Positions 1 through 64,000 of a stretch of DNA of 64,000 bases are shown piece by piece. The position numbers and the translations under genes were made by a program. A model generated the notes under the pieces. It was not told the DNA's origin, searched no databases, and saw nothing but the letters and a program-made list of their open reading frames with translations. Each line of letters starts with the position of its first letter. The first letter of the stretch is position 1. The stretch covers positions 2,728,001 to 2,792,000 of the forward strand of contig NZ_CP121197.1 in assembly GCF_029625215.1 (NCBI RefSeq), in the 5' to 3' direction. The stretch is from Aurantibacillus circumpalustris. GTDB lineage: Bacteria; Bacteroidota; Bacteroidia; B-17B0; Aurantibacillaceae.

Positions 1-36
1 GAAAATAATACTACACCAACGGACGATATTAGTTAA
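1..36 (+). CDS. 3' end of an upstream gene (partial, uncertain)
   Basis: The first 36 bases read in frame 1 as eleven polar residues (ENNTTPTDDIS) followed by a TAA stop. A terminator-like hairpin follows about 50 bases later, which fits the end of a plus-strand gene cut by the window edge. There is too little sequence to name a family, and chance open reading over 11 codons is possible. Confidence 0.35.
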   Translation, partial: ENNTTPTDDIS

Positions 37-86
37 TAACGGAAGTCGGTATTAAGCGTAAAGAATTATCTTTATAAAAAATTACA

Positions 87-138
87 AGAACAGAATATGT
101 ACTTCATCAAATGATGAAACCTCTATTCTGTTTTTGTT
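87..138 (+). terminator. Rho-independent-like terminator before the M16 gene
   Basis: An outer stem AACAGAAT (89-96) pairs with ATTCTGTT (125-132), enclosing an inner stem TTCATC (103-108)/GATGAA (113-118), and a T-rich run follows. It probably ends the gene cut by the left window edge. It lies only about 25 bases before the M16 start codon, so it could also influence that gene. Confidence 0.55.
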
Positions 139-162
139 TTATAAACTTTTAAAAACAACAAA

Positions 163-3024
163 ATGACTAAAAAGATTTTACTATCAGGTGCACTTAGTTT
201 CCTAGCATTAGGAACGTTGCTGGCCCAACCTACATTAGTTGAAAAGGTGGAAGCAACAGCAGGTAAAGTGGTAATTCCCTACGAAAGATGGAAATTACCA
301 AATGGATTAACGATTTTATTGCACGAAGATCATTCCGATCCTGTAGTAAATATCATGGTAACTTACAACGTAGGTTCGAACCGTGAAAGTCTTGGTAAGT
401 CTGGTTTTGCGCACTTTTTTGAGCACATGATGTTTCAAGGATCCAAACATGTGGGTGATGAGCAACATTTTAAAATGGTTTCAACCGCAGGTGGTGATAT
501 GAATGGATTTACTCAGCGTGATAAAACTGTTTATTATGAAACACTTCCTTCCAATTATTTGGAAATGGGACTTTGGTTAGAGTCCGATCGTATGGGCTTT
601 TTGTTAGATTCATTAACAACCAAAAAATTCGAAAATCAACGTGATGCCGTTAAGAATGAAAAATCTCAAAACATCGAAAATCGTCCTTACGCTATGGCAT
701 TTGTTGAAGAGATTAACAAAACCTTATATCCTCCAGGACACCCATATAGCTGGCCGGTAATTGGATATGTAGATGATTTAAATCGTGCTGATTTAAATGA
801 TGTAAAAAACTTTTTTTTACGTTGGTATGGTCCAAACAATGCCATAGTAAGTTTATCTGGTGATTTTAAACCTGCTGATGCGCTTGCCTTGGTGGATAAA
901 TATTTTGGTGATATTAAACAATGTCCTGAGGTAAAAAAACTAAGAGTTGCGCCTGTTACAATTGCAACAGATAAGTATACGGCTTATAGAGATAAAACAT
1001 ATTTCCCTTTAAACTTACGCGTATTCCCGACTGTACCTCAGTATCACCGCGATGAAGCAGCTTTAGATATGTTAGGAACTATGATGGGACAAGGAAACAA
1101 TTCGGTGTTCTATAAAAAATTCGTAAAAAGCAAGTTAGCGGTGCAAGCGTCGGCTGATCACGGCTCTGATGAATTATCAGGTGAATTTCAGATTGCAATT
1201 TTTGCTTACCCACCAGAAGATTTTAATCTTGAAAAACTATTTACAGATATCGATGCAAAAGTAAAAGAGGCTATTGATGAATTTGGACAAACTGGAATAA
1301 CCGACGAAGCTTTAGCACGTGCGAAAGGACAAGTTGAAACGAGAGCATACGATCAAATAAATTCGGTATGGGGTAAAAACGCAACTATTTCTGAATGGGA
1401 GCGTTTGTTAGGAAGATCTTCGAATGTTACAGATGAAGTAGATCGTTATGCACGCTTAACAAAAGAAGATATTTCGCGTGTATTTAATAAATACATTAAA
1501 GGTTCTGGAGCTGCGGTTTTAAATACTTATCCAATTGTAGATCCTAAAGATTCGGTAAAAAGTGTAAATCCGTACGCAGGACAAACTTTTCCAGTGAATC
1601 CTGAATACAAAGGCTTAACTTATACACCTGCTGTTGAGAAGTTCAACAGAAGTGTTAAACCTACTGAGGGTTCTGCCAAAACGGTGAAAGTTCCTGAATA
1701 CTTTTCGTCTAAACTAAAAAACGGCATGGGTATTATTGGAACTAAAAATGCTGAAACTCCTGAAATTGCTATTGTTATGACGATGGAAGGTGGAAGTTTA
1801 GTATTAGGAAAAGACAAAATTAAAAAATTAGGTATTGCCGAATTAACAGCTAGTATGTTAAATGAAGGGACTAAAAACTTCACTACCGAAGAAATTAGCT
1901 CACAGTTAGATGTTTTAGGAAGTTCGATATCGTTTGATGCGAGCAAAGCATCTACTACAATACGTGTTAACTGTCTTAAAAAGAATTTTAATGCTACTTT
2001 AAAAATTCTGGAAGAGAAATTGTTAAGTCCAGGTTTTAGAGAAGAAGACTTTAAATTGGCTAAAAAGCAATATAAGGAAGGAGTAAGAGATGAAGAAACA
2101 AATGCTAACGCCATTGCCTCTAAAATGTTTGCTTATGCTTTGTATGAAAATTCTGTTATGGGTTTATCACCAACAACTAAATCAATTGATAATATTGAAT
2201 TAGCAGATGTAAAAGAATATTACACGAATTATTATTCGCCATCGGTAACCAATCTTGTTATTGTGGGAGATATTGAAGAGAAGGATGTAATGACAAGTTT
2301 AGAGTTCTTAAATAAGTGGGCTTCGAAAGAGGTAGTTATTCAACCAATAGATGAACCTGTAGCTTCTGTAGAGCCAAAGTTTTTTATATACAATAAATCA
2401 TTAGCGCCTTCTTCTATTATCACAATGGGTTATCCATCTCTTAAATTTGATGCTACTGGCGATTATTATAAAAACAGAATTGCCAATTTTGTTTTTGGTG
2501 GAGCGTTTAATAGTCGTTTAAACTTAAACTTACGCGAAGACAAAGGCTATACTTATGGTATTCGCTCAGGGTTTAATGGTGGCAAGTATACTGGTACATT
2601 TCAAATTAGCGCAGCAGTTAAAAGAAGCTCAACCGCTTTATCTTTAGCTGAGGTAATTAAGGAGTTTAAAAAATACGAAACAGGGGGAATTACTGATTCG
2701 GAATTGGAGTATACAAAAAGTGCTTTGTTAAATACAGAAGCAATTAAATACGAAGATCCGTATCAAAAAGCTGATTTTCTTGCGTCTGTTGCGAGATTTA
2801 ATTTAGAAAAAGACTATACAGTGAAGCAAAATCAAATCCTTAAAAATATGACTAAGGATGACTTAAATCAACAAATTAAGAAACACTTCGATTCAAATAA
2901 GCTTACAACAGTTGTAGTAGGAGATAAATGGATTATCGAAAGTTTACTGGATAAGGCCTCAAAAGAGGAGAATAATAAAGATGTACTAAATAAGGTTAAA
3001 TTAAAGAAAATTTCTATTGATTAA
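163..3024 (+). CDS. M16 family zinc metallopeptidase, two-domain, secreted
   Basis: The protein has 953 residues, the size expected for two fused M16 (pitrilysin/insulinase-like) halves. An N-terminal signal peptide ends near residue 21. The inverted zinc motif HFFEH is at residues 84-88, and the third ligand Glu is at about residue 166, 77 residues further on, as the family requires. The C-terminal half lacks HxxEH but keeps the conserved R/Y segment (LREDKGYTYGI), the usual arrangement of one active and one inactive half forming a clam-shell chamber. It probably degrades peptides in the periplasm or at the outer membrane. The ATG at 163 follows an A-rich leader. It is followed by its own terminator and appears monocistronic. 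The substrate is unknown. Confidence 0.92.
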   Translation: MTKKILLSGALSFLALGTLLAQPTLVEKVEATAGKVVIPYERWKLPNGLTILLHEDHSDPVVNIMVTYNVGSNRESLGKSGFAHFFEHMMFQGSKHVGDEQHFKMVSTAGGDMNGFTQRDKTVYYETLPSNYLEMGLWLESDRMGFLLDSLTTKKFENQRDAVKNEKSQNIENRPYAMAFVEEINKTLYPPGHPYSWPVIGYVDDLNRADLNDVKNFFLRWYGPNNAIVSLSGDFKPADALALVDKYFGDIKQCPEVKKLRVAPVTIATDKYTAYRDKTYFPLNLRVFPTVPQYHRDEAALDMLGTMMGQGNNSVFYKKFVKSKLAVQASADHGSDELSGEFQIAIFAYPPEDFNLEKLFTDIDAKVKEAIDEFGQTGITDEALARAKGQVETRAYDQINSVWGKNATISEWERLLGRSSNVTDEVDRYARLTKEDISRVFNKYIKGSGAAVLNTYPIVDPKDSVKSVNPYAGQTFPVNPEYKGLTYTPAVEKFNRSVKPTEGSAKTVKVPEYFSSKLKNGMGIIGTKNAETPEIAIVMTMEGGSLVLGKDKIKKLGIAELTASMLNEGTKNFTTEEISSQLDVLGSSISFDASKASTTIRVNCLKKNFNATLKILEEKLLSPGFREEDFKLAKKQYKEGVRDEETNANAIASKMFAYALYENSVMGLSPTTKSIDNIELADVKEYYTNYYSPSVTNLVIVGDIEEKDVMTSLEFLNKWASKEVVIQPIDEPVASVEPKFFIYNKSLAPSSIITMGYPSLKFDATGDYYKNRIANFVFGGAFNSRLNLNLREDKGYTYGIRSGFNGGKYTGTFQISAAVKRSSTALSLAEVIKEFKKYETGGITDSELEYTKSALLNTEAIKYEDPYQKADFLASVARFNLEKDYTVKQNQILKNMTKDDLNQQIKKHFDSNKLTTVVVGDKWIIESLLDKASKEENNKDVLNKVKLKKISID

Positions 3025-3088
3025 TTTATGTAAATAAGCAATCTTTGCGCTTATATTATTAAATAATGCAAACTAAACTAAAATAAGG

Positions 3089-3124
3089 CAGCCACTAAGT
3101 TTAATGATTTAGTGGCTGTTTTAT
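3089..3124 (+). terminator. Rho-independent terminator after the M16 gene
   Basis: A perfect 10-bp stem CAGCCACTAA (3089-3098)/TTAGTGGCTG (3109-3118) with a 10-base loop is followed by TTTTATT. It separates the protease from the TPR genes. Confidence 0.85.
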
Positions 3125-3148
3125 TATTTACTCATTCAAATTTAAAAG

Positions 3149-4303
3149 ATGAAAAAAATCTTCACATTAGTATTTATTGCTTTAACGGCCTTTGTTTATG
3201 CTCAAAGTATCAATATTCAAAACATGAATAACGCCTTAAGAAACAAAGATTATGCAAAAGGAAAGGTAGCTGCAGATGAAGCAGCCGTGCATGAAAGCAC
3301 TAAATCCAGCGCAAAAATGTTCATGTACAGAGGCAATGTTTACAAAGCTATTTATTCCGATACATCAAAAGCAATAAGAGATTTAGATGTGGAAGCAGAG
3401 GAAAAAGCATTAGAATCGTACATCAATTGTCTGAAAAACGATAATTCAAAGGTATATATTGATAACGTAAATAGCGATAATGTAAAGTCAAATATGATTG
3501 CTTCTGCGTCGGCTACAAAGCGTAAAGCGCGTATTTATATAAGCAATAAAGAATATGATAAGGCTTTGTATTGTTTTGACCTTTTGGAACAAGCATTGCC
3601 TTTTGATTCTGATCAAAGTTTAAAACGTCAAAATGTAACCAAAGAAATTCTTGTTTTTGAAAAATTTGAGATGTACAAATCTGCCGGCAACAAAGACAAA
3701 ATTAAAGAGTTTGCAAACAAACTCATTGATATGAATTATAAAGACGTGAAAATTTATACCGATATGGTGAAAATTTCGCTGAATGATAAGGATACCACTG
3801 CAGCCCTGTCTTATATTGAAAAAGGTAAAGTAATGTTCGAAGAAAACATGAATTTGATTAGCACTGAAATCGACATCTACATGGCACGTAAAAAGACGGA
3901 TGTATTAAAAGATAAACTAAAAGCAGCCATTGAAGTAGCGCCAGATAATGAAATTTTACACCTCGTACTTGCAAATCTTTACGGGAAAACCGGCAAATTT
4001 GAGGATGCTGAAAAAGAGTATTTAAAATCATTAGAATTAAAGCCTGATTATGAACCGGCTAACTATAATCTTGGCGCCTTGTACTATGGTCAGGCAAAAG
4101 ATTGGAATGATAAATTAAATGCACTTGGATTAAAAGACCCAAAAACAAAAGAGTATGAATCAAAATCAAACGAGTTTTTTAAAAAATCGGTTGGCTATTT
4201 CGAGTCATCGTATGAAATCACAAAAGACGCAAATACAAAGAAAATATTGCGACAAATTACTTTGAGATTAGGCGATACTGAAAAAGCAGAAAAATATAAG
4301 TAG
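3149..4303 (+). CDS. Secreted tetratricopeptide-repeat protein
   Basis: This 384-residue protein has a signal peptide (MKKIFTLVFIALTAFVYAQ) and a helical body. The clearest TPR units are in the C-terminal half, where the pattern of A-N-LY-G-A-YLK-LEL-P (about residues 262-310) is typical. No catalytic motif is visible, so a periplasmic or outer-membrane scaffold role is likely but unproven. It is followed after 25 bases by a second TPR protein of similar design, so the two are probably co-transcribed and may be ancient paralogues. The ATG at 3149 lies just after the M16 terminator. Confidence 0.8.
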   Translation: MKKIFTLVFIALTAFVYAQSINIQNMNNALRNKDYAKGKVAADEAAVHESTKSSAKMFMYRGNVYKAIYSDTSKAIRDLDVEAEEKALESYINCLKNDNSKVYIDNVNSDNVKSNMIASASATKRKARIYISNKEYDKALYCFDLLEQALPFDSDQSLKRQNVTKEILVFEKFEMYKSAGNKDKIKEFANKLIDMNYKDVKIYTDMVKISLNDKDTTAALSYIEKGKVMFEENMNLISTEIDIYMARKKTDVLKDKLKAAIEVAPDNEILHLVLANLYGKTGKFEDAEKEYLKSLELKPDYEPANYNLGALYYGQAKDWNDKLNALGLKDPKTKEYESKSNEFFKKSVGYFESSYEITKDANTKKILRQITLRLGDTEKAEKYK

Positions 4304-4328
4304 TTACAAGAAATCTAAATAATTTAAA

Positions 4329-5681
4329 ATGACCCTGAAAATTTTAGGCTTAAGCGCCGCAGTATTTATTTCTACTCTTGCAACTGCTCAAAAAAGCAAG
4401 GTACAAACAGCCTGGAGAGGTCTAAGCGACTATGAAGAAACACTAAAAGACGGTAGTCCGAATTTAAGTTATTTAACAAAGGCAAAAGAAGCTATTGACC
4501 TTGCTTTGGCACATGAGGACACTAAAAACCAATCGAAGGCTCATGCATACAAACTAAGAATTAGTTATGCGCAGTTTCAATATGACCTTGATCAGGAAAA
4601 GAAAAAACTGGAAGCAACGGTACCGGATAAAAACGAACGTTTAATGCAGGCTTATGGTATAGTTGACCTTAAAGATTTTGAAGTAGCTTCTGAAGAACTA
4701 AACAAAATTAAAGATCTTGATCCAAAGTTTTTAGAAACCATTCAAACAGGTTTAGAAAAAGGTGTTTCAGCTTTAGACGAAGAAGAATTAAAATTTGCCA
4801 TTGCTGCGCAACAAATGAAAATGGAGTCGGGCAATATTGCTTCTGGAAAATACAAAGCGAAAAAGTACGAGGAAGCCGCTGATTATTTTTATAAAACAGG
4901 TGTTATGAATACTATCCTGTATAAAACAATAGATACTGCAAACTTCTATAACGCTTGTATCTCTGCCACTAAGTCAAAAAACCTGGATAAAGTAATTACC
5001 TACAATAAAAAAATGGTAGAAGCTAAAATTGCAGCTCCTTATAATTACGAAGCTATTTATACTGCCGAACTTGAAAAAGGTGACTCTACTACTGCTATGG
5101 AAAGTCTTAGAAAAGGAAGAAGCTCTTTTCCTGATGATATTGGTTTATTAACTCAGGAGACAAATCTGTTTTTGGAAAAAGGAAAACAACAAGAGGCTCT
5201 AAGCAACTTGCAAATTTCGATTGGAAAAGATCCTAAAAATCCTTTGTTTTATTTTATAACTGGACAAATTTACGAAAACCTTGCTAATCCTAAAGATAAA
5301 GTAAGTGGTAAAGAACTTGAGAAACCAAAAGACTTTGAAGAGCTATTTTTGAAAGCAGAATCAAATTACTTAAAAGCTATTGAGCTTAATCCTTCCAACA
5401 AAGAATATTTATACAATTCTCTGTTTAATTTGGGCGCTATGTACAACAATTACGGTGGTTACGTGGCTAATCATAAAATAGAGAAAATTACTGACATGGC
5501 TAAATACCAAAAAGAAAATGAAACAAAGGCGCAGGTGTATTACAAAAAAGCGATTCCTTATCTTGAAAAAGCATTAGCTATTAAAAGCGATGATCGTTCT
5601 ACTATGTCTGCTTTGCGAAAACTATATCTCTTAACTGGCGATAATACAAAAGCTGTGGAGATGAGTAATAAACTGAAATAA
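4329..5681 (+). CDS. Secreted tetratricopeptide-repeat protein
   Basis: This 450-residue protein has a signal peptide cleaved near residue 20 (ATAQKS). It is lysine-rich and helical, with TPR-like units concentrated in residues about 250-450 (for example FLKAESNYLKAIELNPSN). It lies 25 bases downstream of another secreted TPR protein and is closed by a strong terminator, so the pair forms a two-gene operon. The sequence shows no enzyme signature. Binding partners cannot be inferred, although TPR proteins of this kind in Bacteroidota often sit in envelope complexes. Confidence 0.8.
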   Translation: MTLKILGLSAAVFISTLATAQKSKVQTAWRGLSDYEETLKDGSPNLSYLTKAKEAIDLALAHEDTKNQSKAHAYKLRISYAQFQYDLDQEKKKLEATVPDKNERLMQAYGIVDLKDFEVASEELNKIKDLDPKFLETIQTGLEKGVSALDEEELKFAIAAQQMKMESGNIASGKYKAKKYEEAADYFYKTGVMNTILYKTIDTANFYNACISATKSKNLDKVITYNKKMVEAKIAAPYNYEAIYTAELEKGDSTTAMESLRKGRSSFPDDIGLLTQETNLFLEKGKQQEALSNLQISIGKDPKNPLFYFITGQIYENLANPKDKVSGKELEKPKDFEELFLKAESNYLKAIELNPSNKEYLYNSLFNLGAMYNNYGGYVANHKIEKITDMAKYQKENETKAQVYYKKAIPYLEKALAIKSDDRSTMSALRKLYLLTGDNTKAVEMSNKLK

Positions 5682-5716
5682 ACAAGTTTTCACTTTGGAA
5701 TCTTTTGAAATAACTT

Positions 5717-5745
5717 AAAAGCCTCGCATTAGCGGGGCTTTTTAA
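5717..5745 (+). terminator. Rho-independent terminator after the TPR operon
   Basis: The arms AAAAGCCTCGC (5717-5727) and GCGGGGCTTTT (5732-5742) form a GC-rich hairpin with a G-T pair and a 4-base loop, followed by a T run. It closes the TPR gene pair. Confidence 0.85.
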
Positions 5746-5919
5746 ATAATAAACTAAGACTTGCGTAAGTTTGTGTCAACCCATCGAGACACAATTATGT
5801 TTACTTTAAGACAAGTGTTCGAAAACTTATTCTTCCTAAAATCTTGAAAATTACGACCTTAGTGCGCTAAATTTAGTACCATTTTACCCGAAACAAACCC
5901 CTCTTTCATAAAAAAAGAC

Positions 5920-5927
5920 TATATTTG
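5920..5927 (+). promoter_or_regulatory. -7 element of the prs promoter
   Basis: TATATTTG matches the Bacteroidota -7 consensus TAnnTTTG and lies 16 bases before the prs start codon, giving the short leader common in this phylum. I see no convincing TTG at the -33 position. It would drive prs and probably rplY. Confidence 0.55.
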
Positions 5928-5943
5928 CGCTCCCTTTTATAAA

Positions 5944-6876
5944 ATGGAATCGCAGGTAAAATTATTTTCAGGAATTGCAACAGAAGATTTGGCAAAAAAA
6001 ATTGCCGCTTCTTACGGACAAGCATTAGGCAAAGTTGAGCACTATCGCTTTAGCGACGGCGAACTTCAGGCTTCCTATGAAGAAAGTATCCGTGGACAAA
6101 GTGTGTTTGTTATACAAAGCACCATGCCTCCCGCTGATAATTTAATGGAAATGTTATTGTTGATTGACGCAGCGAAAAGAGCAAGTGCTCGTCATATAGT
6201 GGCTGTACTTCCATATTTTGGTTACGCTCGTCAGGACAGAAAAGACAAACCACGCGTGGCTATTGGCGCTAAATTGGTAGCCGATATGTTGGCAGTTGCC
6301 GGCGCAACCCGTGTAATGACTATGGATCTTCACGCTGACCAAATTCAGGGCTTTTTTAACGTTCCAGTAGACCATCTTTACGCTTCAACTATATTTTTAC
6401 CCTATATTACCGCATTAAATTTACCGCACCTTACCATTGCCGCGCCAGATATGGGTGGCAGTAAACGTGCAAATGGCTACGCTAAGCATTTAAAAGCTGA
6501 AATGGTAATTTGTTACAAGCAACGTGCTAAGGCAAACGTAATTGAAAGCATGACTGCCATTGGTGAAATTGAAGGAAGAAACATTATTCTTGTCGACGAT
6601 CTTGTAGACACAGGTGGCACGCTTTGTAAAGCAGCCGAAATGATGTTGGAACGTGGAGCATTAAGTGTAAGAGCAATTTGTACGCACCCTGTATTATCAG
6701 GTAAGGCCTATGAAAATATTGAAAAATCTTGTTTAACAGAATTAATTGTTACAGATACAATTCCTTTAAGTCAAGATTGCGCAAAAATAAAAGTGTTAAG
6801 TGTAGCACCACTATTTGCCAAGGTAATAAGCAGCGTACATAACTACGAATCAATTAGCAGTAATTTTATTTTATAA
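5944..6876 (+). CDS. prs: Ribose-phosphate pyrophosphokinase (PRPP synthetase)
   Basis: The enzyme transfers pyrophosphate from ATP to ribose 5-phosphate to make PRPP for nucleotide, histidine and tryptophan synthesis. The protein has 310 residues, the normal family length. It starts with the typical KLFSGIA strand and carries the catalytic/ATP region PYFGYARQDRK at about residues 94-104. The PRPP-binding loop VDDLVDTGGTL lies at about residues 217-227. It is cytoplasmic. rplY follows 74 bases downstream, a pairing common in bacteria. A -7 promoter element is placed just before the ATG. Confidence 0.97.
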   Translation: MESQVKLFSGIATEDLAKKIAASYGQALGKVEHYRFSDGELQASYEESIRGQSVFVIQSTMPPADNLMEMLLLIDAAKRASARHIVAVLPYFGYARQDRKDKPRVAIGAKLVADMLAVAGATRVMTMDLHADQIQGFFNVPVDHLYASTIFLPYITALNLPHLTIAAPDMGGSKRANGYAKHLKAEMVICYKQRAKANVIESMTAIGEIEGRNIILVDDLVDTGGTLCKAAEMMLERGALSVRAICTHPVLSGKAYENIEKSCLTELIVTDTIPLSQDCAKIKVLSVAPLFAKVISSVHNYESISSNFIL

Positions 6877-6950
6877 CCCGTAAACAAACATAAACGAATA
6901 TTCAGAATTGAAACGGGCAAATCGGGGTATTCAACAAAAAAAACAAAAAA

Positions 6951-7574
6951 ATGAAAATAGTATCTTTGAGCGGTTCGCTGAGAGCGAACGTAGGGAAAAC
7001 AGATGCAGCGGCTTTAAGAGCCAAAGGCATGGTTCCATGTGTTATTTATGGTGCTGGTGAGCAAATTCACTTTAGTGCGGATATCCGTCACTTTAAAGAA
7101 ATCATCTTTACTCCTGAAACTAATTTAGTTAATGTAGAAGTAGGTGGTAAAACATACAAAACTATATTACAAGAAGCACAATACCACAAGATTAACGACC
7201 GTTTAATTCACGCTGATTTTTTACAAGTATCAGAAGATAAGCCGGTAATGGTTCAATTACCAGTTAAAACAAATGGTGTATCTGAAGGCGTTAAAGCTGG
7301 CGGTAAATTAACTATTAAAATGCGTAAAGTAAAAGTTAGAGGACTTATTTCTAAATTACCTGAGTTTATTGATTTAAATATTGAGCACTTGGTTATTGGA
7401 AAGTCTATTTCTGCTGGTGATATCAATATTGATGGAATTACTTTATTACACCCTAAAAATATTTCTATTGTAAGTGTTGATACAACACGTAACGTTGTTG
7501 CTGAAGAACCAGCTGCTGCGAAAGCTGCTGCTCCTGCTGCAGACGCGAAAGCTGCTGCACCTGCAAAGAAATAA
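6951..7574 (+). CDS. rplY: 50S ribosomal protein L25, long (Ctc/TL5) form
   Basis: L25 binds 5S rRNA on the large subunit. The 207-residue length matches the two-domain CTC/TL5 form rather than the short enterobacterial L25. An N-terminal 5S-binding domain (about residues 5-92, including the ALRAKGMVPCVIYG segment) is followed by the beta-rich TL5 domain (about 95-180). The last 25 residues are an Ala/Pro/Lys tail, often seen in Bacteroidota. It follows prs and ends at a bidirectional terminator. Confidence 0.95.
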   Translation: MKIVSLSGSLRANVGKTDAAALRAKGMVPCVIYGAGEQIHFSADIRHFKEIIFTPETNLVNVEVGGKTYKTILQEAQYHKINDRLIHADFLQVSEDKPVMVQLPVKTNGVSEGVKAGGKLTIKMRKVKVRGLISKLPEFIDLNIEHLVIGKSISAGDINIDGITLLHPKNISIVSVDTTRNVVAEEPAAAKAAAPAADAKAAAPAKK

Positions 7575-7591
7575 TACTAGATTTTTATATT

Positions 7592-7624
7592 AAAAAAGCC
7601 TCAAATTTATTTGAGGCTTTTTTA
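7592..7624. terminator. Bidirectional terminator between rplY and the M43 protease
   Basis: AAAAAAGCCTCAAAT (7592-7606) pairs perfectly with ATTTGAGGCTTTTTT (7609-7623). The symmetric A and T flanks allow it to end transcription from both converging genes. Confidence 0.9.
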
Positions 7625-7657
7625 TTTCTGTTCTCTTGTCCTGAAATAAGTTTGTTT

Positions 7658-9763
7658 TTATTTTACAATAATTTTCTTACACATTTTAGCGCCATTCACA
7701 TGAAGATTAATAAAATATATACCAGCTGCTAACTCGGTATTTTTGTTAATTGAAATTGTGTATGAACCTTCCGAATAGGTTTTCTCGCTTTCATTTGAAA
7801 TGACTTCTCCTGTTACAGTTACCAATTCGTATTTTATTTTTGAGAAATCAGAAAGTTGGAAGCTGAGGTTTATTACGTCGCTTGTTGGATTTGGAAATAC
7901 ATTAAAAGCAACAGCTTTAGTTAAGTCATTAATTCCAACCACACCAGTGAAATTAACTTCGTCTAAATAAAACCTATTCCCAGAACCGATCCCGTCTTTA
8001 TTTTCCTGAAAGTAGAATCGAATGAGAACATTTTCTTCTGAGAGAAAAGAATAAAACTGAGGCTGTTGAGTTATGTTTCTTAGCTGCCAGTCAACAGATA
8101 AAGGATAATATAAATCAGATAGGACACCTCCAGTATTTAGAGCTAGAAAAGAATTTGTTGGAACCCAAACATCCAACCAAATACCACCACAATTTTTACT
8201 TGCCTGAACCTTAAACACATCTTTATGACTTGTTGATTGCCAAGCGTATGCGTATTTGAAAGAGAATTGCACCCCAGGATTGTTTTTAAAATCATACGAT
8301 GGACTCTCTAATATTACAATGTCGTTTGGATCAAGGAGCTCTCCGGGTACGTAGGCAGAACCTATGCCATCTGATCCGATATTATTAACAATCTCCCATT
8401 TTTTTAAGGGTGAGGTTGGGCTAACTACTTTCCATGAAGTTGGAAGCGTTACGCCTGGCCCATAAAAACTTTCTGAGTTTGTAGAAATTATTTGAGTAAC
8501 TCCATTTTGTACATTAATGGCTATTGTTTTTGAACTGCTTCCATTTGCATTGGAAACAAGACAACTCACTTGAGTTATACCTTGATTGGTAAAAAGAACG
8601 GGAGTGGTGGCTGCTGTAGGATTTACAACACTTGCTGAATTATCCGCAGTCCACAAATAGTTTGTTGGGGATGCATTGAATGTGTAACTAGCAAGACTCA
8701 AGGTTTTTCCAGAACAAACCACTAAAGCAGGATTGGCTAAAATATCTAAATCAGGAATACAGCCAACACCTGGACTAGTTATACCTGTAAAAGCTAAATT
8801 ATTTGGTGTAGATAAATTATTTCTTCCAGCAATAGGACTATTTATGGCAGTCTGCATTCTACTTGCCTGGCCAATGGTGTACATTCGTTGACAATAAGCA
8901 TAGTCCATGTAATTTTGCACATTTTCAACAATACCTGGGGTACAAATTGTAGAGTTGTTTAAATTGCAGGAAGTATAACCTTTTGTAATTGGCGTGTCAT
9001 TCACACCGTCATTTCCGCAAGCAACACCTGGTTGATTGGTTCCGCCCCAAACATGAGGTAAATTAAGCCAGTGACCAACTTCGTGTGTTAAAGCTCTAGA
9101 AGTAGCTAAATTACCAGAACCAATACTACCAACATAGCCATTTAAAATAACAATAGCATCCATAGCAGCTGGTATACCCGAGCCTGGCAGATAAGTATAA
9201 CCCGCGGCACCACCACCCATGGTTCTGACTACATAAACGTTTAAGTATCTTGTTGCCGGCCATGTGTAAGCATAATTGGAGCCACTTCCGCTCCAGTCGG
9301 TGTTTGCATCATAATGTCTAATAATGCCATTTGTACAATTACCATTTGGATCTTTTGTAGCAAGCATAAAATCAATTTGTGGATTTCCAATTAGGTGTTT
9401 AAATTGGATGACAACATCAGAAGTATCAGCGTTATCCGCATTAAAATCTCTTGTTAAAATACTCATGGCATCATTTACCTGCGCATCGCTAATGTTTTCA
9501 GATCCACCTAAATGTAAGATGTGAAAAACTACTGGAATAGTATAGTTTCCTGCAGCAGCACTCTTTCCAGCTAGTTTATAACCAGTTTTAAAAAGCTCGT
9601 TGTCTATTTCCTCTGAAACTTGCTGATGTTTCTCAAACGCTGCCTTTAGCTCGGGATGCTTAGTAAACCAGGCATTTTGCATTTCTGTTGTGTAACAATA
9701 ATTTTGTGCTGATAAAAGGTTGCAACCAAATAGTATTATCAAAGAGGATAAAAGTTTGCGCAT
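7658..9763 (-). CDS. Secreted M43 family zinc metalloprotease with T9SS sorting domain
   Basis: This 701-residue protein has a signal peptide (cleavage near residue 20). Its catalytic domain has the extended zinc motif HEVGHWLNLPH at residues 227-237 (ligands H227, H231, H237; catalytic E228). The family Gly before the third ligand is Asn here. A Met-turn region (QNYMDY) follows. A PKD-like module rich in Ser and Thr and a jelly-roll-like section lie in the middle. The last 80 residues are a T9SS type A sorting domain (VFPNPTSDVINLSF, ending in KKIIVK). It is therefore probably exported by T9SS and attached to the cell surface or released, where it cleaves proteins (pappalysin-like). It is convergent with rplY and divergent from the E1 gene. 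Confidence 0.92.
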   Translation of the reverse strand: MRKLLSSLIILFGCNLLSAQNYCYTTEMQNAWFTKHPELKAAFEKHQQVSEEIDNELFKTGYKLAGKSAAAGNYTIPVVFHILHLGGSENISDAQVNDAMSILTRDFNADNADTSDVVIQFKHLIGNPQIDFMLATKDPNGNCTNGIIRHYDANTDWSGSGSNYAYTWPATRYLNVYVVRTMGGGAAGYTYLPGSGIPAAMDAIVILNGYVGSIGSGNLATSRALTHEVGHWLNLPHVWGGTNQPGVACGNDGVNDTPITKGYTSCNLNNSTICTPGIVENVQNYMDYAYCQRMYTIGQASRMQTAINSPIAGRNNLSTPNNLAFTGITSPGVGCIPDLDILANPALVVCSGKTLSLASYTFNASPTNYLWTADNSASVVNPTAATTPVLFTNQGITQVSCLVSNANGSSSKTIAINVQNGVTQIISTNSESFYGPGVTLPTSWKVVSPTSPLKKWEIVNNIGSDGIGSAYVPGELLDPNDIVILESPSYDFKNNPGVQFSFKYAYAWQSTSHKDVFKVQASKNCGGIWLDVWVPTNSFLALNTGGVLSDLYYPLSVDWQLRNITQQPQFYSFLSEENVLIRFYFQENKDGIGSGNRFYLDEVNFTGVVGINDLTKAVAFNVFPNPTSDVINLSFQLSDFSKIKYELVTVTGEVISNESEKTYSEGSYTISINKNTELAAGIYFINLHVNGAKMCKKIIVK

Positions 9764-9922
9764 TTTTTGTTTATTTTTTTTGTTAAATTTAATATGAGAA
9801 CATTAAAGATAGTGAAAATAAAAGCAAGGTTATCTGTTTTTTAACTTTTAAACTCTCAAAAACAATTCACACTAAAATCAATTGGATATTTGAAAATATT
9901 TCCCTCATTCCGCTCAATCTGT

Positions 9923-9930
9923 TATATTTG
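9923..9930 (+). promoter_or_regulatory. -7 element of the E1 promoter
   Basis: TATATTTG matches TAnnTTTG, 18 bases before the E1 start codon. A clear -33 TTG at the expected spacing is not visible. Confidence 0.5.
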
Positions 9931-9948
9931 TAATACTAAGGATTTATT

Positions 9949-12357
9949 ATGGGAAAACAAGAGAGCTCAGCCAAAACAAGTAATTTAAGCTTTGAAGAAT
10001 TTAAAACGATAGTACTCAACGATTTTAAGTTGGTAAATGAAAGTCGTCAGGCTAGTTTATTGGGCAGAAAAGAAGTACTTACAGGCAAAGCAAAATTTGG
10101 AATTTTTGGTGATGGCAAGGAAGTTGCGCAAGTAGCTATGAGTAAGGTGTTTAAGAACGGTGATTTTAGAAGTGGGTATTACAGAGATCAAACTTTTATG
10201 TTTTCAATAGGTGCACTTACCATACAACAATGGTTTGCTGGTTTATATGGACATACAGACCTTTCCCAAGAACCTATGAGTGCAGGCCGTCAAATGGGTG
10301 GACATTTTGGAACTCAAAGTTTAAATGATGACGGAACATTTAAAGCACTTGTAAATCAAAAAAATTCAAGTAGTGATATTTCACCAACCGGTGGTCAAAT
10401 GCCTCGATTGTTAGGTTTGGCCTATGCTTCGCATTTTTATAGAATAAACAAAGACTTACAAGTAGCACCTTACACCAATTTTAGTAATAAAGGAAACGAA
10501 GTGGCTTTTGGCACAATTGGCGACGCGTCAACTAGCGAAGGACTTTTTTGGGAGACCATTAACGCCGCCGGAGTACTTCAGGTTCCAATGTTAATGAGCG
10601 TTTGGGATGATGGACATGGAATTTCCGTTCCTAAAAAATACCAAACAACAAAAGAAAGTATTAGTGAAATTTTAAAAGGATTTCAAAGAGATGGTAAGGG
10701 CAAAGGGTACGAAATATTAAAAACCAAAGGCTGGGACTATGCGAATCTCTGCGAAACCTACGAAAAGGCAATTAAAATTTGCCGCGAAGAACATGTGCCA
10801 GTATTGGTTCATGTAGAAGAGGTGACACAACCACAAGGTCATAGCACCAGCGGTTCACACGAGCGCTATAAATCAAAAGAACGCTTAGAATGGGAAACAG
10901 AGTACGACTGCGTAAAACAAATGCGTGAGTGGATTCTAACCAACGCACTTGCAAATGAAGAAGAACTCCAAAAAATAGAAGAAGAAGCGAAGGAAACGGT
11001 TAAAGTAGCTAAAAACGCTGCTTGGAAAAATTATTTAGATCCAATTAAGGAAGAAATAAACGAGGTAGCTGCCTTATTTGAAGAAATAGGAAGCGAAAGT
11101 GTTTTAGCCCTTAAAAAGGAATTGCAAGCAATAAAAGAACCGAATAGGAGAGACCTCCACACAACAATAAAAAGCGTTTTGAGATTGACGCACACAATTC
11201 CTTCTACTGCCAGAACTCAATTAGTATCTTGGTTGAATACGGCAAGATTACAAAATAACTACCGTTTTAGCTCACATTTGTATTCCCAATCTAATCAAAA
11301 CGTAAAAAACATTTCTACTAGTTCGATTATTTATGATACTGAAAAATTTATTGACGGACGTGAAGTCTTGCGTGAAAATTTTGATGCAATTTTGAATAAG
11401 TACCCTGAAGTAATGATTTTTGGTGAAGACTCTGGGAAAATCGGAGGCGTTAACCAAGGTTTAGAAGGGCTTCAACAAAAGTATGGCGAGCACCGAGTTT
11501 TTGATACGGGTATCCGTGAAGCTACTATCATGGGGCAAGCTATCGGGCTTTCAATGCGTGGTTTAAGACCTATTGCGGAAATTCAGTATTTAGATTATTT
11601 GCTGTATGCGTTACAGTTAATGAGCGACGATCTTGCCACTGTACAATGGCGCACCAAAGGAAGACAAAAAGCACCTGTAATTATTCGAACAAGAGGCCAT
11701 CGCTTAGAAGGCGTTTGGCATAGTGGTTCGCCAATGGGAGTTATTATTCATGCGTGTCGTGGAATAAACGTGTGTGTACCTAGAAATATGACAATTGCTT
11801 CTGCCTTTTACAATACTTTATTAGAAGCGGATGAACCGGCATTGGTAATTGAACCATTAAACGGATACCGTTTAAAAGAAAAACAACCTTCAAATTTCGG
11901 AGAATATAAATTAGCATTAGGAATTCCGGAAGTGTTAAATCATGGAACAGACGTTACCTTAGTAACGTATGGTAGTTCTGTTCGCATTGCTCAAGATGCA
12001 ATGAAGCATCTCGAAAATCATGGCGTTTCTGTTGAATTAATCGATCTACAAACTTTAATTCCTTTTGATATTCATAAATCGCTTGTTGAATCTGTTAAAA
12101 AAACGAACCGTCTTGTTGTATTAGATGAGGACGTTCCTGGAGGCGCAAGCGCTTATATTTTGCAACAGATTATGGAAGATCAAGGAGCTTACAAATTTTT
12201 AGATTCAGCCCCTGTTACTATTGCATCTAAAGAGCATAGACCTGCCTATGGTAGTGATGGAGATTACTTTAGTAAGCCAAATGCAGATGATGTTTTTGAT
12301 ATTATTTACCAATTAATGCACGAAACTAATCCTCAGCAATTTCCTCGGATTTATTAA
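9949..12357 (+). CDS. 2-oxo acid dehydrogenase E1, fused alpha and beta subunits
   Basis: This thiamine-diphosphate enzyme decarboxylates a 2-oxo acid and passes the acyl group to the lipoyl arm of E2. The 802 residues hold an E1-alpha-like part (about 20-400) and an E1-beta-like part (about 465-800, starting FIDGREVLRENFDAI), an arrangement common in Bacteroidota. The ThDP motif region GDASTSEG is at 191-198. The usual NN that closes the motif reads DD (WDDGHGIS, 219-226). The beta part keeps EATIMGQAIGLSMRG and DVPGGASAYI. Substrate is uncertain: branched-chain or pyruvate are the main candidates. The matching E2 is at 14907-16256. Confidence 0.92.
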   Translation: MGKQESSAKTSNLSFEEFKTIVLNDFKLVNESRQASLLGRKEVLTGKAKFGIFGDGKEVAQVAMSKVFKNGDFRSGYYRDQTFMFSIGALTIQQWFAGLYGHTDLSQEPMSAGRQMGGHFGTQSLNDDGTFKALVNQKNSSSDISPTGGQMPRLLGLAYASHFYRINKDLQVAPYTNFSNKGNEVAFGTIGDASTSEGLFWETINAAGVLQVPMLMSVWDDGHGISVPKKYQTTKESISEILKGFQRDGKGKGYEILKTKGWDYANLCETYEKAIKICREEHVPVLVHVEEVTQPQGHSTSGSHERYKSKERLEWETEYDCVKQMREWILTNALANEEELQKIEEEAKETVKVAKNAAWKNYLDPIKEEINEVAALFEEIGSESVLALKKELQAIKEPNRRDLHTTIKSVLRLTHTIPSTARTQLVSWLNTARLQNNYRFSSHLYSQSNQNVKNISTSSIIYDTEKFIDGREVLRENFDAILNKYPEVMIFGEDSGKIGGVNQGLEGLQQKYGEHRVFDTGIREATIMGQAIGLSMRGLRPIAEIQYLDYLLYALQLMSDDLATVQWRTKGRQKAPVIIRTRGHRLEGVWHSGSPMGVIIHACRGINVCVPRNMTIASAFYNTLLEADEPALVIEPLNGYRLKEKQPSNFGEYKLALGIPEVLNHGTDVTLVTYGSSVRIAQDAMKHLENHGVSVELIDLQTLIPFDIHKSLVESVKKTNRLVVLDEDVPGGASAYILQQIMEDQGAYKFLDSAPVTIASKEHRPAYGSDGDYFSKPNADDVFDIIYQLMHETNPQQFPRIY

Positions 12358-12414
12358 AAAAAACAGTATTTTCGTAACCGTAAGTAAAACTTAGATTTTT
12401 TTAGTCAAAAAAAT

Positions 12415-13008
12415 ATGATAGAGAATAAAAAATTAGGTATCGTTATGCTCCTTTTCGCATCTAGTTTTTCTTTTGCTCAAACCGCATCAGATAAACCATC
12501 AGAACCAGCGAAACAAGAAGATGAGTTTGCTAAAAAAAAGGTGGAAACAAAATTAACGGAGGTTGTTCCTACTGATTCTTTAGGCGTTGGTGATTTAATG
12601 AAACGCGCAATCGCTTGGACGAAATCAGAAACGGATAAATACAAGAAGACAGATGCTACAACAACAGGGAGTAAAGTTGAATGTACTGCAAGTTTTCCTG
12701 TTAAACCGAAAGAACTAAATCCCGAAGTGGATTTTAGTGGCAAGATTACTATGAAAGTAGTAATCGAATGTAAAAACAGCAAATACAGATACACCGTTTC
12801 CGAAATAAAGCACATAAGTAAAACTGGTAATACCAGTGGTGGTAGTATCGATAACGTTGTGGCAGAATGCGGAAGTATGGGCATGAATGATCAAGTTTGG
12901 AAAAAATTAAAAGGACAAGCTCTGGTTGGTGCTGGACTTGTTGTTGCAGATATTAAAATAGGAATGGGACTTATTCCTGAAGAAAATAAGGGTGAAGACG
13001 ACTGGTAG
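12415..13008 (+). CDS. Secreted DUF4468-like protein
   Basis: The protein has 197 residues with a signal peptide (cleavage after SFAQ, about residue 22) and a lysine/glutamate-rich spacer. A compact alpha/beta domain follows (about 55-170), in which LGVGDLMKRAIAW, a KVECTASF strand and a VVIECKNSKYRYTV hairpin resemble the DUF4468 (TBP-like fold) family. No catalytic residues are evident. It lies 57 bases after E1 and is closed by a UUCG-type terminator. It may be read through from E1, but a functional link to the dehydrogenase is not supported. The family assignment is by appearance only. Confidence 0.6.
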   Translation: MIENKKLGIVMLLFASSFSFAQTASDKPSEPAKQEDEFAKKKVETKLTEVVPTDSLGVGDLMKRAIAWTKSETDKYKKTDATTTGSKVECTASFPVKPKELNPEVDFSGKITMKVVIECKNSKYRYTVSEIKHISKTGNTSGGSIDNVVAECGSMGMNDQVWKKLKGQALVGAGLVVADIKIGMGLIPEENKGEDDW

Positions 13009-13037
13009 TATTATTTTTATACGATTGTTTTATTTAT

Positions 13038-13065
13038 TTGGCAACTTCGGTTGCCAATTTTTTTT
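13038..13065 (+). terminator. Strong terminator with TTCG tetraloop
   Basis: TTGGCAAC (13038-13045), loop TTCG, GTTGCCAA (13050-13057), then eight T. This is a textbook intrinsic terminator closing the E1/DUF4468-like unit. Confidence 0.92.
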
Positions 13066-13146
13066 ATAAGTCCTTAGTATAAACCCTTGTTTTGTTAAGC
13101 GCATTGTATTATTTTCAACCACCTCTTAAATTTATCATATCTGTTT

Positions 13147-14835
13147 ATGCTTGAAAGTCCATTACATGAGGATCATTCGTTGCGCTTTGAAACAAACGTT
13201 TTTGGAGAATCTTATCTGGATGGTGAAAAAGCGGTAACGGTTATTTTTTATGACACTACTCATAAAAAAGTAGCTTCATTTGATTTTCAGGTAATCACAA
13301 AAGAAGAGGTGTACGATCTTATAGAAAAAGGTGATTCCCTTAATATAAGCAATAGTTATATTAAGGATTTTTCTTTAAGTGAATACCGAAAATTAAGACA
13401 GCTTGATAAACATACGAGAATCACTTTAAAAGACTTTTCAGCCCGTGGTACATTTTTTGATTGTAATCATGAAATAGATTTTAGTTATGCTGATTTTGAA
13501 GGAGAGAAAACAATTTTTGAGTCTTCTGTTTTTGCAAATGGTTTTGTAAATTTTTTCAATAGCGATTTTGGACATGGGGATGTGAATTTTCGAAAAGCAA
13601 AATTTGGAAGTGGAAGCACGAGTTTTCGTTCCGTTAAATTTGGTGATGGTCACATTACGTTTAATACAGCAAATTTTGGTGCAGGTAATTTAAGTTTTGT
13701 TGACGCTAATTTTAGTAATGGTAATGTAGATTACAAGAACACTTATTTTGGTGATGGAACTGTTGATTTTAAATTCGCTAAATTTTCGAGTGGTGACATA
13801 ACTTTTGAACGCGCCAGTTTTGGTAAGGGAGTAAAAAGTTTTAAGAATGTAGAATTTGGCGGTGGAAAAATTGATTTTAAACGGATTGATTTTAATAATG
13901 GTGACGTTTCTTTTGAAGGAGTAGAATTTGGAGATGGTAAAGTAAGTTTTAGAGGCGCTGTTTTTGGAGAAGGACGAAAAACCTTTGATAGAGCTGATTT
14001 CGCCCATGGTGAAGCCCAATTTGACCTTGTGAATTTCGGAAAAGGAACTATTAGTTTTAATCAAGCCTACGCAACAAATATTTCTTTTAGAGGATGTCAC
14101 CTCGATGCATATATTGATTTGCGGTTTGGAGAATGCCATCTATTAGATATGCGGAGTACGATTGTACGTGATATTTTAGAGGTAAAACCAGAAGGTGAAA
14201 AAGTTGTCATAAAAGAAATGATTCTTGCGGATATGAGAATTCTTGGCCGTTTATTTATTGATTGGAGAGGAAATGACGTGTATGATTTAATTTATAATCA
14301 GAAAAACACCTCCATGTTTCAAAAAGCTGAGCAGTTTAGGATTTTAAAAGAAAACTTTAGAAATAACGGTCAGTACGAAGACGAAGATGCTGCATACCTT
14401 GAATTTAGGCGCTGTGAGGCAAAAGCAAATTTGCAAGACGCACTTTCGAAAAGAGGAATAAAAGCTGTGAATGCTTATCCTATTTATTATTTTCAAAAGT
14501 ATGTATTTGATTATGTTGGTCGTTATGCCACAGCACCTACACGTGTTCTTTTAAATGCAATGCTTGCCGTGGTTTTGTACGCACTTATTTTTTATTCTTT
14601 TACTGAGTTTTTTCCGCAAATAGGAACCATCGCATCTACTTTGCCTTCCGAATTGAGTCGGGTGCACGATTTTTGGAACAGTATTTATTATAGTGCAATT
14701 ACTTTTTCTACTGTTGGCTACGGCGACTATTTTGCCGAAGGGTATTTGAAAATTTTCGCTGCCTGCGAAGGATTTACAGGAATATTTTTAATGAGTTATT
14801 TTACAGTAGCTTTTGTAAGAAAAATATTACGTTAG
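13147..14835 (+). CDS. Potassium channel with a 12-residue-repeat solenoid domain
   Basis: In this 562-residue protein, residues 1-110 form a small N-terminal region. Residues 117-308 are sixteen uninterrupted 12-residue repeats with consensus FGxGxxxFxxAx, likely a beta-solenoid related in spirit to pentapeptide repeats but with a different period. Residues about 375-440 are charged and helical. The end is a two-helix ion-channel domain: a membrane helix at about 465-485, a pore loop with the potassium selectivity filter TVGYGD at 522-527, and a second helix at about 534-556. No signal peptide is present, so the solenoid should be cytoplasmic, where it could gate the pore. It has its own transcription unit. 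Potassium selectivity is inferred from the filter; the ligand of the solenoid is unknown. Confidence 0.85.
   Translation: MLESPLHEDHSLRFETNVFGESYLDGEKAVTVIFYDTTHKKVASFDFQVITKEEVYDLIEKGDSLNISNSYIKDFSLSEYRKLRQLDKHTRITLKDFSARGTFFDCNHEIDFSYADFEGEKTIFESSVFANGFVNFFNSDFGHGDVNFRKAKFGSGSTSFRSVKFGDGHITFNTANFGAGNLSFVDANFSNGNVDYKNTYFGDGTVDFKFAKFSSGDITFERASFGKGVKSFKNVEFGGGKIDFKRIDFNNGDVSFEGVEFGDGKVSFRGAVFGEGRKTFDRADFAHGEAQFDLVNFGKGTISFNQAYATNISFRGCHLDAYIDLRFGECHLLDMRSTIVRDILEVKPEGEKVVIKEMILADMRILGRLFIDWRGNDVYDLIYNQKNTSMFQKAEQFRILKENFRNNGQYEDEDAAYLEFRRCEAKANLQDALSKRGIKAVNAYPIYYFQKYVFDYVGRYATAPTRVLLNAMLAVVLYALIFYSFTEFFPQIGTIASTLPSELSRVHDFWNSIYYSAITFSTVGYGDYFAEGYLKIFAACEGFTGIFLMSYFTVAFVRKILR
13495..14070 (+). 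repeat. Sixteen tandem 36-bp units coding 12-residue repeats
   Basis: The coding sequence repeats every 36 bases without a break. Phe is at unit position 1 in all sixteen units, Gly at position 4 in most, and Phe or Tyr at position 8. The DNA copies have diverged, so the array is old at the DNA level and conserved in protein. Confidence 0.85.
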
Positions 14836-14870
14836 TTTATGTTTACCTTTCTATATAAAAAAATGAACAT

Positions 14871-14900
14871 AAAAAAACCGATTCATTCGAATCGGTTTTC
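14871..14900. terminator. Bidirectional terminator between channel and E2 genes
   Basis: AAAACCGATTC (14874-14884) pairs with GAATCGGTTTT (14889-14899) over a 4-base loop, with A and T flanks. It serves the convergent channel and E2 genes. Confidence 0.88.
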
Positions 14901-14906
14901 AATTTT

Positions 14907-16256
14907 TTAAGCTGGTCTGTTTATATCCCATTGCTCTAAATAATCAGCAACACGACGTAAAAACGTGCCTCCCAATGAACCATCTACCACACGGTGATCG
15001 TAGCTGAGAGATAAGAACATGAACTGTCTGATGGCAATTACATCACCTTGAGGCGTTTCCAATACTGCTGGTTTCTTTTTAATGCTTCCTACAGCAAGAA
15101 TAGCGACTTGAGGTTGCAGAATAATAGGTGTCCCCATTAAATTACCAAAACTACCAACATTTGTCAGCGTAAAGGTGCCGCCTTGAATTTCATCTGGTTG
15201 TAATTTGTTACCACGCGCACGGTTAGCTAAATCGTTTACCGCTTTCGTAATACCAAGAAGATTTTTCTCATCAGCATTTTTAATTACTGGAACAATTAAA
15301 TTTCCGCTAGGTAAGGCCGCAGCCATACCAATGTTAATGTTTTTACGTTTAATAATTTTAGTTCCTGTTTGATCAACTGAAACATTGATTAATGGAAAAT
15401 CTTTTATCGCTCTTGCAACTGCCTCAATAAAGAGTGGAGTAAAAGTTAATTTTTCTCCGTCACGTTTTTCGAATTCTTTTTTCGCTTTGTCTCTCCACAT
15501 TACCAAATTAGTCACATCTGCTTCTACATAAGACGTAACGTGTGGCGATACATGTTTACTCATCACCATGTTATCAGCGATCATTTTACGCATGCGATCC
15601 ATTTCAACAATTTCATCACCTGCACCAACTGAAACAGCAGGACGGTTAACTATGATAGCATGTTCGCCAACCGACATTGTTCCACCTGAAGCGGTTTTCG
15701 TTTCAGTTTTTGGAGCCGCGGCAGGAGTCGCACTGCTTGCGCCTTGTTTGTTGCGGTTTGGTATGTAAGCTAATATATCTGCTTTGGTAACACGGCCTTC
15801 TTGTCCGCTACCTTTAATGGAATCTAATTCAGCTAATGAAATACCTTCTTCTTTGGCAATGCTTTTTACAAGCGGAGAATAAAATTTATCGGAGTTGCTA
15901 AAATCAACATTTGCGGCAGGAGCTGCTGTAGAAAGGTTTGCAGCGGCTGGAGCCGATTCTGCCTTTTTAGCCTCAGAAGTTGAGGTTTTTGGAGCATCAC
16001 TAACGCTTGCATTTGCATCGCTGCTAATCACACCAATTACCGCACCTACTTGAACAACATCCCCTTCGTTAAATAAGCGTTTTATTAAAGTACCTTCAAA
16101 CGGGGACGGGATTTCACTGTCTACTTTATCAGTAGCAATTTCTAAAACTGTTTCATCAATTTTAATTGTATCGCCTTCGTTTTTAGTCCATTTAATAATT
16201 GTAGCTTCTGCTACACTTTCGCCCATTTTAGGCATGATTAAATCAAAATTCGCCAT
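14907..16256 (-). CDS. Dihydrolipoamide acyltransferase, E2 of a 2-oxo acid dehydrogenase complex
   Basis: E2 carries the lipoyl arm and transfers the acyl group to coenzyme A. In the 449 residues a lipoyl domain (about 1-78) has the lipoylated Lys44 in the TDKVD turn. An Ala/Pro/Ser linker leads to a peripheral-subunit-binding domain (about 125-165, YSPLVKSIAKEEGI ... GRVTKADILAYI). The catalytic domain (about 215-449) carries the HRVVDG active-site motif at 421-426. Length and order are normal for a one-lipoyl E2. It probably partners the fused E1 at 9949-12357. A separate E3 is not in the window. It has its own promoter. Confidence 0.94.
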   Translation of the reverse strand: MANFDLIMPKMGESVAEATIIKWTKNEGDTIKIDETVLEIATDKVDSEIPSPFEGTLIKRLFNEGDVVQVGAVIGVISSDANASVSDAPKTSTSEAKKAESAPAAANLSTAAPAANVDFSNSDKFYSPLVKSIAKEEGISLAELDSIKGSGQEGRVTKADILAYIPNRNKQGASSATPAAAPKTETKTASGGTMSVGEHAIIVNRPAVSVGAGDEIVEMDRMRKMIADNMVMSKHVSPHVTSYVEADVTNLVMWRDKAKKEFEKRDGEKLTFTPLFIEAVARAIKDFPLINVSVDQTGTKIIKRKNINIGMAAALPSGNLIVPVIKNADEKNLLGITKAVNDLANRARGNKLQPDEIQGGTFTLTNVGSFGNLMGTPIILQPQVAILAVGSIKKKPAVLETPQGDVIAIRQFMFLSLSYDHRVVDGSLGGTFLRRVADYLEQWDINRPA

Positions 16257-16280
16257 TGTTGCTATTTCTTTAAAGAGCTA

Positions 16281-16311
16281 CAAAAATAGGGTTCTAAAGA
16301 AGAATAGCCAA
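16281..16311 (-). promoter_or_regulatory. Promoter of the E2 gene
   Basis: On the minus strand a TTG (16309-16311) lies exactly 20 bases before TATTTTTG (16281-16288), matching the Bacteroidota -33/-7 form. The predicted start of transcription is about 20 bases before the E2 ATG. Confidence 0.7.
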
Positions 16312-16401
16312 TTTTTTATTTGAAGATTTTTTTTATCTTATTCGAGCTTGGTTTTCAGAAGCAAATTTGTTTAAAAAAACGCTCTTCTTAAGTACCCAAA
16401 T

Positions 16402-16431
16402 AAATGAGTAAAGCGCTCATTTGAATGAGCG
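16402..16431 (+). promoter_or_regulatory. Two mutually exclusive hairpins upstream of the FG-GAP gene
   Basis: AAATGAG (16402-16408) can pair with CTCATTT (16416-16422). The overlapping CGCTCAT (16414-16420) can instead pair with ATGAGCG (16425-16431) around a TTGA loop. Both cannot form together. The element sits about 60 bases before the FG-GAP start codon, so it could be a leader switch, or simply an operator dyad. No T run follows. Confidence 0.4.
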
Positions 16432-16488
16432 GGAGAAATGTAATGAAGGTAGATTTATTCATACATTGTACCAACCCCATAAAGAATA

Positions 16489-19400
16489 ATGCCAATGAAA
16501 AATTTCACTCTTCTTGTCTTTTTGATACTTCATCTTATATCTAAATCGCAAGTTCCGCCGGTATGTTTTAATAGTTTGGCGGTTGCCAATATCTCTACAG
16601 TCGGAATATTTCCAAGAGATGTTTGTGCAGCAGATGTTAATGGAGACGGTAAGTTGGATCTTATTACTGCGAATGAGAGTAGCAGTAATATATCTGTATT
16701 ATTCGGTTCAGGTTCAGGCACGTTTGCACCTCCTGTGAATTACCCAGTTGTTTCTGGGCCAAGATCCCTTAGCGCAGCAGATTTTAATCTAGATGGTTAT
16801 CCAGATTTGGTGGTGGCGAATATTACTTCAAATAATGTAGCAATTTTATTTGGTTCGCCTTCGGGTACGTTTGCTGCTGCTGTTAACTACAGTGCGGGGA
16901 CCAACCCTAATTGTGTGAGAGTTGGCGATTTAAATTTGGACGGTAATCTTGATTTGGTTGTGGCTAATTTTAACTCTTCCAATGTTTCAATTTTATTAGG
17001 TTCAACAAGTGGTACATTTGCTGCAGCCGTAAATTATTCGGTTGGATCGCTTCCTGTTTCTGTTTGCATTGCTGATTTAAATAATGATGGGAATTCAGAT
17101 ATTGTTGCAGCTAATTCAGGGTCTAATACGGTTTCTTTATTGTTGGGTTCTGTGAGTGGAACTTTTGCGGCTGCTGTTAATTTTACTACAGGGGGGGGGC
17201 CTTATTGTGTGAAATCATTAGATTTTAATGGCGACGGAAATATGGATCTAAGTATTTCCAACTATAACGCTTATAATCTTTCTATTTTAATGGGTACAGG
17301 TACGGGCTCTTTTGCAACCCCGGTATATTATCCCACAGGTATCGGACCAACAACACATGCGCTGGGTGATTTTAACAATGATGGGAAAACAGATGTAGCA
17401 GTTGGTAATTACAGCGGTAATAGTATTTCTTTTTTTTCTGGAATGGGCGTGGGTTCGTTTAGTTTTTCTGGGACATATCAATTAACAGATCAGCCAATAT
17501 CAATGATTGCTGCTGATTTTAACGCTGATGGAATTGCTGATATTGCTTCAGTTTCACTTCAGGGTGGAAAAGTAACAGTGATAATCAATACCGGTAACGC
17601 TACTCTGGGTGCGGCAATAATAAACGCAACGGGTAACTCGCCTTCTTCGGTTAGTGATGGGGATTTTAATTCAGATGGCTTTAAAGATTTGGTTGTTTCT
17701 AACTATGGTTCAAACAGTTTGTCAATTTTATCAGGGAATGGTGTTGGCGTTTTTTCTACCACAGCCACTTATTTTGCCAACGGAAATCCCGGACAAGCTG
17801 TGGTTGCTGATTTTAATGGAGATGGGCACAAAGATATTGCTGTAGCTAATTATGGTGGGGCAAGCGTTTCTGTATTACTGGGCACTGGAACCGGTAGTTT
17901 TGGCGCAACTACAAATTTTGCTGTGGGCCTTTTGCCTTACGGTATTGTTTCGGGTGACTTTAATTCGGATAGTAAAATAGATATTGCAGTTACGAATTTT
18001 AACTCAAATAGTATTTCTGTTTTGTTTGGACTTGGATCAGGTGGTTTTGGTGCCGCCGTAAATTATTCGGTTGGGACAAATCCCACAGGGCTTTTAGCGG
18101 CTGATTTTGATTTAGATGGTGATCTGGATTTAGCTATTACAAATAGTGGTTCTGGAAATGTATCAATTTTGAATGGATCTTCTTCTGGAGTTTTTACTGC
18201 TGGCGCAAATTACGCGTGCGGCTCTGGTCCATATGCAATTGCAACTGCCGATTTTAATGGTGATTTTATTGCGGATTTGGCAGTTGCGAATTATTCGTCA
18301 AGCAGTGTTTCTGTCCTACTTGGCTTGGGATCAGGGAGTTTTGGAACACAGGCAGCATATGTAGTTGGAGCTAATCCTGTTTCGGTGAGCGTTGGAGATT
18401 ATAATATGGATGGCATTAAAGATATTGTTGTATCAAATTATTCTAGTGCAAATATATCTGTTTTGCTAGGAACAGGAAGTTCTAGTTTTACCTCGCAAAT
18501 AAATTACTCAACAGGAACCAATCCACGTAAAGTTCTTTCATCCGATTTAAATTCGGATGGTAAACCAGATTTAGCGATAGTAAATTTGGGTTCAAACTCT
18601 TTACAAATACTATTAAACGCACATCCTACCCTTTCCCTCACTACTACTAATACAGTTTGTTTAGGTAACAGTTTAATACTAAAAGCTTCTGGCGCTGGAA
18701 CATACTCATGGAGTACTGGCGCAACAAGCCACTCTATTTCTATTACACCAAGTACAAATAGCACGTATACCGTAACTGCTAAATCATTTGGAGGATGCGC
18801 TGCAACTGCGGTTAAATCAATTACGGTAAATGCTTTGCCTTTACCAACCTTGTCTGTTAACAGTGGTACAATTTGTGTAGGACAAAGTTTTACCATTAAT
18901 CCTACAGGTGCAAGTACCTATACGTACTCTGGTGGTTCTGCTATTGTGAGTCCAACAATAGGTTCATCTTATTCTGTTAGCGGCACAAATACATTAACTG
19001 GCTGTATTTCATCTTCAGTGGTTTCCAATGTTACTGTTTTCGCGCGACCTATAGTCACGGCAAGTAGTGGAAGTATTTGTGCCGGTGAAAGTTTTACACT
19101 TGCAGTGAGTGGCGCAAGTTCATACTCTTATAGTGGAGGATCAGCAGTGGTAAGCCCAGTTACAAATACAGTATATAGCGTTATAGGAATCAGCATTGAG
19201 GGCTGTCAATCGTTGATGCCGGCGATTTCAACAGTAACAGTTGTGGCCTTGCCGATTGTTTCGGTGAATAGCGGTTCAATTTGTGCTGGACAAACATTTA
19301 CTTTGCAACCTTCGGGAGGTGTTACCTATTTCTATTCTTCGGGCAGTTCAGTTATATCTCCTACAATCACTACTTCGTATTCGGTTACAGGTACAAATAG

Positions 19401-20547
19401 TTTAGGTTGCACATCATCGCCCGCAAGTATAAGCCAGGTTACAGTACATGATTTACCTGTAATTTCCGCAAATGATGGAACCGTTTGTGCGGGTAAAGCT
19501 TTTACACTTGCGCCTTCAGGTGCTTTGTCTTACACTTTTTCTAATGGAAATTCAGTTGTATACCCTTTGTTTACTACTTCTTACTCCATAACAGGAACTA
19601 GTGTAGCTGGGTGTATTTCTGCATTTCCAGCAATTAGTAATGTTGCTGTAAATCCTTTACCAGTAATTGTTATATCAGGAAATAATTCAGTGTGTGACGG
19701 ATCACCAATAAGTCTTATTGGCAGCGGAACAGCAACCAATTACACCTGGAGTGTTATTAATGTTACGGGTAACCTGATTACCGTTTATCCGTCAAGTTCA
19801 ACAACCTATACTTTGCAAGGTACTAACAGTTATGGTTGCACTTCCTCAGTAACTAAATTAATTACAGTGTTGCCTTTACCTATAATAACATTAAATAGTG
19901 GCACAATTTGTCAAGGCGCCACTTTCACACTTAATCCTATTGGTGGAATAACTTATACATACTCTAGTGGCTCGCCACTTGTTTCACCACTTGTAACAAA
20001 TGTTTATACCGTTACTGGTACTGACGCGAACGCCTGCGTTGGTAAAACCACCAGCACGGTTACGGTATTGCAAGCACCGGCGATAAATGTTGTAGCCGAT
20101 AAATCGGAGATATGTTTAGGAGAAACTATTTTTTTGCACGGTTTAGGAGCCACGTTTTATGTGTGGAGTAATGGACAGTATTCTGCTTCTATTAATGTTA
20201 GCCCAACAGTAACATCTACCTATACAGTAGAAGGTGTAGATAACAATAGTTGTACAAACGATGCAAGTATTACAGTCTTTGTAAACGAATGTGTAGGTGT
20301 TGCGAATGGTTTAGCTAATGTTAAGAGATTATTTGTATTTCCAAATCCAAGTTCTGGAGAGTTTTTTGTTGAAAGTTCTGATCAAATTCAATTACTAATA
20401 ACTAATGCATTAGGTCAAATTATCTTAAGAATGGAAGTAAGTCAAGGGATAAATAAAATTGATTTAGCTGATTATTCAAGCGGTGTTTATTTTATTCTAC
20501 ATAAAAAAGGTTCTCTAACTGAAACAATAAAATTGATTAAGAATTAA
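16489..20547 (+). CDS. Giant FG-GAP/VCBS and Ig-like surface protein with T9SS sorting domain
   Basis: This 1352-residue protein has a signal peptide ending near ISKSQ. Fourteen FG-GAP/VCBS units follow (about residues 40-705), each with a calcium-binding-like loop such as DVNGDGKLD or DFNSDGFKD, suggesting propeller domains. Eight related Ig-like modules (about 710-1260) begin with an xICxGxxFTL strand and end near a conserved Cys. The T9SS type A sorting domain closes the protein (VFPNPSSGEFFVES, ending LIKN). It is probably a surface adhesin. The first Met (16489) or the Met two codons later could start it; the latter gives a more typical signal peptide. A run of nine G (17191-17199) encodes Gly-Gly-Gly in frame. 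Confidence 0.9.
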   Translation: MPMKNFTLLVFLILHLISKSQVPPVCFNSLAVANISTVGIFPRDVCAADVNGDGKLDLITANESSSNISVLFGSGSGTFAPPVNYPVVSGPRSLSAADFNLDGYPDLVVANITSNNVAILFGSPSGTFAAAVNYSAGTNPNCVRVGDLNLDGNLDLVVANFNSSNVSILLGSTSGTFAAAVNYSVGSLPVSVCIADLNNDGNSDIVAANSGSNTVSLLLGSVSGTFAAAVNFTTGGGPYCVKSLDFNGDGNMDLSISNYNAYNLSILMGTGTGSFATPVYYPTGIGPTTHALGDFNNDGKTDVAVGNYSGNSISFFSGMGVGSFSFSGTYQLTDQPISMIAADFNADGIADIASVSLQGGKVTVIINTGNATLGAAIINATGNSPSSVSDGDFNSDGFKDLVVSNYGSNSLSILSGNGVGVFSTTATYFANGNPGQAVVADFNGDGHKDIAVANYGGASVSVLLGTGTGSFGATTNFAVGLLPYGIVSGDFNSDSKIDIAVTNFNSNSISVLFGLGSGGFGAAVNYSVGTNPTGLLAADFDLDGDLDLAITNSGSGNVSILNGSSSGVFTAGANYACGSGPYAIATADFNGDFIADLAVANYSSSSVSVLLGLGSGSFGTQAAYVVGANPVSVSVGDYNMDGIKDIVVSNYSSANISVLLGTGSSSFTSQINYSTGTNPRKVLSSDLNSDGKPDLAIVNLGSNSLQILLNAHPTLSLTTTNTVCLGNSLILKASGAGTYSWSTGATSHSISITPSTNSTYTVTAKSFGGCAATAVKSITVNALPLPTLSVNSGTICVGQSFTINPTGASTYTYSGGSAIVSPTIGSSYSVSGTNTLTGCISSSVVSNVTVFARPIVTASSGSICAGESFTLAVSGASSYSYSGGSAVVSPVTNTVYSVIGISIEGCQSLMPAISTVTVVALPIVSVNSGSICAGQTFTLQPSGGVTYFYSSGSSVISPTITTSYSVTGTNSLGCTSSPASISQVTVHDLPVISANDGTVCAGKAFTLAPSGALSYTFSNGNSVVYPLFTTSYSITGTSVAGCISAFPAISNVAVNPLPVIVISGNNSVCDGSPISLIGSGTATNYTWSVINVTGNLITVYPSSSTTYTLQGTNSYGCTSSVTKLITVLPLPIITLNSGTICQGATFTLNPIGGITYTYSSGSPLVSPLVTNVYTVTGTDANACVGKTTSTVTVLQAPAINVVADKSEICLGETIFLHGLGATFYVWSNGQYSASINVSPTVTSTYTVEGVDNNSCTNDASITVFVNECVGVANGLANVKRLFVFPNPSSGEFFVESSDQIQLLITNALGQIILRMEVSQGINKIDLADYSSGVYFILHKKGSLTETIKLIKN

Positions 20548-21743
20548 CCAAAATCAGGATATAACAAATACCGTTTTCTAATTTCTTTAAAAACTTCTGT
20601 ATCCTTTTGCCAGCTTTCGCGAATGTCTTTTTCAGAAACATTATTTTTTAATTGTTCCTGCAATAACGAGTTTCCTGAATGGTAATTAAAGTTCATTTCA
20701 AAAAAATCAAGGTTGTTTAATTTTTTGTACGATTGTGCCAACCACTGCAAATTAATTTTTTTTGGATGTGCTTTTAAATAAATGTCTTTTCGCAAATCCA
20801 AGCCATAACAGCGTTGGTTAAAATAGCGTGGTTCTTTTGATAGTGATGAAGGTAGTGGAGTAAAGTAAAAAGAAGTGTCTGGATATTTTGGATGTCCAAT
20901 TACCTGGAAAGGAATATCAGTGCCTCTTCCAAGACTCATCACCGTACCTTCAAATAAGCCTAAACTTGGGTATAAAAGAACAGACTCCGCATTAGGAATA
21001 TTTGGTGATGGATTTACCGGAAGTTTATAAGAAGCTTTTCTATCGTATTTTTTCAGAGGAATTATGGTTAGTTTGCAACTCACTTTGTTTTTTAACCAGC
21101 CTTCATCATTGGCCATTTGCGCATATTCACCGCAGGTCATGCCATAAACAATCGGAACGCGATGCATTCCTAAAAAACTTTTAAACTCGTCGTTTAAAAC
21201 AGGACCGTCAATGTAAAATCCATTTGGATTTGGGCGATCCAGTATAATAAATTCTTTGTTGTTTTCTGCGCAAGCTTCCATTGCATAACACATAGTTGAA
21301 ATATAAGTATAGAAACGGGCGCCGATATCTTGTATGTCATAAATTAAAACATCAATATCTTTTAGTTGTTCCTTGGTTGGTTTTTTGTTAGATCCATATA
21401 ATGAAACAATGGGTAAACCAGTTTTAATGTCCTTATTACTTTTTACATGCGCTCCAGCATCTGCATCACTTCTAAAGCCATGTTCAGGACCAAAAATCTT
21501 TTTTACTTTCACTTTTAATTTAAGAAGTGTGTCAACAATACTTGTTTTACCTACAAGTCCAGTTATATTAGTTACTATGCCTACACGTTTGTTGGTTAAC
21601 AAAGGAAGATAAAGATCGAATTGTTGTGCCCCAATAACAACAGTGGTGTATTCTTTAATGGCGACATTACTCTGAGCGCAGGCAAATTGTGATAAAAGAA
21701 TTAAAAAGGTGCTAAAGCGGATCAATTTATTATTTTTGTGCAT
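20544..21743 (-). CDS. NamZ-like exo-beta-N-acetylmuramidase (DUF1343), secreted
   Basis: The family removes terminal N-acetylmuramic acid from peptidoglycan fragments (glycoside hydrolase family 171), a cell-wall recycling step. I start it at the Met of MHKNNKLIRF (21743), which gives 399 residues with a normal signal peptide ending at CAQS. The longer frame to 21803 would add 20 residues and run into the divergent gene. Conserved family segments are NKRVGIVTN, FGPEHGFR, PIVSLYG, DVLIYDIQDIGARFYTY, LDRPNPNG and GMTCGEYA. The stop overlaps the convergent FG-GAP gene by 4 bases. A possible promoter lies inside the divergent permease gene. Confidence 0.88.
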   Translation of the reverse strand: MHKNNKLIRFSTFLILLSQFACAQSNVAIKEYTTVVIGAQQFDLYLPLLTNKRVGIVTNITGLVGKTSIVDTLLKLKVKVKKIFGPEHGFRSDADAGAHVKSNKDIKTGLPIVSLYGSNKKPTKEQLKDIDVLIYDIQDIGARFYTYISTMCYAMEACAENNKEFIILDRPNPNGFYIDGPVLNDEFKSFLGMHRVPIVYGMTCGEYAQMANDEGWLKNKVSCKLTIIPLKKYDRKASYKLPVNPSPNIPNAESVLLYPSLGLFEGTVMSLGRGTDIPFQVIGHPKYPDTSFYFTPLPSSLSKEPRYFNQRCYGLDLRKDIYLKAHPKKINLQWLAQSYKKLNNLDFFEMNFNYHSGNSLLQEQLKNNVSEKDIRESWQKDTEVFKEIRKRYLLYPDFG

Positions 21744-21755
21744 TAAGTATATTTT

Positions 21756-23024
21756 TTGAGCGTAGAAAAATTTATAGCCAACAGAATTTCCAATTCTAAA
21801 CAAAACAAAGATAGTATCTCTAAACCTATTGTAAAAATAGGAATTATTGGCATTACACTTGGCGTTTCTGTTATGCTTTTAACCGTAAGTATTGTTTTGG
21901 GCTTTAAAAAAGAAATTGTGAGTAAAATAACTGGTCTTACAACACATATTGTTGTTAGCAGTATAAATCGCAATGCTAGTAACGAAGCTGAGCCTATTGT
22001 TATGAGTGAGGATACACTCGAAATTCTTAAAAAAATACCATTTGTTAAACATATACAAAAAACGGCGTTTAAAAACGGACTTTTAAAAACAGATACAGAA
22101 AACGAAGGAATTTTATTAAAAGGTGTAGATAACAATTACGATTTTGACTATTTAAAAAAACATATAACGGAAGGCAGATTGCCGAATTTTGGAACTGAAG
22201 AAATAAGTAAGGAAATATTTATTAGTGAGGTTTTAGCAAAAAGAATGGATTTAAAACTACATGGCAAAGTGCTTATTTATTTTATTTCGCAGCGTGAAGC
22301 TTATGATAGTGTATTGCATGAAATTATAACTAAGTCTGAACAACGTTCTCGGAAATTTACAATCTGTGGAATTTTTAAAACAAATTTTGCCGATTTTGAT
22401 GCCAAGTTAAGTCTCGTGGATCTAAGGCAGATTCAGCGCATAAGTAATTGGGATTCGACAATGGTTGGCAATTACGAAATAGCAGTGAAAGATTTTAACA
22501 AAGTAGAAGAAGATCAAGAACAGATTGAAGAAGTTTTAGGTTACGATTACGATATAAATAATGTAAAACAAATCTACTCCAATATTTTTATGTGGCTCGA
22601 TAAATTAGATATAAACGGAGTAATTGTGATTGTGTTGATGATATTGGTTGCAACCATTAATATGATTACGGCCTTACTGATTTTAATTTTGGAACGCACA
22701 AACATGGTAGGACTTGTAAAGGCGCTAGGAATGAACAATGTGAATGTGCGAAAAATATTTTTGTTTATCAGTTTTAAGTTAATTGGACGGGGAATGATGT
22801 GGGGCAATATTTTTGGAATTGGATTGTGTTTGTTGCAGTACTATTTTAAAATAGCAAAACTCGATAGCGAAACCTATTACGTAGATTACGTTGCTATTTA
22901 TATAAACTGGTATTATTTTGTACTTCTTAATGTTGGAACGTTTTTAACTTGCGCTATTATGTTGTTTCTTCCAACACTCATTTTAACAAAGTTGACACCA
23001 ATAAAAACATTGAAATTTGATTGA
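21756..23024 (+). CDS. LolC/LolE-like ABC transporter permease
   Basis: This is an inner-membrane permease of the FtsX/MacB type that, with an ATPase, releases lipoproteins from the inner membrane. The 422 residues show a first membrane helix at about 27-50, a large periplasmic domain (about 51-280), and three C-terminal helices (for example INGVIVIVLMILVATINMIT and the last, about 390-415). The ERTNMVGLVKALGM segment is the usual coupling motif. The start is a TTG at 21756: an in-frame TAA lies four codons upstream, and the N-terminus SVEKFIANRIS fits family members. Its start codon is only 12 bases from that of the divergent NamZ-like gene. The partner ATPase is not in the window. Confidence 0.85.
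   Translation: MSVEKFIANRISNSKQNKDSISKPIVKIGIIGITLGVSVMLLTVSIVLGFKKEIVSKITGLTTHIVVSSINRNASNEAEPIVMSEDTLEILKKIPFVKHIQKTAFKNGLLKTDTENEGILLKGVDNNYDFDYLKKHITEGRLPNFGTEEISKEIFISEVLAKRMDLKLHGKVLIYFISQREAYDSVLHEIITKSEQRSRKFTICGIFKTNFADFDAKLSLVDLRQIQRISNWDSTMVGNYEIAVKDFNKVEEDQEQIEEVLGYDYDINNVKQIYSNIFMWLDKLDINGVIVIVLMILVATINMITALLILILERTNMVGLVKALGMNNVNVRKIFLFISFKLIGRGMMWGNIFGIGLCLLQYYFKIAKLDSETYYVDYVAIYINWYYFVLLNVGTFLTCAIMLFLPTLILTKLTPIKTLKFD
21806..21813 (-). promoter_or_regulatory. Possible -7 element for the NamZ-like gene
   Basis: TATCTTTG on the minus strand matches TAnnTTTG and lies about 60 bases before the 21743 start, within the coding sequence of the divergent permease. No clear -33 element is seen. 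It supports the shorter start, because the long frame would begin before the transcript. Confidence 0.4.
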
Positions 23025-23113
23025 GTTTAGCCTTGTTTTATAGATTAGAGCATCTTTATTTAATTCTAAAAACTTTTTGCTTAATCTTCAGATTATTTTT
23101 ACAATTTTAAACG

Positions 23114-23503
23114 ATGATTAAAATACAGCTTGATATTGCTTATTTAGAATATGAAAACAACATTGTTTACGTACGCGCAAAAGATGATTTGGTTTTGGAA
23201 AAAAGAGACTTGCAACTGTTAATGGAAACAGCTATTGAAATGGCAGCCGGAGAGAAGTATTATGCGTTGATAGATACTAGTGGAACAGGTGAATCAACCC
23301 CAGAAGCAAGAGATTATTATTCAGATAGTGAGTTTTCAAAATATAGATATGCCGACGCTTATATTGTTAATTCCTTAGCAACAAGACTTATTGTTAATTT
23401 CTTTATAAAATTCAATAAACCTAAGGTAAAGTCTAGAATGTTTGGTACAGTGGAAGAGGCAACAAAATGGTTAGAGGGCTTGAAGAAACTCCAATTGGTC
23501 TAA
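23114..23503 (+). CDS. Small cytoplasmic protein, possibly STAS/SpoIIAA-like fold
   Basis: This 129-residue protein has no signal peptide or membrane segment. The order of strands and helices (a two-strand N-terminus, DLVLEKRDLQLLMETAIEM helix, KYYALIDTSG strand, a helix, RLIVNFFIKF, then SRMFGTVEEATKWLEGL) resembles SpoIIAA/STAS-like domain proteins found in Bacteroidota. The function is unknown. It lies 89 bases after the permease. Its TAA stop overlaps the TAG stop of the convergent era gene. Confidence 0.7.
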   Translation: MIKIQLDIAYLEYENNIVYVRAKDDLVLEKRDLQLLMETAIEMAAGEKYYALIDTSGTGESTPEARDYYSDSEFSKYRYADAYIVNSLATRLIVNFFIKFNKPKVKSRMFGTVEEATKWLEGLKKLQLV

Positions 23504-24384
23504 TACCCGAAGTTCTTTAGTCTGGTATCATTGCTTCTCCAGTCCTTATCTACTTTTACGAACACTTCAAGAAACACCTTTTTCTTAAAAAACAATTCCA
23601 TTTCCTTTCTCGCAGCTGTACCAACACGTTTAAGAGCTGATCCTTTATCTCCAATAATAATCCCTTTTTGACTATCACGTTCTACAAGAATGTCTACTTG
23701 AATTTTTATAATGGTTTCTTCTTCTTTAAACGAGTTTACGATTACCTCTACACTATAGGGAATTTCTTTTTTGTAATTGAGAAGAATTTTTTCGCGCACA
23801 ATTTCACTTACAAAAAAACGTTCCGATTTATCGGTAAATTCTTCTTTGCTGTAATACGCATTGCCTTCAGGGAGAATTTCGATAATGCGATTCATGATCT
23901 TATCTATATTAAACTTCTCAAGTGCTGATATAGCCATAATTTCAGCCATTGGTAAGCGTTCCCTCCATTTAAGTAAAGATTCTTCTAACTGTTGTTGACT
24001 CGCGATATCAATTTTATTAATCAATAATAGAATAGGGGTTTGCGTTTTTTGAAGTCGGGCCAAATACGATCCTTCTAATTGTATATCTTCAAACACATCA
24101 GTTATATATAAGAAAAGGTCTGCATCGGTTAAAGCGGAGATAACAAACTGCATCATTTTCTCCTGCAGTTTGTACAATGGCTTAATAATTCCTGGCGTAT
24201 CGCTAAAAACAATTTGATAATCTTCTCCGCTTACGATGCCCATAATACGATGGCGTGTGGTTTGCGCTTTTGAGGTGATAATACTCAGACGTTCTCCCAC
24301 AAGTTCATTCATAAGAGTTGATTTACCAACGTTAGGGCAACCAATAATATTAACGAAGCCTGATTTGTGTTTTTTAGTGTCCAT
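23500..24384 (-). CDS. era: GTPase Era
   Basis: Era is an essential GTPase that binds 16S rRNA and assists 30S maturation. I start it at the Met of MDTKKHKSGF (24384), giving 294 residues, the usual length. A longer frame to 24459 would begin inside the promoter. Motifs are G1 GCPNVGKST (residues 14-22), G3 DTPG, G4 NKID, and the C-terminal KH domain with the GDKGSALKRVGTAAR segment. It is convergent with, and overlaps by 4 bases, the small gene at 23114. Confidence 0.95.
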   Translation of the reverse strand: MDTKKHKSGFVNIIGCPNVGKSTLMNELVGERLSIITSKAQTTRHRIMGIVSGEDYQIVFSDTPGIIKPLYKLQEKMMQFVISALTDADLFLYITDVFEDIQLEGSYLARLQKTQTPILLLINKIDIASQQQLEESLLKWRERLPMAEIMAISALEKFNIDKIMNRIIEILPEGNAYYSKEEFTDKSERFFVSEIVREKILLNYKKEIPYSVEVIVNSFKEEETIIKIQVDILVERDSQKGIIIGDKGSALKRVGTAARKEMELFFKKKVFLEVFVKVDKDWRSNDTRLKNFGY

Positions 24385-24456
24385 ATTTTTTATTGAAGAA
24401 TGGTGGATGTATGATTCGCCGTAAAAATCAAATACAGACAAACAAACTTTCCACTG

Positions 24457-24464
24457 CAAAAGTA
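24457..24464 (-). promoter_or_regulatory. -7 element of the era promoter
   Basis: TACTTTTG on the minus strand matches TAnnTTTG. Transcription would start near 24451, downstream of the first possible Met codon at 24459, which argues for the start at 24384. No -33 TTG is obvious. Confidence 0.5.
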
Positions 24465-24489
24465 ACTAAAACTAAGCGAAGATAGATTA

Positions 24490-26706
24490 TTATTGTTGAT
24501 CGGTAAAGGCCGTATTGAGAATGAGTTGGTAAAGGCGGATGCAAAAGTCAGTCATAGCCTTAACTTCTGCTATGGTTGCGGTGTGTTCTTTGTTCATCAC
24601 AATAATTCCACCATTTCCATCTGATTCAATATGATAAGGTTTGTTACATTCTAAAAATAAAACCAATTCTTCATTAAAGTATTTATGAATTTTTCGTTTG
24701 TTTTTTCCTTTTAGTAAAAACCGGTGCGTAAAATCGTGATACTCTTTAAATTTAATTTCTTGTTTGTATCCTAAAAAACTGAGTTTCTCAAATAAGTCCC
24801 TTTTTTCTAATGTAAATGCTGGCAGAGTGGGAGGAACCTGAATGTAAATAAAAGTACTGTGTAAATCTTCCTTTGCTATAAAAGCACCTTCCGAATACTC
24901 AAGGTCGAACAAACGAATGGAATCATTATAACAATTATTAAAAGTATAGCTTGCCTGCCTTGTGCTGAAGTATTGGAAGTTATTTAAAAATGAAATATTG
25001 TAGTCAGGTTCTTCAGTGTACTCCCAATGTAATTCGTTTACAAAATCTCTCAATAAGCGCTTTCGTTTGTTTGATCGAGCATCCAAATCCACAAAAAGCA
25101 CATACTGTAAGGCTTGCCTGAGTGTAAACGGATGTTCTGTGGCAGAACGTTTTGTGTTTAAGCCTATGATTTTAAAGTAAGCTTCATTTACATTAAAATT
25201 ACTTTCGTAAGCATTTAAACTTTCGAGCGCGGTATGATCAACAAACTTACATTGCTTAAAGTCGATTATTATTTCGTTGGCTTCTGGCAGCCTATCAATG
25301 GCATTTTTAAGTCGGAAAAAATTCAAAAAAGTACAATAATATTTAACGGTAATAAGTGTGCGTTTCCCTTGTAACTCTTGTATTTGGACATTATTTGTAA
25401 AAAGATAACGCATAAAAAGGGTGATGCTTTTAGCGTAAACCGTATGTACAATAAACGTTGTAAGTGATCCAATTAATATGCCGGAAATTAAGCTGGTATA
25501 AAGAGTACTGATAAGAGTGATGATAAAAATAAAAAACTGTTTTTTTCCGATTTTGTAGATCCTTCTAAAAACTTGAGGTGATATAAGTTTATAACCTGTA
25601 TAAACGAGTATGGCTGCCAGTGCAGGGTAGGGGATGTGCTTAAGTTGCTCCTGAAATAGTAAAATAAATAACAATAAAAAAATTGCTTGAAAAAAATTGG
25701 AGAAACGGTTTGTCCCGCCATTATTTACGTTGACTGAACTTCTTGCAATAACGGTTACCACATTTAAACCACCTAAAAAACCCGAAACGATAGAAGCAAT
25801 TCCTAATGCTCTTAATTCTTTGTCAGTGTTTGATCGCCTCTTTTTTGGATCTAGCTTATCTACTGCCTTGATGCTTAAAATAGACTCGATACTTGCGATT
25901 AGCGTAATTGAAATTACAGCAAGAATAAAATAATAATCGAAACATTTTGAAAAGTCAGGTGTAGGAAATTTTGATAAGGCATTGTCTGGGATACTTAGTA
26001 AAAATTCAGAGTCTAAAGGATGCTTTAAATCGGGATGAGCCTGAATGTAATACGCAAAACCAACGGAAATAATAACAATCCACATAGGAGCAGGAATCAA
26101 TTGAAAATACTTATTTCGAATATTAGAGTAGGTCACCATAATAAGTAAGCTTATTATTCCAGCGGTTGCTGGGGCCCAGAGATCATCATTGTGTATTAGC
26201 TCGTAAATGCTCTGGGGAAATTTTGCTAATAGGTGAATCGGGTCACCACTAATGCGCATATTACCTAACATAATATGCGCTTGTTTGCTCATGATAATTA
26301 AACCAATGGCAGAAAGCATTCCTTGTAAAGCAGAAGCCGAAAAAAAATTTCCAATGTAGCCGATCTTAAGAAATGAGAGTACAGTGATAAGAACCCCTGA
26401 AGCTATAATTGCTGCTAATACGAAAAGATAACCTTCATACATATTACCATTTCCCAGAACCGTTATGGCACCCAAAAGTGCAACTACTAAACTATTGCCA
26501 GGACCAGTTATGGTAACATTACTGCCACCTAAAATGGAAACAATAATACCTCCTACAATCGCGGAAATTACTCCAGCTATTGGCGGAGCTCCAGAAGCTA
26601 CAGCGAGGCCAAGTCCTAAAGGCAGCGCAACAAGTGATACAACGAAACCGGCGAATAAATTATTCGGAATTGTTTTTAAGGAGCCTATTAATTTGAGATG
26701 AGTCAA
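24490..26706 (-). CDS. SulP family anion transporter with extended C-terminus
   Basis: SulP/SLC26 proteins carry sulfate, bicarbonate or other anions across the inner membrane. The first 420 residues hold the transmembrane core, with the family hallmark VALPLGLGLAVASGAPPIAGVISA near residue 25 and GSNVTITGPGNSLVVALLGA near 60. A STAS-like region (about 455-530, including EIIIDFKQCKFVDHTALESL) follows. About 190 further residues have no membrane segment, an unusual extension for this family. The start is TTG at 26706 since no in-frame ATG precedes the first helix. Substrate is unknown. It lies 105 bases upstream of era but era has its own promoter. Confidence 0.9.
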   Translation of the reverse strand: MTHLKLIGSLKTIPNNLFAGFVVSLVALPLGLGLAVASGAPPIAGVISAIVGGIIVSILGGSNVTITGPGNSLVVALLGAITVLGNGNMYEGYLFVLAAIIASGVLITVLSFLKIGYIGNFFSASALQGMLSAIGLIIMSKQAHIMLGNMRISGDPIHLLAKFPQSIYELIHNDDLWAPATAGIISLLIMVTYSNIRNKYFQLIPAPMWIVIISVGFAYYIQAHPDLKHPLDSEFLLSIPDNALSKFPTPDFSKCFDYYFILAVISITLIASIESILSIKAVDKLDPKKRRSNTDKELRALGIASIVSGFLGGLNVVTVIARSSVNVNNGGTNRFSNFFQAIFLLLFILLFQEQLKHIPYPALAAILVYTGYKLISPQVFRRIYKIGKKQFFIFIITLISTLYTSLISGILIGSLTTFIVHTVYAKSITLFMRYLFTNNVQIQELQGKRTLITVKYYCTFLNFFRLKNAIDRLPEANEIIIDFKQCKFVDHTALESLNAYESNFNVNEAYFKIIGLNTKRSATEHPFTLRQALQYVLFVDLDARSNKRKRLLRDFVNELHWEYTEEPDYNISFLNNFQYFSTRQASYTFNNCYNDSIRLFDLEYSEGAFIAKEDLHSTFIYIQVPPTLPAFTLEKRDLFEKLSFLGYKQEIKFKEYHDFTHRFLLKGKNKRKIHKYFNEELVLFLECNKPYHIESDGNGGIIVMNKEHTATIAEVKAMTDFCIRLYQLILNTAFTDQQ

Positions 26707-26782
26707 CTTAGATAAATATATTAAAAAGTGTTTGGAATTACTAGCTTAATGTACAATAGACATGGATGTAGGTATTCAAAGC

Positions 26783-26817
26783 AAAAAAAAACCTTCGGTT
26801 TAACCAAAGGTTTTTTT
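26783..26817 (-). terminator. Terminator after the DUF4382 gene
   Basis: AAAACCTT and AAGGTTTT arms around 26788-26815, with a small inner GGTT/AACC match, are flanked by long A and T runs. On the minus strand it ends the DUF4382 transcript before the SulP gene. Confidence 0.75.
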
Positions 26818-26899
26818 AGAGGTATTGTTGCTATTAAGATTTTCTAAAATTTACCAACATATTACCAAAAATGGAATTTTATTTGTGAGTACAAGCGTT

Positions 26900-27670
26900 T
26901 TAAATAATAATCGTTCCAAGCAAAGTGGTGTTTCCCACTGTAACATTAATATTTGTTAAGGTAGAAACAAGAAATGGAGATGAAGGATATACTGTTACCG
27001 TATACATTCCAGCGGGTAACCCTGTAATAATAAATTCGCCATTTGAGTTCGCTACAGTAGAATAGGAAGTTCCACCTGAGTTAGCGGTGATTGTAGCAAG
27101 AACTCCCGCTTGTGACAGTTTTCCTTTTATTGAACCACTTAAAGCAGTTTCAATAGTTCTGATAACAGGTTTTAACGAATAACTGCCATTACCTTCTTCA
27201 ACAATAGATTGACTAGCATCAAAATCCAGTAAAACGTAATAAGCTATGCCAGCTTGAAGTTCCTGGTGAACTTGAAGTTTTAAACCAGACTGTTGCGCAC
27301 TCGGAGTGCTTAATGAATAAGTAACCCCTCCTTTAACCACCGAGTTATTAGTGCCTAAAATAAGTCTTATTTGTTGAACTTTATCAACAGTAAGCGACCC
27401 AGTTGCAATGAGTGTATCAATTCCGTTTGCTAAATCAAGTAAATTATAAACACCTGCGTTCGCATTCAACATTGTTGAATTTCCATTTCCTGTTATTTCG
27501 ACAGCTTGCAAATCAATATATACGGCAGTGTAAGGTCCTGGCGCATCTGTCATATTAATATAATAAGGTGTTGGTTTTGCAGGATCAGGCTCTGGCGTTT
27601 TGTCTTTTTTACAAGAGCTGAAAATTGCCCCTAAGGCCAGACAGCAAAGAATAATTCCACGTGTTTTCAT
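26900..27670 (-). CDS. DUF4382 lipoprotein with a carboxypeptidase-regulatory-like domain
   Basis: The start at 27670 (MKTRGIILCC) gives 256 residues with a lipoprotein signal; the lipobox Cys follows AIFSS. The longer frame to 27712 would put 14 polar residues before the signal. The N-terminal half matches the DUF4382 pattern (YYINMTDAPGPYTAVYIDLQAVEI ... LLDLANG ... LTVDKVQQIRLIL). The C-terminal 80 residues form a prealbumin-like beta-sandwich (GSIKGKLSQAGVLATITAN ... GEFIITGLPAGMYTVTVYP), common in surface proteins. It is probably anchored in the outer membrane or periplasm. Function is unknown. Confidence 0.82.
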   Translation of the reverse strand: MKTRGIILCCLALGAIFSSCKKDKTPEPDPAKPTPYYINMTDAPGPYTAVYIDLQAVEITGNGNSTMLNANAGVYNLLDLANGIDTLIATGSLTVDKVQQIRLILGTNNSVVKGGVTYSLSTPSAQQSGLKLQVHQELQAGIAYYVLLDFDASQSIVEEGNGSYSLKPVIRTIETALSGSIKGKLSQAGVLATITANSGGTSYSTVANSNGEFIITGLPAGMYTVTVYPSSPFLVSTLTNINVTVGNTTLLGTIII

Positions 27671-27705
27671 AATGTTTTGTTTATTAAGTTTATAATTATT
27701 ATTTG

Positions 27706-27722
27706 CACTCACTCACTCACTA
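27706..27722. repeat. Short tetranucleotide repeat (CTCA)4 upstream of the DUF4382 gene
   Basis: CACTCACTCACTCACTA lies about 36 bases before the DUF4382 start codon. The surrounding 355-base gap (27671-28025) otherwise holds AT-rich leader sequence and the promoter of the FMN reductase. Four units is short for active slippage. Confidence 0.6.
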
Positions 27723-27974
27723 AGAAATTTATTAAAACATAAACTACTTAGTGTTTTACCTATGACTTTAGAACTTGAAACCACCCCCAAAAAATTAAAA
27801 CACAAAAAAACTAAAAACAAGTGAACTGGTTTTATGTAAGGATTGGCTTTAGTATTTATTTCAAATGTATTCCCATAAGTGTATTACAAATTTAGATCAC
27901 AACTAATAAGAATGTGTTGCATAAGAATTTTGAGAATTTATAGAATTCACAGCTTTTGTTTTAGGAATCATTAG

Positions 27975-28005
27975 TTGATGCATAAGTAAATATACACTAG
28001 CTTTA
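27975..28005 (+). promoter_or_regulatory. Promoter of the FMN reductase gene
   Basis: TTG (27975-27977), 20 bases, then TAGCTTTA (27998-28005), one base off the TAnnTTTG consensus. It ends 20 bases before the ATG at 28026. Confidence 0.55.
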
Positions 28006-28025
28006 AGGCAATCAAATAAAAAACC

Positions 28026-28583
28026 ATGAAAATCTCAATTATATCAGCCAGTGTAAGAACAGGAAGAAACAGTCACAGAGTTGCACTTTTTTTTAAAAGA
28101 TTTATAGAAGAACAAAAACTAGCTTCTGTTGAAATATTAGATTTAAATGTCTACCAATTTCCAATTTTTGAAGAGCGTTTAAAATTCCAGAAAAATGCTG
28201 ATGCTAAAACAATTGAATTTGCTGAGAAAATAAAAAGTTCTGATGGTGTTATTATTGTAACCCCCGAATACAACGGTGGTTACCCAGCGAGTTTAAAAAA
28301 TGTGATTGATCTTTTAACGGATGAATGGAAACGCAAACCGGTTGCTATTTCTACCGTGTCAGCAGGTGGTTTTGCAGGAATGAACGTGATCACATCCCTG
28401 CAATATTCTTTATGGAAAATTCAAGCATGGGCGGTGCCCGCTATGTTTCCTGTTCCTAAAGTAAGTGAGAGCTATGATGAGCAAGGTAATCCTACCGACA
28501 AAGTAGGCACTGAAAAAAGAGCACATACTTTTTTAAACGAATTAATTTGGTGTGCAACTGCAAAAAAGAAAATGGAAGAGTAA
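28026..28583 (+). CDS. NAD(P)H-dependent FMN reductase
   Basis: This is a flavodoxin-like oxidoreductase that passes electrons from NAD(P)H to FMN and then to quinones, azo compounds or other acceptors. In 185 residues (normal length), the FMN phosphate loop is SASVRTGRNSHRV at about 6-18, and the flavin-binding segment TPEYNGGYPASLKNVID lies at about 79-95. It is cytoplasmic. The physiological acceptor is unknown. A promoter is visible upstream, and the gene is probably single, with the next gene 67 bases later. Confidence 0.9.
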   Translation: MKISIISASVRTGRNSHRVALFFKRFIEEQKLASVEILDLNVYQFPIFEERLKFQKNADAKTIEFAEKIKSSDGVIIVTPEYNGGYPASLKNVIDLLTDEWKRKPVAISTVSAGGFAGMNVITSLQYSLWKIQAWAVPAMFPVPKVSESYDEQGNPTDKVGTEKRAHTFLNELIWCATAKKKMEE

Positions 28584-28650
28584 CAAACTGTAAAAAAAGA
28601 AAGATAAGTAATTTACCTACCTTTAGCAGCATATCAATTAAGCAACACAA

Positions 28651-29301
28651 GTGAATAGCAAGAAATTCAGATTAGACATCAATAATAACAACCCTTTTAC
28701 CATAAAAATAAATGCTTCTGAAAATGAGACACACACACTCATTCGGCTAACTAAAGGAGCGTTCTGTGAATCCTTAAATATTTTAATGACAGATAAGGGA
28801 GTTCTTGCGCCAAAAAATATACCATCACGAAAACTGTCGCTTTTACAATTAGGCGATCAATCTAGTTTTAGCATAAATGCTAATTTTTCAAGTGCAAAAG
28901 GGTTTATAGAAATTGAAGTCTACAAAGGTCCCTGGGAAGAAATTTTATTAGCAGAAATAGAGTTCTCGTTTTCTGATGCTCCATACAATATTAGTTGTAA
29001 TCATGAAAATATTGAATTCACAATTGGTAGCGATGCCGAATCACAAATTAAAGTTAAGGCAAATACAAATGGCGGTTTTGATGTAGATTACATCCTTGTT
29101 AAAACAGGGGGACAAACAGTTGTTCAAAATCATTTTTTTGACGAAGATAGTGATACCGCACAAATTATTAAAAGGTTGCACGGACGAATCAAAGGCCGTG
29201 TAAAAGGCGTAGGCTTTGAGGAACGACAAATTCAATTCGAAAAAGAAAACACCAATAATTTAAACAAAACAATGCTGGATAGTTTTGTGGAAGGAAACTA
29301 G
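28651..29301 (+). CDS. Unrecognised protein, GTG start
   Basis: I do not recognise this 216-residue protein. It has no signal peptide or membrane helix. The first 140 residues alternate beta strands (FRLDINNNNPFTIKI, LIRLTKGAF, QSSFSINANF, FIEIEVYKGPWEEILLAEIEFSF), suggesting two small beta-sandwich units. The last 50 are helical and basic (IIKRLHGRIKGRVKGVGF). The only suitable start is GTG at 28651. A perfect terminator follows, so the gene is real as a transcription unit. Its codon use resembles neighbouring genes. Confidence 0.65.
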   Translation: MNSKKFRLDINNNNPFTIKINASENETHTLIRLTKGAFCESLNILMTDKGVLAPKNIPSRKLSLLQLGDQSSFSINANFSSAKGFIEIEVYKGPWEEILLAEIEFSFSDAPYNISCNHENIEFTIGSDAESQIKVKANTNGGFDVDYILVKTGGQTVVQNHFFDEDSDTAQIIKRLHGRIKGRVKGVGFEERQIQFEKENTNNLNKTMLDSFVEGN

Positions 29302-29324
29302 AGACGTTTTAATTTTATTAATAT

Positions 29325-29362
29325 AAAAAAAGAGTCGTGTTAGCTAACACGACTCTTTTTTT
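29325..29362. terminator. Bidirectional perfect terminator
   Basis: AAAAAAAGAGTCGTGTTAG is followed directly by its reverse complement to 29362. It ends both the plus-strand orphan gene and the minus-strand first sigma cassette. Confidence 0.92.
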
Positions 29363-29381
29363 ACGACTGCTGTACTTTTAT

Positions 29382-31358
29382 TTATTTTTGTATTACAATT
29401 TTCTTGTGAACAATTCCTGCCTCTGAACTTACATTTATAAGGTATGTTCCATTTGACAAGGAACTCACGTCTATAATTTGTTTAGAGTTTGCAAGAATAT
29501 GTTTCTCAAACACTTTTTCTCCCATAATGTTATAAATGAGTATAGTGTTTTCTTTTAATCCTTTTCCATTTGAATTAACTTCAAGAACAAATTCACCGTT
29601 ATTAGGATTTGGATAGATATTTATCAAATCACTCACTAGTGTTTGGTTTTTAATGCCAGTAGCAAAAGATTGTCTGATGTTAACAGTAATCATATCATTT
29701 GTCTCACTTGAACGGAAAATACCAGCTACATAACAGTAGGTAGCAGTAACAGTACCACACGAAACACTTACTGTTACGCAAGTAGAATAAGTTCCTGCAG
29801 CTGAATAGGTGTGGGTTGGGTATAAAGATGTTGTATATGTACCATCTCCCCAGTACCAGGTAGCATTAGTAATATTGGACGGGTAGGATGGATAAGAATA
29901 CCAGGTTAAAGCTGTTGTAGTGTCTTTGGTAAGCGTGTAAACCACAGTTGGTGCACATGGTGTAACGGAGCCGCTTACATTAGTAATGAGAACTGAATCA
30001 CACTTAGTACTTGTACAAAATGCAGTCACAGAATTTGTGATTGTAAGACAAATAACTTTAGGGCCATTAGCTGTATAAGTATGCGCTGGTGTTAAACCAG
30101 TTCCAGTAGAACCATCTCCAAAATTCCAATAATAAATAGTTCCAGCAAGTGTACCTGTAGAAGTGCTTGCAAAATTCGCGGAACCGTTAGCTCCTAACAC
30201 AGAAGTGAAGTTAGCGTTGCATGGTGTAGTGCTCGATGTAACGTTAGAGATTACAAACGTATTACAGAATGAGCTTGTACAATTGTTTGTGGCATTTGAA
30301 ATTGTGAGACAAACCGTTTTAGTTCCGTTTGAGGTATAAACATATGTTGGTGTTAAGCCTGAACCAAGGGATAAACCAACAAAATTCCATGAATAAATTG
30401 TACCAGCCGTTGTACCAGTAGAAGTGCTGGCAAAATTCACTGAACCATTAGATCCAATGGTATAATTAAAGTTAGCGTTGCAAGGTGAGGTGCTTGCGGT
30501 GACATTAGAAATTACCACCGAGTAACACATGGTGTTGGAACAGCTATTTGGTGCAGCTGTGTTAGACACCATGGTCAGACATACCGGGTAAGTTCCATTC
30601 GAACTAAACGTGTACGTTGGAGCAATACCAGCTCCAGAGCCAGAGCTTCCAAAATTCCATCCATAATAACTGCTACCAGTTGTACCTGTAGAGGTGCTTA
30701 CAAAATTTACTGATCCGTTGGCGCCAGTTTGATAACTAAAATTAGCATTACAAAGTGTTGTGCTTGTCGGGACATTGGTAATTAATACTGAGTCACATTT
30801 TGTGTTTGTACAAAATGGACTTACAGAATTTGTGATAGTAAGACAAACGTACTTATTCCCATTAGACGTATAAGTGTGTGCTGGTGTTATGCCAGTTCCA
30901 GTTGATCCATCTCCGAAATTCCAATTATAAATGGTTCCAGCAACTGTACCGGTTGAAGTGCTTATAAAATTTACTGACCCATTTGACCCAGTTACATAAG
31001 TGTAATTTGCGCTACAAGGTGTTGTAGTAATATTGTTTACTGAAATCGTTTGAGTTGTATTTATTGAGCAGGTTGGTGCGGTAGTAGAAATGCCAAATGT
31101 TACCGAGTAAGTGCCATTTGCGCTATAAGTTGCCGAAGCGCTAGTCGAATTCGGACCAACAACATTTGAGCTGCCTAAGAAATACCAGAAATAAGACGTT
31201 GTTGAATTAGTTGGTGAGGCTGAGCCAGTAAAGATAACCATACCGTTGGGGCCTAATGTGTAGGTAAAGCTAGCAGTACATTGTGCCTCTACACTCTGTA
31301 TCCCAGAAAAGAACAACGAGATGAAGAGTAATTTTGCTGCATACGTAAATTTTTTCAT
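29382..31358 (-). CDS. PKD-repeat T9SS surface protein, last gene of sigma cassette 1
   Basis: The protein has 658 residues. A signal peptide (cleavage after VEAQ, residue 26) is followed by six PKD-like modules of about 85-88 residues, each starting near a Cys (CNANF, CSANY) and carrying the WNFGDGSTGTG-type core. The middle four are close copies, so the coding DNA is repetitive. A T9SS type A sorting domain ends it (IYPNPNNGEFVLEV ... KKIVIQK). It is probably a surface adhesin or filament. The final PKD module closely resembles that of 41142-43088 (WYWGDG ... YSAAGTYSTCVTVSVSCG), so the two are paralogues. A candidate ECF promoter lies 65 bases upstream. Confidence 0.9.
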   Translation of the reverse strand: MKKFTYAAKLLFISLFFSGIQSVEAQCTASFTYTLGPNGMVIFTGSASPTNSTTSYFWYFLGSSNVVGPNSTSASATYSANGTYSVTFGISTTAPTCSINTTQTISVNNITTTPCSANYTYVTGSNGSVNFISTSTGTVAGTIYNWNFGDGSTGTGITPAHTYTSNGNKYVCLTITNSVSPFCTNTKCDSVLITNVPTSTTLCNANFSYQTGANGSVNFVSTSTGTTGSSYYGWNFGSSGSGAGIAPTYTFSSNGTYPVCLTMVSNTAAPNSCSNTMCYSVVISNVTASTSPCNANFNYTIGSNGSVNFASTSTGTTAGTIYSWNFVGLSLGSGLTPTYVYTSNGTKTVCLTISNATNNCTSSFCNTFVISNVTSSTTPCNANFTSVLGANGSANFASTSTGTLAGTIYYWNFGDGSTGTGLTPAHTYTANGPKVICLTITNSVTAFCTSTKCDSVLITNVSGSVTPCAPTVVYTLTKDTTTALTWYSYPSYPSNITNATWYWGDGTYTTSLYPTHTYSAAGTYSTCVTVSVSCGTVTATYCYVAGIFRSSETNDMITVNIRQSFATGIKNQTLVSDLINIYPNPNNGEFVLEVNSNGKGLKENTILIYNIMGEKVFEKHILANSKQIIDVSSLSNGTYLINVSSEAGIVHKKIVIQK

Positions 31359-31423
31359 TTTAGTTTTTTTTAATGCCTACTTTTTACTGGTCAGGGTTTC
31401 GGCGTTTGCCCTTCTTATCACAC

Positions 31424-31452
31424 TAATACAGTTTGTATTTATATTAAGTTGG
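31424..31452 (-). promoter_or_regulatory. Candidate ECF-sigma promoter of the first PKD T9SS gene
   Basis: On the minus strand CCAACT (31447-31452), 15 bases, CTGTATTA (31424-31431). The same element with identical spacing occurs before both sigma genes and before the second PKD T9SS gene. An AATAC-N5-GTATT dyad (31425-31439) overlaps the -10 part. The element lies inside the cassette, between genes three and four, so gene four could be expressed separately. Confidence 0.6.
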
Positions 31453-31482
31453 AATTTCGCTAACTTTTTTTAAAAGAATTGG

Positions 31483-32580
31483 TTAACGATAAGACACACA
31501 TAAAATGGCTTCTGCATTGTTAATCATTTTCACACGAGTGCCATTATATACCTCGCAGGTAAAATTAGCTTTGATCTTTTTTGTTTTCTCACCTTTTTCA
31601 TTTGTATCATAATTTTCTACTGAAATAATTTTAAAATTGCTTGTGGAAGATTGCAACATATTATTAGATGTAAATACATCACCATTTTCATCCATCCAGT
31701 TAATCGTAACATTAGAAAAAGGGTGAGGATTTGTAATTTGTGTAATAGATTCTATTTTGTAATTAGTTAAACAAGGCATAGGGTTTGTTTGGGTAGCTAT
31801 GTTATACTTTGCATATATCGTATCGTGTTGAGTACTTATAGTACGCAGCAATACAGGGTAAGTGCCAGATATTTTATAATTATGCGAGGGATTAGGGTCA
31901 GTAGAATTGTCACCATCTCCAAAAGTCCATAAATAATTGTTAGTGGATGAACCTGTCAGAGAAGAGCTAAAACTAAAATCATTTGCACCATTGTTCACCG
32001 AAGAAATATAAGTACTGTTCATGGGATAACTTATTTTTTCAATGTTAGAAATATATTGTTGGCAGTTGTTAGTAGAGTTTATTTTTAAACTTACGCTGTA
32101 ATTTCCAGCAGATTCATAAACATGTATAGGGTTAGCTTCATTAGAAGTTTTATTGTCTCCAAAATTCCAGAGGTAAGAATCGGCAATTTGATTAAACAAA
32201 CTTTTATATTTTACCGAGTAATAAGGAGTCCCTAAAATAGGGTACGACTTAGGTAATATTGAGGAATCAATTTTTGTTTCCTCATTAGGCGAAGAATATT
32301 TGAAATCATTGATTGTGATCTGTAAACTGGTTTTGCAGTCTGCGCATTCAATTGGCTTTAGGTTAGCAGTAAAATAGTAAAGGCCTGAAGGTGTTTGTGA
32401 ATACGAAGAATACATGTAGTAATTATTTATTCCAGCTCTTAAAGAAACTGATTTGCCGTCAATAGTGCCGCTAAAGTAAAAATCACTTTCTTTAGCCGTA
32501 ATGTTTTCTACAAAATCTTTCTTACGGCAAGAAAAGAAAAGCACAGTTGCTAAAATTAAGATGTACCAAAAATTTCTCAT
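31483..32580 (-). CDS. PKD-domain lipoprotein, third gene of sigma cassette 1
   Basis: Starting at 32580 (MRNFWYIL) gives 365 residues with a lipoprotein signal whose Cys18 follows LFFS. The frame is open back to a Met at 32598 overlapping the previous gene, which is less likely. Two PKD modules are visible (DSYLWNFGDNKTS and NNYLWTFGDGDNS cores, about residues 140-265), and the C-terminus is beta-rich. It is likely attached to the outer membrane. It lies 5 bases after the preceding gene. Its paralogue is 43200-44309, with the same length, lipobox and layout. Confidence 0.85.
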   Translation of the reverse strand: MRNFWYILILATVLFFSCRKKDFVENITAKESDFYFSGTIDGKSVSLRAGINNYYMYSSYSQTPSGLYYFTANLKPIECADCKTSLQITINDFKYSSPNEETKIDSSILPKSYPILGTPYYSVKYKSLFNQIADSYLWNFGDNKTSNEANPIHVYESAGNYSVSLKINSTNNCQQYISNIEKISYPMNSTYISSVNNGANDFSFSSSLTGSSTNNYLWTFGDGDNSTDPNPSHNYKISGTYPVLLRTISTQHDTIYAKYNIATQTNPMPCLTNYKIESITQITNPHPFSNVTINWMDENGDVFTSNNMLQSSTSNFKIISVENYDTNEKGEKTKKIKANFTCEVYNGTRVKMINNAEAILCVSYR

Positions 32581-32585
32581 AATAT

Positions 32586-34127
32586 TTACTTTTTCCATAA
32601 ATTAATACCTACACTAAGCCTGAATCCATAGGCTCTTTCAAAGCCTTCCAGTTTATAAATAATATCGTTCTTAATATCGCTTAATCCGTAAAAAAACTCT
32701 CCATTTACGTATAATTCTTTATAAAGACGTCGTCGGTAACAAACGGCAATTTGTCCGTCGTAAGGATTGAACCCTTTAGTATAACCCATCGATTTTGACA
32801 CAACTGGGGTACTGGAATAATTCAACCTTGTACTGAATGTTTCGATCTTACTTGCAACATCTAACAAGTAAGCCAGGGTGTATCCAATGCACACAAAATC
32901 ATTGCGACTGAAACTGTAACTTAGTTTTAACGGCAACAAAAGGTAATGCATGTTTTTAGCAGTTACCACGGTTGCTTCTATTTCTTCACCAAATTTTAAG
33001 CGGGTGGTTGTTGAAGTGTGACTCGTAGCACTAAGATTATTAATACTTGTATAAAACAGCCCTAAAGAAAGTCCAAATCTTCTGCTAACATCATGGTAGT
33101 ATTGCAGACCCACCAATGGATTTATACCATTAGCTTCAGTTTTATTATTTGTTTTCCAACCTAGCTGATAATTCATACCAGCTTCAAGAAAAATTCGATG
33201 AGAAAGTAGTTTTTTCGGCAAAATACTATCTCTAATGGGAACTATCGCTGTGGGTGCATAATCAGGCTTGTCGGTAAATATTGTGATAGTTTTCATTTCC
33301 AGTGCATCCGTAAGTAATTCATCCGGACTGCTTATAATAAAATCAGAATCTGAGTTAGTGGAGTTTTTTTGAGGTGGATTTTGCACTTTATTATCTTGAT
33401 TATTATTTTTTTTAGGTTTTATGGAACCAGAAGTGAACAACGTTTCTTTGCTCTCATCAACTTCTTTATCATTCACAACACTATTGTTGTTGTTCAGTCT
33501 CGCAGAAGGTGTTTCTTTTGCTTGAGTACTTACCTCATAATCTGTTGGTTTTTCTTTCGAGTCTTTGTTTTCATAAACATTAGTAACCGCTGCAACTTCT
33601 ACAGGCGCTTTCTTCATGTTAGGAGTTTGGTGTTTTTCAGTTTCTTGCTTTGCAGTATTTGTTGGTTTAGTTGTAAGTTTTTCCTGCTCCGCATTACCTG
33701 GCAGTGATTGTATTTGATTAGGTTGTAAGCTTGTCACTTTAGCTACCTTAGAATCTGTTTTTTTAATCTCTGGTGTTTCATTTTTTGTTTGATTATGCGG
33801 GCTGATTTTCTTTTCTTGAATGATTGATGAGATAGTTTGGTCAGGTTCAGATTGCTCAGTGCCTGAAATCGATTGTTGCAGTTTTTTGCTGGATGTTTGA
33901 GGATTAAGCGTTACTAGGTTATTTTCGTTTTGGTTAACAAAAAATAAAGCTACACCTACACCAAGTGTAAGTAACAAACTGAAATACACAAAAAGCCTGC
34001 GCTTGGAATTTCTCTCATTTTCCAAAGCAGTCGCCATCATCTTCCAGTTTTGTTCATCAGGACTAAAGGCGTCTTCCAGGTTTTTCTGCTGGAACAGATC
34101 TTTTAATTCGTCATCTTGCTCTATCAT
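32586..34127 (-). CDS. Putative envelope-spanning anti-sigma/beta-barrel protein, cassette 1
   Basis: From the Met at 34127 the protein has 513 residues. A 44-residue cytoplasmic-type head (MIEQDDELKDLFQQ ... SPDEQNWKMM) is followed by one transmembrane helix (about 45-64). A polar linker of about 240 residues, rich in Lys, Gln, Asn, Thr and Pro, comes next. A C-terminal domain of alternating amphipathic strands (about 309-513, FLEAGMNYQLGW to LSVGINLWKK) is typical of outer-membrane beta-barrel-like domains. There is no signal peptide. The head and its position directly after an ECF sigma gene suggest an anti-sigma factor; this is inference. The paralogue is 44306-45853. A frame extension to 34145 would overlap the sigma gene. 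Confidence 0.75.
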   Translation of the reverse strand: MIEQDDELKDLFQQKNLEDAFSPDEQNWKMMATALENERNSKRRLFVYFSLLLTLGVGVALFFVNQNENNLVTLNPQTSSKKLQQSISGTEQSEPDQTISSIIQEKKISPHNQTKNETPEIKKTDSKVAKVTSLQPNQIQSLPGNAEQEKLTTKPTNTAKQETEKHQTPNMKKAPVEVAAVTNVYENKDSKEKPTDYEVSTQAKETPSARLNNNNSVVNDKEVDESKETLFTSGSIKPKKNNNQDNKVQNPPQKNSTNSDSDFIISSPDELLTDALEMKTITIFTDKPDYAPTAIVPIRDSILPKKLLSHRIFLEAGMNYQLGWKTNNKTEANGINPLVGLQYYHDVSRRFGLSLGLFYTSINNLSATSHTSTTTRLKFGEEIEATVVTAKNMHYLLLPLKLSYSFSRNDFVCIGYTLAYLLDVASKIETFSTRLNYSSTPVVSKSMGYTKGFNPYDGQIAVCYRRRLYKELYVNGEFFYGLSDIKNDIIYKLEGFERAYGFRLSVGINLWKK

Positions 34128-34131
34128 CCTT

Positions 34132-34692
34132 CTAATTTTTAGCAATTAATTCAAGCTTATTAATCATTTCTTTTAGTTTGTCTTTTGCCACAGTGAGGTA
34201 CCATTTTGAAGTATTTTCATTGATATTCAAAAGCTCCGCAATTTCCCTGTGTTTATATCCATCAATATAATACAGGTTAAAAATCTGCTGATTAACAAGA
34301 GGTAATTTTGCAATTAATGCATAAATCTGTTCTATGTTTAATCGAGTTACCGCTTCATTAATTGATGAGTATTCACTTGTTTCAAAGTATTTTTCTACAT
34401 ATTGTACATTGTTATAATGTATTTTCTCTTTTTTAAACTCGTTAATCAAAGTGTTAATCATTACCCTCCTAATCCATGATTTGAAAGGCACTTCATTTTG
34501 TCTGAACTTGTTTAAATTCTTTAAGATCTTATGAAAACCTAAGTTCAATACCTCTTTGGCTCTATTTTCGTTTCTGGTGTAGCGTATACAAATACTCATA
34601 AGGTAACTATACGTTATTTTATATAACGTATACTCAGCCTCACTTTTGCGATTAATACAATCACTAATGAGTTTTTGGTCAATATTGTTCAA
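34132..34692 (-). CDS. ECF RNA polymerase sigma factor, cassette 1
   Basis: The protein has 186 residues, normal for ECF sigma factors. Region 2 covers about residues 20-85 (LYKITYSYLMSICIRYTRN ... FKSWIRRVMINTLINEFKK). Region 4 covers about 121-176, with the helix-turn-helix YIDGYKHREIAELLNINENT. The start is TTG at 34692; alignment with the paralogue at 45855-46409 (MEIQPELIERCQ) supports it, as no ATG is available nearby. A candidate autoregulated promoter lies 21 bases upstream. It directly precedes the putative anti-sigma protein. Confidence 0.92.
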   Translation of the reverse strand: MNNIDQKLISDCINRKSEAEYTLYKITYSYLMSICIRYTRNENRAKEVLNLGFHKILKNLNKFRQNEVPFKSWIRRVMINTLINEFKKEKIHYNNVQYVEKYFETSEYSSINEAVTRLNIEQIYALIAKLPLVNQQIFNLYYIDGYKHREIAELLNINENTSKWYLTVAKDKLKEMINKLELIAKN

Positions 34693-34713
34693 ATCGCACA
34701 GAGTCGTAATTAC

Positions 34714-34742
34714 TTGTACAAAAAGATCGGTAAAATAGTTGG
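34714..34742 (-). promoter_or_regulatory. Candidate ECF promoter of sigma gene 1
   Basis: On the minus strand CCAACT (34737-34742), 15 bases, TTGTACAA (34714-34721), 21 bases before the TTG start. It matches the other three sites in spacing and core. It suggests autoregulation. Confidence 0.55.
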
Positions 34743-35200
34743 AGAAACCACAAAAAATAAGCGAAAATTATTTTTTTATGTTTACTGAAAAGAAAAAAGT
34801 TTTTAACATAACTGAACGGTTTTCTCCGGGAAAGGGGGGAGGTGGATTACTCGCCTTGTTAACTTTTGTTGTTGATTTATAGAACTATATTCCATAAAAT
34901 CAAAAATCGGTAATTTGCAGAGGTTTCTTTTGTAGCCCCTTTCGAAGCAAATCTCAAACTACTTTCTGGAAGCACTAATGGCTATGGTCCTAATCTGGAA
35001 TCTTTATTGTAATAAATCGGGATTTCAGATAACTAATACGGTTTGTATTTTATTCCGAAAGTGGTTTTTGTAAAACGCAAAAATTCTTTGAAAATATTTC
35101 GACTGTGTAATTTAAAACGATTTAGGGAAATTAATATTGATTTTAATCAAAGTTTATAAACTTATTACTATATTAGATTCAAACTAAAACCTAATCATCC
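34743..35200. other. Long intergenic region between sigma cassette 1 and the beta-helix gene
   Basis: This gap of about 460 bases holds no gene I can support. It has a GC-rich patch (CTCCGGGAAAGGGGGGAGG, about 34824-34842) and the AATAC-N5-GTATT dyad. A TTTG (35042-35045) lies 19 bases before TTTTTG, a weak promoter candidate for the gene at 35201. Confidence 0.5.
35035..35049. promoter_or_regulatory. Dyad AATAC-N5-GTATT shared with 31425-31439
   Basis: Positions 35032-35050 match 31422-31440 at 18 of 19 bases (ACTAATAC, then A or G, then GTTTGTATTT). The core is an inverted repeat, as expected for a dimeric regulator's site. One copy lies upstream of each of two T9SS genes. Confidence 0.45.
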
Positions 35201-38200
35201 ATGAAAAAAAACTATCTATTAGCAGGTTTCTTTGTCTGCTTTTTTTTCGCTTTAAAGCTGTCGGCGCAATTGAATGGCGCTTACACGATCAACAACACGC
35301 TTCCTTCAAGTGCAAGTAATTTTACGTCGTTTACTGCGTTTTCTGCCTCGCTCAATGCCAGCGGTGTATCGGGTCCTGTTACAGTGAATGTGATGGCCAA
35401 CACCGTGTTTAACGAACAGATTAATTTTAACCAGGCAGTTGGTGTTTCTTCAACCAATACCATCACAATCAATGGTAATGGATCAACGATTACTTACAAT
35501 GCTACTGTTGCTACTTTGTTGCACACTGTTTTGCTGAGTGGAGCTGATTATATGACGTTTAATAATTTAAATTTTATTGGAACGGGACCAACATACGCGC
35601 TCACTGTGCATCTTTGGAGTTCAGCTGATAACAATACTTTTAATAACTGTACTTTTGATTCCCCGATAGTGGGAACAGTTACTACTTTGTGTCCGTTTTC
35701 AGTGAGCGGAACCAGTGTGTCTCCTGCAGCTGCCGGTTTATGTGGAAATAATAATACAGTAAAAACGTCTACCATAACCGGCGGATATTACGGCACTGCA
35801 TTTTATGGTAATACTGCTACGCCGTTTAATACAGGCAACAGCATATTAAATTCAACTATTAAAGATTTTTACCAGTCTGGATGTTACAATGTCTATTGCC
35901 AGAGCAGTACCTTTAAAGGCAATATTATTGAGCGTCAAAACAGACTTGCGGTGACTACAACTTACGGTATATTCTGTACTACAGGAAGTATCAACACACT
36001 GATTGATGGTAATTTCATCCGAAAACTGTTTAATAACATTCCAGTGACTACAGTTCTGTGTTACCCTATTTATGTGCTTGGAGCTGCCACACTTAATAAT
36101 GAGAATGTAGTAAGGAATAATGTTATTTCCGACATTAACTCGAATGGTGGTAGTGGTAATTTATTTGGTATTTATATAAATGGAGGAGCATACTGTAACG
36201 TTTATCATAACACAATTTCACTTGATGATAACTCAGCTACTTCTGGAACTACTTATGGTATTGATTGCATAAGTCCGAATTGTAAAATAAAAAATAATAT
36301 CATTACTATTAGTAGAGGTGGATCAGGCCTCAAATATGGTTTGTATACAACTGCAGCTGGTACGGTCGGTCTTCAATCGGATTATAACGTGATAAATATG
36401 ACTTCTATAACAGGTACCGGCAATTTGCCGTTTTTTTTCGTCTCTGGTTATACTTTGGCTAACTGGCAGCTCACCTATCCTGCTTACGACCAGGGCAGCA
36501 AGGTGGCGGATCCAATGTACAACAATCCAGGAGCACTGGATTATGTGCCGACTTCAACAGTTATCAATAACATGTGCCCTTTTATAGGTGTAATTACAGA
36601 TTTTACTGGTTTTGTTAGAAGTAACGTCACTCCAGATCCGGGTGCCTATGAAATTTACACTACGCCATGTGCCGGCTCTGCTGGACCCAACTCTGTTATT
36701 ACCCCAACTTATGTTGTTTGTCCCAATACTACATTAAATATAGGTCTTGCCAATACATTTACCAATACTGGTTACACTTTACAATGGCTGTCGTCTACCA
36801 ACAGTGCCTTCGGACCTTTTACTGCTATTACTGGCGCAACACTGCCGTCTTTTAACACGGGACTTTTGTCTACTACGATCTACTATAGTGTTTTGATAAC
36901 CTGTGTGAATAGTAGTGGCACCGTTACAGCGACATCTGGTACTGTACTCGTTTCCCCGCAGACTATTAATAACGTTCCCTATTACGAAGGATTTGAAGGA
37001 ATCAATTTTCTCAACGAGCTTCCAAACTGTTCATGGTATACACCACCTGGAGGTGGCGTCGAAACCTATTTCTCGAACGGATCAGGCAACCGTTACCCGA
37101 AAACAGGTACTAAATTCGGTTCTTTTGCAAGTACATCTGCAGGCCCGGATTATGTTTATTCCAATGGTATTAATCTGCTGCCTGGTGTAACTTATTCCGC
37201 CGCTCTTTGGTATATCAATGAATCCATCGGTTATTATCCCTGGAAAGATATTTCGATTTTAGTGGGTACTTCGCAGACAACTACCGGTTTAAGCAGTATT
37301 ATTTCAACAACCGCCTCTACCTTTGGATATAGTCTTTTATCCAATACCTTCACTGTTAGCACTGCAGGTATATATTACATTGCTGTAAGCGCTAAAGCAG
37401 ATGCAGGAAGCTCTCCTTATCTTTCGTGGGACGATCTTTCTGTAACAATTCCCTGCCAGTTGAACTCACCGCAATTGTTCGTTAATAGTCTTGGTTCTCC
37501 TATTTGTAACAACAAATCACTTGTTTTTACCGCGAGTGGCGCCGATGCATATGAGTGGACAAGTAACCTGACTGGCACAACAGTGATCTCTACAAGCCCT
37601 GTTACAATTGTGAGTCCAACCAACAACACAACGTACTACGTTACTGGCACCAACACATTAAGTGGTTGTACAAGTTCTTTGACTCAGGTTATTACGGTAT
37701 TACAGGCTCCTGTTTTAGCTGTATCTGCAACTAGTTTATCCGTTTGCAAAGGACAGTCTAGCACTATCTCTGTTCAGGGTGCTAATTCCTATAACTGGGC
37801 CCATGGAGCCGTTGGTGCTCCTGTTACGGTAACGCCTAGCACTACTACCACCTACACTGTGATCGGTGTCGCTGCCAACGGATGTTCAGAAGCTCAAACC
37901 ATTGTCATCAACGTGAATGCTATTCCGACCGTTTCTGCAGTAGCATCGTCGTACCAGCTTTGTAAAGGTGATGATGTGACGCTTACAGGATCAGGAGCCA
38001 GCAGCTACCGATGGTCGTCCAATGCTTCTTTGGTGCAGTTTGGTAATCCACTGGTAATGACTGTGCAAAGCTCAGGTGGCTACACCATGACGGGAACCGC
38101 AGCTAACGGCTGTTCAGGAAATGCTAGTTTTGTTATTGATGTTGATGAATGTACCGGGATCAATGAACTGGTTAACAATCAAAACGATGTTAAAGTTTAT

Positions 38201-38416
38201 CCAAACCCTACAACAGGAATTTTTAATATTACAGCAAACGGCGCGGAAATTAAATCTGTTGATGTTTTTGATTTAACTGGTAGAATTGTCTTTTCAGATT
38301 CAATGAAAAATAATACTGCAAATATAAATGTTAGCCAGTTACCAAACGGCGTTTATTCTATAAAAGTTAAAACAGGGGAAACAGTAAAATACCTTAAAAT
38401 TATTAAATCTCAATAA
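35201..38416 (+). CDS. Parallel-beta-helix T9SS surface protein
   Basis: This 1071-residue protein has a signal peptide ending at LSAQ (about residue 23). Residues about 40-450 show the short repeated strands and Asn-rich turns of a right-handed parallel beta-helix (NTFNNCTFDS, NENVVRNNVISDINSNGG, YCNVYHNTISLDDN). A jelly-roll-like section follows (about 590-740). Three Ig-like modules with conserved Cys come next (about 750-980). The T9SS type A sorting domain ends the protein (VYPNPTTGIFNI ... KIIKSQ). It may bind or degrade polysaccharide, but no catalytic residues can be assigned. Its C-terminal modules resemble those of the next gene. Codon use looks somewhat more GC-rich than neighbours. 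Confidence 0.88.
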   Translation: MKKNYLLAGFFVCFFFALKLSAQLNGAYTINNTLPSSASNFTSFTAFSASLNASGVSGPVTVNVMANTVFNEQINFNQAVGVSSTNTITINGNGSTITYNATVATLLHTVLLSGADYMTFNNLNFIGTGPTYALTVHLWSSADNNTFNNCTFDSPIVGTVTTLCPFSVSGTSVSPAAAGLCGNNNTVKTSTITGGYYGTAFYGNTATPFNTGNSILNSTIKDFYQSGCYNVYCQSSTFKGNIIERQNRLAVTTTYGIFCTTGSINTLIDGNFIRKLFNNIPVTTVLCYPIYVLGAATLNNENVVRNNVISDINSNGGSGNLFGIYINGGAYCNVYHNTISLDDNSATSGTTYGIDCISPNCKIKNNIITISRGGSGLKYGLYTTAAGTVGLQSDYNVINMTSITGTGNLPFFFVSGYTLANWQLTYPAYDQGSKVADPMYNNPGALDYVPTSTVINNMCPFIGVITDFTGFVRSNVTPDPGAYEIYTTPCAGSAGPNSVITPTYVVCPNTTLNIGLANTFTNTGYTLQWLSSTNSAFGPFTAITGATLPSFNTGLLSTTIYYSVLITCVNSSGTVTATSGTVLVSPQTINNVPYYEGFEGINFLNELPNCSWYTPPGGGVETYFSNGSGNRYPKTGTKFGSFASTSAGPDYVYSNGINLLPGVTYSAALWYINESIGYYPWKDISILVGTSQTTTGLSSIISTTASTFGYSLLSNTFTVSTAGIYYIAVSAKADAGSSPYLSWDDLSVTIPCQLNSPQLFVNSLGSPICNNKSLVFTASGADAYEWTSNLTGTTVISTSPVTIVSPTNNTTYYVTGTNTLSGCTSSLTQVITVLQAPVLAVSATSLSVCKGQSSTISVQGANSYNWAHGAVGAPVTVTPSTTTTYTVIGVAANGCSEAQTIVINVNAIPTVSAVASSYQLCKGDDVTLTGSGASSYRWSSNASLVQFGNPLVMTVQSSGGYTMTGTAANGCSGNASFVIDVDECTGINELVNNQNDVKVYPNPTTGIFNITANGAEIKSVDVFDLTGRIVFSDSMKNNTANINVSQLPNGVYSIKVKTGETVKYLKIIKSQ

Positions 38417-38430
38417 TAGGGACTATGTCA

Positions 38431-38454
38431 ATAGTATTACAAATAGTATTACAA
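38431..38454. repeat. Perfect 12-bp direct repeat between two T9SS genes
   Basis: ATAGTATTACAA occurs twice head to tail (38431-38442 and 38443-38454), about 50 bases before the next start codon. Read on the minus strand it contains AATACTATTTGTAAT, close to the AATAC-N5-GTATT dyad. It could be a regulator site. Confidence 0.5.
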
Positions 38455-38506
38455 AATAATTATGAAACCAATCCCTTTTAAACAAGGGCTTTAAAACTAC
38501 AATAAC

Positions 38507-40612
38507 ATGCAAAGCAAAATTTATAAATTAGTATCAAGTGCAAAGCAAGGTTTACTTGCATTTGTATTGACCGTATTTTTGAGTACGGTATATTCACAAA
38601 CATATACTCTCAGTTACACAGGGGGTACGCAAACCCTTATGATTCCTACGACTGGTAATTATAGAATAGAGTGCTGGGGTGCCGATGGTGGAGATGTAAC
38701 TGCAGGACCTGGCGGTGGTGGCAAAGGTGGTTATTCAACGGGAGAGTTCAACGTAACAACCCCTGGAATTGTACTAAATATCTTGGTGGGCGGTAAAGGT
38801 GGTTCAGCCAGCGGAACCGGAAGCCCTGCTGGGGCAGGCGGCTGGAACGGCGGCGGCGGCGGCGGTACTATCGGGAGATCAGGAGGCGGTGGTGGTGGTG
38901 GTACAGATGTTCGCTTGGGTGGACTATCAGCCTCAAATAGAATCATAGTTGCCGGTGGTGGTGGTGGTGCTGCATACTATAGTTTATTGGCAGCAGGAGG
39001 TAATGGCGGTGGTGTAATTGCACAGAATGGAGATGTTATTAGCAGCGGTAATGTTGTTACCACTGGTGGTGGTGGCGCAGGCGCAAATGGTGGTTCTCCG
39101 GGTTTATCTTCTACTGGTTATATTCCTACAAATGGTACGGCTACTGGCGGTGGAGGTGGCGGGAATAGTCCAGGTGTCGGAGTTGGGCAACCAGGTGTTG
39201 GTGGTGGAGCAGGTGGAGCAGGCGGAGCAGGTGGAAGCGGTTCTACAGGTAGTTCTGCTGGTGGTGGTGGCGGCTTTGCAGGCGGAGCTGGTGGAACGCA
39301 AACTGGTAATATGGGTTCAGCTGGTGGCGGCGGTTCAGGCTTCATTGGTGGTGTAAGTAATGGTACAACAGTTGCCTTGGGTCAAACTGGTTTTGTTCCC
39401 AATCCCGATCTTATAGGAAACGGCAAGGTTATTATAACTAGGTTATGTAACATTTCCATTTTTCCTTCTCAAAATCCTATGTGTATTGGTAACACGATCA
39501 CTTTAACTTCAGATGCTTTAAGCGGTATTACCTGGTTTTCAGGATCAAACGCTCCTTCAATAAACGTTAATCCAACGGTAACTACAACTTACTCTATGGT
39601 AGGTACGAGTACTGTTATAATAAGTACAGGTACCATTAATTGCATTGCCAAAAGTTTTATTACGGTAACAGTTAACCCTTTGCCTGTGCTCAGCATCGTC
39701 GCATTTCCAACAGTGGCCTGTTCTGGCGGAACATCCTCTTTAACTGGTCTTGGAGCGTCTTCGCCGACTTCGTATTCATGGAGCAACGGCATGAATGGTG
39801 TACAGACAGCTACGGTTATCCCAACTGGAAATACCACTTATACCCTCACAGGTGTCAATAATTTCGGATGTACAAACACGCAAACTATAGAGCTGGTGGT
39901 TAATACCAATATATTAACTGTTAATCAGAGTACTACAGCAATTTGTTCTGGACAATCGGCTAACATTACAGCCAACGGCGCTGTTACCTATACCTGGAGT
40001 AACGGTTTGATGTTTCAAACCATTCCTGTAACACCAACCATAACAACTATCTACACAGTTATAGCAACAGATCTGAATAATTGTAGTATCAGCAATTCGT
40101 TAACACTCACAGTATTTAATAACCCTACAGTGTCGATCACATCAGATAAAACTGACTTATGCAAAGGCGAATCGATCACGCTCACAGGTGCAGGAGCAAC
40201 CAGTTATTCCTGGAGTACCAATGTTCAAACACCATCGGTTGTATATACTTTACCTTCAGATATCACTTATTATTATTCGGTGATAGGTACTGGTGCTAAC
40301 GGTTGTTCGAGTATGGCGAGTTTTTCAATTGCGGCATCAAAATGCGCAGGCATCAATGAAACAGCTAATTTTAACTCAGTAGTTGGAATTTATCCTAACC
40401 CGGGCAATGGCCAGTTTAATATCTCTACCTCACAAGTAACAGATTATTTAAATTTGAAAGTTTATAACGCTTTGGGTATGCTCGTAAAAAGCCAGCAGAT
40501 CTTATCGACTGAAAGTAAACTTGATCTTGTAAATGAAACCAACGGGATTTATTTCGTTAATATTTGCGATCAGAATAACGTTATTAAAATGATCAAAATA
40601 GTTAAACAGTAA
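38507..40612 (+). CDS. Glycine-rich and Ig-like T9SS surface protein
   Basis: This 701-residue protein has a signal peptide ending near VYSQ (residue 31). Residues about 35-315 are a glycine-rich domain with many GGGG runs and the YRIECWGADGGDV entry, resembling the Gly_rich family also seen in ALK/LTK-type receptors. Four Ig-like modules with conserved Cys follow (about 320-615). A T9SS type A sorting domain ends the protein (IYPNPGNGQFNIST ... KIVKQ). The glycine domain gives a local GC-rich stretch (38690-39350). It lies 90 bases after a T9SS gene with similar final modules, so the two may be co-transcribed. Role: probable surface adhesion. Confidence 0.9.
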   Translation: MQSKIYKLVSSAKQGLLAFVLTVFLSTVYSQTYTLSYTGGTQTLMIPTTGNYRIECWGADGGDVTAGPGGGGKGGYSTGEFNVTTPGIVLNILVGGKGGSASGTGSPAGAGGWNGGGGGGTIGRSGGGGGGGTDVRLGGLSASNRIIVAGGGGGAAYYSLLAAGGNGGGVIAQNGDVISSGNVVTTGGGGAGANGGSPGLSSTGYIPTNGTATGGGGGGNSPGVGVGQPGVGGGAGGAGGAGGSGSTGSSAGGGGGFAGGAGGTQTGNMGSAGGGGSGFIGGVSNGTTVALGQTGFVPNPDLIGNGKVIITRLCNISIFPSQNPMCIGNTITLTSDALSGITWFSGSNAPSINVNPTVTTTYSMVGTSTVIISTGTINCIAKSFITVTVNPLPVLSIVAFPTVACSGGTSSLTGLGASSPTSYSWSNGMNGVQTATVIPTGNTTYTLTGVNNFGCTNTQTIELVVNTNILTVNQSTTAICSGQSANITANGAVTYTWSNGLMFQTIPVTPTITTIYTVIATDLNNCSISNSLTLTVFNNPTVSITSDKTDLCKGESITLTGAGATSYSWSTNVQTPSVVYTLPSDITYYYSVIGTGANGCSSMASFSIAASKCAGINETANFNSVVGIYPNPGNGQFNISTSQVTDYLNLKVYNALGMLVKSQQILSTESKLDLVNETNGIYFVNICDQNNVIKMIKIVKQ

Positions 40613-40637
40613 ACATTAGCACATTTCAATAAATTCT

Positions 40638-40670
40638 AAACAGGCTGCTATTTGGCGGCCTGTTTTGTTT
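40638..40670 (+). terminator. Terminator after the glycine-rich T9SS gene
   Basis: AAACAGGC (40638-40645) pairs with GCCTGTTT (40658-40665), followed by a T-rich run. Confidence 0.75.
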
Positions 40671-40769
40671 TGTATCAAGCATGCTTAAGAGCTATTGTGC
40701 CTTTTTTCTCCCCCACAACTTTTGAACCTGATCCCAAAGGCTTTGGGACTTAAAATCCTGGGAAAAGCG

Positions 40770-40795
40770 AAGGCCACTCAAATCTGAGTGGCCTT
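40770..40795. terminator. Hairpin just downstream of the tRNA gene
   Basis: AAGGCCACTCA (40770-40780) pairs perfectly with TGAGTGGCCTT (40785-40795) over a 4-base loop, nine bases past the tRNA 3' end on the minus strand. The T tract after it is short, so it may act in termination or 3' processing. Confidence 0.6.
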
Positions 40796-40804
40796 TCTGC
40801 TTCG

Positions 40805-40879
<75 letters not shown>

Positions 40880-40937
40880 CTATATCTTTAAAATGAAAGT
40901 GCTTTTTATTCCGATTTGAGGTATTAAATTCGGAGTG

Positions 40938-40969
40938 CAAATATACTATTTCTTTGGTCGTAACGCAAA
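40938..40969 (-). promoter_or_regulatory. Promoter of the tRNA-fMet gene
   Basis: On the minus strand TTTG (40966-40969), 20 bases, TATATTTG (40938-40945). This is the best match in the window to the Bacteroidota -33/-7 consensus and gives a pre-tRNA leader of about 50 bases. Confidence 0.8.
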
Positions 40970-41092
40970 TTAATTATTAACATAGTTGGCTTGCCTTCGA
41001 AGTCCACGTTGCTAGGGTGTCCCAGCCTCCCAACCATTTTTATTAACCATCAATATTCCCGCTAATCGCATTAAATACACAATCCAAATAAA

Positions 41093-41120
41093 AAAAGGCA
41101 GAAGATATCTTCTGCCTTTT
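41093..41120 (-). terminator. Terminator after sigma cassette 2
   Basis: AAAAGGCAGAAGAT runs directly into its reverse complement ATCTTCTGCCTTTT, with A- and T-rich flanks. It lies 22 bases after the stop of the last cassette gene. Confidence 0.88.
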
Positions 41121-41141
41121 GAAAAAACAATACTAATAATA

Positions 41142-43088
41142 CTAATGATAGATCACCATTCGTTTTGTGGTCTTCAGGTTGCCGCTTTCCAAAGTCACCA
41201 GATACATGCCTGGCAAGAGATTGCCGGCGAGGACAGTTGGACTTGAATTCGATTCAATAAATTGAGTGTGTACAATGCGCCCAGCAAGATCGCTGATGAC
41301 AATTCGAACGGCTTCAGTAGTATTAAGATTTAGTTTAAATTCTCCTGTATTTGGATTTGGTACAATACTCCAGTTAAGCTGCCCGTTAGTTTCTACAGAT
41401 GTTAAGCCGGAGATAAGTTCTGGTGCTGTTACATTCACTTCAAGGATCATGGCTTCTTGAGTAGTGCGGTAAACGCTGTAAGACGTGCAGGAAGTAGATG
41501 TATCACCACAAGAAACCGTAACAGAAAGACAAATGTTGTACATACCCGCAGCTGAGTATTGGTGGGAGGTGTAGAGTGTGTTGGAAGAGGATCCATCTCC
41601 CCAGTTCCAGCTGGCCGAGCTTATATTCCAAGGGTAATTTGGTATAACATTCCAAACCTGTGCAGTTCCGGTTGGAACCATTGAAAAATTTGAATTCGCT
41701 GAACAGGCAACTCCAGAAACATTTAAGGACTGAATGACACTGTCCGTGCAAAAGATTCCAGATATTCCAGTTGGTTTTGTTATTTTTAGTTTAACGAAGT
41801 AGGCACCACCAAAAAGGTAGTTGTGAGTAGGATTCTGAAGTGTGGAAGTGTTACCGTCGCCGAAGTTCCAATAAAAGGTTGTGTTATTACTCGTGTTGGA
41901 AGACATGTCATTAAAAATAGCCTGCCCACCAGTTAAGGTGTGCGCAAACGCTGCCGCAGGCCCAATATTAACATTAATGGTTGAAGTAGCGGTGCAGCCA
42001 TTGTTCATATCCATCACGGTCATTGTATAAATACCTGAGGTTTGTGCGGTATAGGTACTGCTCAATGCTAACGTAGATTGCGATGGTGAGGGCGGGATCC
42101 ATAAATAACCTGCCACAACTAAGTTAGTTGGAAATGGAGAATTTGAAGGTATACCAGTCATACTTTGGTTGGTAAGAACAACGGTATGTTGACACGAGGT
42201 GGGTGACATATTGCTAGCTATTGCAGCGATTGGTGGAAATGTATTTTGATACATCGGAATAATGGTCGTGCTTGTACAAGCGTTGTTAAGATCTGTTACT
42301 GTAAGGGTGTAATTGTCAATTAACGTCGTTGTTGGTGCTGCAGAATTTGTATTTATAGTGATGGTATTTGCCGCAATATAATTAGGCGTGCTAATAAAAC
42401 TCCATAAATAGGAAACATTTGGCGTACTGCTATTTCCTTGCAATTGAACCGAAGGTACATTACAATCTAATATTTGTTGTGGGACTGTTGCACTGATGTT
42501 TGGAGCTGCGGTATTTTGCGTAATAGTAAACGGTGTTTGTGTTGTACAAAAATTAACATTGTCTCTTACTGCCACAGTGTAAACACCTGTAGCATTAACC
42601 GTGTATACCGATAGCGACGATAAAGTGCCTGTGGGCATAATACCAGAGCCACCGGGAATTAAAAGTGTATAGCTAACCGCACCACCAGCTACTGGCGAAG
42701 TGTTTGCACCATTTATGCTTACCACGCAAAAACTTTTTGAGCCGCAGCCAAGCGTGTAGGCCTGAGGAGAGCTAAGTGAATAACTTGTTCCGTTTACGTA
42801 TACCAAAACTGTGTTAGAGGTAGTTACAACAGCTGAATTACTATTAGTGCCAGTTACGTATAATGTGTAACTAGTAGCAGCAGCAGGTGCTACTGCAAAC
42901 GTTGCATTTGTGGAAGTAAGCCCGCCGGGATTCATGGAGTAGGTGGGACTCGATAAATTTAAGCTGTTTACCGCGGTCACCGCAGCGTTGCCGCCATTGC
43001 ATATTGAAACGGTTGTCTGGGCGTTCCCTTGCGAGGCAAATGCTGCTAACAAGAGTAGTGATGTATTTCTGATAATTTTTTTTCTCAT
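41142..43088 (-). CDS. PKD-repeat T9SS surface protein, last gene of sigma cassette 2
   Basis: From the Met at 43088 (MRKKIIRNTS) it has 648 residues with a normal signal peptide ending at GNAQ. A Met at 43133 would add 15 residues before the signal and is possible, since the candidate promoter ends 28 bases before it. Several Ig/PKD-like modules follow, including two clear PKD cores (FYWNFGDGNTS and SWNWGDGSSS). A T9SS type A sorting domain ends the protein (IVPNPNTGEFKLNL ... KRMVIYH). The last PKD module is homologous to that of the cassette 1 protein (29382-31358). Probable surface adhesin. Confidence 0.88.
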   Translation of the reverse strand: MRKKIIRNTSLLLLAAFASQGNAQTTVSICNGGNAAVTAVNSLNLSSPTYSMNPGGLTSTNATFAVAPAAATSYTLYVTGTNSNSAVVTTSNTVLVYVNGTSYSLSSPQAYTLGCGSKSFCVVSINGANTSPVAGGAVSYTLLIPGGSGIMPTGTLSSLSVYTVNATGVYTVAVRDNVNFCTTQTPFTITQNTAAPNISATVPQQILDCNVPSVQLQGNSSTPNVSYLWSFISTPNYIAANTITINTNSAAPTTTLIDNYTLTVTDLNNACTSTTIIPMYQNTFPPIAAIASNMSPTSCQHTVVLTNQSMTGIPSNSPFPTNLVVAGYLWIPPSPSQSTLALSSTYTAQTSGIYTMTVMDMNNGCTATSTINVNIGPAAAFAHTLTGGQAIFNDMSSNTSNNTTFYWNFGDGNTSTLQNPTHNYLFGGAYFVKLKITKPTGISGIFCTDSVIQSLNVSGVACSANSNFSMVPTGTAQVWNVIPNYPWNISSASWNWGDGSSSNTLYTSHQYSAAGMYNICLSVTVSCGDTSTSCTSYSVYRTTQEAMILEVNVTAPELISGLTSVETNGQLNWSIVPNPNTGEFKLNLNTTEAVRIVISDLAGRIVHTQFIESNSSPTVLAGNLLPGMYLVTLESGNLKTTKRMVIYH

Positions 43089-43161
43089 AAGATTTAATTT
43101 GAGAGTAATGCGTTCGTGAATCTTCGATTTCATAATTTATTTTTTTAGGGTTCCTACTTTT

Positions 43162-43190
43162 ATAAACAAACGTGATACAGTTAAGGTTGG
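43162..43190 (-). promoter_or_regulatory. Candidate ECF promoter of the second PKD T9SS gene
   Basis: On the minus strand CTACCCAACC (core 43185-43190), 15 bases, TTGTTTAT (43162-43169). All ten bases of the upstream part, the spacing and all eight bases of the downstream part are identical to the site before sigma gene 2. Confidence 0.68.
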
Positions 43191-43199
43191 GTAGCTTTG

Positions 43200-44309
43200 T
43201 TATTTATAGGTTACTACAAGTGCAGTATTATCACTTTTAAACCAGTATTTGCGACTTCCGTTAGATAACAAAACATTGAATCGTAAAGTCAGCAAGCGTC
43301 CTGTTTCACCTCTCTCATTAGCGGCGTAAGCTTCCGACTTTACAATTTCAAAATAACTCTCTGCAGGTTGACCAATGTTATCAGATTTAAAAACCATATT
43401 CGATTCATCTGTCCATTGAATTTTTACGCCATCTAAAAAAGCATTTCTACTACCTGTATTAGAAAGTGACATGTTTGCAGCACATGAAGAATTATCATTC
43501 CCCGCAATGTGAATGTAATTCGATTCGCAAGTATTATTTTCTGCATCTTTAATTTGCAATTTAACGGGATAACTGCCAGCCCATTTGTAATCATGCGTTT
43601 GTACAGATGAGGTACTTGTTGTTCCGTCACCAAAACTCCAGATAAAACTATAAGGCGCTTTTCCACCTGTGATGTTTGGTTTGAATTCAGACGTGTTGTT
43701 TTGAACAAGTTCTGCCGTCACACTGCAAACAAATAAACCGCTTTCACCGCCAGCAAAAATCTTGTTAATCACTCTGCTTTCACAATTATTTTTTGTTCGT
43801 ACAGTAAGCGAAACAGTATGCACTCCCTGCTGTTCAAATTCACAACTAAAAACTGCATCTTTTGATGTTTTGCCATTACTCAAATTCCACGTAATTGAGG
43901 ATACATCCTTATTTGAATGCGCAGTAAATCTCACCGTATTAATTCTTGGCATACCAGGGATAAAATTGCGGCTTCCGATCTTAAGAGATGAGTCAATAGG
44001 AACCGATTCATCTGGTAAGCGTTGCCGATAGTCTGATAATTCTAATTTCAAAGAAGTCGGACAAGGATTACAGTCAAATTTTTTCAACTCGCCTTCAAAT
44101 ACATAAATACTGTCGCTGCGCTGCTGATGCGAAGAATAACAATAGTAGCCATCAGTACCTATTTTTAAAGAGATAGGCTCATTGTTTATGTAGCCAGTCA
44201 TATAAATGTCTTCCTTTTTAAGTTGTACTTTTTCATCCTCGTATTTTCTTTTATGACAGGCTGTGAAAAAGAGCGAGGTGCTAAGTATCCAAATAATATT
44301 TAATTTCAT
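43200..44309 (-). CDS. PKD-domain lipoprotein, third gene of sigma cassette 2
   Basis: The protein has 369 residues and a lipoprotein signal with Cys18 after FFTA. Two PKD-like modules are visible (SITWNLSNGKTS and FIWSFGDGTTS cores, about 140-265), then a beta-rich C-terminal section. Conserved features shared with 31483-32580 are the early YCYSSHQQ / YMYSSYSQ segment, a C-N-CP-SL / CADCKTSL pair of Cys, and the final YESYAANERGETG / ENYDTNEKGEKT segment. The ATG overlaps the preceding stop (ATGA), so translation is coupled. Likely in the outer membrane. Confidence 0.86.
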   Translation of the reverse strand: MKLNIIWILSTSLFFTACHKRKYEDEKVQLKKEDIYMTGYINNEPISLKIGTDGYYCYSSHQQRSDSIYVFEGELKKFDCNPCPTSLKLELSDYRQRLPDESVPIDSSLKIGSRNFIPGMPRINTVRFTAHSNKDVSSITWNLSNGKTSKDAVFSCEFEQQGVHTVSLTVRTKNNCESRVINKIFAGGESGLFVCSVTAELVQNNTSEFKPNITGGKAPYSFIWSFGDGTTSTSSVQTHDYKWAGSYPVKLQIKDAENNTCESNYIHIAGNDNSSCAANMSLSNTGSRNAFLDGVKIQWTDESNMVFKSDNIGQPAESYFEIVKSEAYAANERGETGRLLTLRFNVLLSNGSRKYWFKSDNTALVVTYK

Positions 44310-45853
44310 CTTCTATTTTTTTTTGTGAATGCGAAATAAACAAGTGAGAGTTTTAATCCTGAATTTCTTTCTTTATAATTAAGTCCAAAAAAATCATTTT
44401 GTTTCACATCAGTGAGACCTAAAAAAATCTCTGCTTGTAATCCTAAAGAACGCGTTATTCTTCTTTTATAAAAGAGCGCTACTTGACTATCAAACCACGA
44501 GAACCCTTCTGTATAACCGCTCAATGTAATGGTTTTGTGATTTTCTTTTATACCTGGACTTTCGTTGTACGTGGTTACTTTTGCATCAATGTTTAGTAGG
44601 TAGGCCAAATTCATTCCCACGCCAAAACAATTTCGCTCATTTAAATAATAATGAAAACGTAATGGAGCAACTAGATAATGCATGGTTGAAGGTGTTACAA
44701 CTGTTACATCACTTTTTTCGCCATATTCATAGGTTGAGACGCGGGATGTCTTACTGCTGTTTGAAAGATTACGTACCTGCAAATACTGTACTCCAAACGA
44801 AACGGAACATTTGTTGCTAAGCTGGTTCATATAGTTGATTCCTGCTAAAGGCGAAAAACCACTTGCGTCCCTATTCGCAGGGCCTTTCCAGCCATAGTAC
44901 ACCACAGCCCCCGCTTCATAAAAAAAACCTTCTCCTGTTAACTCTTTAATGGATGAGTGCTCAGAAAGTGTGTCATCGAAAGCTTTTGTCTCGTTAACAA
45001 ATTCATCAATTTCACTATGAACGAGGGTGTCAATAAAAGGAGTATTTATTTTTTCTTCAGGATTACTAAGCTCTATAGCCTCCGCTATTGCAGTTTCTTT
45101 CTTGGTATCATTTAGGTCACTAACAGTTTTTTCTTTTTGAGGAAACTCGACAATTGACTGAAGAGCTATTTCTTTTTCCGCAAGAGGATCTTGATTGTGA
45201 AGAGGTTTGTCACGTGTGACAACTAATACTTTTTTTTCAACAGAATCAAGATGGGGCTCATGTTTTATTTCTTCCTTCTCGTTAGCGGGATTGGCAGTGA
45301 GAGTTTTAAAAGTAATTGGCGCAGCCGAAGTGTTATTATCAATCGAGTTGGTAGTGTTTTCGGTAATAGTTTGTGCTTGGGAATTTAGTGCTGACTCAAT
45401 CATGTTCGATTCAAAAATTTGTGACGGTTCGTTTGAATGCAAAGTAGGCTGTACCTTAGAAATAGTTGTTTGATTTTTTTTCTTAGTAACCTCAATATGT
45501 GAAAAGCCAAGAGGTTTTTTACTACGCTTTGGAATGATAGTCGGTTTGGATTTCGATACCATTGATTTAAGAATGGCTTCAACCGGCGGGGTAGGTGAGG
45601 GCTTTCGCGTTTGTTTGAAATAGTGCGAAGTAAGTTGTTTAGCTTCTTTGCTTAGTGTTTGGAAATTAAATAGACCAACAAATATTGTTGAGAATAGCAC
45701 AATCAGAATAACCATAACGTAGCGAATCTTACGTTTATGTCTGGCGTTACTGAGATAGGCGCTAGCGCGTTCCCATTCGTTTTCGTTATATGGCACTTCC
45801 TGGTTATCGAAATACTCACTTAAAGTATTTTTTAACTTATCCTCTTGTTTCAT
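44306..45853 (-). CDS. Putative envelope-spanning anti-sigma/beta-barrel protein, cassette 2
   Basis: The protein has 515 residues with the same plan as 32586-34127: a head of 43 residues (MKQEDKLKNTLSEYF ... YNENEWERA), one transmembrane helix (about 44-63), a polar linker of about 240 residues, and a C-terminal beta-strand-rich barrel-like domain (from about residue 305). Homology is clear in the barrel (NYMNQLSNKCSVSFGVQYLQVRNLSN, and MHYLVAPLRFHYYL). No signal peptide precedes the helix. It starts one base after the sigma stop. The anti-sigma role is inferred from the head and gene order. Confidence 0.75.
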   Translation of the reverse strand: MKQEDKLKNTLSEYFDNQEVPYNENEWERASAYLSNARHKRKIRYVMVILIVLFSTIFVGLFNFQTLSKEAKQLTSHYFKQTRKPSPTPPVEAILKSMVSKSKPTIIPKRSKKPLGFSHIEVTKKKNQTTISKVQPTLHSNEPSQIFESNMIESALNSQAQTITENTTNSIDNNTSAAPITFKTLTANPANEKEEIKHEPHLDSVEKKVLVVTRDKPLHNQDPLAEKEIALQSIVEFPQKEKTVSDLNDTKKETAIAEAIELSNPEEKINTPFIDTLVHSEIDEFVNETKAFDDTLSEHSSIKELTGEGFFYEAGAVVYYGWKGPANRDASGFSPLAGINYMNQLSNKCSVSFGVQYLQVRNLSNSSKTSRVSTYEYGEKSDVTVVTPSTMHYLVAPLRFHYYLNERNCFGVGMNLAYLLNIDAKVTTYNESPGIKENHKTITLSGYTEGFSWFDSQVALFYKRRITRSLGLQAEIFLGLTDVKQNDFFGLNYKERNSGLKLSLVYFAFTKKNRR

Positions 45854-45854
45854 T

Positions 45855-46409
45855 TTAAATTTCTAGTTTAATTTTTTTTTCTACCAACATTTCCTTTAGC
45901 TTTTCTCTTGCAGCGTTGAGATGCCACTTCGACGTTCCTTCTGAAATAGAAAGCATACCCGCTATTTCAGCATGAGAATAACCATCAATAATAAAAAGGT
46001 TAAAAACTTGTCTGCTTGCAGGCGGTAATTTTTCAATGCACATTTCAATGCGGTTCATATTGAATTTTTCAAGTGCAGCATTAATTTCAGAGTATTTTTT
46101 ATCGTCATTATATGTCTCAACATAATTATGATGTCCGTAATGCAATTTTTCTTTCTTATGTTCATTAATTAGAACATTAATCATAATTCTTCTAGCCCAA
46201 TATTGAAAAGGGGCAACAGGTTTGTATTTGTTAATATTGAGAAGTGTCCGACAAAAACCGATGTTGAGCATTTCGCGTGCCTTTTCATCTTGACGGATAT
46301 ATCTTAGGCAAATGCTCAAGAGAAAACTGTACAATATTTTGTATAATTCATTTTCAGCCTTTCTGTCGCCTTTTTGGCAGCGCTCAATTAATTCCGGCTG
46401 AATTTCCAT
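45855..46409 (-). CDS. ECF RNA polymerase sigma factor, cassette 2
   Basis: The protein has 184 residues and is clearly paralogous to the sigma factor at 34132-34692 (shared LYKI-YS-L-SIC-RY, INEH/INEF KKEK, and YIDGY/FIIDGYSHAEIA). Region 2 covers about residues 18-83 and region 4 about 118-175, with the helix-turn-helix HAEIAGMLSISEGTSKWHL. It starts with ATG. A bipartite promoter lies 23 bases upstream. Confidence 0.93.
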   Translation of the reverse strand: MEIQPELIERCQKGDRKAENELYKILYSFLLSICLRYIRQDEKAREMLNIGFCRTLLNINKYKPVAPFQYWARRIMINVLINEHKKEKLHYGHHNYVETYNDDKKYSEINAALEKFNMNRIEMCIEKLPPASRQVFNLFIIDGYSHAEIAGMLSISEGTSKWHLNAAREKLKEMLVEKKIKLEI

Positions 46410-46432
46410 AAGTTACAACGACTTTATACATA

Positions 46433-46465
46433 ATAAACAACTGATAGAAGCCTAGGGTTGGGTAG
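46433..46465 (-). promoter_or_regulatory. Candidate ECF promoter of sigma gene 2
   Basis: On the minus strand CTACCCAACC (46456-46465), 15 bases, TTGTTTAT (46433-46440), 23 bases before the ATG. It suggests positive autoregulation. The rest of the gap to 46654 holds no supported gene. Confidence 0.68.
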
Positions 46466-46654
46466 AATTAGAATTAAACTGTTTTTCTTTCTCAAAGAAA
46501 GTAAATTCTACTGTTTTTATAGGAAATTATCGGATAATGGAGTTTTTTTTAATCCCAATAAAGGGCGATCGATATTGACTGCAGCAGAAATAGGGCAAAA
46601 ATTAGAAGAGAAGTTTATTGTAATTGAAGGTTAATAGATTCCTTTAATCTAATA

Positions 46655-47071
46655 TCAACCTATATAAATTGGCATTTTATAGTAGCACCTTACCTGGTAA
46701 CCATTTAAAAAACCGGGGTCCCATTTTGGCATGTTCTTAACAACGCGCAGTACATCAAAATCAAAATCAGGACATCCTTCGATACTTTTTACAATATCTA
46801 CTTGGCTGAGGCTACCATCTTTTTCTACAACAAATGCAATAATTAATTTTCGCGAGCTACATATTCCGCGTATTACCGCTGGTTGCGCTAAATTATCTTC
46901 AAGATATTTTTGCATGGCTTCGGGGCCTCCAGGAAATTGCGGCATTTTTTCTATATCGGAATGAATTTCCTCTTGCTGTGCAGGTTTTGGTTTAGGCTTT
47001 TCACCGAATGGGTTCTGAGCCGCCGTTAGTAAAGAAAAACTTAAAAAAATAAAAATTGCAACATGTTTCAT
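46655..47071 (-). CDS. Small secreted protein with a TonB C-terminal domain
   Basis: The protein has 138 residues. A signal peptide (cleavage after TAAQ, about residue 19) replaces the membrane anchor of true TonB. A short Pro/Lys linker is followed by a TonB C-terminal domain (about 50-138: FPGGPEAMQKYLEDNLAQPA, LIIAFVVEKDGSLSQVDIVKSI, DVLRVVKNMPKWDPGFLNG, YKMPIYIG). Such stand-alone domains are common in Bacteroidota; their partners are unknown. A TAATTTTG sequence (47076-47083) next to the ATG matches the -7 consensus and would give an almost leaderless transcript. Confidence 0.85.
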   Translation of the reverse strand: MKHVAIFIFLSFSLLTAAQNPFGEKPKPKPAQQEEIHSDIEKMPQFPGGPEAMQKYLEDNLAQPAVIRGICSSRKLIIAFVVEKDGSLSQVDIVKSIEGCPDFDFDVLRVVKNMPKWDPGFLNGYQVRCYYKMPIYIG

Positions 47072-47222
47072 GCCACAAAATTAATTTAGAAAACAGGCCT
47101 AATAACAAGGCCTTTGGAAAGGATATCACCAAACTTATTCACAAATTTAACGGTGTATTGTCCGAAAATAGAACTAGGCGAGAGTCTTATGCAAGGATTA
47201 TTCTCTAGTTATAAAGTGTATT

Positions 47223-47486
47223 CTAACTATTTCCTAAATCGCGCTTTCTCTCGCGCTCAATCCTTTCTCTTGTCTTTTCGGCCTTGTATAAAAAGTCCTT
47301 CCGCATACGTTCTCCAACAACCATCACATCATTCTTGAAAAAAACGCAACATGCTTCCACCTTAACTTCTTCGTTTTCACTATCCATATCCACTTTTGCT
47401 GGCTTACTGTGTATTGGACATACCATACGTTTCACAGCTTGCTGTATTTGCAGCTCTAAAGCCTTGTTTGGACGTTTTAGTTTCAT
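47223..47486 (-). CDS. Small basic protein with Cys/His residues, unrecognised
   Basis: This 87-residue protein has no signal peptide. A basic N-terminal helix is followed by CPIH (residues 23-26), an acidic stretch and a CC pair (46-47), which could form a metal site. It ends in a strongly charged helix (KAEKTRERIERERKRD). Similar small proteins occur as hypotheticals in this phylum, but I cannot assign a function. An opposite-strand frame of similar length lacks these features and is probably a shadow. Confidence 0.5.
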   Translation of the reverse strand: MKLKRPNKALELQIQQAVKRMVCPIHSKPAKVDMDSENEEVKVEACCVFFKNDVMVVGERMRKDFLYKAEKTRERIERERKRDLGNS

Positions 47487-47694
47487 TCTCTAAAGGTACT
47501 AAACCTTTTATATCATCGGGTTTTTCAAGCTAAATGTTAATATTATTTAAATCCAGTTAAAATGTAAAATGCTTTGCAACTAGTGTAAAAACATGATAAA
47601 AATTAGGTATTTGCACTAGTTATATGTCCATAAAACAACGTAATTTTGCTCTTCGTCGATAATTTCACGTCATTTGTCGTGTAACTTTAACGAT

Positions 47695-47715
47695 TAACAT
47701 CTCGTATAGATGTTA
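47695..47715. promoter_or_regulatory. Perfect inverted repeat upstream of the 1544-residue T9SS gene
   Basis: TAACATCT (47695-47702) and AGATGTTA (47708-47715) form an 8-bp stem with a 5-base loop, about 90 bases before the ATG. It could be an operator or leader hairpin. A second imperfect pair, AACTAGTG (47578-47585)/CACTAGTT (47614-47621), lies in the same 318-base gap, which holds no gene. Confidence 0.45.
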
Positions 47716-47804
47716 GATTTGTTTGATTTTGATGAGAATCGTGCGAATTGGATTAATTTAAATAGAAATTTTTACTTTCATCATAATGTTATTATACTAA
47801 ATAA

Positions 47805-50800
47805 ATGAGATTTTTTCTTTTAACCGTTCTTTCCGTTTTCTTTTTAAAAATTAATTCGCAATCTCTCGCAAACTACTCTACCACAAGAAATACAGGAGTT
47901 ACTTATGCGTCTATTAACCTTACAGGATCCTCTTTTCCCTCTTGGAGAAATTCAACATCTTTCACTCAAGATGATAACCGATCTGATTTTACGAATATTG
48001 GTTTCGATTTTTGGTACGACGGTACACGTTATACACAGTTTTGTGTATCAACAAATGGATTTCTTGATTTCTCTTCTTCTACAGATGACGGTGGAGCACA
48101 AGGTGACGATTTTGGTTATTCGAATGCTGCATTAACAACTGCAAACGCAGCAAACGCTACCAGACCAGCAATTGCACCGTTTTATGATGATTTAACCGCA
48201 CAAGGTGGAACCAGTGCTTTATCAAACAGTCTAAAATATTCTTTGTCTGGTTCGGCACCAAATAGAACATTAACGGTTGAATGGATAAACATGGCAGTAT
48301 ACAATAATGTTACGCCAAGTCTTAATTTTCAGGTAAAATTGGTTGAAGGTACTGGGAAAATTATTGTCCACTATGGCGTAATGAACTCTGGTAATAATAC
48401 CTTTTCATATTCAATGGGAATTAACGGACCTACAATGTCCAACACCCCAACAAGTGCACAATTAAAAGAATTACAAGCAGCAAATGGTAATAGTTTTAGT
48501 AATGCAGTTCAAAATAATTTATCTGCAATGCCTGCCGCGTCTTCTCAATATATCTTTACACCTGTTGTACCAACTGCGGTTTCAGGTAACTTAACTTTTT
48601 CTGGAGTTTCGCAAACTGCTATTACTTTAAATTGGCCTAACTGGGCAAGTAACGAGGTTGGTTATGTCGTTTATAATTCAACCGATGGAGTTAACTACGA
48701 TTTCGTTACCCAAACTACTGCCAACGCTACAAGTTATGCTGCTACTGGTTTGTTGCCTTCTACAACTTATTTTTGGCGCCTTTATGCAGTAACAGAAGGC
48801 TGTTTGAGTTCGCCTTTATCTGGCTCTCAAATAACAAACCCAGCTGGCAATAAAGTTTCTAATTCAACTGGAAACTGGAATACAGCAGGGATATGGACTC
48901 CAAATGGCGTTCCAACTGCAGCTGATAATGTAACTATCGCCAATGGGCACGTTGTAAGTATTAATGCAAGCGGACAATGTAACAATTTAATAGTTGGTCA
49001 GGGTGGCGCAAGTACTCTACAATTCAGTGGTAATACTAATCGCACGTTAGTAGTTAATAATAATATCACGGTTAACAATGCCGGTGTTTTTACGCTAATG
49101 TCTAGCTCTAATGCTACACACAGCGTTACTTTGGAAGGAAACATGACTAATAACGGTACAATTAATTTTGCTCTTAATGCAAATAATGGCAGTGTTGATG
49201 TTTTGTTTGATAAAGACGGTACTCAAACTGTAAGCGGAACGGGTGCTACCACAAGTTTTAATAGAATCAATGTGAGTTTAGGAACTGAGATCACAAACAC
49301 ACTAAATATAACGAGTTCAAATTTTTCAGCTGCAAGTAATTTTCTTGATTTAACTGCAGGTACTCTTAAGATCTCTACAACAAATGCAGTTAATATAACT
49401 CCATTCACAGCCGCTGTAACAGTATCAGCTAATACAGGGATAATTCTAAACGCATCGAATCTAACAGTTAATACCGGTGCGGGCGTGACATTGTTTGGGG
49501 AAATAAATTTAGTAAATGGAATTCTAAATATTGGTAATGCAGCAGATGAAGATTTGAATTCTAATGGTGGTACTATTAGTGTTTCTGGCGGAACTTTAAA
49601 TATTGCCGGTAAACTCGACGGTTCTGGAATAAATAACATCTGTGATTTTAATATTAGTGGTGGTGTGGTTGTGGTTCCTACTTTTGGTTCAACAAATACA
49701 ACAATAGCACCTTTCCATATTTCTAGTCCAGGCTCCCAGTGTAATATGACCGGTGGAACTATCGTTATTCAGAGAGAAGGCGGCACGGGAGCTCAAGATC
49801 TTGGTTTTACAAATACCGGAACAAGTGGGGCTATTGTAACTGGTGGCACCTTGCAAATTGGTAACGGTTCTACACCTGCAGCACAGATAATGAATATGAA
49901 TACAGATAATCAAATACAAAATTTGGTAATCAGTAGTGCAAATGTTACAGTACGTTTAATTACTAATCCGCTAATAGTTGGAGATAATATCAATATTCTA
50001 TCAGGTACTTTAAACGCAAATAATCTTGGTATAAGTTTAGGTGGAAATTGGAGTAACGCAGGCACTTATACACCTGGAACTGGAACCCTTACATTTAATG
50101 GCTCTGGAGCACAAACAATTTTTAAATCGGGTGGAGAAATAGTTAATGCCCTAACTTTTAGCGGAAGCGGAACTAAAACATTTTTATCTCCCGTTACAGC
50201 TAATAGTAGCTTTTCAATCTCTTCAGGTGTAACTGTTGATGTAAATACTTCAAATTTCGGATTAACAGTAAAAGGAAACTTTACTAATAACGGTACATTT
50301 AATGCAAGAAATGGTTTACTAACCTTAAACGGAACTAGCGCTCAAAGTATTGGTGGATCTAGCACAACCGATTTTTTTGACATAACTTTAAATAATTCTA
50401 CAGGAGCGTCTTTGAGTAACGCCGAAAATTTAAAAGGAACCTTAACACTCACAAGTGGCGCGTTTAATGCAAATGGTCAAATATTTACAATGATATCTGA
50501 TGCTACCAATACAGCGCGAATTGCTCAAATCACCGGAGGAGATTATTTAGGAAATGTTACTATACAGCGCTTTGCTCCCGGAGGAACTACCGGTTGGGCG
50601 TTTTTAGGATCTCCAATTTCTTCAGCATTAACTCTAAATGATTGGGATGACAACATGGCGATAAGTTGCGCAACATGTCCTGATGGAAACGCAGGAGGCT
50701 TCCTGTCAATCTATACATACAATGAGGCTGTACCTGGCGTTTACGATGCACCTGCTTCTTATGTACCGCTGAGTACAATTAATGATCCTATTGTTGCTGG

Positions 50801-52439
50801 AAAAGGGTATTGGGTATATCTTGGTACAGGCTTAAATACAACTTCAGACATCACACTTGATCTTACTGGAACACCAAGAAAAGGAGCCTATTCTATTCCG
50901 CTTAATTATACAAACTCTGGTTCAACAGCAGATGATGGCTGGAACTTAATTACTAATCCTTATCCTTCTCCAATAAGTTGGACTGCCTTAAGAGCAGCAA
51001 CTAGTAATATTGATAATGCGATTTATGTTTACAACGCCGACCTTAATTCCGGAACAGGTGGTTTTGCTAGTTTCGTAAATGGCATTAGTAGTCCAGCAGT
51101 CGGCTCGGGTGGAATAGGAAATTCAATCGCAATGGGTCAAGGTTTTTATGTGCATTCTACAGGTGCAACAGCTTTAAACGCTTTAGAGTCAAACAAAATC
51201 GCAGCCAATCCCACTTTTCTTAAATCTTCAAGTGCAACAAACAGTCAACCGTTAATGCGTCTTTTACTTAAAGGTGCAAACGCCTATGAAGATGAAACGG
51301 TACTTTATTTTGAACAAGGTGCCAACGATTTTTTTGACGAAGGCTTTGATTCATATAAAATGCGTGGACAAGATCCTAACGCAGCATCCATCGCAACAGA
51401 ATTTAATACAGAAGTTTTTCAAATAAATGGAATAGCGCCTGTAACGGGAAATCATACAACGCCGTTAAAAGTACTTACGGGTGTAAGTGGTAATTACACA
51501 ATTACTGCAGATAATATTGGGTCTTTTCCAAAGGGAGCTTGTATTACACTATTCGATAAGTTTACTTCTATTACAACAGATTTAAAGTCTTCTGATTATG
51601 CGTTTAACTTAAGTGATACAACTTCTGTAGCGCGCTTCGATCTTAACATCACACTTAACCTTCTAAATATTAATTCAACAACAGAGCAGCCTACATGTCA
51701 AAAAACAGATAAAGGACAAATTATTGTCAAAGGAAATAGTGCCGGACCATGGAATTATTATTGGAAATTAAATGGAAATATAATTCAAACTAGTTTGAAT
51801 AAATCTACTGCTGATACTCTAGGCGATTTAACTTTTGGTAGTTTTGACCTTGAAATAAATACTGTTGGAATGTGCGATAATAACGAAAGTTCGTTTACAA
51901 TCAATCAACAAATTTCTCCTCTGGCAAATTTCACAAGCGTTGATACTTTGTATTTGGATGCGTCTCCGTCTGTTCAGTTTACAAACAACTCTGCTAATTC
52001 TATCTCAAGTTATTGGGATTTTGGTACGGGACAAGATTTCTCGACTAGTGATTCTCCTCTTTTTTCTTACAATTTAGAAGGTACTTACGATGTGAATCTC
52101 GTTGTAACCAGCAGCACTGGTTGTGCGGATACAGCTTTTAAAACACTAAGAGTTTTATCAAATTTGGTTGGGATTAATAATATTAGCGCAACAAATAATA
52201 ATTTCCTTGTAAAAAGTTTAAATAACAACTCTTTTGGAATTAGCACGCACTTTGATGATGTAACCTTTATTAATGCACAGATTGCGGATGCCTCTGGAAA
52301 AATTGTTTTACGTTTTGAACCGCAGACAACTAATAATTTAAATCTTGAGTTTAGTTTAAATAACAGTGCAAAAGGTATTTATTATTTAAGTGTAACAACA
52401 ACTACAGGTAAAAAGGTTGTGAAGTTACTTGTTCATTAA
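47805..52439 (+). CDS. Large multidomain T9SS surface protein
   Basis: This 1544-residue protein has a signal peptide ending at INSQ (about 19). An N-terminal beta domain (about 25-260) is followed by a fibronectin type III module (about 262-345, ending TTYFWRLYAV). A long beta-solenoid-like stretch with repeated GTLNANN/GTFNARNG-type strands (about 355-905) comes next. A jelly-roll-like region follows (about 910-1290), then a PKD-like module (SSYWDFGTGQDFSTSDSP, about 1400-1450). The type A-like sorting domain (about 1460-1544) ends KKVVKLLVH. It is probably a surface or matrix component. It stands alone. No catalytic motif was found. Confidence 0.87.
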   Translation: MRFFLLTVLSVFFLKINSQSLANYSTTRNTGVTYASINLTGSSFPSWRNSTSFTQDDNRSDFTNIGFDFWYDGTRYTQFCVSTNGFLDFSSSTDDGGAQGDDFGYSNAALTTANAANATRPAIAPFYDDLTAQGGTSALSNSLKYSLSGSAPNRTLTVEWINMAVYNNVTPSLNFQVKLVEGTGKIIVHYGVMNSGNNTFSYSMGINGPTMSNTPTSAQLKELQAANGNSFSNAVQNNLSAMPAASSQYIFTPVVPTAVSGNLTFSGVSQTAITLNWPNWASNEVGYVVYNSTDGVNYDFVTQTTANATSYAATGLLPSTTYFWRLYAVTEGCLSSPLSGSQITNPAGNKVSNSTGNWNTAGIWTPNGVPTAADNVTIANGHVVSINASGQCNNLIVGQGGASTLQFSGNTNRTLVVNNNITVNNAGVFTLMSSSNATHSVTLEGNMTNNGTINFALNANNGSVDVLFDKDGTQTVSGTGATTSFNRINVSLGTEITNTLNITSSNFSAASNFLDLTAGTLKISTTNAVNITPFTAAVTVSANTGIILNASNLTVNTGAGVTLFGEINLVNGILNIGNAADEDLNSNGGTISVSGGTLNIAGKLDGSGINNICDFNISGGVVVVPTFGSTNTTIAPFHISSPGSQCNMTGGTIVIQREGGTGAQDLGFTNTGTSGAIVTGGTLQIGNGSTPAAQIMNMNTDNQIQNLVISSANVTVRLITNPLIVGDNINILSGTLNANNLGISLGGNWSNAGTYTPGTGTLTFNGSGAQTIFKSGGEIVNALTFSGSGTKTFLSPVTANSSFSISSGVTVDVNTSNFGLTVKGNFTNNGTFNARNGLLTLNGTSAQSIGGSSTTDFFDITLNNSTGASLSNAENLKGTLTLTSGAFNANGQIFTMISDATNTARIAQITGGDYLGNVTIQRFAPGGTTGWAFLGSPISSALTLNDWDDNMAISCATCPDGNAGGFLSIYTYNEAVPGVYDAPASYVPLSTINDPIVAGKGYWVYLGTGLNTTSDITLDLTGTPRKGAYSIPLNYTNSGSTADDGWNLITNPYPSPISWTALRAATSNIDNAIYVYNADLNSGTGGFASFVNGISSPAVGSGGIGNSIAMGQGFYVHSTGATALNALESNKIAANPTFLKSSSATNSQPLMRLLLKGANAYEDETVLYFEQGANDFFDEGFDSYKMRGQDPNAASIATEFNTEVFQINGIAPVTGNHTTPLKVLTGVSGNYTITADNIGSFPKGACITLFDKFTSITTDLKSSDYAFNLSDTTSVARFDLNITLNLLNINSTTEQPTCQKTDKGQIIVKGNSAGPWNYYWKLNGNIIQTSLNKSTADTLGDLTFGSFDLEINTVGMCDNNESSFTINQQISPLANFTSVDTLYLDASPSVQFTNNSANSISSYWDFGTGQDFSTSDSPLFSYNLEGTYDVNLVVTSSTGCADTAFKTLRVLSNLVGINNISATNNNFLVKSLNNNSFGISTHFDDVTFINAQIADASGKIVLRFEPQTTNNLNLEFSLNNSAKGIYYLSVTTTTGKKVVKLLVH

Positions 52440-52871
52440 ACTAACTTTACGCAGTTTTATCGATCATCCAATTTCAAATCGTTTAGTCATTTATCGGTTT
52501 CTTGATAAGCCCTTAAGTGTATACGAAGACTAGTTATCAGAGATAATTAATTTCAATTCATAAACATTTTTGAGTATATCATTGTGGTGAAATTTATTTA
52601 AACAAGGCTTCTCGGCTTAGTATAAATAAATTGCTGGGTTATAAATACGAAGAGAATTCGTAAAAAATGGTGCAAAAATAATAGCAATACTTTTATCTCG
52701 AAATAGCCAAACTTTATTACTTAACACAGCTCTCTAAGAAATGGTGACCGGGTATACCCAAAACGTTTTATTGCACAGCAACAAATAGTACACCAGTACT
52801 TGCTTATCACAATTACAACTTTTGGCAAGAAGCTTATTTTAATAACAAACGGAAATTGGTAAATAAAATCT
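52440..52871. other. Intergenic region without a supported gene
   Basis: These 432 bases are AT-rich with stop codons in all frames I followed. The only notable item is the palindrome GGGTATACCC (52750-52759). The gap lies between two convergent genes, yet I see no clear terminator in it. Confidence 0.5.
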
Positions 52872-53816
52872 CTAGAATTTACTACGTAAACGTGCAGATT
52901 TCCTTGCCTTTTTGAAAGTATAACCTACAGTAAGTTCAAGACTCATGTATGCGTCTTTTTGAGTATCGCCGCGTTGAGCTGCGGTGCCGTCACCTGCAGG
53001 TTTAGTTGCCCCTGGTATTAGTTCAAGATTTGGGTCAGCTAATTCTGCAGACTGAGGTCCGTAAGCTGCCGTAAGTGCGTCAGGATCATAATAACGAGAT
53101 CCAACATCATCAATATAATCTGTAAATGTCTTGCGATAACAAAATTCAACACCAACCGACCACTTTTTATTAATAGTTAGTTTGTAATAAGCCCCAGCCA
53201 TAATATTAAAACTGAAATTTGAATATTGTTTTGGCCCACCTGGAAGCCCTTGCCCTTCAGTATGCAAAGGTCGTAGTGGCACCCAGTTGCCATCTGCGGT
53301 TTTGCCTTTAGGGTTAAAATAAAAACCTCCAAAACCAGCAAAAGCATAGAGGTTATGAGTCATGTTTTTCATTCTCCCATAGTTTCTGCGAACACCGTAG
53401 CGACTGCCACCACGTTTTGTGCTTTGGTAACCTACCTCACCTCTTACTGAAAGCTCGAAAATATTTGACTTGAAATTAAGATTTCTATTTTTTCTTACAA
53501 GATTATCCGTCTTTGCGTCATTACCTGAAACGAGCAAATAATTAAATTTCCCTACAATATTTATTGATCTTTTTAGTTTATACCGAGCGCCAAAACCAAA
53601 AGCAGTTCTACTTTGACTAAAATTTAGATCGGCAGGACTATAATCTTTTCCGGTTCCTTTTTGACCACCTAAATCACCTAAAAAGTTAGAAGTTCCTATT
53701 GAAACAAAGACCTCTCTTTTATACTTTTTCCACTCATTTGGGCGCATAAAGCTTTGAGCTTCAGAAGAATAGAAGGAAATCAAAAGTAAAAAGAAAAGTG
53801 AAAATTTCTTCATCAA
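52872..53816 (-). CDS. Outer-membrane beta-barrel protein, DUF6089/PorG-like
   Basis: The protein has 314 residues. A signal peptide (ending SEAQ, residue 20) is followed by amphipathic strands typical of an outer-membrane barrel. The N-terminal EVFVSIGTSNFLGDLGG and the GFGARYKLKRSINIVGKFNYL strand pair resemble DUF6089, the family that includes the T9SS component PorG. The end is a basic KKARKSARLRSKF tail. It might belong to the T9SS envelope machinery, but other roles are possible. It is followed by the helicase gene on the other side, with its own unit likely. Confidence 0.75.
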   Translation of the reverse strand: MMKKFSLFFLLLISFYSSEAQSFMRPNEWKKYKREVFVSIGTSNFLGDLGGQKGTGKDYSPADLNFSQSRTAFGFGARYKLKRSINIVGKFNYLLVSGNDAKTDNLVRKNRNLNFKSNIFELSVRGEVGYQSTKRGGSRYGVRRNYGRMKNMTHNLYAFAGFGGFYFNPKGKTADGNWVPLRPLHTEGQGLPGGPKQYSNFSFNIMAGAYYKLTINKKWSVGVEFCYRKTFTDYIDDVGSRYYDPDALTAAYGPQSAELADPNLELIPGATKPAGDGTAAQRGDTQKDAYMSLELTVGYTFKKARKSARLRSKF

Positions 53817-53915
53817 TTAAAACGACGTGTACATCTACCAAAAGTAAGGGTTTATAGGCAGACTAAAAAATAAAATGACATTTTAATAAACATTAAATAG
53901 TTAATAATTAGCAAA

Positions 53916-55346
53916 TTAGGAAAAGAACTGTTCACTAAAATTAACAAGAAAAATTTTTTCTGTAGCACGGGTAATTGCGGTATAAAGCCACCTAATAAAA
54001 CCATGATCAATATTCTCTTCTTTTAAAAAACCTTGATCAATAAAAACAGCCGGCCATTGTCCGCCTTGAGATTTATGACAGGTAATGGCATAACTAAATT
54101 TCACTTGCAAAGCATTGTAATAATTACTGGTTTTGAGATACGACATTCGAACCCCTTTTATGGGTTCATTGCGAACGTCTTCTAAAACAGCTTCGTATAA
54201 TTTCTGTTGGTCTTCATTAGATAAAGCTGGATTGTCTGTATACAAACTATCGGTTAAGAGTTTAACTTGTTGCTCAGGTAAATTTGGATAATCAACGAAT
54301 GAAATAACACACTCACAAAAATTAAAACCATAAAGTTCTTCACGGTTAAGAATCCGCTTAATTTCTACCATATCGCCATTAGCAATAAAACCAGCTTCTC
54401 CATTATTTTCAGGCAACCAAAAATAATTGTTCTTTACAATCATTAATTTATCACCGGCACAAAGATCTTCTTCGTATAATTTTATGCGATTTCTAAAACT
54501 TTGATTAAAAAGATTCGCTCGTTTATTACTTCGGGTGATAATGATAACGCCATCTTCACCATAATTAGAAATAGTGGTGTTAAGAGTGTCTTCCAAGTCT
54601 TCTCCCGAAAGTCTTATAACATCAGACTTACAAACTAATTTTGGGAAAAGAAAATCTTCTGAGTCAATTGTATTTCTGAGATTTGTCGCATTTAAAAGAA
54701 TTCCGCTTTCAAGTCTTTGTCTCGCTACTTCCTTTAATTCGTAAAAAAAGATGTTGAGGTAAAAAGCAGTTTTTAGGTACTCGCGATTTAATGCAGGACT
54801 TTCATTACTGCCCACAGGTGGCAGTTGCGCGGTATCTCCAATAAGTATTAGTTTACAATTATCTCCGCTATAAATGTATTCAAATAAATTTTCGAGTAAA
54901 CTATTAAAAAGACTTCCTCCACCTGAATCGGCTCCAATCATTGAGGCCTCATCTACAATAAAAAGGGTGTTTCGATGAAGGTTTTCTGCCAAAGAAAAAT
55001 GAACAGCGCCATTAGAATCTAATTGTTTGCGAAATATTTTTTTGTGAATGGTTTGTGCTTGCCTTTGAGAGTATGAACTAAGAACCTTGGCAGCCCTTCC
55101 TGTTGGTGCTAGGAGAACGCTTCGCCATTTAATAGTAGGTAAGGCTTTTGTAAAAGCAGAAATCAAATTTGTTTTTCCAGTTCCTGCATAACCTTTTAAA
55201 ACAAACACACTTCTTTCATCACGGTTGAAAATAAATTCTGTGATTTTTTCTATGGCTAGAGTCTGATCACTATTTGGTGAAAAAGGAAGATAAGTAGGGA
55301 TTAAGTTTTTAAAATCTTGTATTGGATCTTTCTTTAGCATGTACAT
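53916..55346 (-). CDS. RecD-like ATP-dependent DNA helicase
   Basis: This superfamily 1 helicase has 476 residues. Walker A GYAGTGKT is at residues 52-59, Walker B with VDEAS at 131-135, and the motif III-like GDTAQLPPVG follows. A C-terminal UvrD_C_2-type segment is near residue 425 (YAITCHKSQGGQW). It is shorter than RecD and lacks its N-terminal domain, as in the single-subunit RecD-like/Pif1-like helicases of Bacteroidota. Two Met codons (55346, 55340) could start it. It is divergent from the DUF3822-rsmD operon and probably acts in DNA repair or replication. Confidence 0.9.
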   Translation of the reverse strand: MYMLKKDPIQDFKNLIPTYLPFSPNSDQTLAIEKITEFIFNRDERSVFVLKGYAGTGKTNLISAFTKALPTIKWRSVLLAPTGRAAKVLSSYSQRQAQTIHKKIFRKQLDSNGAVHFSLAENLHRNTLFIVDEASMIGADSGGGSLFNSLLENLFEYIYSGDNCKLILIGDTAQLPPVGSNESPALNREYLKTAFYLNIFFYELKEVARQRLESGILLNATNLRNTIDSEDFLFPKLVCKSDVIRLSGEDLEDTLNTTISNYGEDGVIIITRSNKRANLFNQSFRNRIKLYEEDLCAGDKLMIVKNNYFWLPENNGEAGFIANGDMVEIKRILNREELYGFNFCECVISFVDYPNLPEQQVKLLTDSLYTDNPALSNEDQQKLYEAVLEDVRNEPIKGVRMSYLKTSNYYNALQVKFSYAITCHKSQGGQWPAVFIDQGFLKEENIDHGFIRWLYTAITRATEKIFLVNFSEQFFS

Positions 55347-55460
55347 TCAAAATTAGCTACAATTGTCGCTTTAAAAAGACTTAACTTAAAAGAAATGAAA
55401 AATTTTGTGCAAAGGTTCTTAGATCCTTTAAATAAATTATTTTTTAAAATAAGAATATAG

Positions 55461-55468
55461 TAGCTTTG
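55461..55468 (+). promoter_or_regulatory. -7 element of the DUF3822-rsmD promoter
   Basis: TAGCTTTG matches TAnnTTTG. It ends 6 bases before the ATG at 55475, so the transcript would be leaderless from that codon or would start translation at the Met at 55493. It rules out the TTG at 55466 as a start. Confidence 0.5.
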
Positions 55469-55474
55469 TTTTCT

Positions 55475-56332
55475 ATGACCACAGAGGCATACATGACAAA
55501 ATATTACCACAGCGAAAAAGCAGTAAAAAATGAGCCGCTTTGTTTATCTATGTTTATTTCGGTAAACTCTTTTGAATATGCTATTTCAACAAATAATTTT
55601 AAGAATGTTCTTGAATTATGTCACGTAGAAATCACGCATCTAGCAAATTCATCTTTCGATCTCACGGAAAGAATTTCTTTTTTAATCAATAATTATTTAT
55701 TACACCAAAAGAAATTCGAAAAAGTGAACGTCTGTTTTTTAAATAACAATTTCACACTCATTCCTGAAGCTTTTAATGTTGGCGCAGATATTAAGCCACT
55801 TCTAAAATTTGCCACTGGGGCCGAGCAGCTTAAACGTTCTCTTCAACATAATTTGAAAAACATAAATTTTTCCTACGCCATCGAAATAGATTTGATTAGT
55901 TATTTCGAAAAAAAGTTTCCAAATATTTCAATCAGACATGCAGGAGCAGTTAGCTCCGCACTTTTTTTTAGTCAACATTCATTAGTCAATCAAAATTTAT
56001 TTTTGAACATTGGTGATGGACATATTGAAATAGCTGCTAAAGATCAAAACGAACTGTTATTTTACAATGTCTTTAATGTAGAAAACAATGAAGACATACT
56101 TTACTATCTCCTATTTACAATGGAGCAACTTCAATTAAGTCCGTTACATGTTAAGCTTTCAATTGCATCACAAAAAGAAACGTCAGACGAACTGATTAAG
56201 AATATAAAAAAATACATTAAGCAAGTTGATTTCTGTGTTAACGATACTTCCATTAATTTAAACGGTGATCTTTCAACTTTACCAAAGCATTTTTATTTCA
56301 CGTTATTAAATCAACATCTATGCGAATTATAG
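55475..56332 (+). CDS. DUF3822 family protein
   Basis: I start it at the ATG at 55475, giving 285 residues; the Met at 55493 is a possible alternative. It has no signal peptide. The protein resembles DUF3822, a Bacteroidota family usually encoded directly before rsmD, with a fold thought to be ASKHA/actin-like. Visible features are LFLNIGDGHIEIAAK (about 173-187), a nucleotide-loop-like strand, and alternating strands and helices. It overlaps rsmD by 13 bases, so the two are translationally coupled. Function unknown; the link to ribosome maturation is an inference from context. Confidence 0.82.
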   Translation: MTTEAYMTKYYHSEKAVKNEPLCLSMFISVNSFEYAISTNNFKNVLELCHVEITHLANSSFDLTERISFLINNYLLHQKKFEKVNVCFLNNNFTLIPEAFNVGADIKPLLKFATGAEQLKRSLQHNLKNINFSYAIEIDLISYFEKKFPNISIRHAGAVSSALFFSQHSLVNQNLFLNIGDGHIEIAAKDQNELLFYNVFNVENNEDILYYLLFTMEQLQLSPLHVKLSIASQKETSDELIKNIKKYIKQVDFCVNDTSINLNGDLSTLPKHFYFTLLNQHLCEL

Positions 56333-56856
56333 GCGGTACTCATAAGGGTAAAGTTATTAAAGTACCTAAAGACCTCCCTGTTCGCCCCACAACCGATTTT
56401 GCAAAAGAAGGCTTGTTTAATATTCTCTCAAATAAATTGGATTTTGAAAACCTAAGTGTTTTGGATTTATTCAGTGGTACAGGTCACATATCACTTGAGT
56501 TTGCTTCAAGAGGTGCAGGAACTATAGTTAGTGTTGATAAACATTTTAAATGTTCAGGTTTTTTGAAATCAATTAGCAAAGAACTAAATTTTAATATCAA
56601 CTCAATTAAAAGTGACGTTTTCGATTTTCTTAAAAATACTACTTTAAAATTTGATTTAATTTTTGCCGATCCTCCTTACGATCTGAATGAGATTCCAGAC
56701 ATTCATAAATTTGTTTTTGACAAGGGATTGCTAAATGCAAATGGATTATTAATTATCGAACATGGTCAAAGAACCAAGTTAGAAGACCTTAAAGGCTTCA
56801 CACAGCATAGAAAATATGGGAATGTGAATTTTAGTTTTTTTGAGAATAATGAGTAA
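56320..56856 (+). CDS. rsmD: 16S rRNA (guanine966-N2)-methyltransferase
   Basis: RsmD methylates G966 of 16S rRNA during 30S assembly. The 178-residue protein begins with the family signature MRIIGGTHKGKVI, followed by RPTTDFAKEGLFNIL. SAM-binding motif I is VLDLFSGTGHISLEFASRGA (about 47-66), and the catalytic NPPY-type motif is DPPYDL (about 120-125). Its start overlaps the upstream DUF3822 gene. Confidence 0.94.
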   Translation: MRIIGGTHKGKVIKVPKDLPVRPTTDFAKEGLFNILSNKLDFENLSVLDLFSGTGHISLEFASRGAGTIVSVDKHFKCSGFLKSISKELNFNINSIKSDVFDFLKNTTLKFDLIFADPPYDLNEIPDIHKFVFDKGLLNANGLLIIEHGQRTKLEDLKGFTQHRKYGNVNFSFFENNE

Positions 56857-56875
56857 ACTCTGCTTACCTAATTAA

Positions 56876-57199
56876 TTATTTCAAAATCCCAGTCTCTCTG
56901 CCAATCTCAGTAAAAAGATCTTTTACTTTTTTTCCGGTGGCATCGTCTCCGGTAGCTCTGATATAAGTATCTGTGAGAGTCATTACATTTTGATGAAAGA
57001 ACTTTTTCATTTCATCTATCATCATGTCTTTTGTCCAAAGATCTATTCTAAGTGTATTGTTTTCTTTTGTATCCCATAAGGCAATCATTAAACTGCTGCA
57101 TTCGCTCGCTTCACCACTATCAGGGGCACTCCATTTAATAGAATGCGGTAAATTATTTTCGTCTACTGTAACTTTAAAATTAATTTCTGTCGTTTTCAT
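56876..57199 (-). CDS. gldC: Gliding motility protein GldC
   Basis: This 107-residue soluble protein has the typical GldC beginning (TEINFKVTVDENNLPHSIKWSAPDSG) and the DLWTKDMMIDEMKKFFHQ helix. In Flavobacterium, GldC aids gliding together with GldB; the molecular role is unclear. It lies 4 bases after an OmpA-family gene and is co-transcribed with it. No other gld gene is visible nearby, and gldC also occurs in non-gliding members of the phylum. Confidence 0.88.
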   Translation of the reverse strand: MKTTEINFKVTVDENNLPHSIKWSAPDSGEASECSSLMIALWDTKENNTLRIDLWTKDMMIDEMKKFFHQNVMTLTDTYIRATGDDATGKKVKDLFTEIGRETGILK

Positions 57200-57203
57200 T
57201 CGT

Positions 57204-59150
57204 TTATTCTCCTAGTATTTTAAATTCAATTCTTCTATTTTGAGCGTGTTCCATTTCACTGCATGGATGATCATCTGTACAATGATTTAATAACTCTGAT
57301 TCACCATAACCTTTTGCAATAATTCTTTTAACATCTATTCCTGAACGAGAAATATAATCCTTAACAGTATTGGCACGTAATTCGCTTAAGCGCAAATTTG
57401 ATGCAGCATTGCCTTGACTATCTGTATGCGCGCCCACTTCAATTTTTAAATTCTTGTTAGAGTTTAAAACGAGAATAACTTTATCCAGTATTTCTTTAGA
57501 TTGAGCTGTAATAGCATGTTTACCTGGCTCAAACAAAATATTCTCAACAATCATTTTTTTCGGACTGGTTGTGCTTTTTTTAACGGTATCAGGTTTTTTT
57601 TCACCAACAAACTCTAACCAAGGATCTACTAACTCAATATCGCGCATTCTGGATACCTCTGCGTGAACGGGATTATATGAAAATTTAGCGCCTTTCTGAT
57701 GTGTCATTATTTTAATCAAGTTGTCATCGTTACTGTAAATAATAATATCCTTAAACACATCAAGAATGTTTTCCGTGTTTTCCGCACTTAAATAGAAACG
57801 CTTTAAAAAAGGTAGGTATTTAAATTTAAAAGTTCCAAAATTATCTGTAATGGCACTATCTATAGGTTCGTAGCTATCGTTCAGTAGAATAATTTTTAAT
57901 TTGCCAATAGGAGTATTGATATTGTCACCATAAATTGTCGCATTAATATCCATCTTCATTTCTTCTTCATCAATAGAAACGGCATTAAACAGTTTGTTGT
58001 AATTAGATATAATTTTCAGGCCTTTTTTTCCGCCAGCCATACTATCTAACTTTGCTATAAAATCATCCTCTTTACTCAACAAATCTACTCGCGCGCCCTG
58101 AACAACATTGGGATCAACGCCAATAAAATAACGATGATCAGGCTTAATATCTTCAAAAACAAAAGTTCCAAATAAATTGGTTATCGTTTTTTTAATAATT
58201 GTATTGTATTCATTTAAAAGATAAACTTCCTTTTTAGCATAAAACTTTTTTTCTTTAGTGGATGACCAGACTAACTTACCACCAATATTGGTTGTAAAAT
58301 GATTGTCAGCCATCTTAGATAAAAGCTCTTTACTTAAAATCCATTTACAGGCACCGTTTATCAGTTGCGAGCTACTTACACTTCCGTTTTTTGCAGTAAC
58401 AAGGTTTAGATAATTCTCACTATTAATGTCTTTAGCCTCCATTTGAATTGCACTAACCTGTGATGCGGCCACATCTGCAAAAACAAAAGCACCGAAACGA
58501 TTAGTGTAAGTAGAACGCATAACAGCTCCATTTTTATTTAAAAGTGAGATAGCTTTATTTTTAACGATGAGTTTTGACTTTGCGTTTAGCATAACCTTTC
58601 CTGCTATAATAGTTGCTACCTCAGGAAGACTCTTTTTTCTAGGATCATTTTTAAGAGTGTCTAATGCTGCATTACCTTCAATTTCTTTAAACGTTTTTTT
58701 TAACACAGTTTTTGCAAATGCGGTATTATAGGTGGTATCCTCAACCATCTTTTTCCCACCGTTATAAAACACTCTATAAAATGGATTTTTAAAAACAGTG
58801 GTGTCAACATCGTCGTCTAATCTGAAAACAAATGGAATGTTTAACTCATACATCATCTGGTAATCAAGTTTTTCCGGTATAATATTGTTAGCGATAACTA
58901 ACATGTGCATTTCTGGGCTTTTAGCGTATCGAAAGTATATTTCATATACTTTTCCGAAATCTAATTGTAATCTGAAATCTGACTTAGTTTGGGTATTCAG
59001 TGTTTTGGTAATTACGCCATTTACTTTTACAGTAACATCTACTTGTTTTATTGGCGAATTATTTATCATGGTATGCCCAATCAAATTAATTTGCCCGTTA
59101 GAACCATTATAGAAGAAAATACTTAAAAGTAGTAAGCAGATTTTTTTCAT
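57204..59150 (-). CDS. OmpA family outer-membrane protein
   Basis: This 648-residue protein has a signal peptide (ending NGQ, about residue 19). Several prealbumin-like beta-sandwich segments occupy residues 20-470 (for example INLIGHTMINNSPIKQVDVT and the LNEYNTIIKKTITNLFGTFVF type). An OmpA-like peptidoglycan-binding domain ends it (about 535-648): NILFEPGKHAITAQSKEIL, then VGAHTDSQGNAASNLRLSELRA and the final NRRIEFKILGE. It probably links the outer membrane to peptidoglycan. A -33/-7 promoter is visible upstream. gldC follows. Confidence 0.9.
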   Translation of the reverse strand: MKKICLLLLSIFFYNGSNGQINLIGHTMINNSPIKQVDVTVKVNGVITKTLNTQTKSDFRLQLDFGKVYEIYFRYAKSPEMHMLVIANNIIPEKLDYQMMYELNIPFVFRLDDDVDTTVFKNPFYRVFYNGGKKMVEDTTYNTAFAKTVLKKTFKEIEGNAALDTLKNDPRKKSLPEVATIIAGKVMLNAKSKLIVKNKAISLLNKNGAVMRSTYTNRFGAFVFADVAASQVSAIQMEAKDINSENYLNLVTAKNGSVSSSQLINGACKWILSKELLSKMADNHFTTNIGGKLVWSSTKEKKFYAKKEVYLLNEYNTIIKKTITNLFGTFVFEDIKPDHRYFIGVDPNVVQGARVDLLSKEDDFIAKLDSMAGGKKGLKIISNYNKLFNAVSIDEEEMKMDINATIYGDNINTPIGKLKIILLNDSYEPIDSAITDNFGTFKFKYLPFLKRFYLSAENTENILDVFKDIIIYSNDDNLIKIMTHQKGAKFSYNPVHAEVSRMRDIELVDPWLEFVGEKKPDTVKKSTTSPKKMIVENILFEPGKHAITAQSKEILDKVILVLNSNKNLKIEVGAHTDSQGNAASNLRLSELRANTVKDYISRSGIDVKRIIAKGYGESELLNHCTDDHPCSEMEHAQNRRIEFKILGE

Positions 59151-59163
59151 TACACTAAAGTCC

Positions 59164-59195
59164 TAAATGTATGTGTTTTAGCGTTTATAGCCAAA
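59164..59195 (-). promoter_or_regulatory. Promoter of the OmpA-gldC operon
   Basis: On the minus strand TTTG (59192-59195), 20 bases, TACATTTA (59164-59171), one base off the TAnnTTTG consensus. It ends 13 bases before the ATG. Confidence 0.55.
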
Positions 59196-59211
59196 AAATT
59201 CTTTAATTGAG

Positions 59212-59237
59212 TTTTAAAATAGTTCACTATTTTAAAA
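59212..59237 (-). terminator. AT-only perfect hairpin after folK
   Basis: TTTTAAAATAG (59212-59222) pairs with CTATTTTAAAA (59227-59237) over TTCA. It lies between folK and the OmpA gene. No T run follows on the minus strand, so its role as terminator is uncertain. Confidence 0.45.
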
Positions 59238-59262
59238 GCCGAAAAGCTCGCTATAATTAGCT

Positions 59263-59763
59263 TCACGTATTTTGTCTAAAACTTACTTTTGTTACTTTTA
59301 GTTTATCGTCACAATTATTTAGTAAGTCTTTCATGTTTTTTTTAAGAACTGGATGACAAAGTGCGCTTGATAATTCGCATAATGGAATTAATACAAATTT
59401 CCTTAAATGCAGCCTAGGATGCGGAATTTCAAGCTGTTCTGAATTAATTACTGAATCATTGAAGAATAGAATGTCAATATCTACGGTTCTATCAGAGTTT
59501 TGATCACCATGTCTGTTTCTACCTAATTTTTCTTCTATTCTAAGTGTTTTTTCAAGTAATATTTCTACGTTTAAATGAGTATGTAATTCAATAACCTGAT
59601 TAAAGTATCTGTTTTTTGAATCAGAGCCCCAGGCGTCAGTTTCATAAACACTACTATACTTTTCTATCTTCCCGCAAAACTCTTCCAACAGTTGTGTTGT
59701 TTTCCGAAGATTTTCAAAACGATTACCTATGTTTCCGCCTAAACCTAAAAAAGCAACATTCAT
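59263..59763 (-). CDS. folK: 6-hydroxymethyl-7,8-dihydropterin pyrophosphokinase
   Basis: FolK transfers pyrophosphate from ATP to 6-hydroxymethyl-dihydropterin in folate synthesis. The 166-residue length is normal. Family motifs are the start FLGLGGNIGNRFENL, YETDAWGSDSKNRYFNQVIEL, and the catalytic region GRNRHGDQNSDRTVDIDILFF, ending in HPRLHLRKFVLIPL. It is divergent from sppA with a 95-base gap. Confidence 0.95.
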   Translation of the reverse strand: MNVAFLGLGGNIGNRFENLRKTTQLLEEFCGKIEKYSSVYETDAWGSDSKNRYFNQVIELHTHLNVEILLEKTLRIEEKLGRNRHGDQNSDRTVDIDILFFNDSVINSEQLEIPHPRLHLRKFVLIPLCELSSALCHPVLKKNMKDLLNNCDDKLKVTKVSFRQNT

Positions 59764-59858
59764 AATATCTTTATAAATTCAATCATTAATAGTTTTAATT
59801 TTGCCAAGAATACAAATATATACAATAGCCTTTGTAAGGCTTATTAAAAAGATAAATT

Positions 59859-61628
59859 ATGAAACAGTTTTTTGGTGCATTTTTCGGATCCATTCTTGGA
59901 ATTATTATTTCAACACTTCTTGCAATTTTTATAACTATTGCCGTTGTGAAATCAAGCTTTAAAGAGAGTTTTAATGATAAAGAAGATGTTTCTGCAGCTA
60001 AAGCTAACTCTGTATTAAAAATTGATATTGAAGGCGAAATTCATGAAAGAGAAAAACAAAATCCTTTTAAAGATTTTGGCGACCTAGGACCCTTTGCTGG
60101 TAATACGGGTTTGGGTTTAAATACTCTTCTTAAAAAAATTGAGTCTGCTGAAAAAGATGAGAATATAAAAGGAATTTATTTAATGATTAAAAACATGCGT
60201 GTAGGTTCCGCCTCTGTACTTGAGTTAAGAAATGCCTTACAAAGTTTTAAAAAATCAGGAAAATTTATTTACGCCTATTCCGAAAATTATTCACAACAAG
60301 AATATTTTCTTGCTTCTGTGTCAACAAAAGTGTTTTTAAATCCTCAAGGAAGCCTTACTTGGAAGGGACTTGGAGCAAGCTTAATGTTTTTTAAACACAG
60401 TTTTGAAAAATTAGATATTGAAATGCAGGTATTCAGACACGGTAAATTTAAAAGTGCTGTTGAGCCTTTTTTATTGGATAAAATGAGTCAGGCTAATCGT
60501 TACCAATCAAAAACGTTTTTAATGAGTATCTGGAACACAATGTTGAACGCTATTTCTAAGGACAGGAACTTAAACATGGATGAATTAAACCGAATGGCAA
60601 ATAACTTAGAAATTAAGTTTCCAGAAAACGCCTTGGGTAAATTTGTTGATGTGCTTGCGTATGAAGATGAGGTAATGGACGCCATAAAAAAGAAAATCGC
60701 ATTAAAGGATACCGATAAACTCAAGTTTTTAGATTTAGATAAGTACGAACCTAAAGCTGAGATCAAATTAAAAGGTGGCAAAATTGCGGTTATTTACGCT
60801 AACGGCAGTATCAGTAGTGGAGAAGGTGATGATGATCAAATTGGAAGCGACAGATTAGCAAAAGCTATCAAGGATGCACGTTTGGATGATAAAATTAAAG
60901 CAATTGTTTTAAGAGTGAACTCGCCTGGTGGAAGCGCCTTAGCAAGTGATGTTATTTGGCGAGAAGTAGTACTAGCAAAAAAGGTAAAGCCAACAGTTGT
61001 AAGCATGGGTAATCTCGCTGCTAGTGGCGGTTACTACATTAGCTGTGCTGCCGATAGAATTTTCGCTCAACCAAACACAATTACAGGTTCCATTGGAGTT
61101 TTCGGTATTATCCCTAATCTTCAAAAAATGCTTGAGAACAAATTAGGAATTACAATGGATACTGTAAACACAAATAAACACAGTGATATGGGAACAGGTC
61201 TACGTCGCGTTTCAGAAACGGAATACACCTTCATCCAAAGTTCTGTCGAAAAAGTGTACGATACTTTTACGAAGCGTGTTGCTGAAGGTCGAAATATGAG
61301 CCAAGCGGATGTAGATAGTATTGGGCAGGGTAGGGTATGGACTGGTGCTGATGCATTAAAAATTAATTTGGTTGATGAAATTGGTGGTTTAAATGATGCA
61401 ATTGCATACGCCGCAAAAAAAGCTAAACTCACGGAGTATAAATTGACGGAATTGCCAAAACAAAAAAGCCCTTTTGATGAGCTCTTTGGCAAAAAAGAAA
61501 GTGAAATGGAAACACGTATGATAAAAAGAAACCTAGGACCTGTTTACACTTACTTTAAACAACTTCAGAATGTTTTTCAATTAGAAGGTGTGCAAGCCCG
61601 CTTACCGTTTGAAATAATAATGAACTAG
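59859..61628 (+). CDS. sppA: Signal peptide peptidase SppA (67-kDa type)
   Basis: This membrane-anchored Ser/Lys protease cleaves leftover signal peptides. The 589 residues hold an N-terminal membrane helix (about 8-30) and two tandem SppA halves. The catalytic Lys is K198 (GKFKSAVEPF) in the N-terminal half and the catalytic Ser is S389 (NLAASGGYYIS) in the C-terminal half, as in the E. coli enzyme. The active site faces the periplasm. The stop is 12 bases from that of the convergent glycosyltransferase. Confidence 0.95.
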   Translation: MKQFFGAFFGSILGIIISTLLAIFITIAVVKSSFKESFNDKEDVSAAKANSVLKIDIEGEIHEREKQNPFKDFGDLGPFAGNTGLGLNTLLKKIESAEKDENIKGIYLMIKNMRVGSASVLELRNALQSFKKSGKFIYAYSENYSQQEYFLASVSTKVFLNPQGSLTWKGLGASLMFFKHSFEKLDIEMQVFRHGKFKSAVEPFLLDKMSQANRYQSKTFLMSIWNTMLNAISKDRNLNMDELNRMANNLEIKFPENALGKFVDVLAYEDEVMDAIKKKIALKDTDKLKFLDLDKYEPKAEIKLKGGKIAVIYANGSISSGEGDDDQIGSDRLAKAIKDARLDDKIKAIVLRVNSPGGSALASDVIWREVVLAKKVKPTVVSMGNLAASGGYYISCAADRIFAQPNTITGSIGVFGIIPNLQKMLENKLGITMDTVNTNKHSDMGTGLRRVSETEYTFIQSSVEKVYDTFTKRVAEGRNMSQADVDSIGQGRVWTGADALKINLVDEIGGLNDAIAYAAKKAKLTEYKLTELPKQKSPFDELFGKKESEMETRMIKRNLGPVYTYFKQLQNVFQLEGVQARLPFEIIMN

Positions 61629-61640
61629 TTGAAGGGAAAT

Positions 61641-62816
61641 TCAGGAACTTAATTTGGTGTAGAGTTCATCCATGTCCATACATAAGCGTGAATAACTAAA
61701 TTTATTAATTACTTCACTACTTGCAGCTCCTGCTTTTGAATTGACTTCTTCAAAATGATTAACGGCATAAAGTAAATTATTTTTGTAGCCTTCAGCATCA
61801 TTAGCATCTGAAAGTAGCCCGCATTCTGGATGAAGAATATCTTGAATACCGCCAACATTTGTCGTTATAATAAATTTTGACGCAGCTTGAGCCTCAATCA
61901 AACTAACCGGGGTTCCTTCGTTTTTTGAAGTCAAACAAACTAAGTCGACTCCTGCAAGTGCCACATCAACTTCTTTTATCCAACTCGTAAAAACAAATAA
62001 AGCTTTTTCATGAGGATTAATAGAATAGTGGAGGCCTTTTTCTTGGATATAAGTCATTAGTTCTTGTTTTGTTTCTCCATCACCAATGATAAACGCTTTA
62101 ATTTTTTTGCTGGTATTTTTTACAACATACTCAATCGCATCTATAAATAAATAATGATTTTTAATGGGAGCAAGTCGTCCTATAATCCCAATTGCAATTT
62201 CATCTTCCCCTAAAAAATACTTTGTACGAAAAGTTAACCTCTTTTCGTTTTTACTTTCCATGAACCTGTTTAAGTCAAACCCTAATGGAATTACCACCAT
62301 TTTATTCGCGTCACAAATTTTGTGCAAGTCGCACAATTCCTTTTTTTGCACAGCACTTATAGCAACAATAGCTGTACTTTTTTTTGCTAAGTAACGTTCA
62401 ATGTATTTAAAAATACCAGTTTTAAAACTTCCAAAATAACCATGAAAAACATGTCCGTGAAAAGTGTGAACCAATATTGGTACTTTACAATGAAAGGCTG
62501 CCAATCTACCAATTGCCCCTGCTTTGCTAGCATGGGTATGAACAATGTCAGGCTTAAATTCTTTAATTATTTTTTTAATTTTTCTATAAGCAAAGTAATC
62601 ACCAAAAGGATTTATACTTCTTCTGAGTTCGTAAATAATTTCCGGCTTAAGTTCTAACGAATGAGGTATGAATAGAGAACTTTCTTCTCCTTCTTCTTCA
62701 GGACCACCTATCAAAAGAGTTTCGTATTTGTTAGGCAAATATTTACTCAGATAAGAAACATTATAACTAATTCCACCAAGGTTAAATCGATTTATAATAC
62801 GAAGAACTTTTGTCAT
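61641..62816 (-). CDS. Glycosyltransferase family 4-like
   Basis: This 391-residue protein has the GT-B fold. The N-terminal segment VLRIINRFNLGGISYNVSYL is typical of GT4 acceptor domains, with DIVHTHASKAGAIGRLAA at about 90-107. The C-terminal donor domain shows the IGIIGRLAPIKN strand and the ExxxxxE-like CLTSKNEGTPVSLIEAQA motif. Sugar and acceptor are unknown; surface polysaccharide synthesis is likely. No membrane helix is present. Confidence 0.88.
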   Translation of the reverse strand: MTKVLRIINRFNLGGISYNVSYLSKYLPNKYETLLIGGPEEEGEESSLFIPHSLELKPEIIYELRRSINPFGDYFAYRKIKKIIKEFKPDIVHTHASKAGAIGRLAAFHCKVPILVHTFHGHVFHGYFGSFKTGIFKYIERYLAKKSTAIVAISAVQKKELCDLHKICDANKMVVIPLGFDLNRFMESKNEKRLTFRTKYFLGEDEIAIGIIGRLAPIKNHYLFIDAIEYVVKNTSKKIKAFIIGDGETKQELMTYIQEKGLHYSINPHEKALFVFTSWIKEVDVALAGVDLVCLTSKNEGTPVSLIEAQAASKFIITTNVGGIQDILHPECGLLSDANDAEGYKNNLLYAVNHFEEVNSKAGAASSEVINKFSYSRLCMDMDELYTKLSS

Positions 62817-62982
62817 GAAGCTATTTTTAAAACAATTTAAAGAATCAATGGCTCTATTTAATCGATGAAGAGCCGTTTTTCGGCTATTAAAATAATTAAA
62901 CTACTTCAAACTTATTTTTTGTAAATATACTTTATTAGGTTGTTTAAATAATAATTAACTTAGACTTTCTTTTTTTTTGAAT

Positions 62983-64000
62983 ATGATTAAACAGATATAC
63001 TTCTTACTTTTAGCTTTGATCTTAAATCCACTAGTAGCTCAGCAACTAAGATTTAAGCACATTACTAACGAAGAGGGGCTTAGCACCAACTTTGTAAGAA
63101 CAATAACCCAAGATGAACTTGGATTTATGTGGTTCGGAACCCAAGATGGTTTAAACAAATATGATGGGAATCAAATAAAGGTTTTTAAAAATGATCCTAC
63201 AAATGAATATGCGCTTTCTTGCTCAGATGTTACTGCGCTTAGTGTTATAAAACCAAACCTTATGCTAGTTGGTACCCGCGAGGGTCTCAATTTTTTTGAT
63301 CCGGTAACTGAGAAATTCTCAAGTCTTCAAAAGGTGGATAGGCGTTTAAATTCGCATATAAACTCAATTTATAAATTAAACGAAAATAGTGCTTTAGTGG
63401 GAACTGAGGGAGGATTATTTATTCTTAATTTTTCTGATAAGTCTATCAAAAATCCTTATTTCAAAGTAGAAGAAAAAGTTAATGTCACATGCATCGAAAA
63501 AGTTAACGACGAGGTTTATGTGGGCACAATTAATCAAGGTTTATGGAAGCTCAAAAAAAATAATACTTTGGAAAGAGTAGAGTTCATTTCTCCTGATTAT
63601 TTAGATGTAGATATTAAAAAGCTAGAATCTATTACACACATTGGTAGTTATGCTGGAAAAATGTATATCGGAACTAACGGACAGGGTATTTTTAAAATTG
63701 ACAGACAGTTTGAGATTGAATCCAAGATTTCTTTTTCTAAACAGAATGAAGCCGCAAATCATATTAAAGATTTTGTAGTTCGTGATAATAAAATTTTCGC
63801 GTCAACAGGTTTTGGTATTATAGTCTACAATTTACTTAACGAAAGAGTAGATTTTTACACAAAACAAGATGCTCCTTTGTCATTAAACTCAAATATAACT
63901 AATTGTATTTTTAGTGATAATGAAAATAATTTTTGGATTGGTACAGATCAAGGCGGCATTAACATTTCATTTTTTAGATCACAAAAGTTTCCCAACTCAA
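62983..64000 (+). CDS. Two-component-regulator-propeller sensor protein (5' part)
   Basis: The gene runs off the right edge; 339 codons are visible. A signal peptide (MIKQIYFLLLALILNPLVAQ) is followed by regulator-propeller repeats. The hallmark N-terminal blade is LRFKHITNEEGLSTNFVRTI ... GFMWFGTQDGLNKYDG, and later blades read LVGTREGLNFFDP, LVGTEGGLFILN and WIGTDQGGIN. In complete members this periplasmic propeller is followed by a membrane helix and a histidine kinase, HTH or other output domain, which lies outside the window. Confidence 0.88.
   Translation, partial: MIKQIYFLLLALILNPLVAQQLRFKHITNEEGLSTNFVRTITQDELGFMWFGTQDGLNKYDGNQIKVFKNDPTNEYALSCSDVTALSVIKPNLMLVGTREGLNFFDPVTEKFSSLQKVDRRLNSHINSIYKLNENSALVGTEGGLFILNFSDKSIKNPYFKVEEKVNVTCIEKVNDEVYVGTINQGLWKLKKNNTLERVEFISPDYLDVDIKKLESITHIGSYAGKMYIGTNGQGIFKIDRQFEIESKISFSKQNEAANHIKDFVVRDNKIFASTGFGIIVYNLLNERVDFYTKQDAPLSLNSNITNCIFSDNENNFWIGTDQGGINISFFRSQKFPNS

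What the first reader, a model, noticed from the sequence alone, without database searches (positions are those of the whole stretch)
13147..14835. Potassium channel fused to an exact 12-residue solenoid
Seen: sixteen contiguous 12-residue units (FGxGxxxFxxAx) at residues 117-308, then a two-helix pore with TVGYGD. Known: pentapeptide-repeat proteins fused to ion channels exist, but their period is 5. Inference: a 12-residue period implies a different coil geometry, and a cytoplasmic solenoid N-terminal to the pore could be a new gating module.
Basis: partly seen in the sequence, partly recalled or inferred. Interest (0 to 1): 0.65.

Follow-up and report, generated by a model that had tools for sequence, protein, structure and literature searches.

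The report
Potassium channel with pentapeptide-type solenoid
A bacterial gene makes a potassium channel carrying a long coiled protein rod on its inner side; the rod looks like a stretched version of a known repeat fold, and I found no study of this channel family.

Summary
In detail: residues 117-308 of the 562-aa ORF are sixteen 12-residue units with no spacing error, followed by a TVGYGD two-helix pore. A different coil geometry is not supported. Two units (24 residues, sides of 5 and 7 alternating) seem to make one turn of a pentapeptide-repeat-type four-sided beta-helix: AlphaFold models (pLDDT 89-95), Foldseek/VIA matches to HetL, Np275, QnrB1 and MfpA, array lengths of 191-193 or 215-216 residues and none near 204, and conservation that correlates at 24 but not 12 residues; charge and hydropathy do not show this. 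The same 12-mers occur in Streptomyces proteins named pentapeptide-repeat, and pentapeptide/pore fusions with a similar linker occur in haloarchaea and Aeromonas. So: a new variant of a known, uncharacterised architecture. Best mechanism: a tetrameric K+ channel gated through its cytoplasmic solenoid by an unknown ligand. One unexpected lead: the full-length model's best Foldseek hit is HalA, the channel of Hailong anti-phage defence.

The parts
13147..14835 (+). whole ORF, 562 aa solenoid-K+ channel; probably its own transcription unit
   Evidence: terminator-like hairpins at 13038-13057 and 14874-14899 on either side (3 found in the region against 1.1 +- 1.2 in shuffles)
13147..13479 (+). 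residues 1-111: N-terminal domain (strands 13-23, 27-35, 41-49; helices 52-61 and 77-83) ahead of the solenoid; no convincing Pfam match
   Evidence: AlphaFold DSSP; Pfam, (only a sub-threshold KH match, E 0.005)
13495..14070 (+). residues 117-308: sixteen 12-residue units FGxGxVxFxxAx, read as 8 coils of 24 residues
   Evidence: against: DSSP shows no alternation
14071..14274 (+). residues 309-376: further, degenerate beta strands of the solenoid (CHLDAYIDLRF..., conserved D324, R326, R341, D342)
   Evidence: strands; conservation
14278..14517 (+). residues 378-457: helical linker, similar to that of a haloarchaeal pentapeptide-channel protein
   Evidence: hhalign 151 columns from residue 387 to 559, probability 97.5%
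14536..14610 (+). residues 464-488: TM1 (outer helix)
14668..14727 (+). residues 508-527: pore helix and selectivity filter TVGYGD (522-527)
14746..14829 (+). residues 534-561: TM2 (inner helix); protein ends one residue later (VRKILR-stop), no C-terminal regulatory domain

Best explanation
The gene encodes a two-helix K+-selective channel subunit that should assemble as a tetramer. Its N-terminal 460 residues stay in the cytoplasm and form a right-handed, four-sided beta-helix of the pentapeptide-repeat type, in which 5-residue and 7-residue sides alternate so that each turn is 24 residues (two 12-residue units). Long helices join the last coil to the outer pore helix. Because the chain ends immediately after the inner helix, regulation should come through the N-terminal side: four solenoids would hang below the pore, and a ligand or partner bound to them, or their packing on each other, would open or close the pore through the helical linker. 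Shown: sequence anatomy, family, fixed repeat number, filter. Predicted: the fold. Inferred: tetramer, cytoplasmic location, K+ selectivity, gating. Unknown: ligand and physiological trigger.
For: Filter T[VI]G[YF]G[DE] in 79 of 79 rows of A3 (TIGYGD 56, TVGYGD 15, TIGYGE 4, TIGFGD 2, TVGFGD 2) and C-terminus K[IV]LR in 79 of 79; in the 79 loci read the frame ends right behind it. Ion_trans_2 in 79 of 79. AlphaFold: 562 aa, pLDDT 89.4, pTM 0.78, two long C-terminal helices and a pore helix; solenoid alone pLDDT 94.8, pTM 0.90. Solenoid-alone Foldseek: ranks 1-34 are pentapeptide-repeat proteins or designed solenoids that I recall as pentapeptide-like (4yfo E 4.7e-5, HetL 3du1 5.4e-5, Np275/276 2j8k 1e-3, then QnrB1, MfpA, EfsQnr, AlbG), 9 with E <= 0.001. 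VIA: HetL Z 19.8, rmsd 2.8 A, 223 of 237 residues over 280 model residues, i.e. about 23.6 model residues per 20-residue HetL coil. The array is 191-193 residues in 52 and 215-216 in 27 of 79 rows, near 204 in none; the long group is one clade, one change. Residual conservation correlates at 24 residues (r 0.23, permutation p 0.002; 52 16-unit rows r 0.33, p printed 0.000) and not at 12 (-0.05, -0.03). In the full model longer strands begin at 194, 218, 242, 266 and 289.
Against: No experiment. Monomer prediction only; I had no coordinates, so handedness and number of sides are read from alignments to solved helices. Foldseek TM-scores are low (TMq 0.18-0.28 for ranks 1-10) and VIA ranks an unrelated tailspike helix (Sf6, Z 19.9) level with HetL, so the fold match alone does not prove kinship. 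In the solenoid-alone model the strands repeat every 12 without the alternation seen in the full model. The length evidence is one evolutionary event. Of 48 lag tests conservation at 24 stands out, but it is absent at 48, charge peaks at 36 residues (p 0.007; 0.015) and hydropathy at 48 (p 0.042; 0.003); the odd/even contrast of conservation is p 0.006 in all rows but 0.063 in the 16-unit rows. The window protein itself matches no pentapeptide model. Kyte-Doolittle at a cut of 1.6 flags TM1 only. Gate and ligand are inferred.
Confidence: 0.6

Rival explanations
1. A HalA-like nucleic-acid-gated channel: the solenoid binds an inhibitory or activating oligonucleotide, and loss or arrival of it opens the pore as a defence or damage response.
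For: Full-length model: the only Foldseek match with E <= 0.001 in the PDB library is HalA bound to oligodeoxyadenylate (9nyi_A, E 3.1e-5, probability 1.00, 405 columns, TMt 0.40). [quoted passage not shown] In the 18-unit clade 20 of 27 loci carry, upstream on the same strand, a gene of one BLAST cluster whose one scanned member (L092) is a PD-(D/E)XK nuclease, E 9e-34.
Against: No sequence link: the linker profile does not find HalA, nor does the window protein, and HalA is not in the 50 rows shown for the solenoid alone. rmsd 12.2 A, TMq 0.26. I saw no nucleotidyltransferase among the recurrent neighbours, which look housekeeping by my reading of their first residues, but most neighbours were not scanned for domains. 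The nuclease gene was not found in the held flanks of any of the 52 16-unit members, the window's included, and is missing from 7 of 27 18-unit loci, some of them short. PADLOC scan of five proteins is empty, but that library (2023) is older than the Hailong paper.
Confidence: 0.12
2. A constitutive or osmolarity-responsive K+ channel in which the solenoid is a passive spacer or scaffold (for example an anchor to another protein), not a gate.
For: No partner gene recurs in the 16-unit clade and the window gene seems to stand alone. The few pentapeptide proteins of known function act by binding other proteins (PMC8145042, passages).
Against: Linker residues are invariant: Q396 F397 L400 K401 G408 Y410 E413 D414 Y417 R422 in 29 of 29 rows of A2, six of these (K401 G408 E413 D414 Y417 R422) also in 79 of 79 of A3, as expected of a coupling element; the number of units is nearly frozen, unlike loose spacers. 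Neither point excludes a scaffold.
Confidence: 0.2
3. A new 12-residue-per-turn solenoid (two-sided, insect-antifreeze-like).
For: Sequence period is exactly 12; strands in the solenoid-alone model recur every 12.
Against: and the conservation test point to 24 per turn.
Confidence: 0.05

Closest known systems
Pentapeptide-repeat proteins (HetL 3DU1, Np275/276 2J8K, QnrB1 2XTW, MfpA 2BM4-7); Pfam PF00805, PF13576, PF13599
   Same: Predicted parallel beta-helix that aligns with HetL over 223 of 237 residues; 15 of 79 members match PF13576 at E <= 0.01.
   Different: Sides alternate 5 and 7 residues, 24 per coil instead of 20; FGxG corner; the window protein itself matches no pentapeptide model.
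Streptomyces plasmid 'pentapeptide repeat-containing' proteins with FSGGxVxFxxAx arrays (WP_153182134, WP_329212241)
   Same: Same 12-residue unit, 15 and 14 pattern matches, all 12 apart but one gap of 24; the second is 34% identical over 278 residues to the window protein; PF13576 E 1e-31 and 8e-17.
   Different: No K+ pore match in Pfam, hydrophobic N-terminus instead (by eye). Similarity between arrays of like composition does not prove common descent.
Pentapeptide-repeat/K+ pore fusions of haloarchaea (WP_233340543, WP_081461395) and of an Aeromonas caviae record (NZ_AP026896)
   Same: Repeat domain, helical linker, two-helix pore, chain ends right after the inner helix (by eye); Pentapeptide and Ion_trans_2 over cut-offs; hhalign of A3 with the Haloprofundus protein from linker to C-terminus, probability 97.5%; Aeromonas pore 47 of 136 identical.
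   Different: True 5-residue repeats; N-terminal parts were not compared.
HalA, ion channel of Hailong anti-phage defence (PDB 9NYI)
   Same: Best Foldseek match of the full-length model; described as an ion channel blocked by poly-dA (passage).
   Different: No sequence similarity found, no neighbouring nucleotidyltransferase seen. The primary paper was not held, so HalA's domain make-up is recalled, not checked.
Inward-rectifier channels (Kir7.1, 9pr5)
   Same: Best sequence match of the pore in the PDB, profile E 3.7e-6, including the ...FVxKIxR end of TM2.
   Different: No C-terminal cytoplasmic domain after TM2; the extra domain is N-terminal.

Membership tests
Two-helix K+ channel pore (Pfam Ion_trans_2) | TxGYGD-type filter and Ion_trans_2 profile | tested here: met
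   79 of 79 members; window E 2.3e-13
Two-helix K+ channel pore (Pfam Ion_trans_2) | tetramer, K+ selectivity | not testable with these tools
   needs electrophysiology or structure
Pentapeptide-repeat protein | at least eight contiguous 5-residue repeats, four per coil (PMC8145042, abstract start) | tested here: not met
   period 12; 24 per coil
Pentapeptide-repeat protein | right-handed quadrilateral beta-helix | tested here: inconclusive
   prediction and alignment to HetL support it; other right-handed helices score as high in VIA and no coordinates were inspected
Pentapeptide-repeat protein | Pfam pentapeptide model over cut-off | tested here: inconclusive
   window no; 15 of 79 at E <= 0.01; relatives in G039, G048, G055, G083 reach the cut-off, two of them only with neighbouring matches added
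Hailong HalA | HalA fold (soluble domain plus ion channel) | tested here: inconclusive
   Foldseek E 3.1e-5 but rmsd 12.2 A, TMq 0.26; no sequence match
Hailong HalA | adjacent HalB nucleotidyltransferase | tested here: inconclusive
   window neighbours read as a dehydrogenase E1, a 197-aa protein without Pfam match and an acyltransferase E2 (names by my reading; for the 197-aa one); recurrent neighbours in 81 loci include none that I recognised, but most were not scanned for domains
Kir channel | C-terminal cytoplasmic Kir domain | tested here: not met
   chain ends after TM2 in the window and in 79 loci read
12-residue antifreeze-type two-sided helix | 12 residues per turn | tested here: inconclusive
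   speak for 24; strands recur at 12; no experimental structure

The most novel reading that the evidence does not exclude
The family works like HalA without being its homologue by sequence: its 24-residue-coil solenoid is a nucleic-acid (or nuclease-state) sensor that holds a K+ pore shut, in one clade encoded beside the addAB-like recombination nuclease it watches, and its opening collapses the membrane potential during phage attack or DNA damage.
Probability: 0.1. Interest if true: 0.78.

Novelty: new variant of a known kind. Interest (0 to 1): 0.4.

Why it matters
The precise function of only a handful of pentapeptide-repeat proteins is known, and the 2021 review searched here has no occurrence of 'channel'. 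A solenoid wired to a K+ pore turns the question 'what does this solenoid bind?' into a current measurement. The nearly frozen length (16 units, 18 in one clade) and the 5+7 alternation also give a natural example of how a four-sided helix might tolerate longer sides.

Tried and rejected
Twelve residues per turn: judged unlikely, though the strands of the solenoid-alone model recur at 12. Chance or low-complexity array: rejected. Phage origin: neither repeat region nor linker plus pore has a tblastn match at E <= 1e-3 in 50,697 phage records. Defence gene: PADLOC scan of five proteins empty; neighbourhoods look housekeeping. Second copy in the genome: at E <= 0.1 the repeat profile hits only this gene; one other Ion_trans_2 gene exists elsewhere. 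Repeat profile in 198 genomes of the phylum: only the own genome matched; the listed genomes are all 100% complete, and the alignment behind the profile (A4, 34 of the 56 windows computed) was put out of register by MAFFT (84 columns), so the miss is weak. The first genome-contig scan with the single protein found nothing. HalA in the PDB by sequence: not among 38 hits of the window protein or 6 of the linker profile; not in the best 60 shown of 251, 209 and 236 hits for the family profile and two other channel proteins. HalA is also not among the 50 VIA rows shown for the full model, which excludes nothing. Of eight relatives scanned singly, one matched Pentapeptide_3. Papers: ten searches; no listed title or abstract start concerns a 12-residue-repeat K+ channel or a pentapeptide/Ion_trans_2 fusion, but most subscription papers are not held. 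PMC13123833 (knotted solenoid): abstract and opening paragraphs seen, set aside because it concerns Brevundimonas proteins. Periodicity by charge (36) and hydropathy (48) speaks against a simple 24-residue reading.

Full report
Observation. The ORF at 13147-14835 (+) encodes 562 residues. Residues 117-308 are sixteen 12-residue units without a single insertion or deletion; F is at position 1 in 16 of 16 units and F/Y at position 8 in 16 of 16, but only 7 of 16 fit the literal FG.G...F..A.. Shuffling never came near this (maximum 11 F in one register of 12 in 10,000 shuffles, 16 observed). The units are 35% identical on average as protein and 52% as DNA and TRF sees no DNA repeat, so the array looks old. 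Behind it come two predicted membrane helices around TVGYGD, Pfam Ion_trans_2 E 2.3e-13.

The family. Of 41 genomes near the window's, 13 hold a near-full-length match (own genome included) and 3 more a partial or pore-only one; among the 24 other genomes of the genus 11 have it near full length, so it is patchy. Of 295 genomes of the class, 18 hold a match of 500 residues or more, own included, and 21 others match in the C-terminal part only. A scan of one genome for each of 84,980 species gave 311 stretches that encode a relative, of which the best 80 were kept; record titles are mostly Bacteroidota assemblies, with two labelled Chlorobiota and one Saccharibacteria. All 79 rows of A3 have the filter and end K[IV]LR, and in the 79 loci read the frame ends right there.

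Repeat number. The stretch aligned to residues 117-308 is 191-193 residues in 52 of 79 rows and 215-216 in 27; none is near 204. A tree built without the array puts the 27 long ones in one clade, support 99/97, one change. So the only change of number seen is of two units, and the number is otherwise frozen at identities down to 39%. This is one event, so on its own it is modest evidence that two units are the structural unit.

Fold. AlphaFold on A3 gives pLDDT 89.4, pTM 0.78; the solenoid alone (residues 95-380) 94.8 and 0.90. In the full model longer strands begin at 194, 218, 242, 266 and 289; in the solenoid-alone model short strands recur every 12 with no alternation. Foldseek with the solenoid alone puts pentapeptide-repeat structures and designed solenoids at ranks 1-34, 9 of all matches with E <= 0.001 (that the 4y-/5d-series designs are pentapeptide-like is my recall, and the Aeromonas pentapeptide protein matches them at E down to 5.7e-15). 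HetL aligns over 223 of its 237 residues at 2.8 A, Z 19.8, to a model span of 280 residues: about 24 model residues for each 20-residue HetL coil. TM-scores are low (TMq 0.18-0.28 at ranks 1-10) and a phage tailspike helix ties with HetL in VIA, so I do not rest kinship on the fold alone. A separate test: after removing the mean for each position in the unit, conservation correlates between units two apart (r 0.23, p 0.002; 0.33, p printed 0.000, in the 52 16-unit rows) but not between neighbours (-0.05, -0.03) nor four apart (-0.04, -0.08); charge peaks at three units (p 0.007, 0.015), hydropathy at four (p 0.042, 0.003); the odd/even contrast of conservation is p 0.006 and 0.063 (all, four properties, six lags, two sets). 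I read this as support for 24, not proof. The picture that fits: each side of the helix carries an inward [A/V]xF, corners alternate between two residues (as in pentapeptides) and four (FGxG), so sides of 5 and 7 alternate and a turn is 24.

What is already known. The 12-residue unit is not unique: tblastn of the repeat region finds 75 plasmid records, 65 of them Streptomyces; 33 of the 40 rows listed are annotated pentapeptide repeat-containing protein. Two were read: 15 and 14 matches to the unit pattern, all at spacing 12 but one gap of 24, PF13576 E 1.4e-31 and 8.3e-17. In the family itself 15 of 79 match PF13576 at E <= 0.01, and relatives in four genomes reach its cut-off, two of them only with neighbouring matches added; the window protein does not match. 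Nor is the fusion unique: two haloarchaeal proteins and one Aeromonas ORF have true pentapeptides, a helical linker, a two-helix pore and the same abrupt end, and a profile comparison with the Haloprofundus protein runs from the linker to the C-terminus (probability 97.5%). The pentapeptide review searched here has no occurrence of 'channel' (term search and passages), and no listing of my ten paper searches shows a study of such fusions.

How it probably works. The chain ends at the inner helix, so unlike RCK- or Kir-type channels (recalled) there is nothing C-terminal to gate it; the gate would be driven from the N-terminal solenoid through the helical linker, ten of whose residues are invariant in the 29 rows of A2 and six of these in the 79 rows of A3. 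In the window the gene lies between terminator-like hairpins (3 found against 1.1 +- 1.2 in shuffles), next to genes that read as unrelated housekeeping, so the trigger is more likely a small molecule, ion or nucleic acid than a co-encoded partner. This part is inference.

A lead. The full-length model has one Foldseek match below E 0.001 in the PDB: HalA with oligodeoxyadenylate (9nyi_A, E 3.1e-5, TMq 0.26, rmsd 12.2 A). [quoted passage not shown] PMC12265719 (three passages) calls oligodeoxyadenylate a signal that negatively regulates immune activation in Hailong. The primary paper (Tan et al. 2025) is not held. No sequence similarity was found. I recognised no nucleotidyltransferase among recurrent neighbours, but most were not scanned. 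In the 18-unit clade 20 of 27 loci have, upstream on the same strand, a gene of one cluster whose scanned member is a PD-(D/E)XK nuclease; in 14 it is the immediate neighbour, in several behind a radical-SAM gene and a gene with marginal UvrD-like and Cas4-like matches; 'addAB-like' is my reading. None of the 52 16-unit rows has it in the flank held. I keep the nucleic-acid-gated channel as the most novel reading at 0.1.

Verdict. A real, conserved, uncharacterised K+ channel family with an unusual but classifiable solenoid: new variant of a known kind, interest 0.4.

Noticed in passing
L085, L091, L092, L094, L095, L100, L102, L107, L110, L111, L113, L115, L123, L124: 18-unit relatives lie directly downstream of a gene of one cluster (PD-(D/E)XK nuclease in the one member scanned) on the same strand, often behind radical-SAM and UvrD-like genes; not found beside 16-unit relatives.
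   Followed up: partly
L035:1495-3048(-), L036:1495-3114(-), L034:382-1800(+): Further Bacteroidia proteins with other N-terminal domains and the same kind of C-terminal pore (Ion_trans_2 over the cut-off in L035, just under it in L036); a wider group of such channels seems to exist.
   Followed up: partly
window 7658-9763, 16489-20547, 29382-31358, 38507-40612, 41142-43133: Five large proteins with a secretion-system sorting tail (Por_Secre_tail), among them an FG-GAP protein with 13 matched stretches and an M43 peptidase.
   Followed up: no
window 47805-52439: 1544-aa ORF without any Pfam match at E <= 1e-6.
   Followed up: no
window 12415-13008: 197-aa ORF just upstream without a Pfam match at E <= 0.001; separated from the channel by a terminator-like hairpin.
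   Followed up: no
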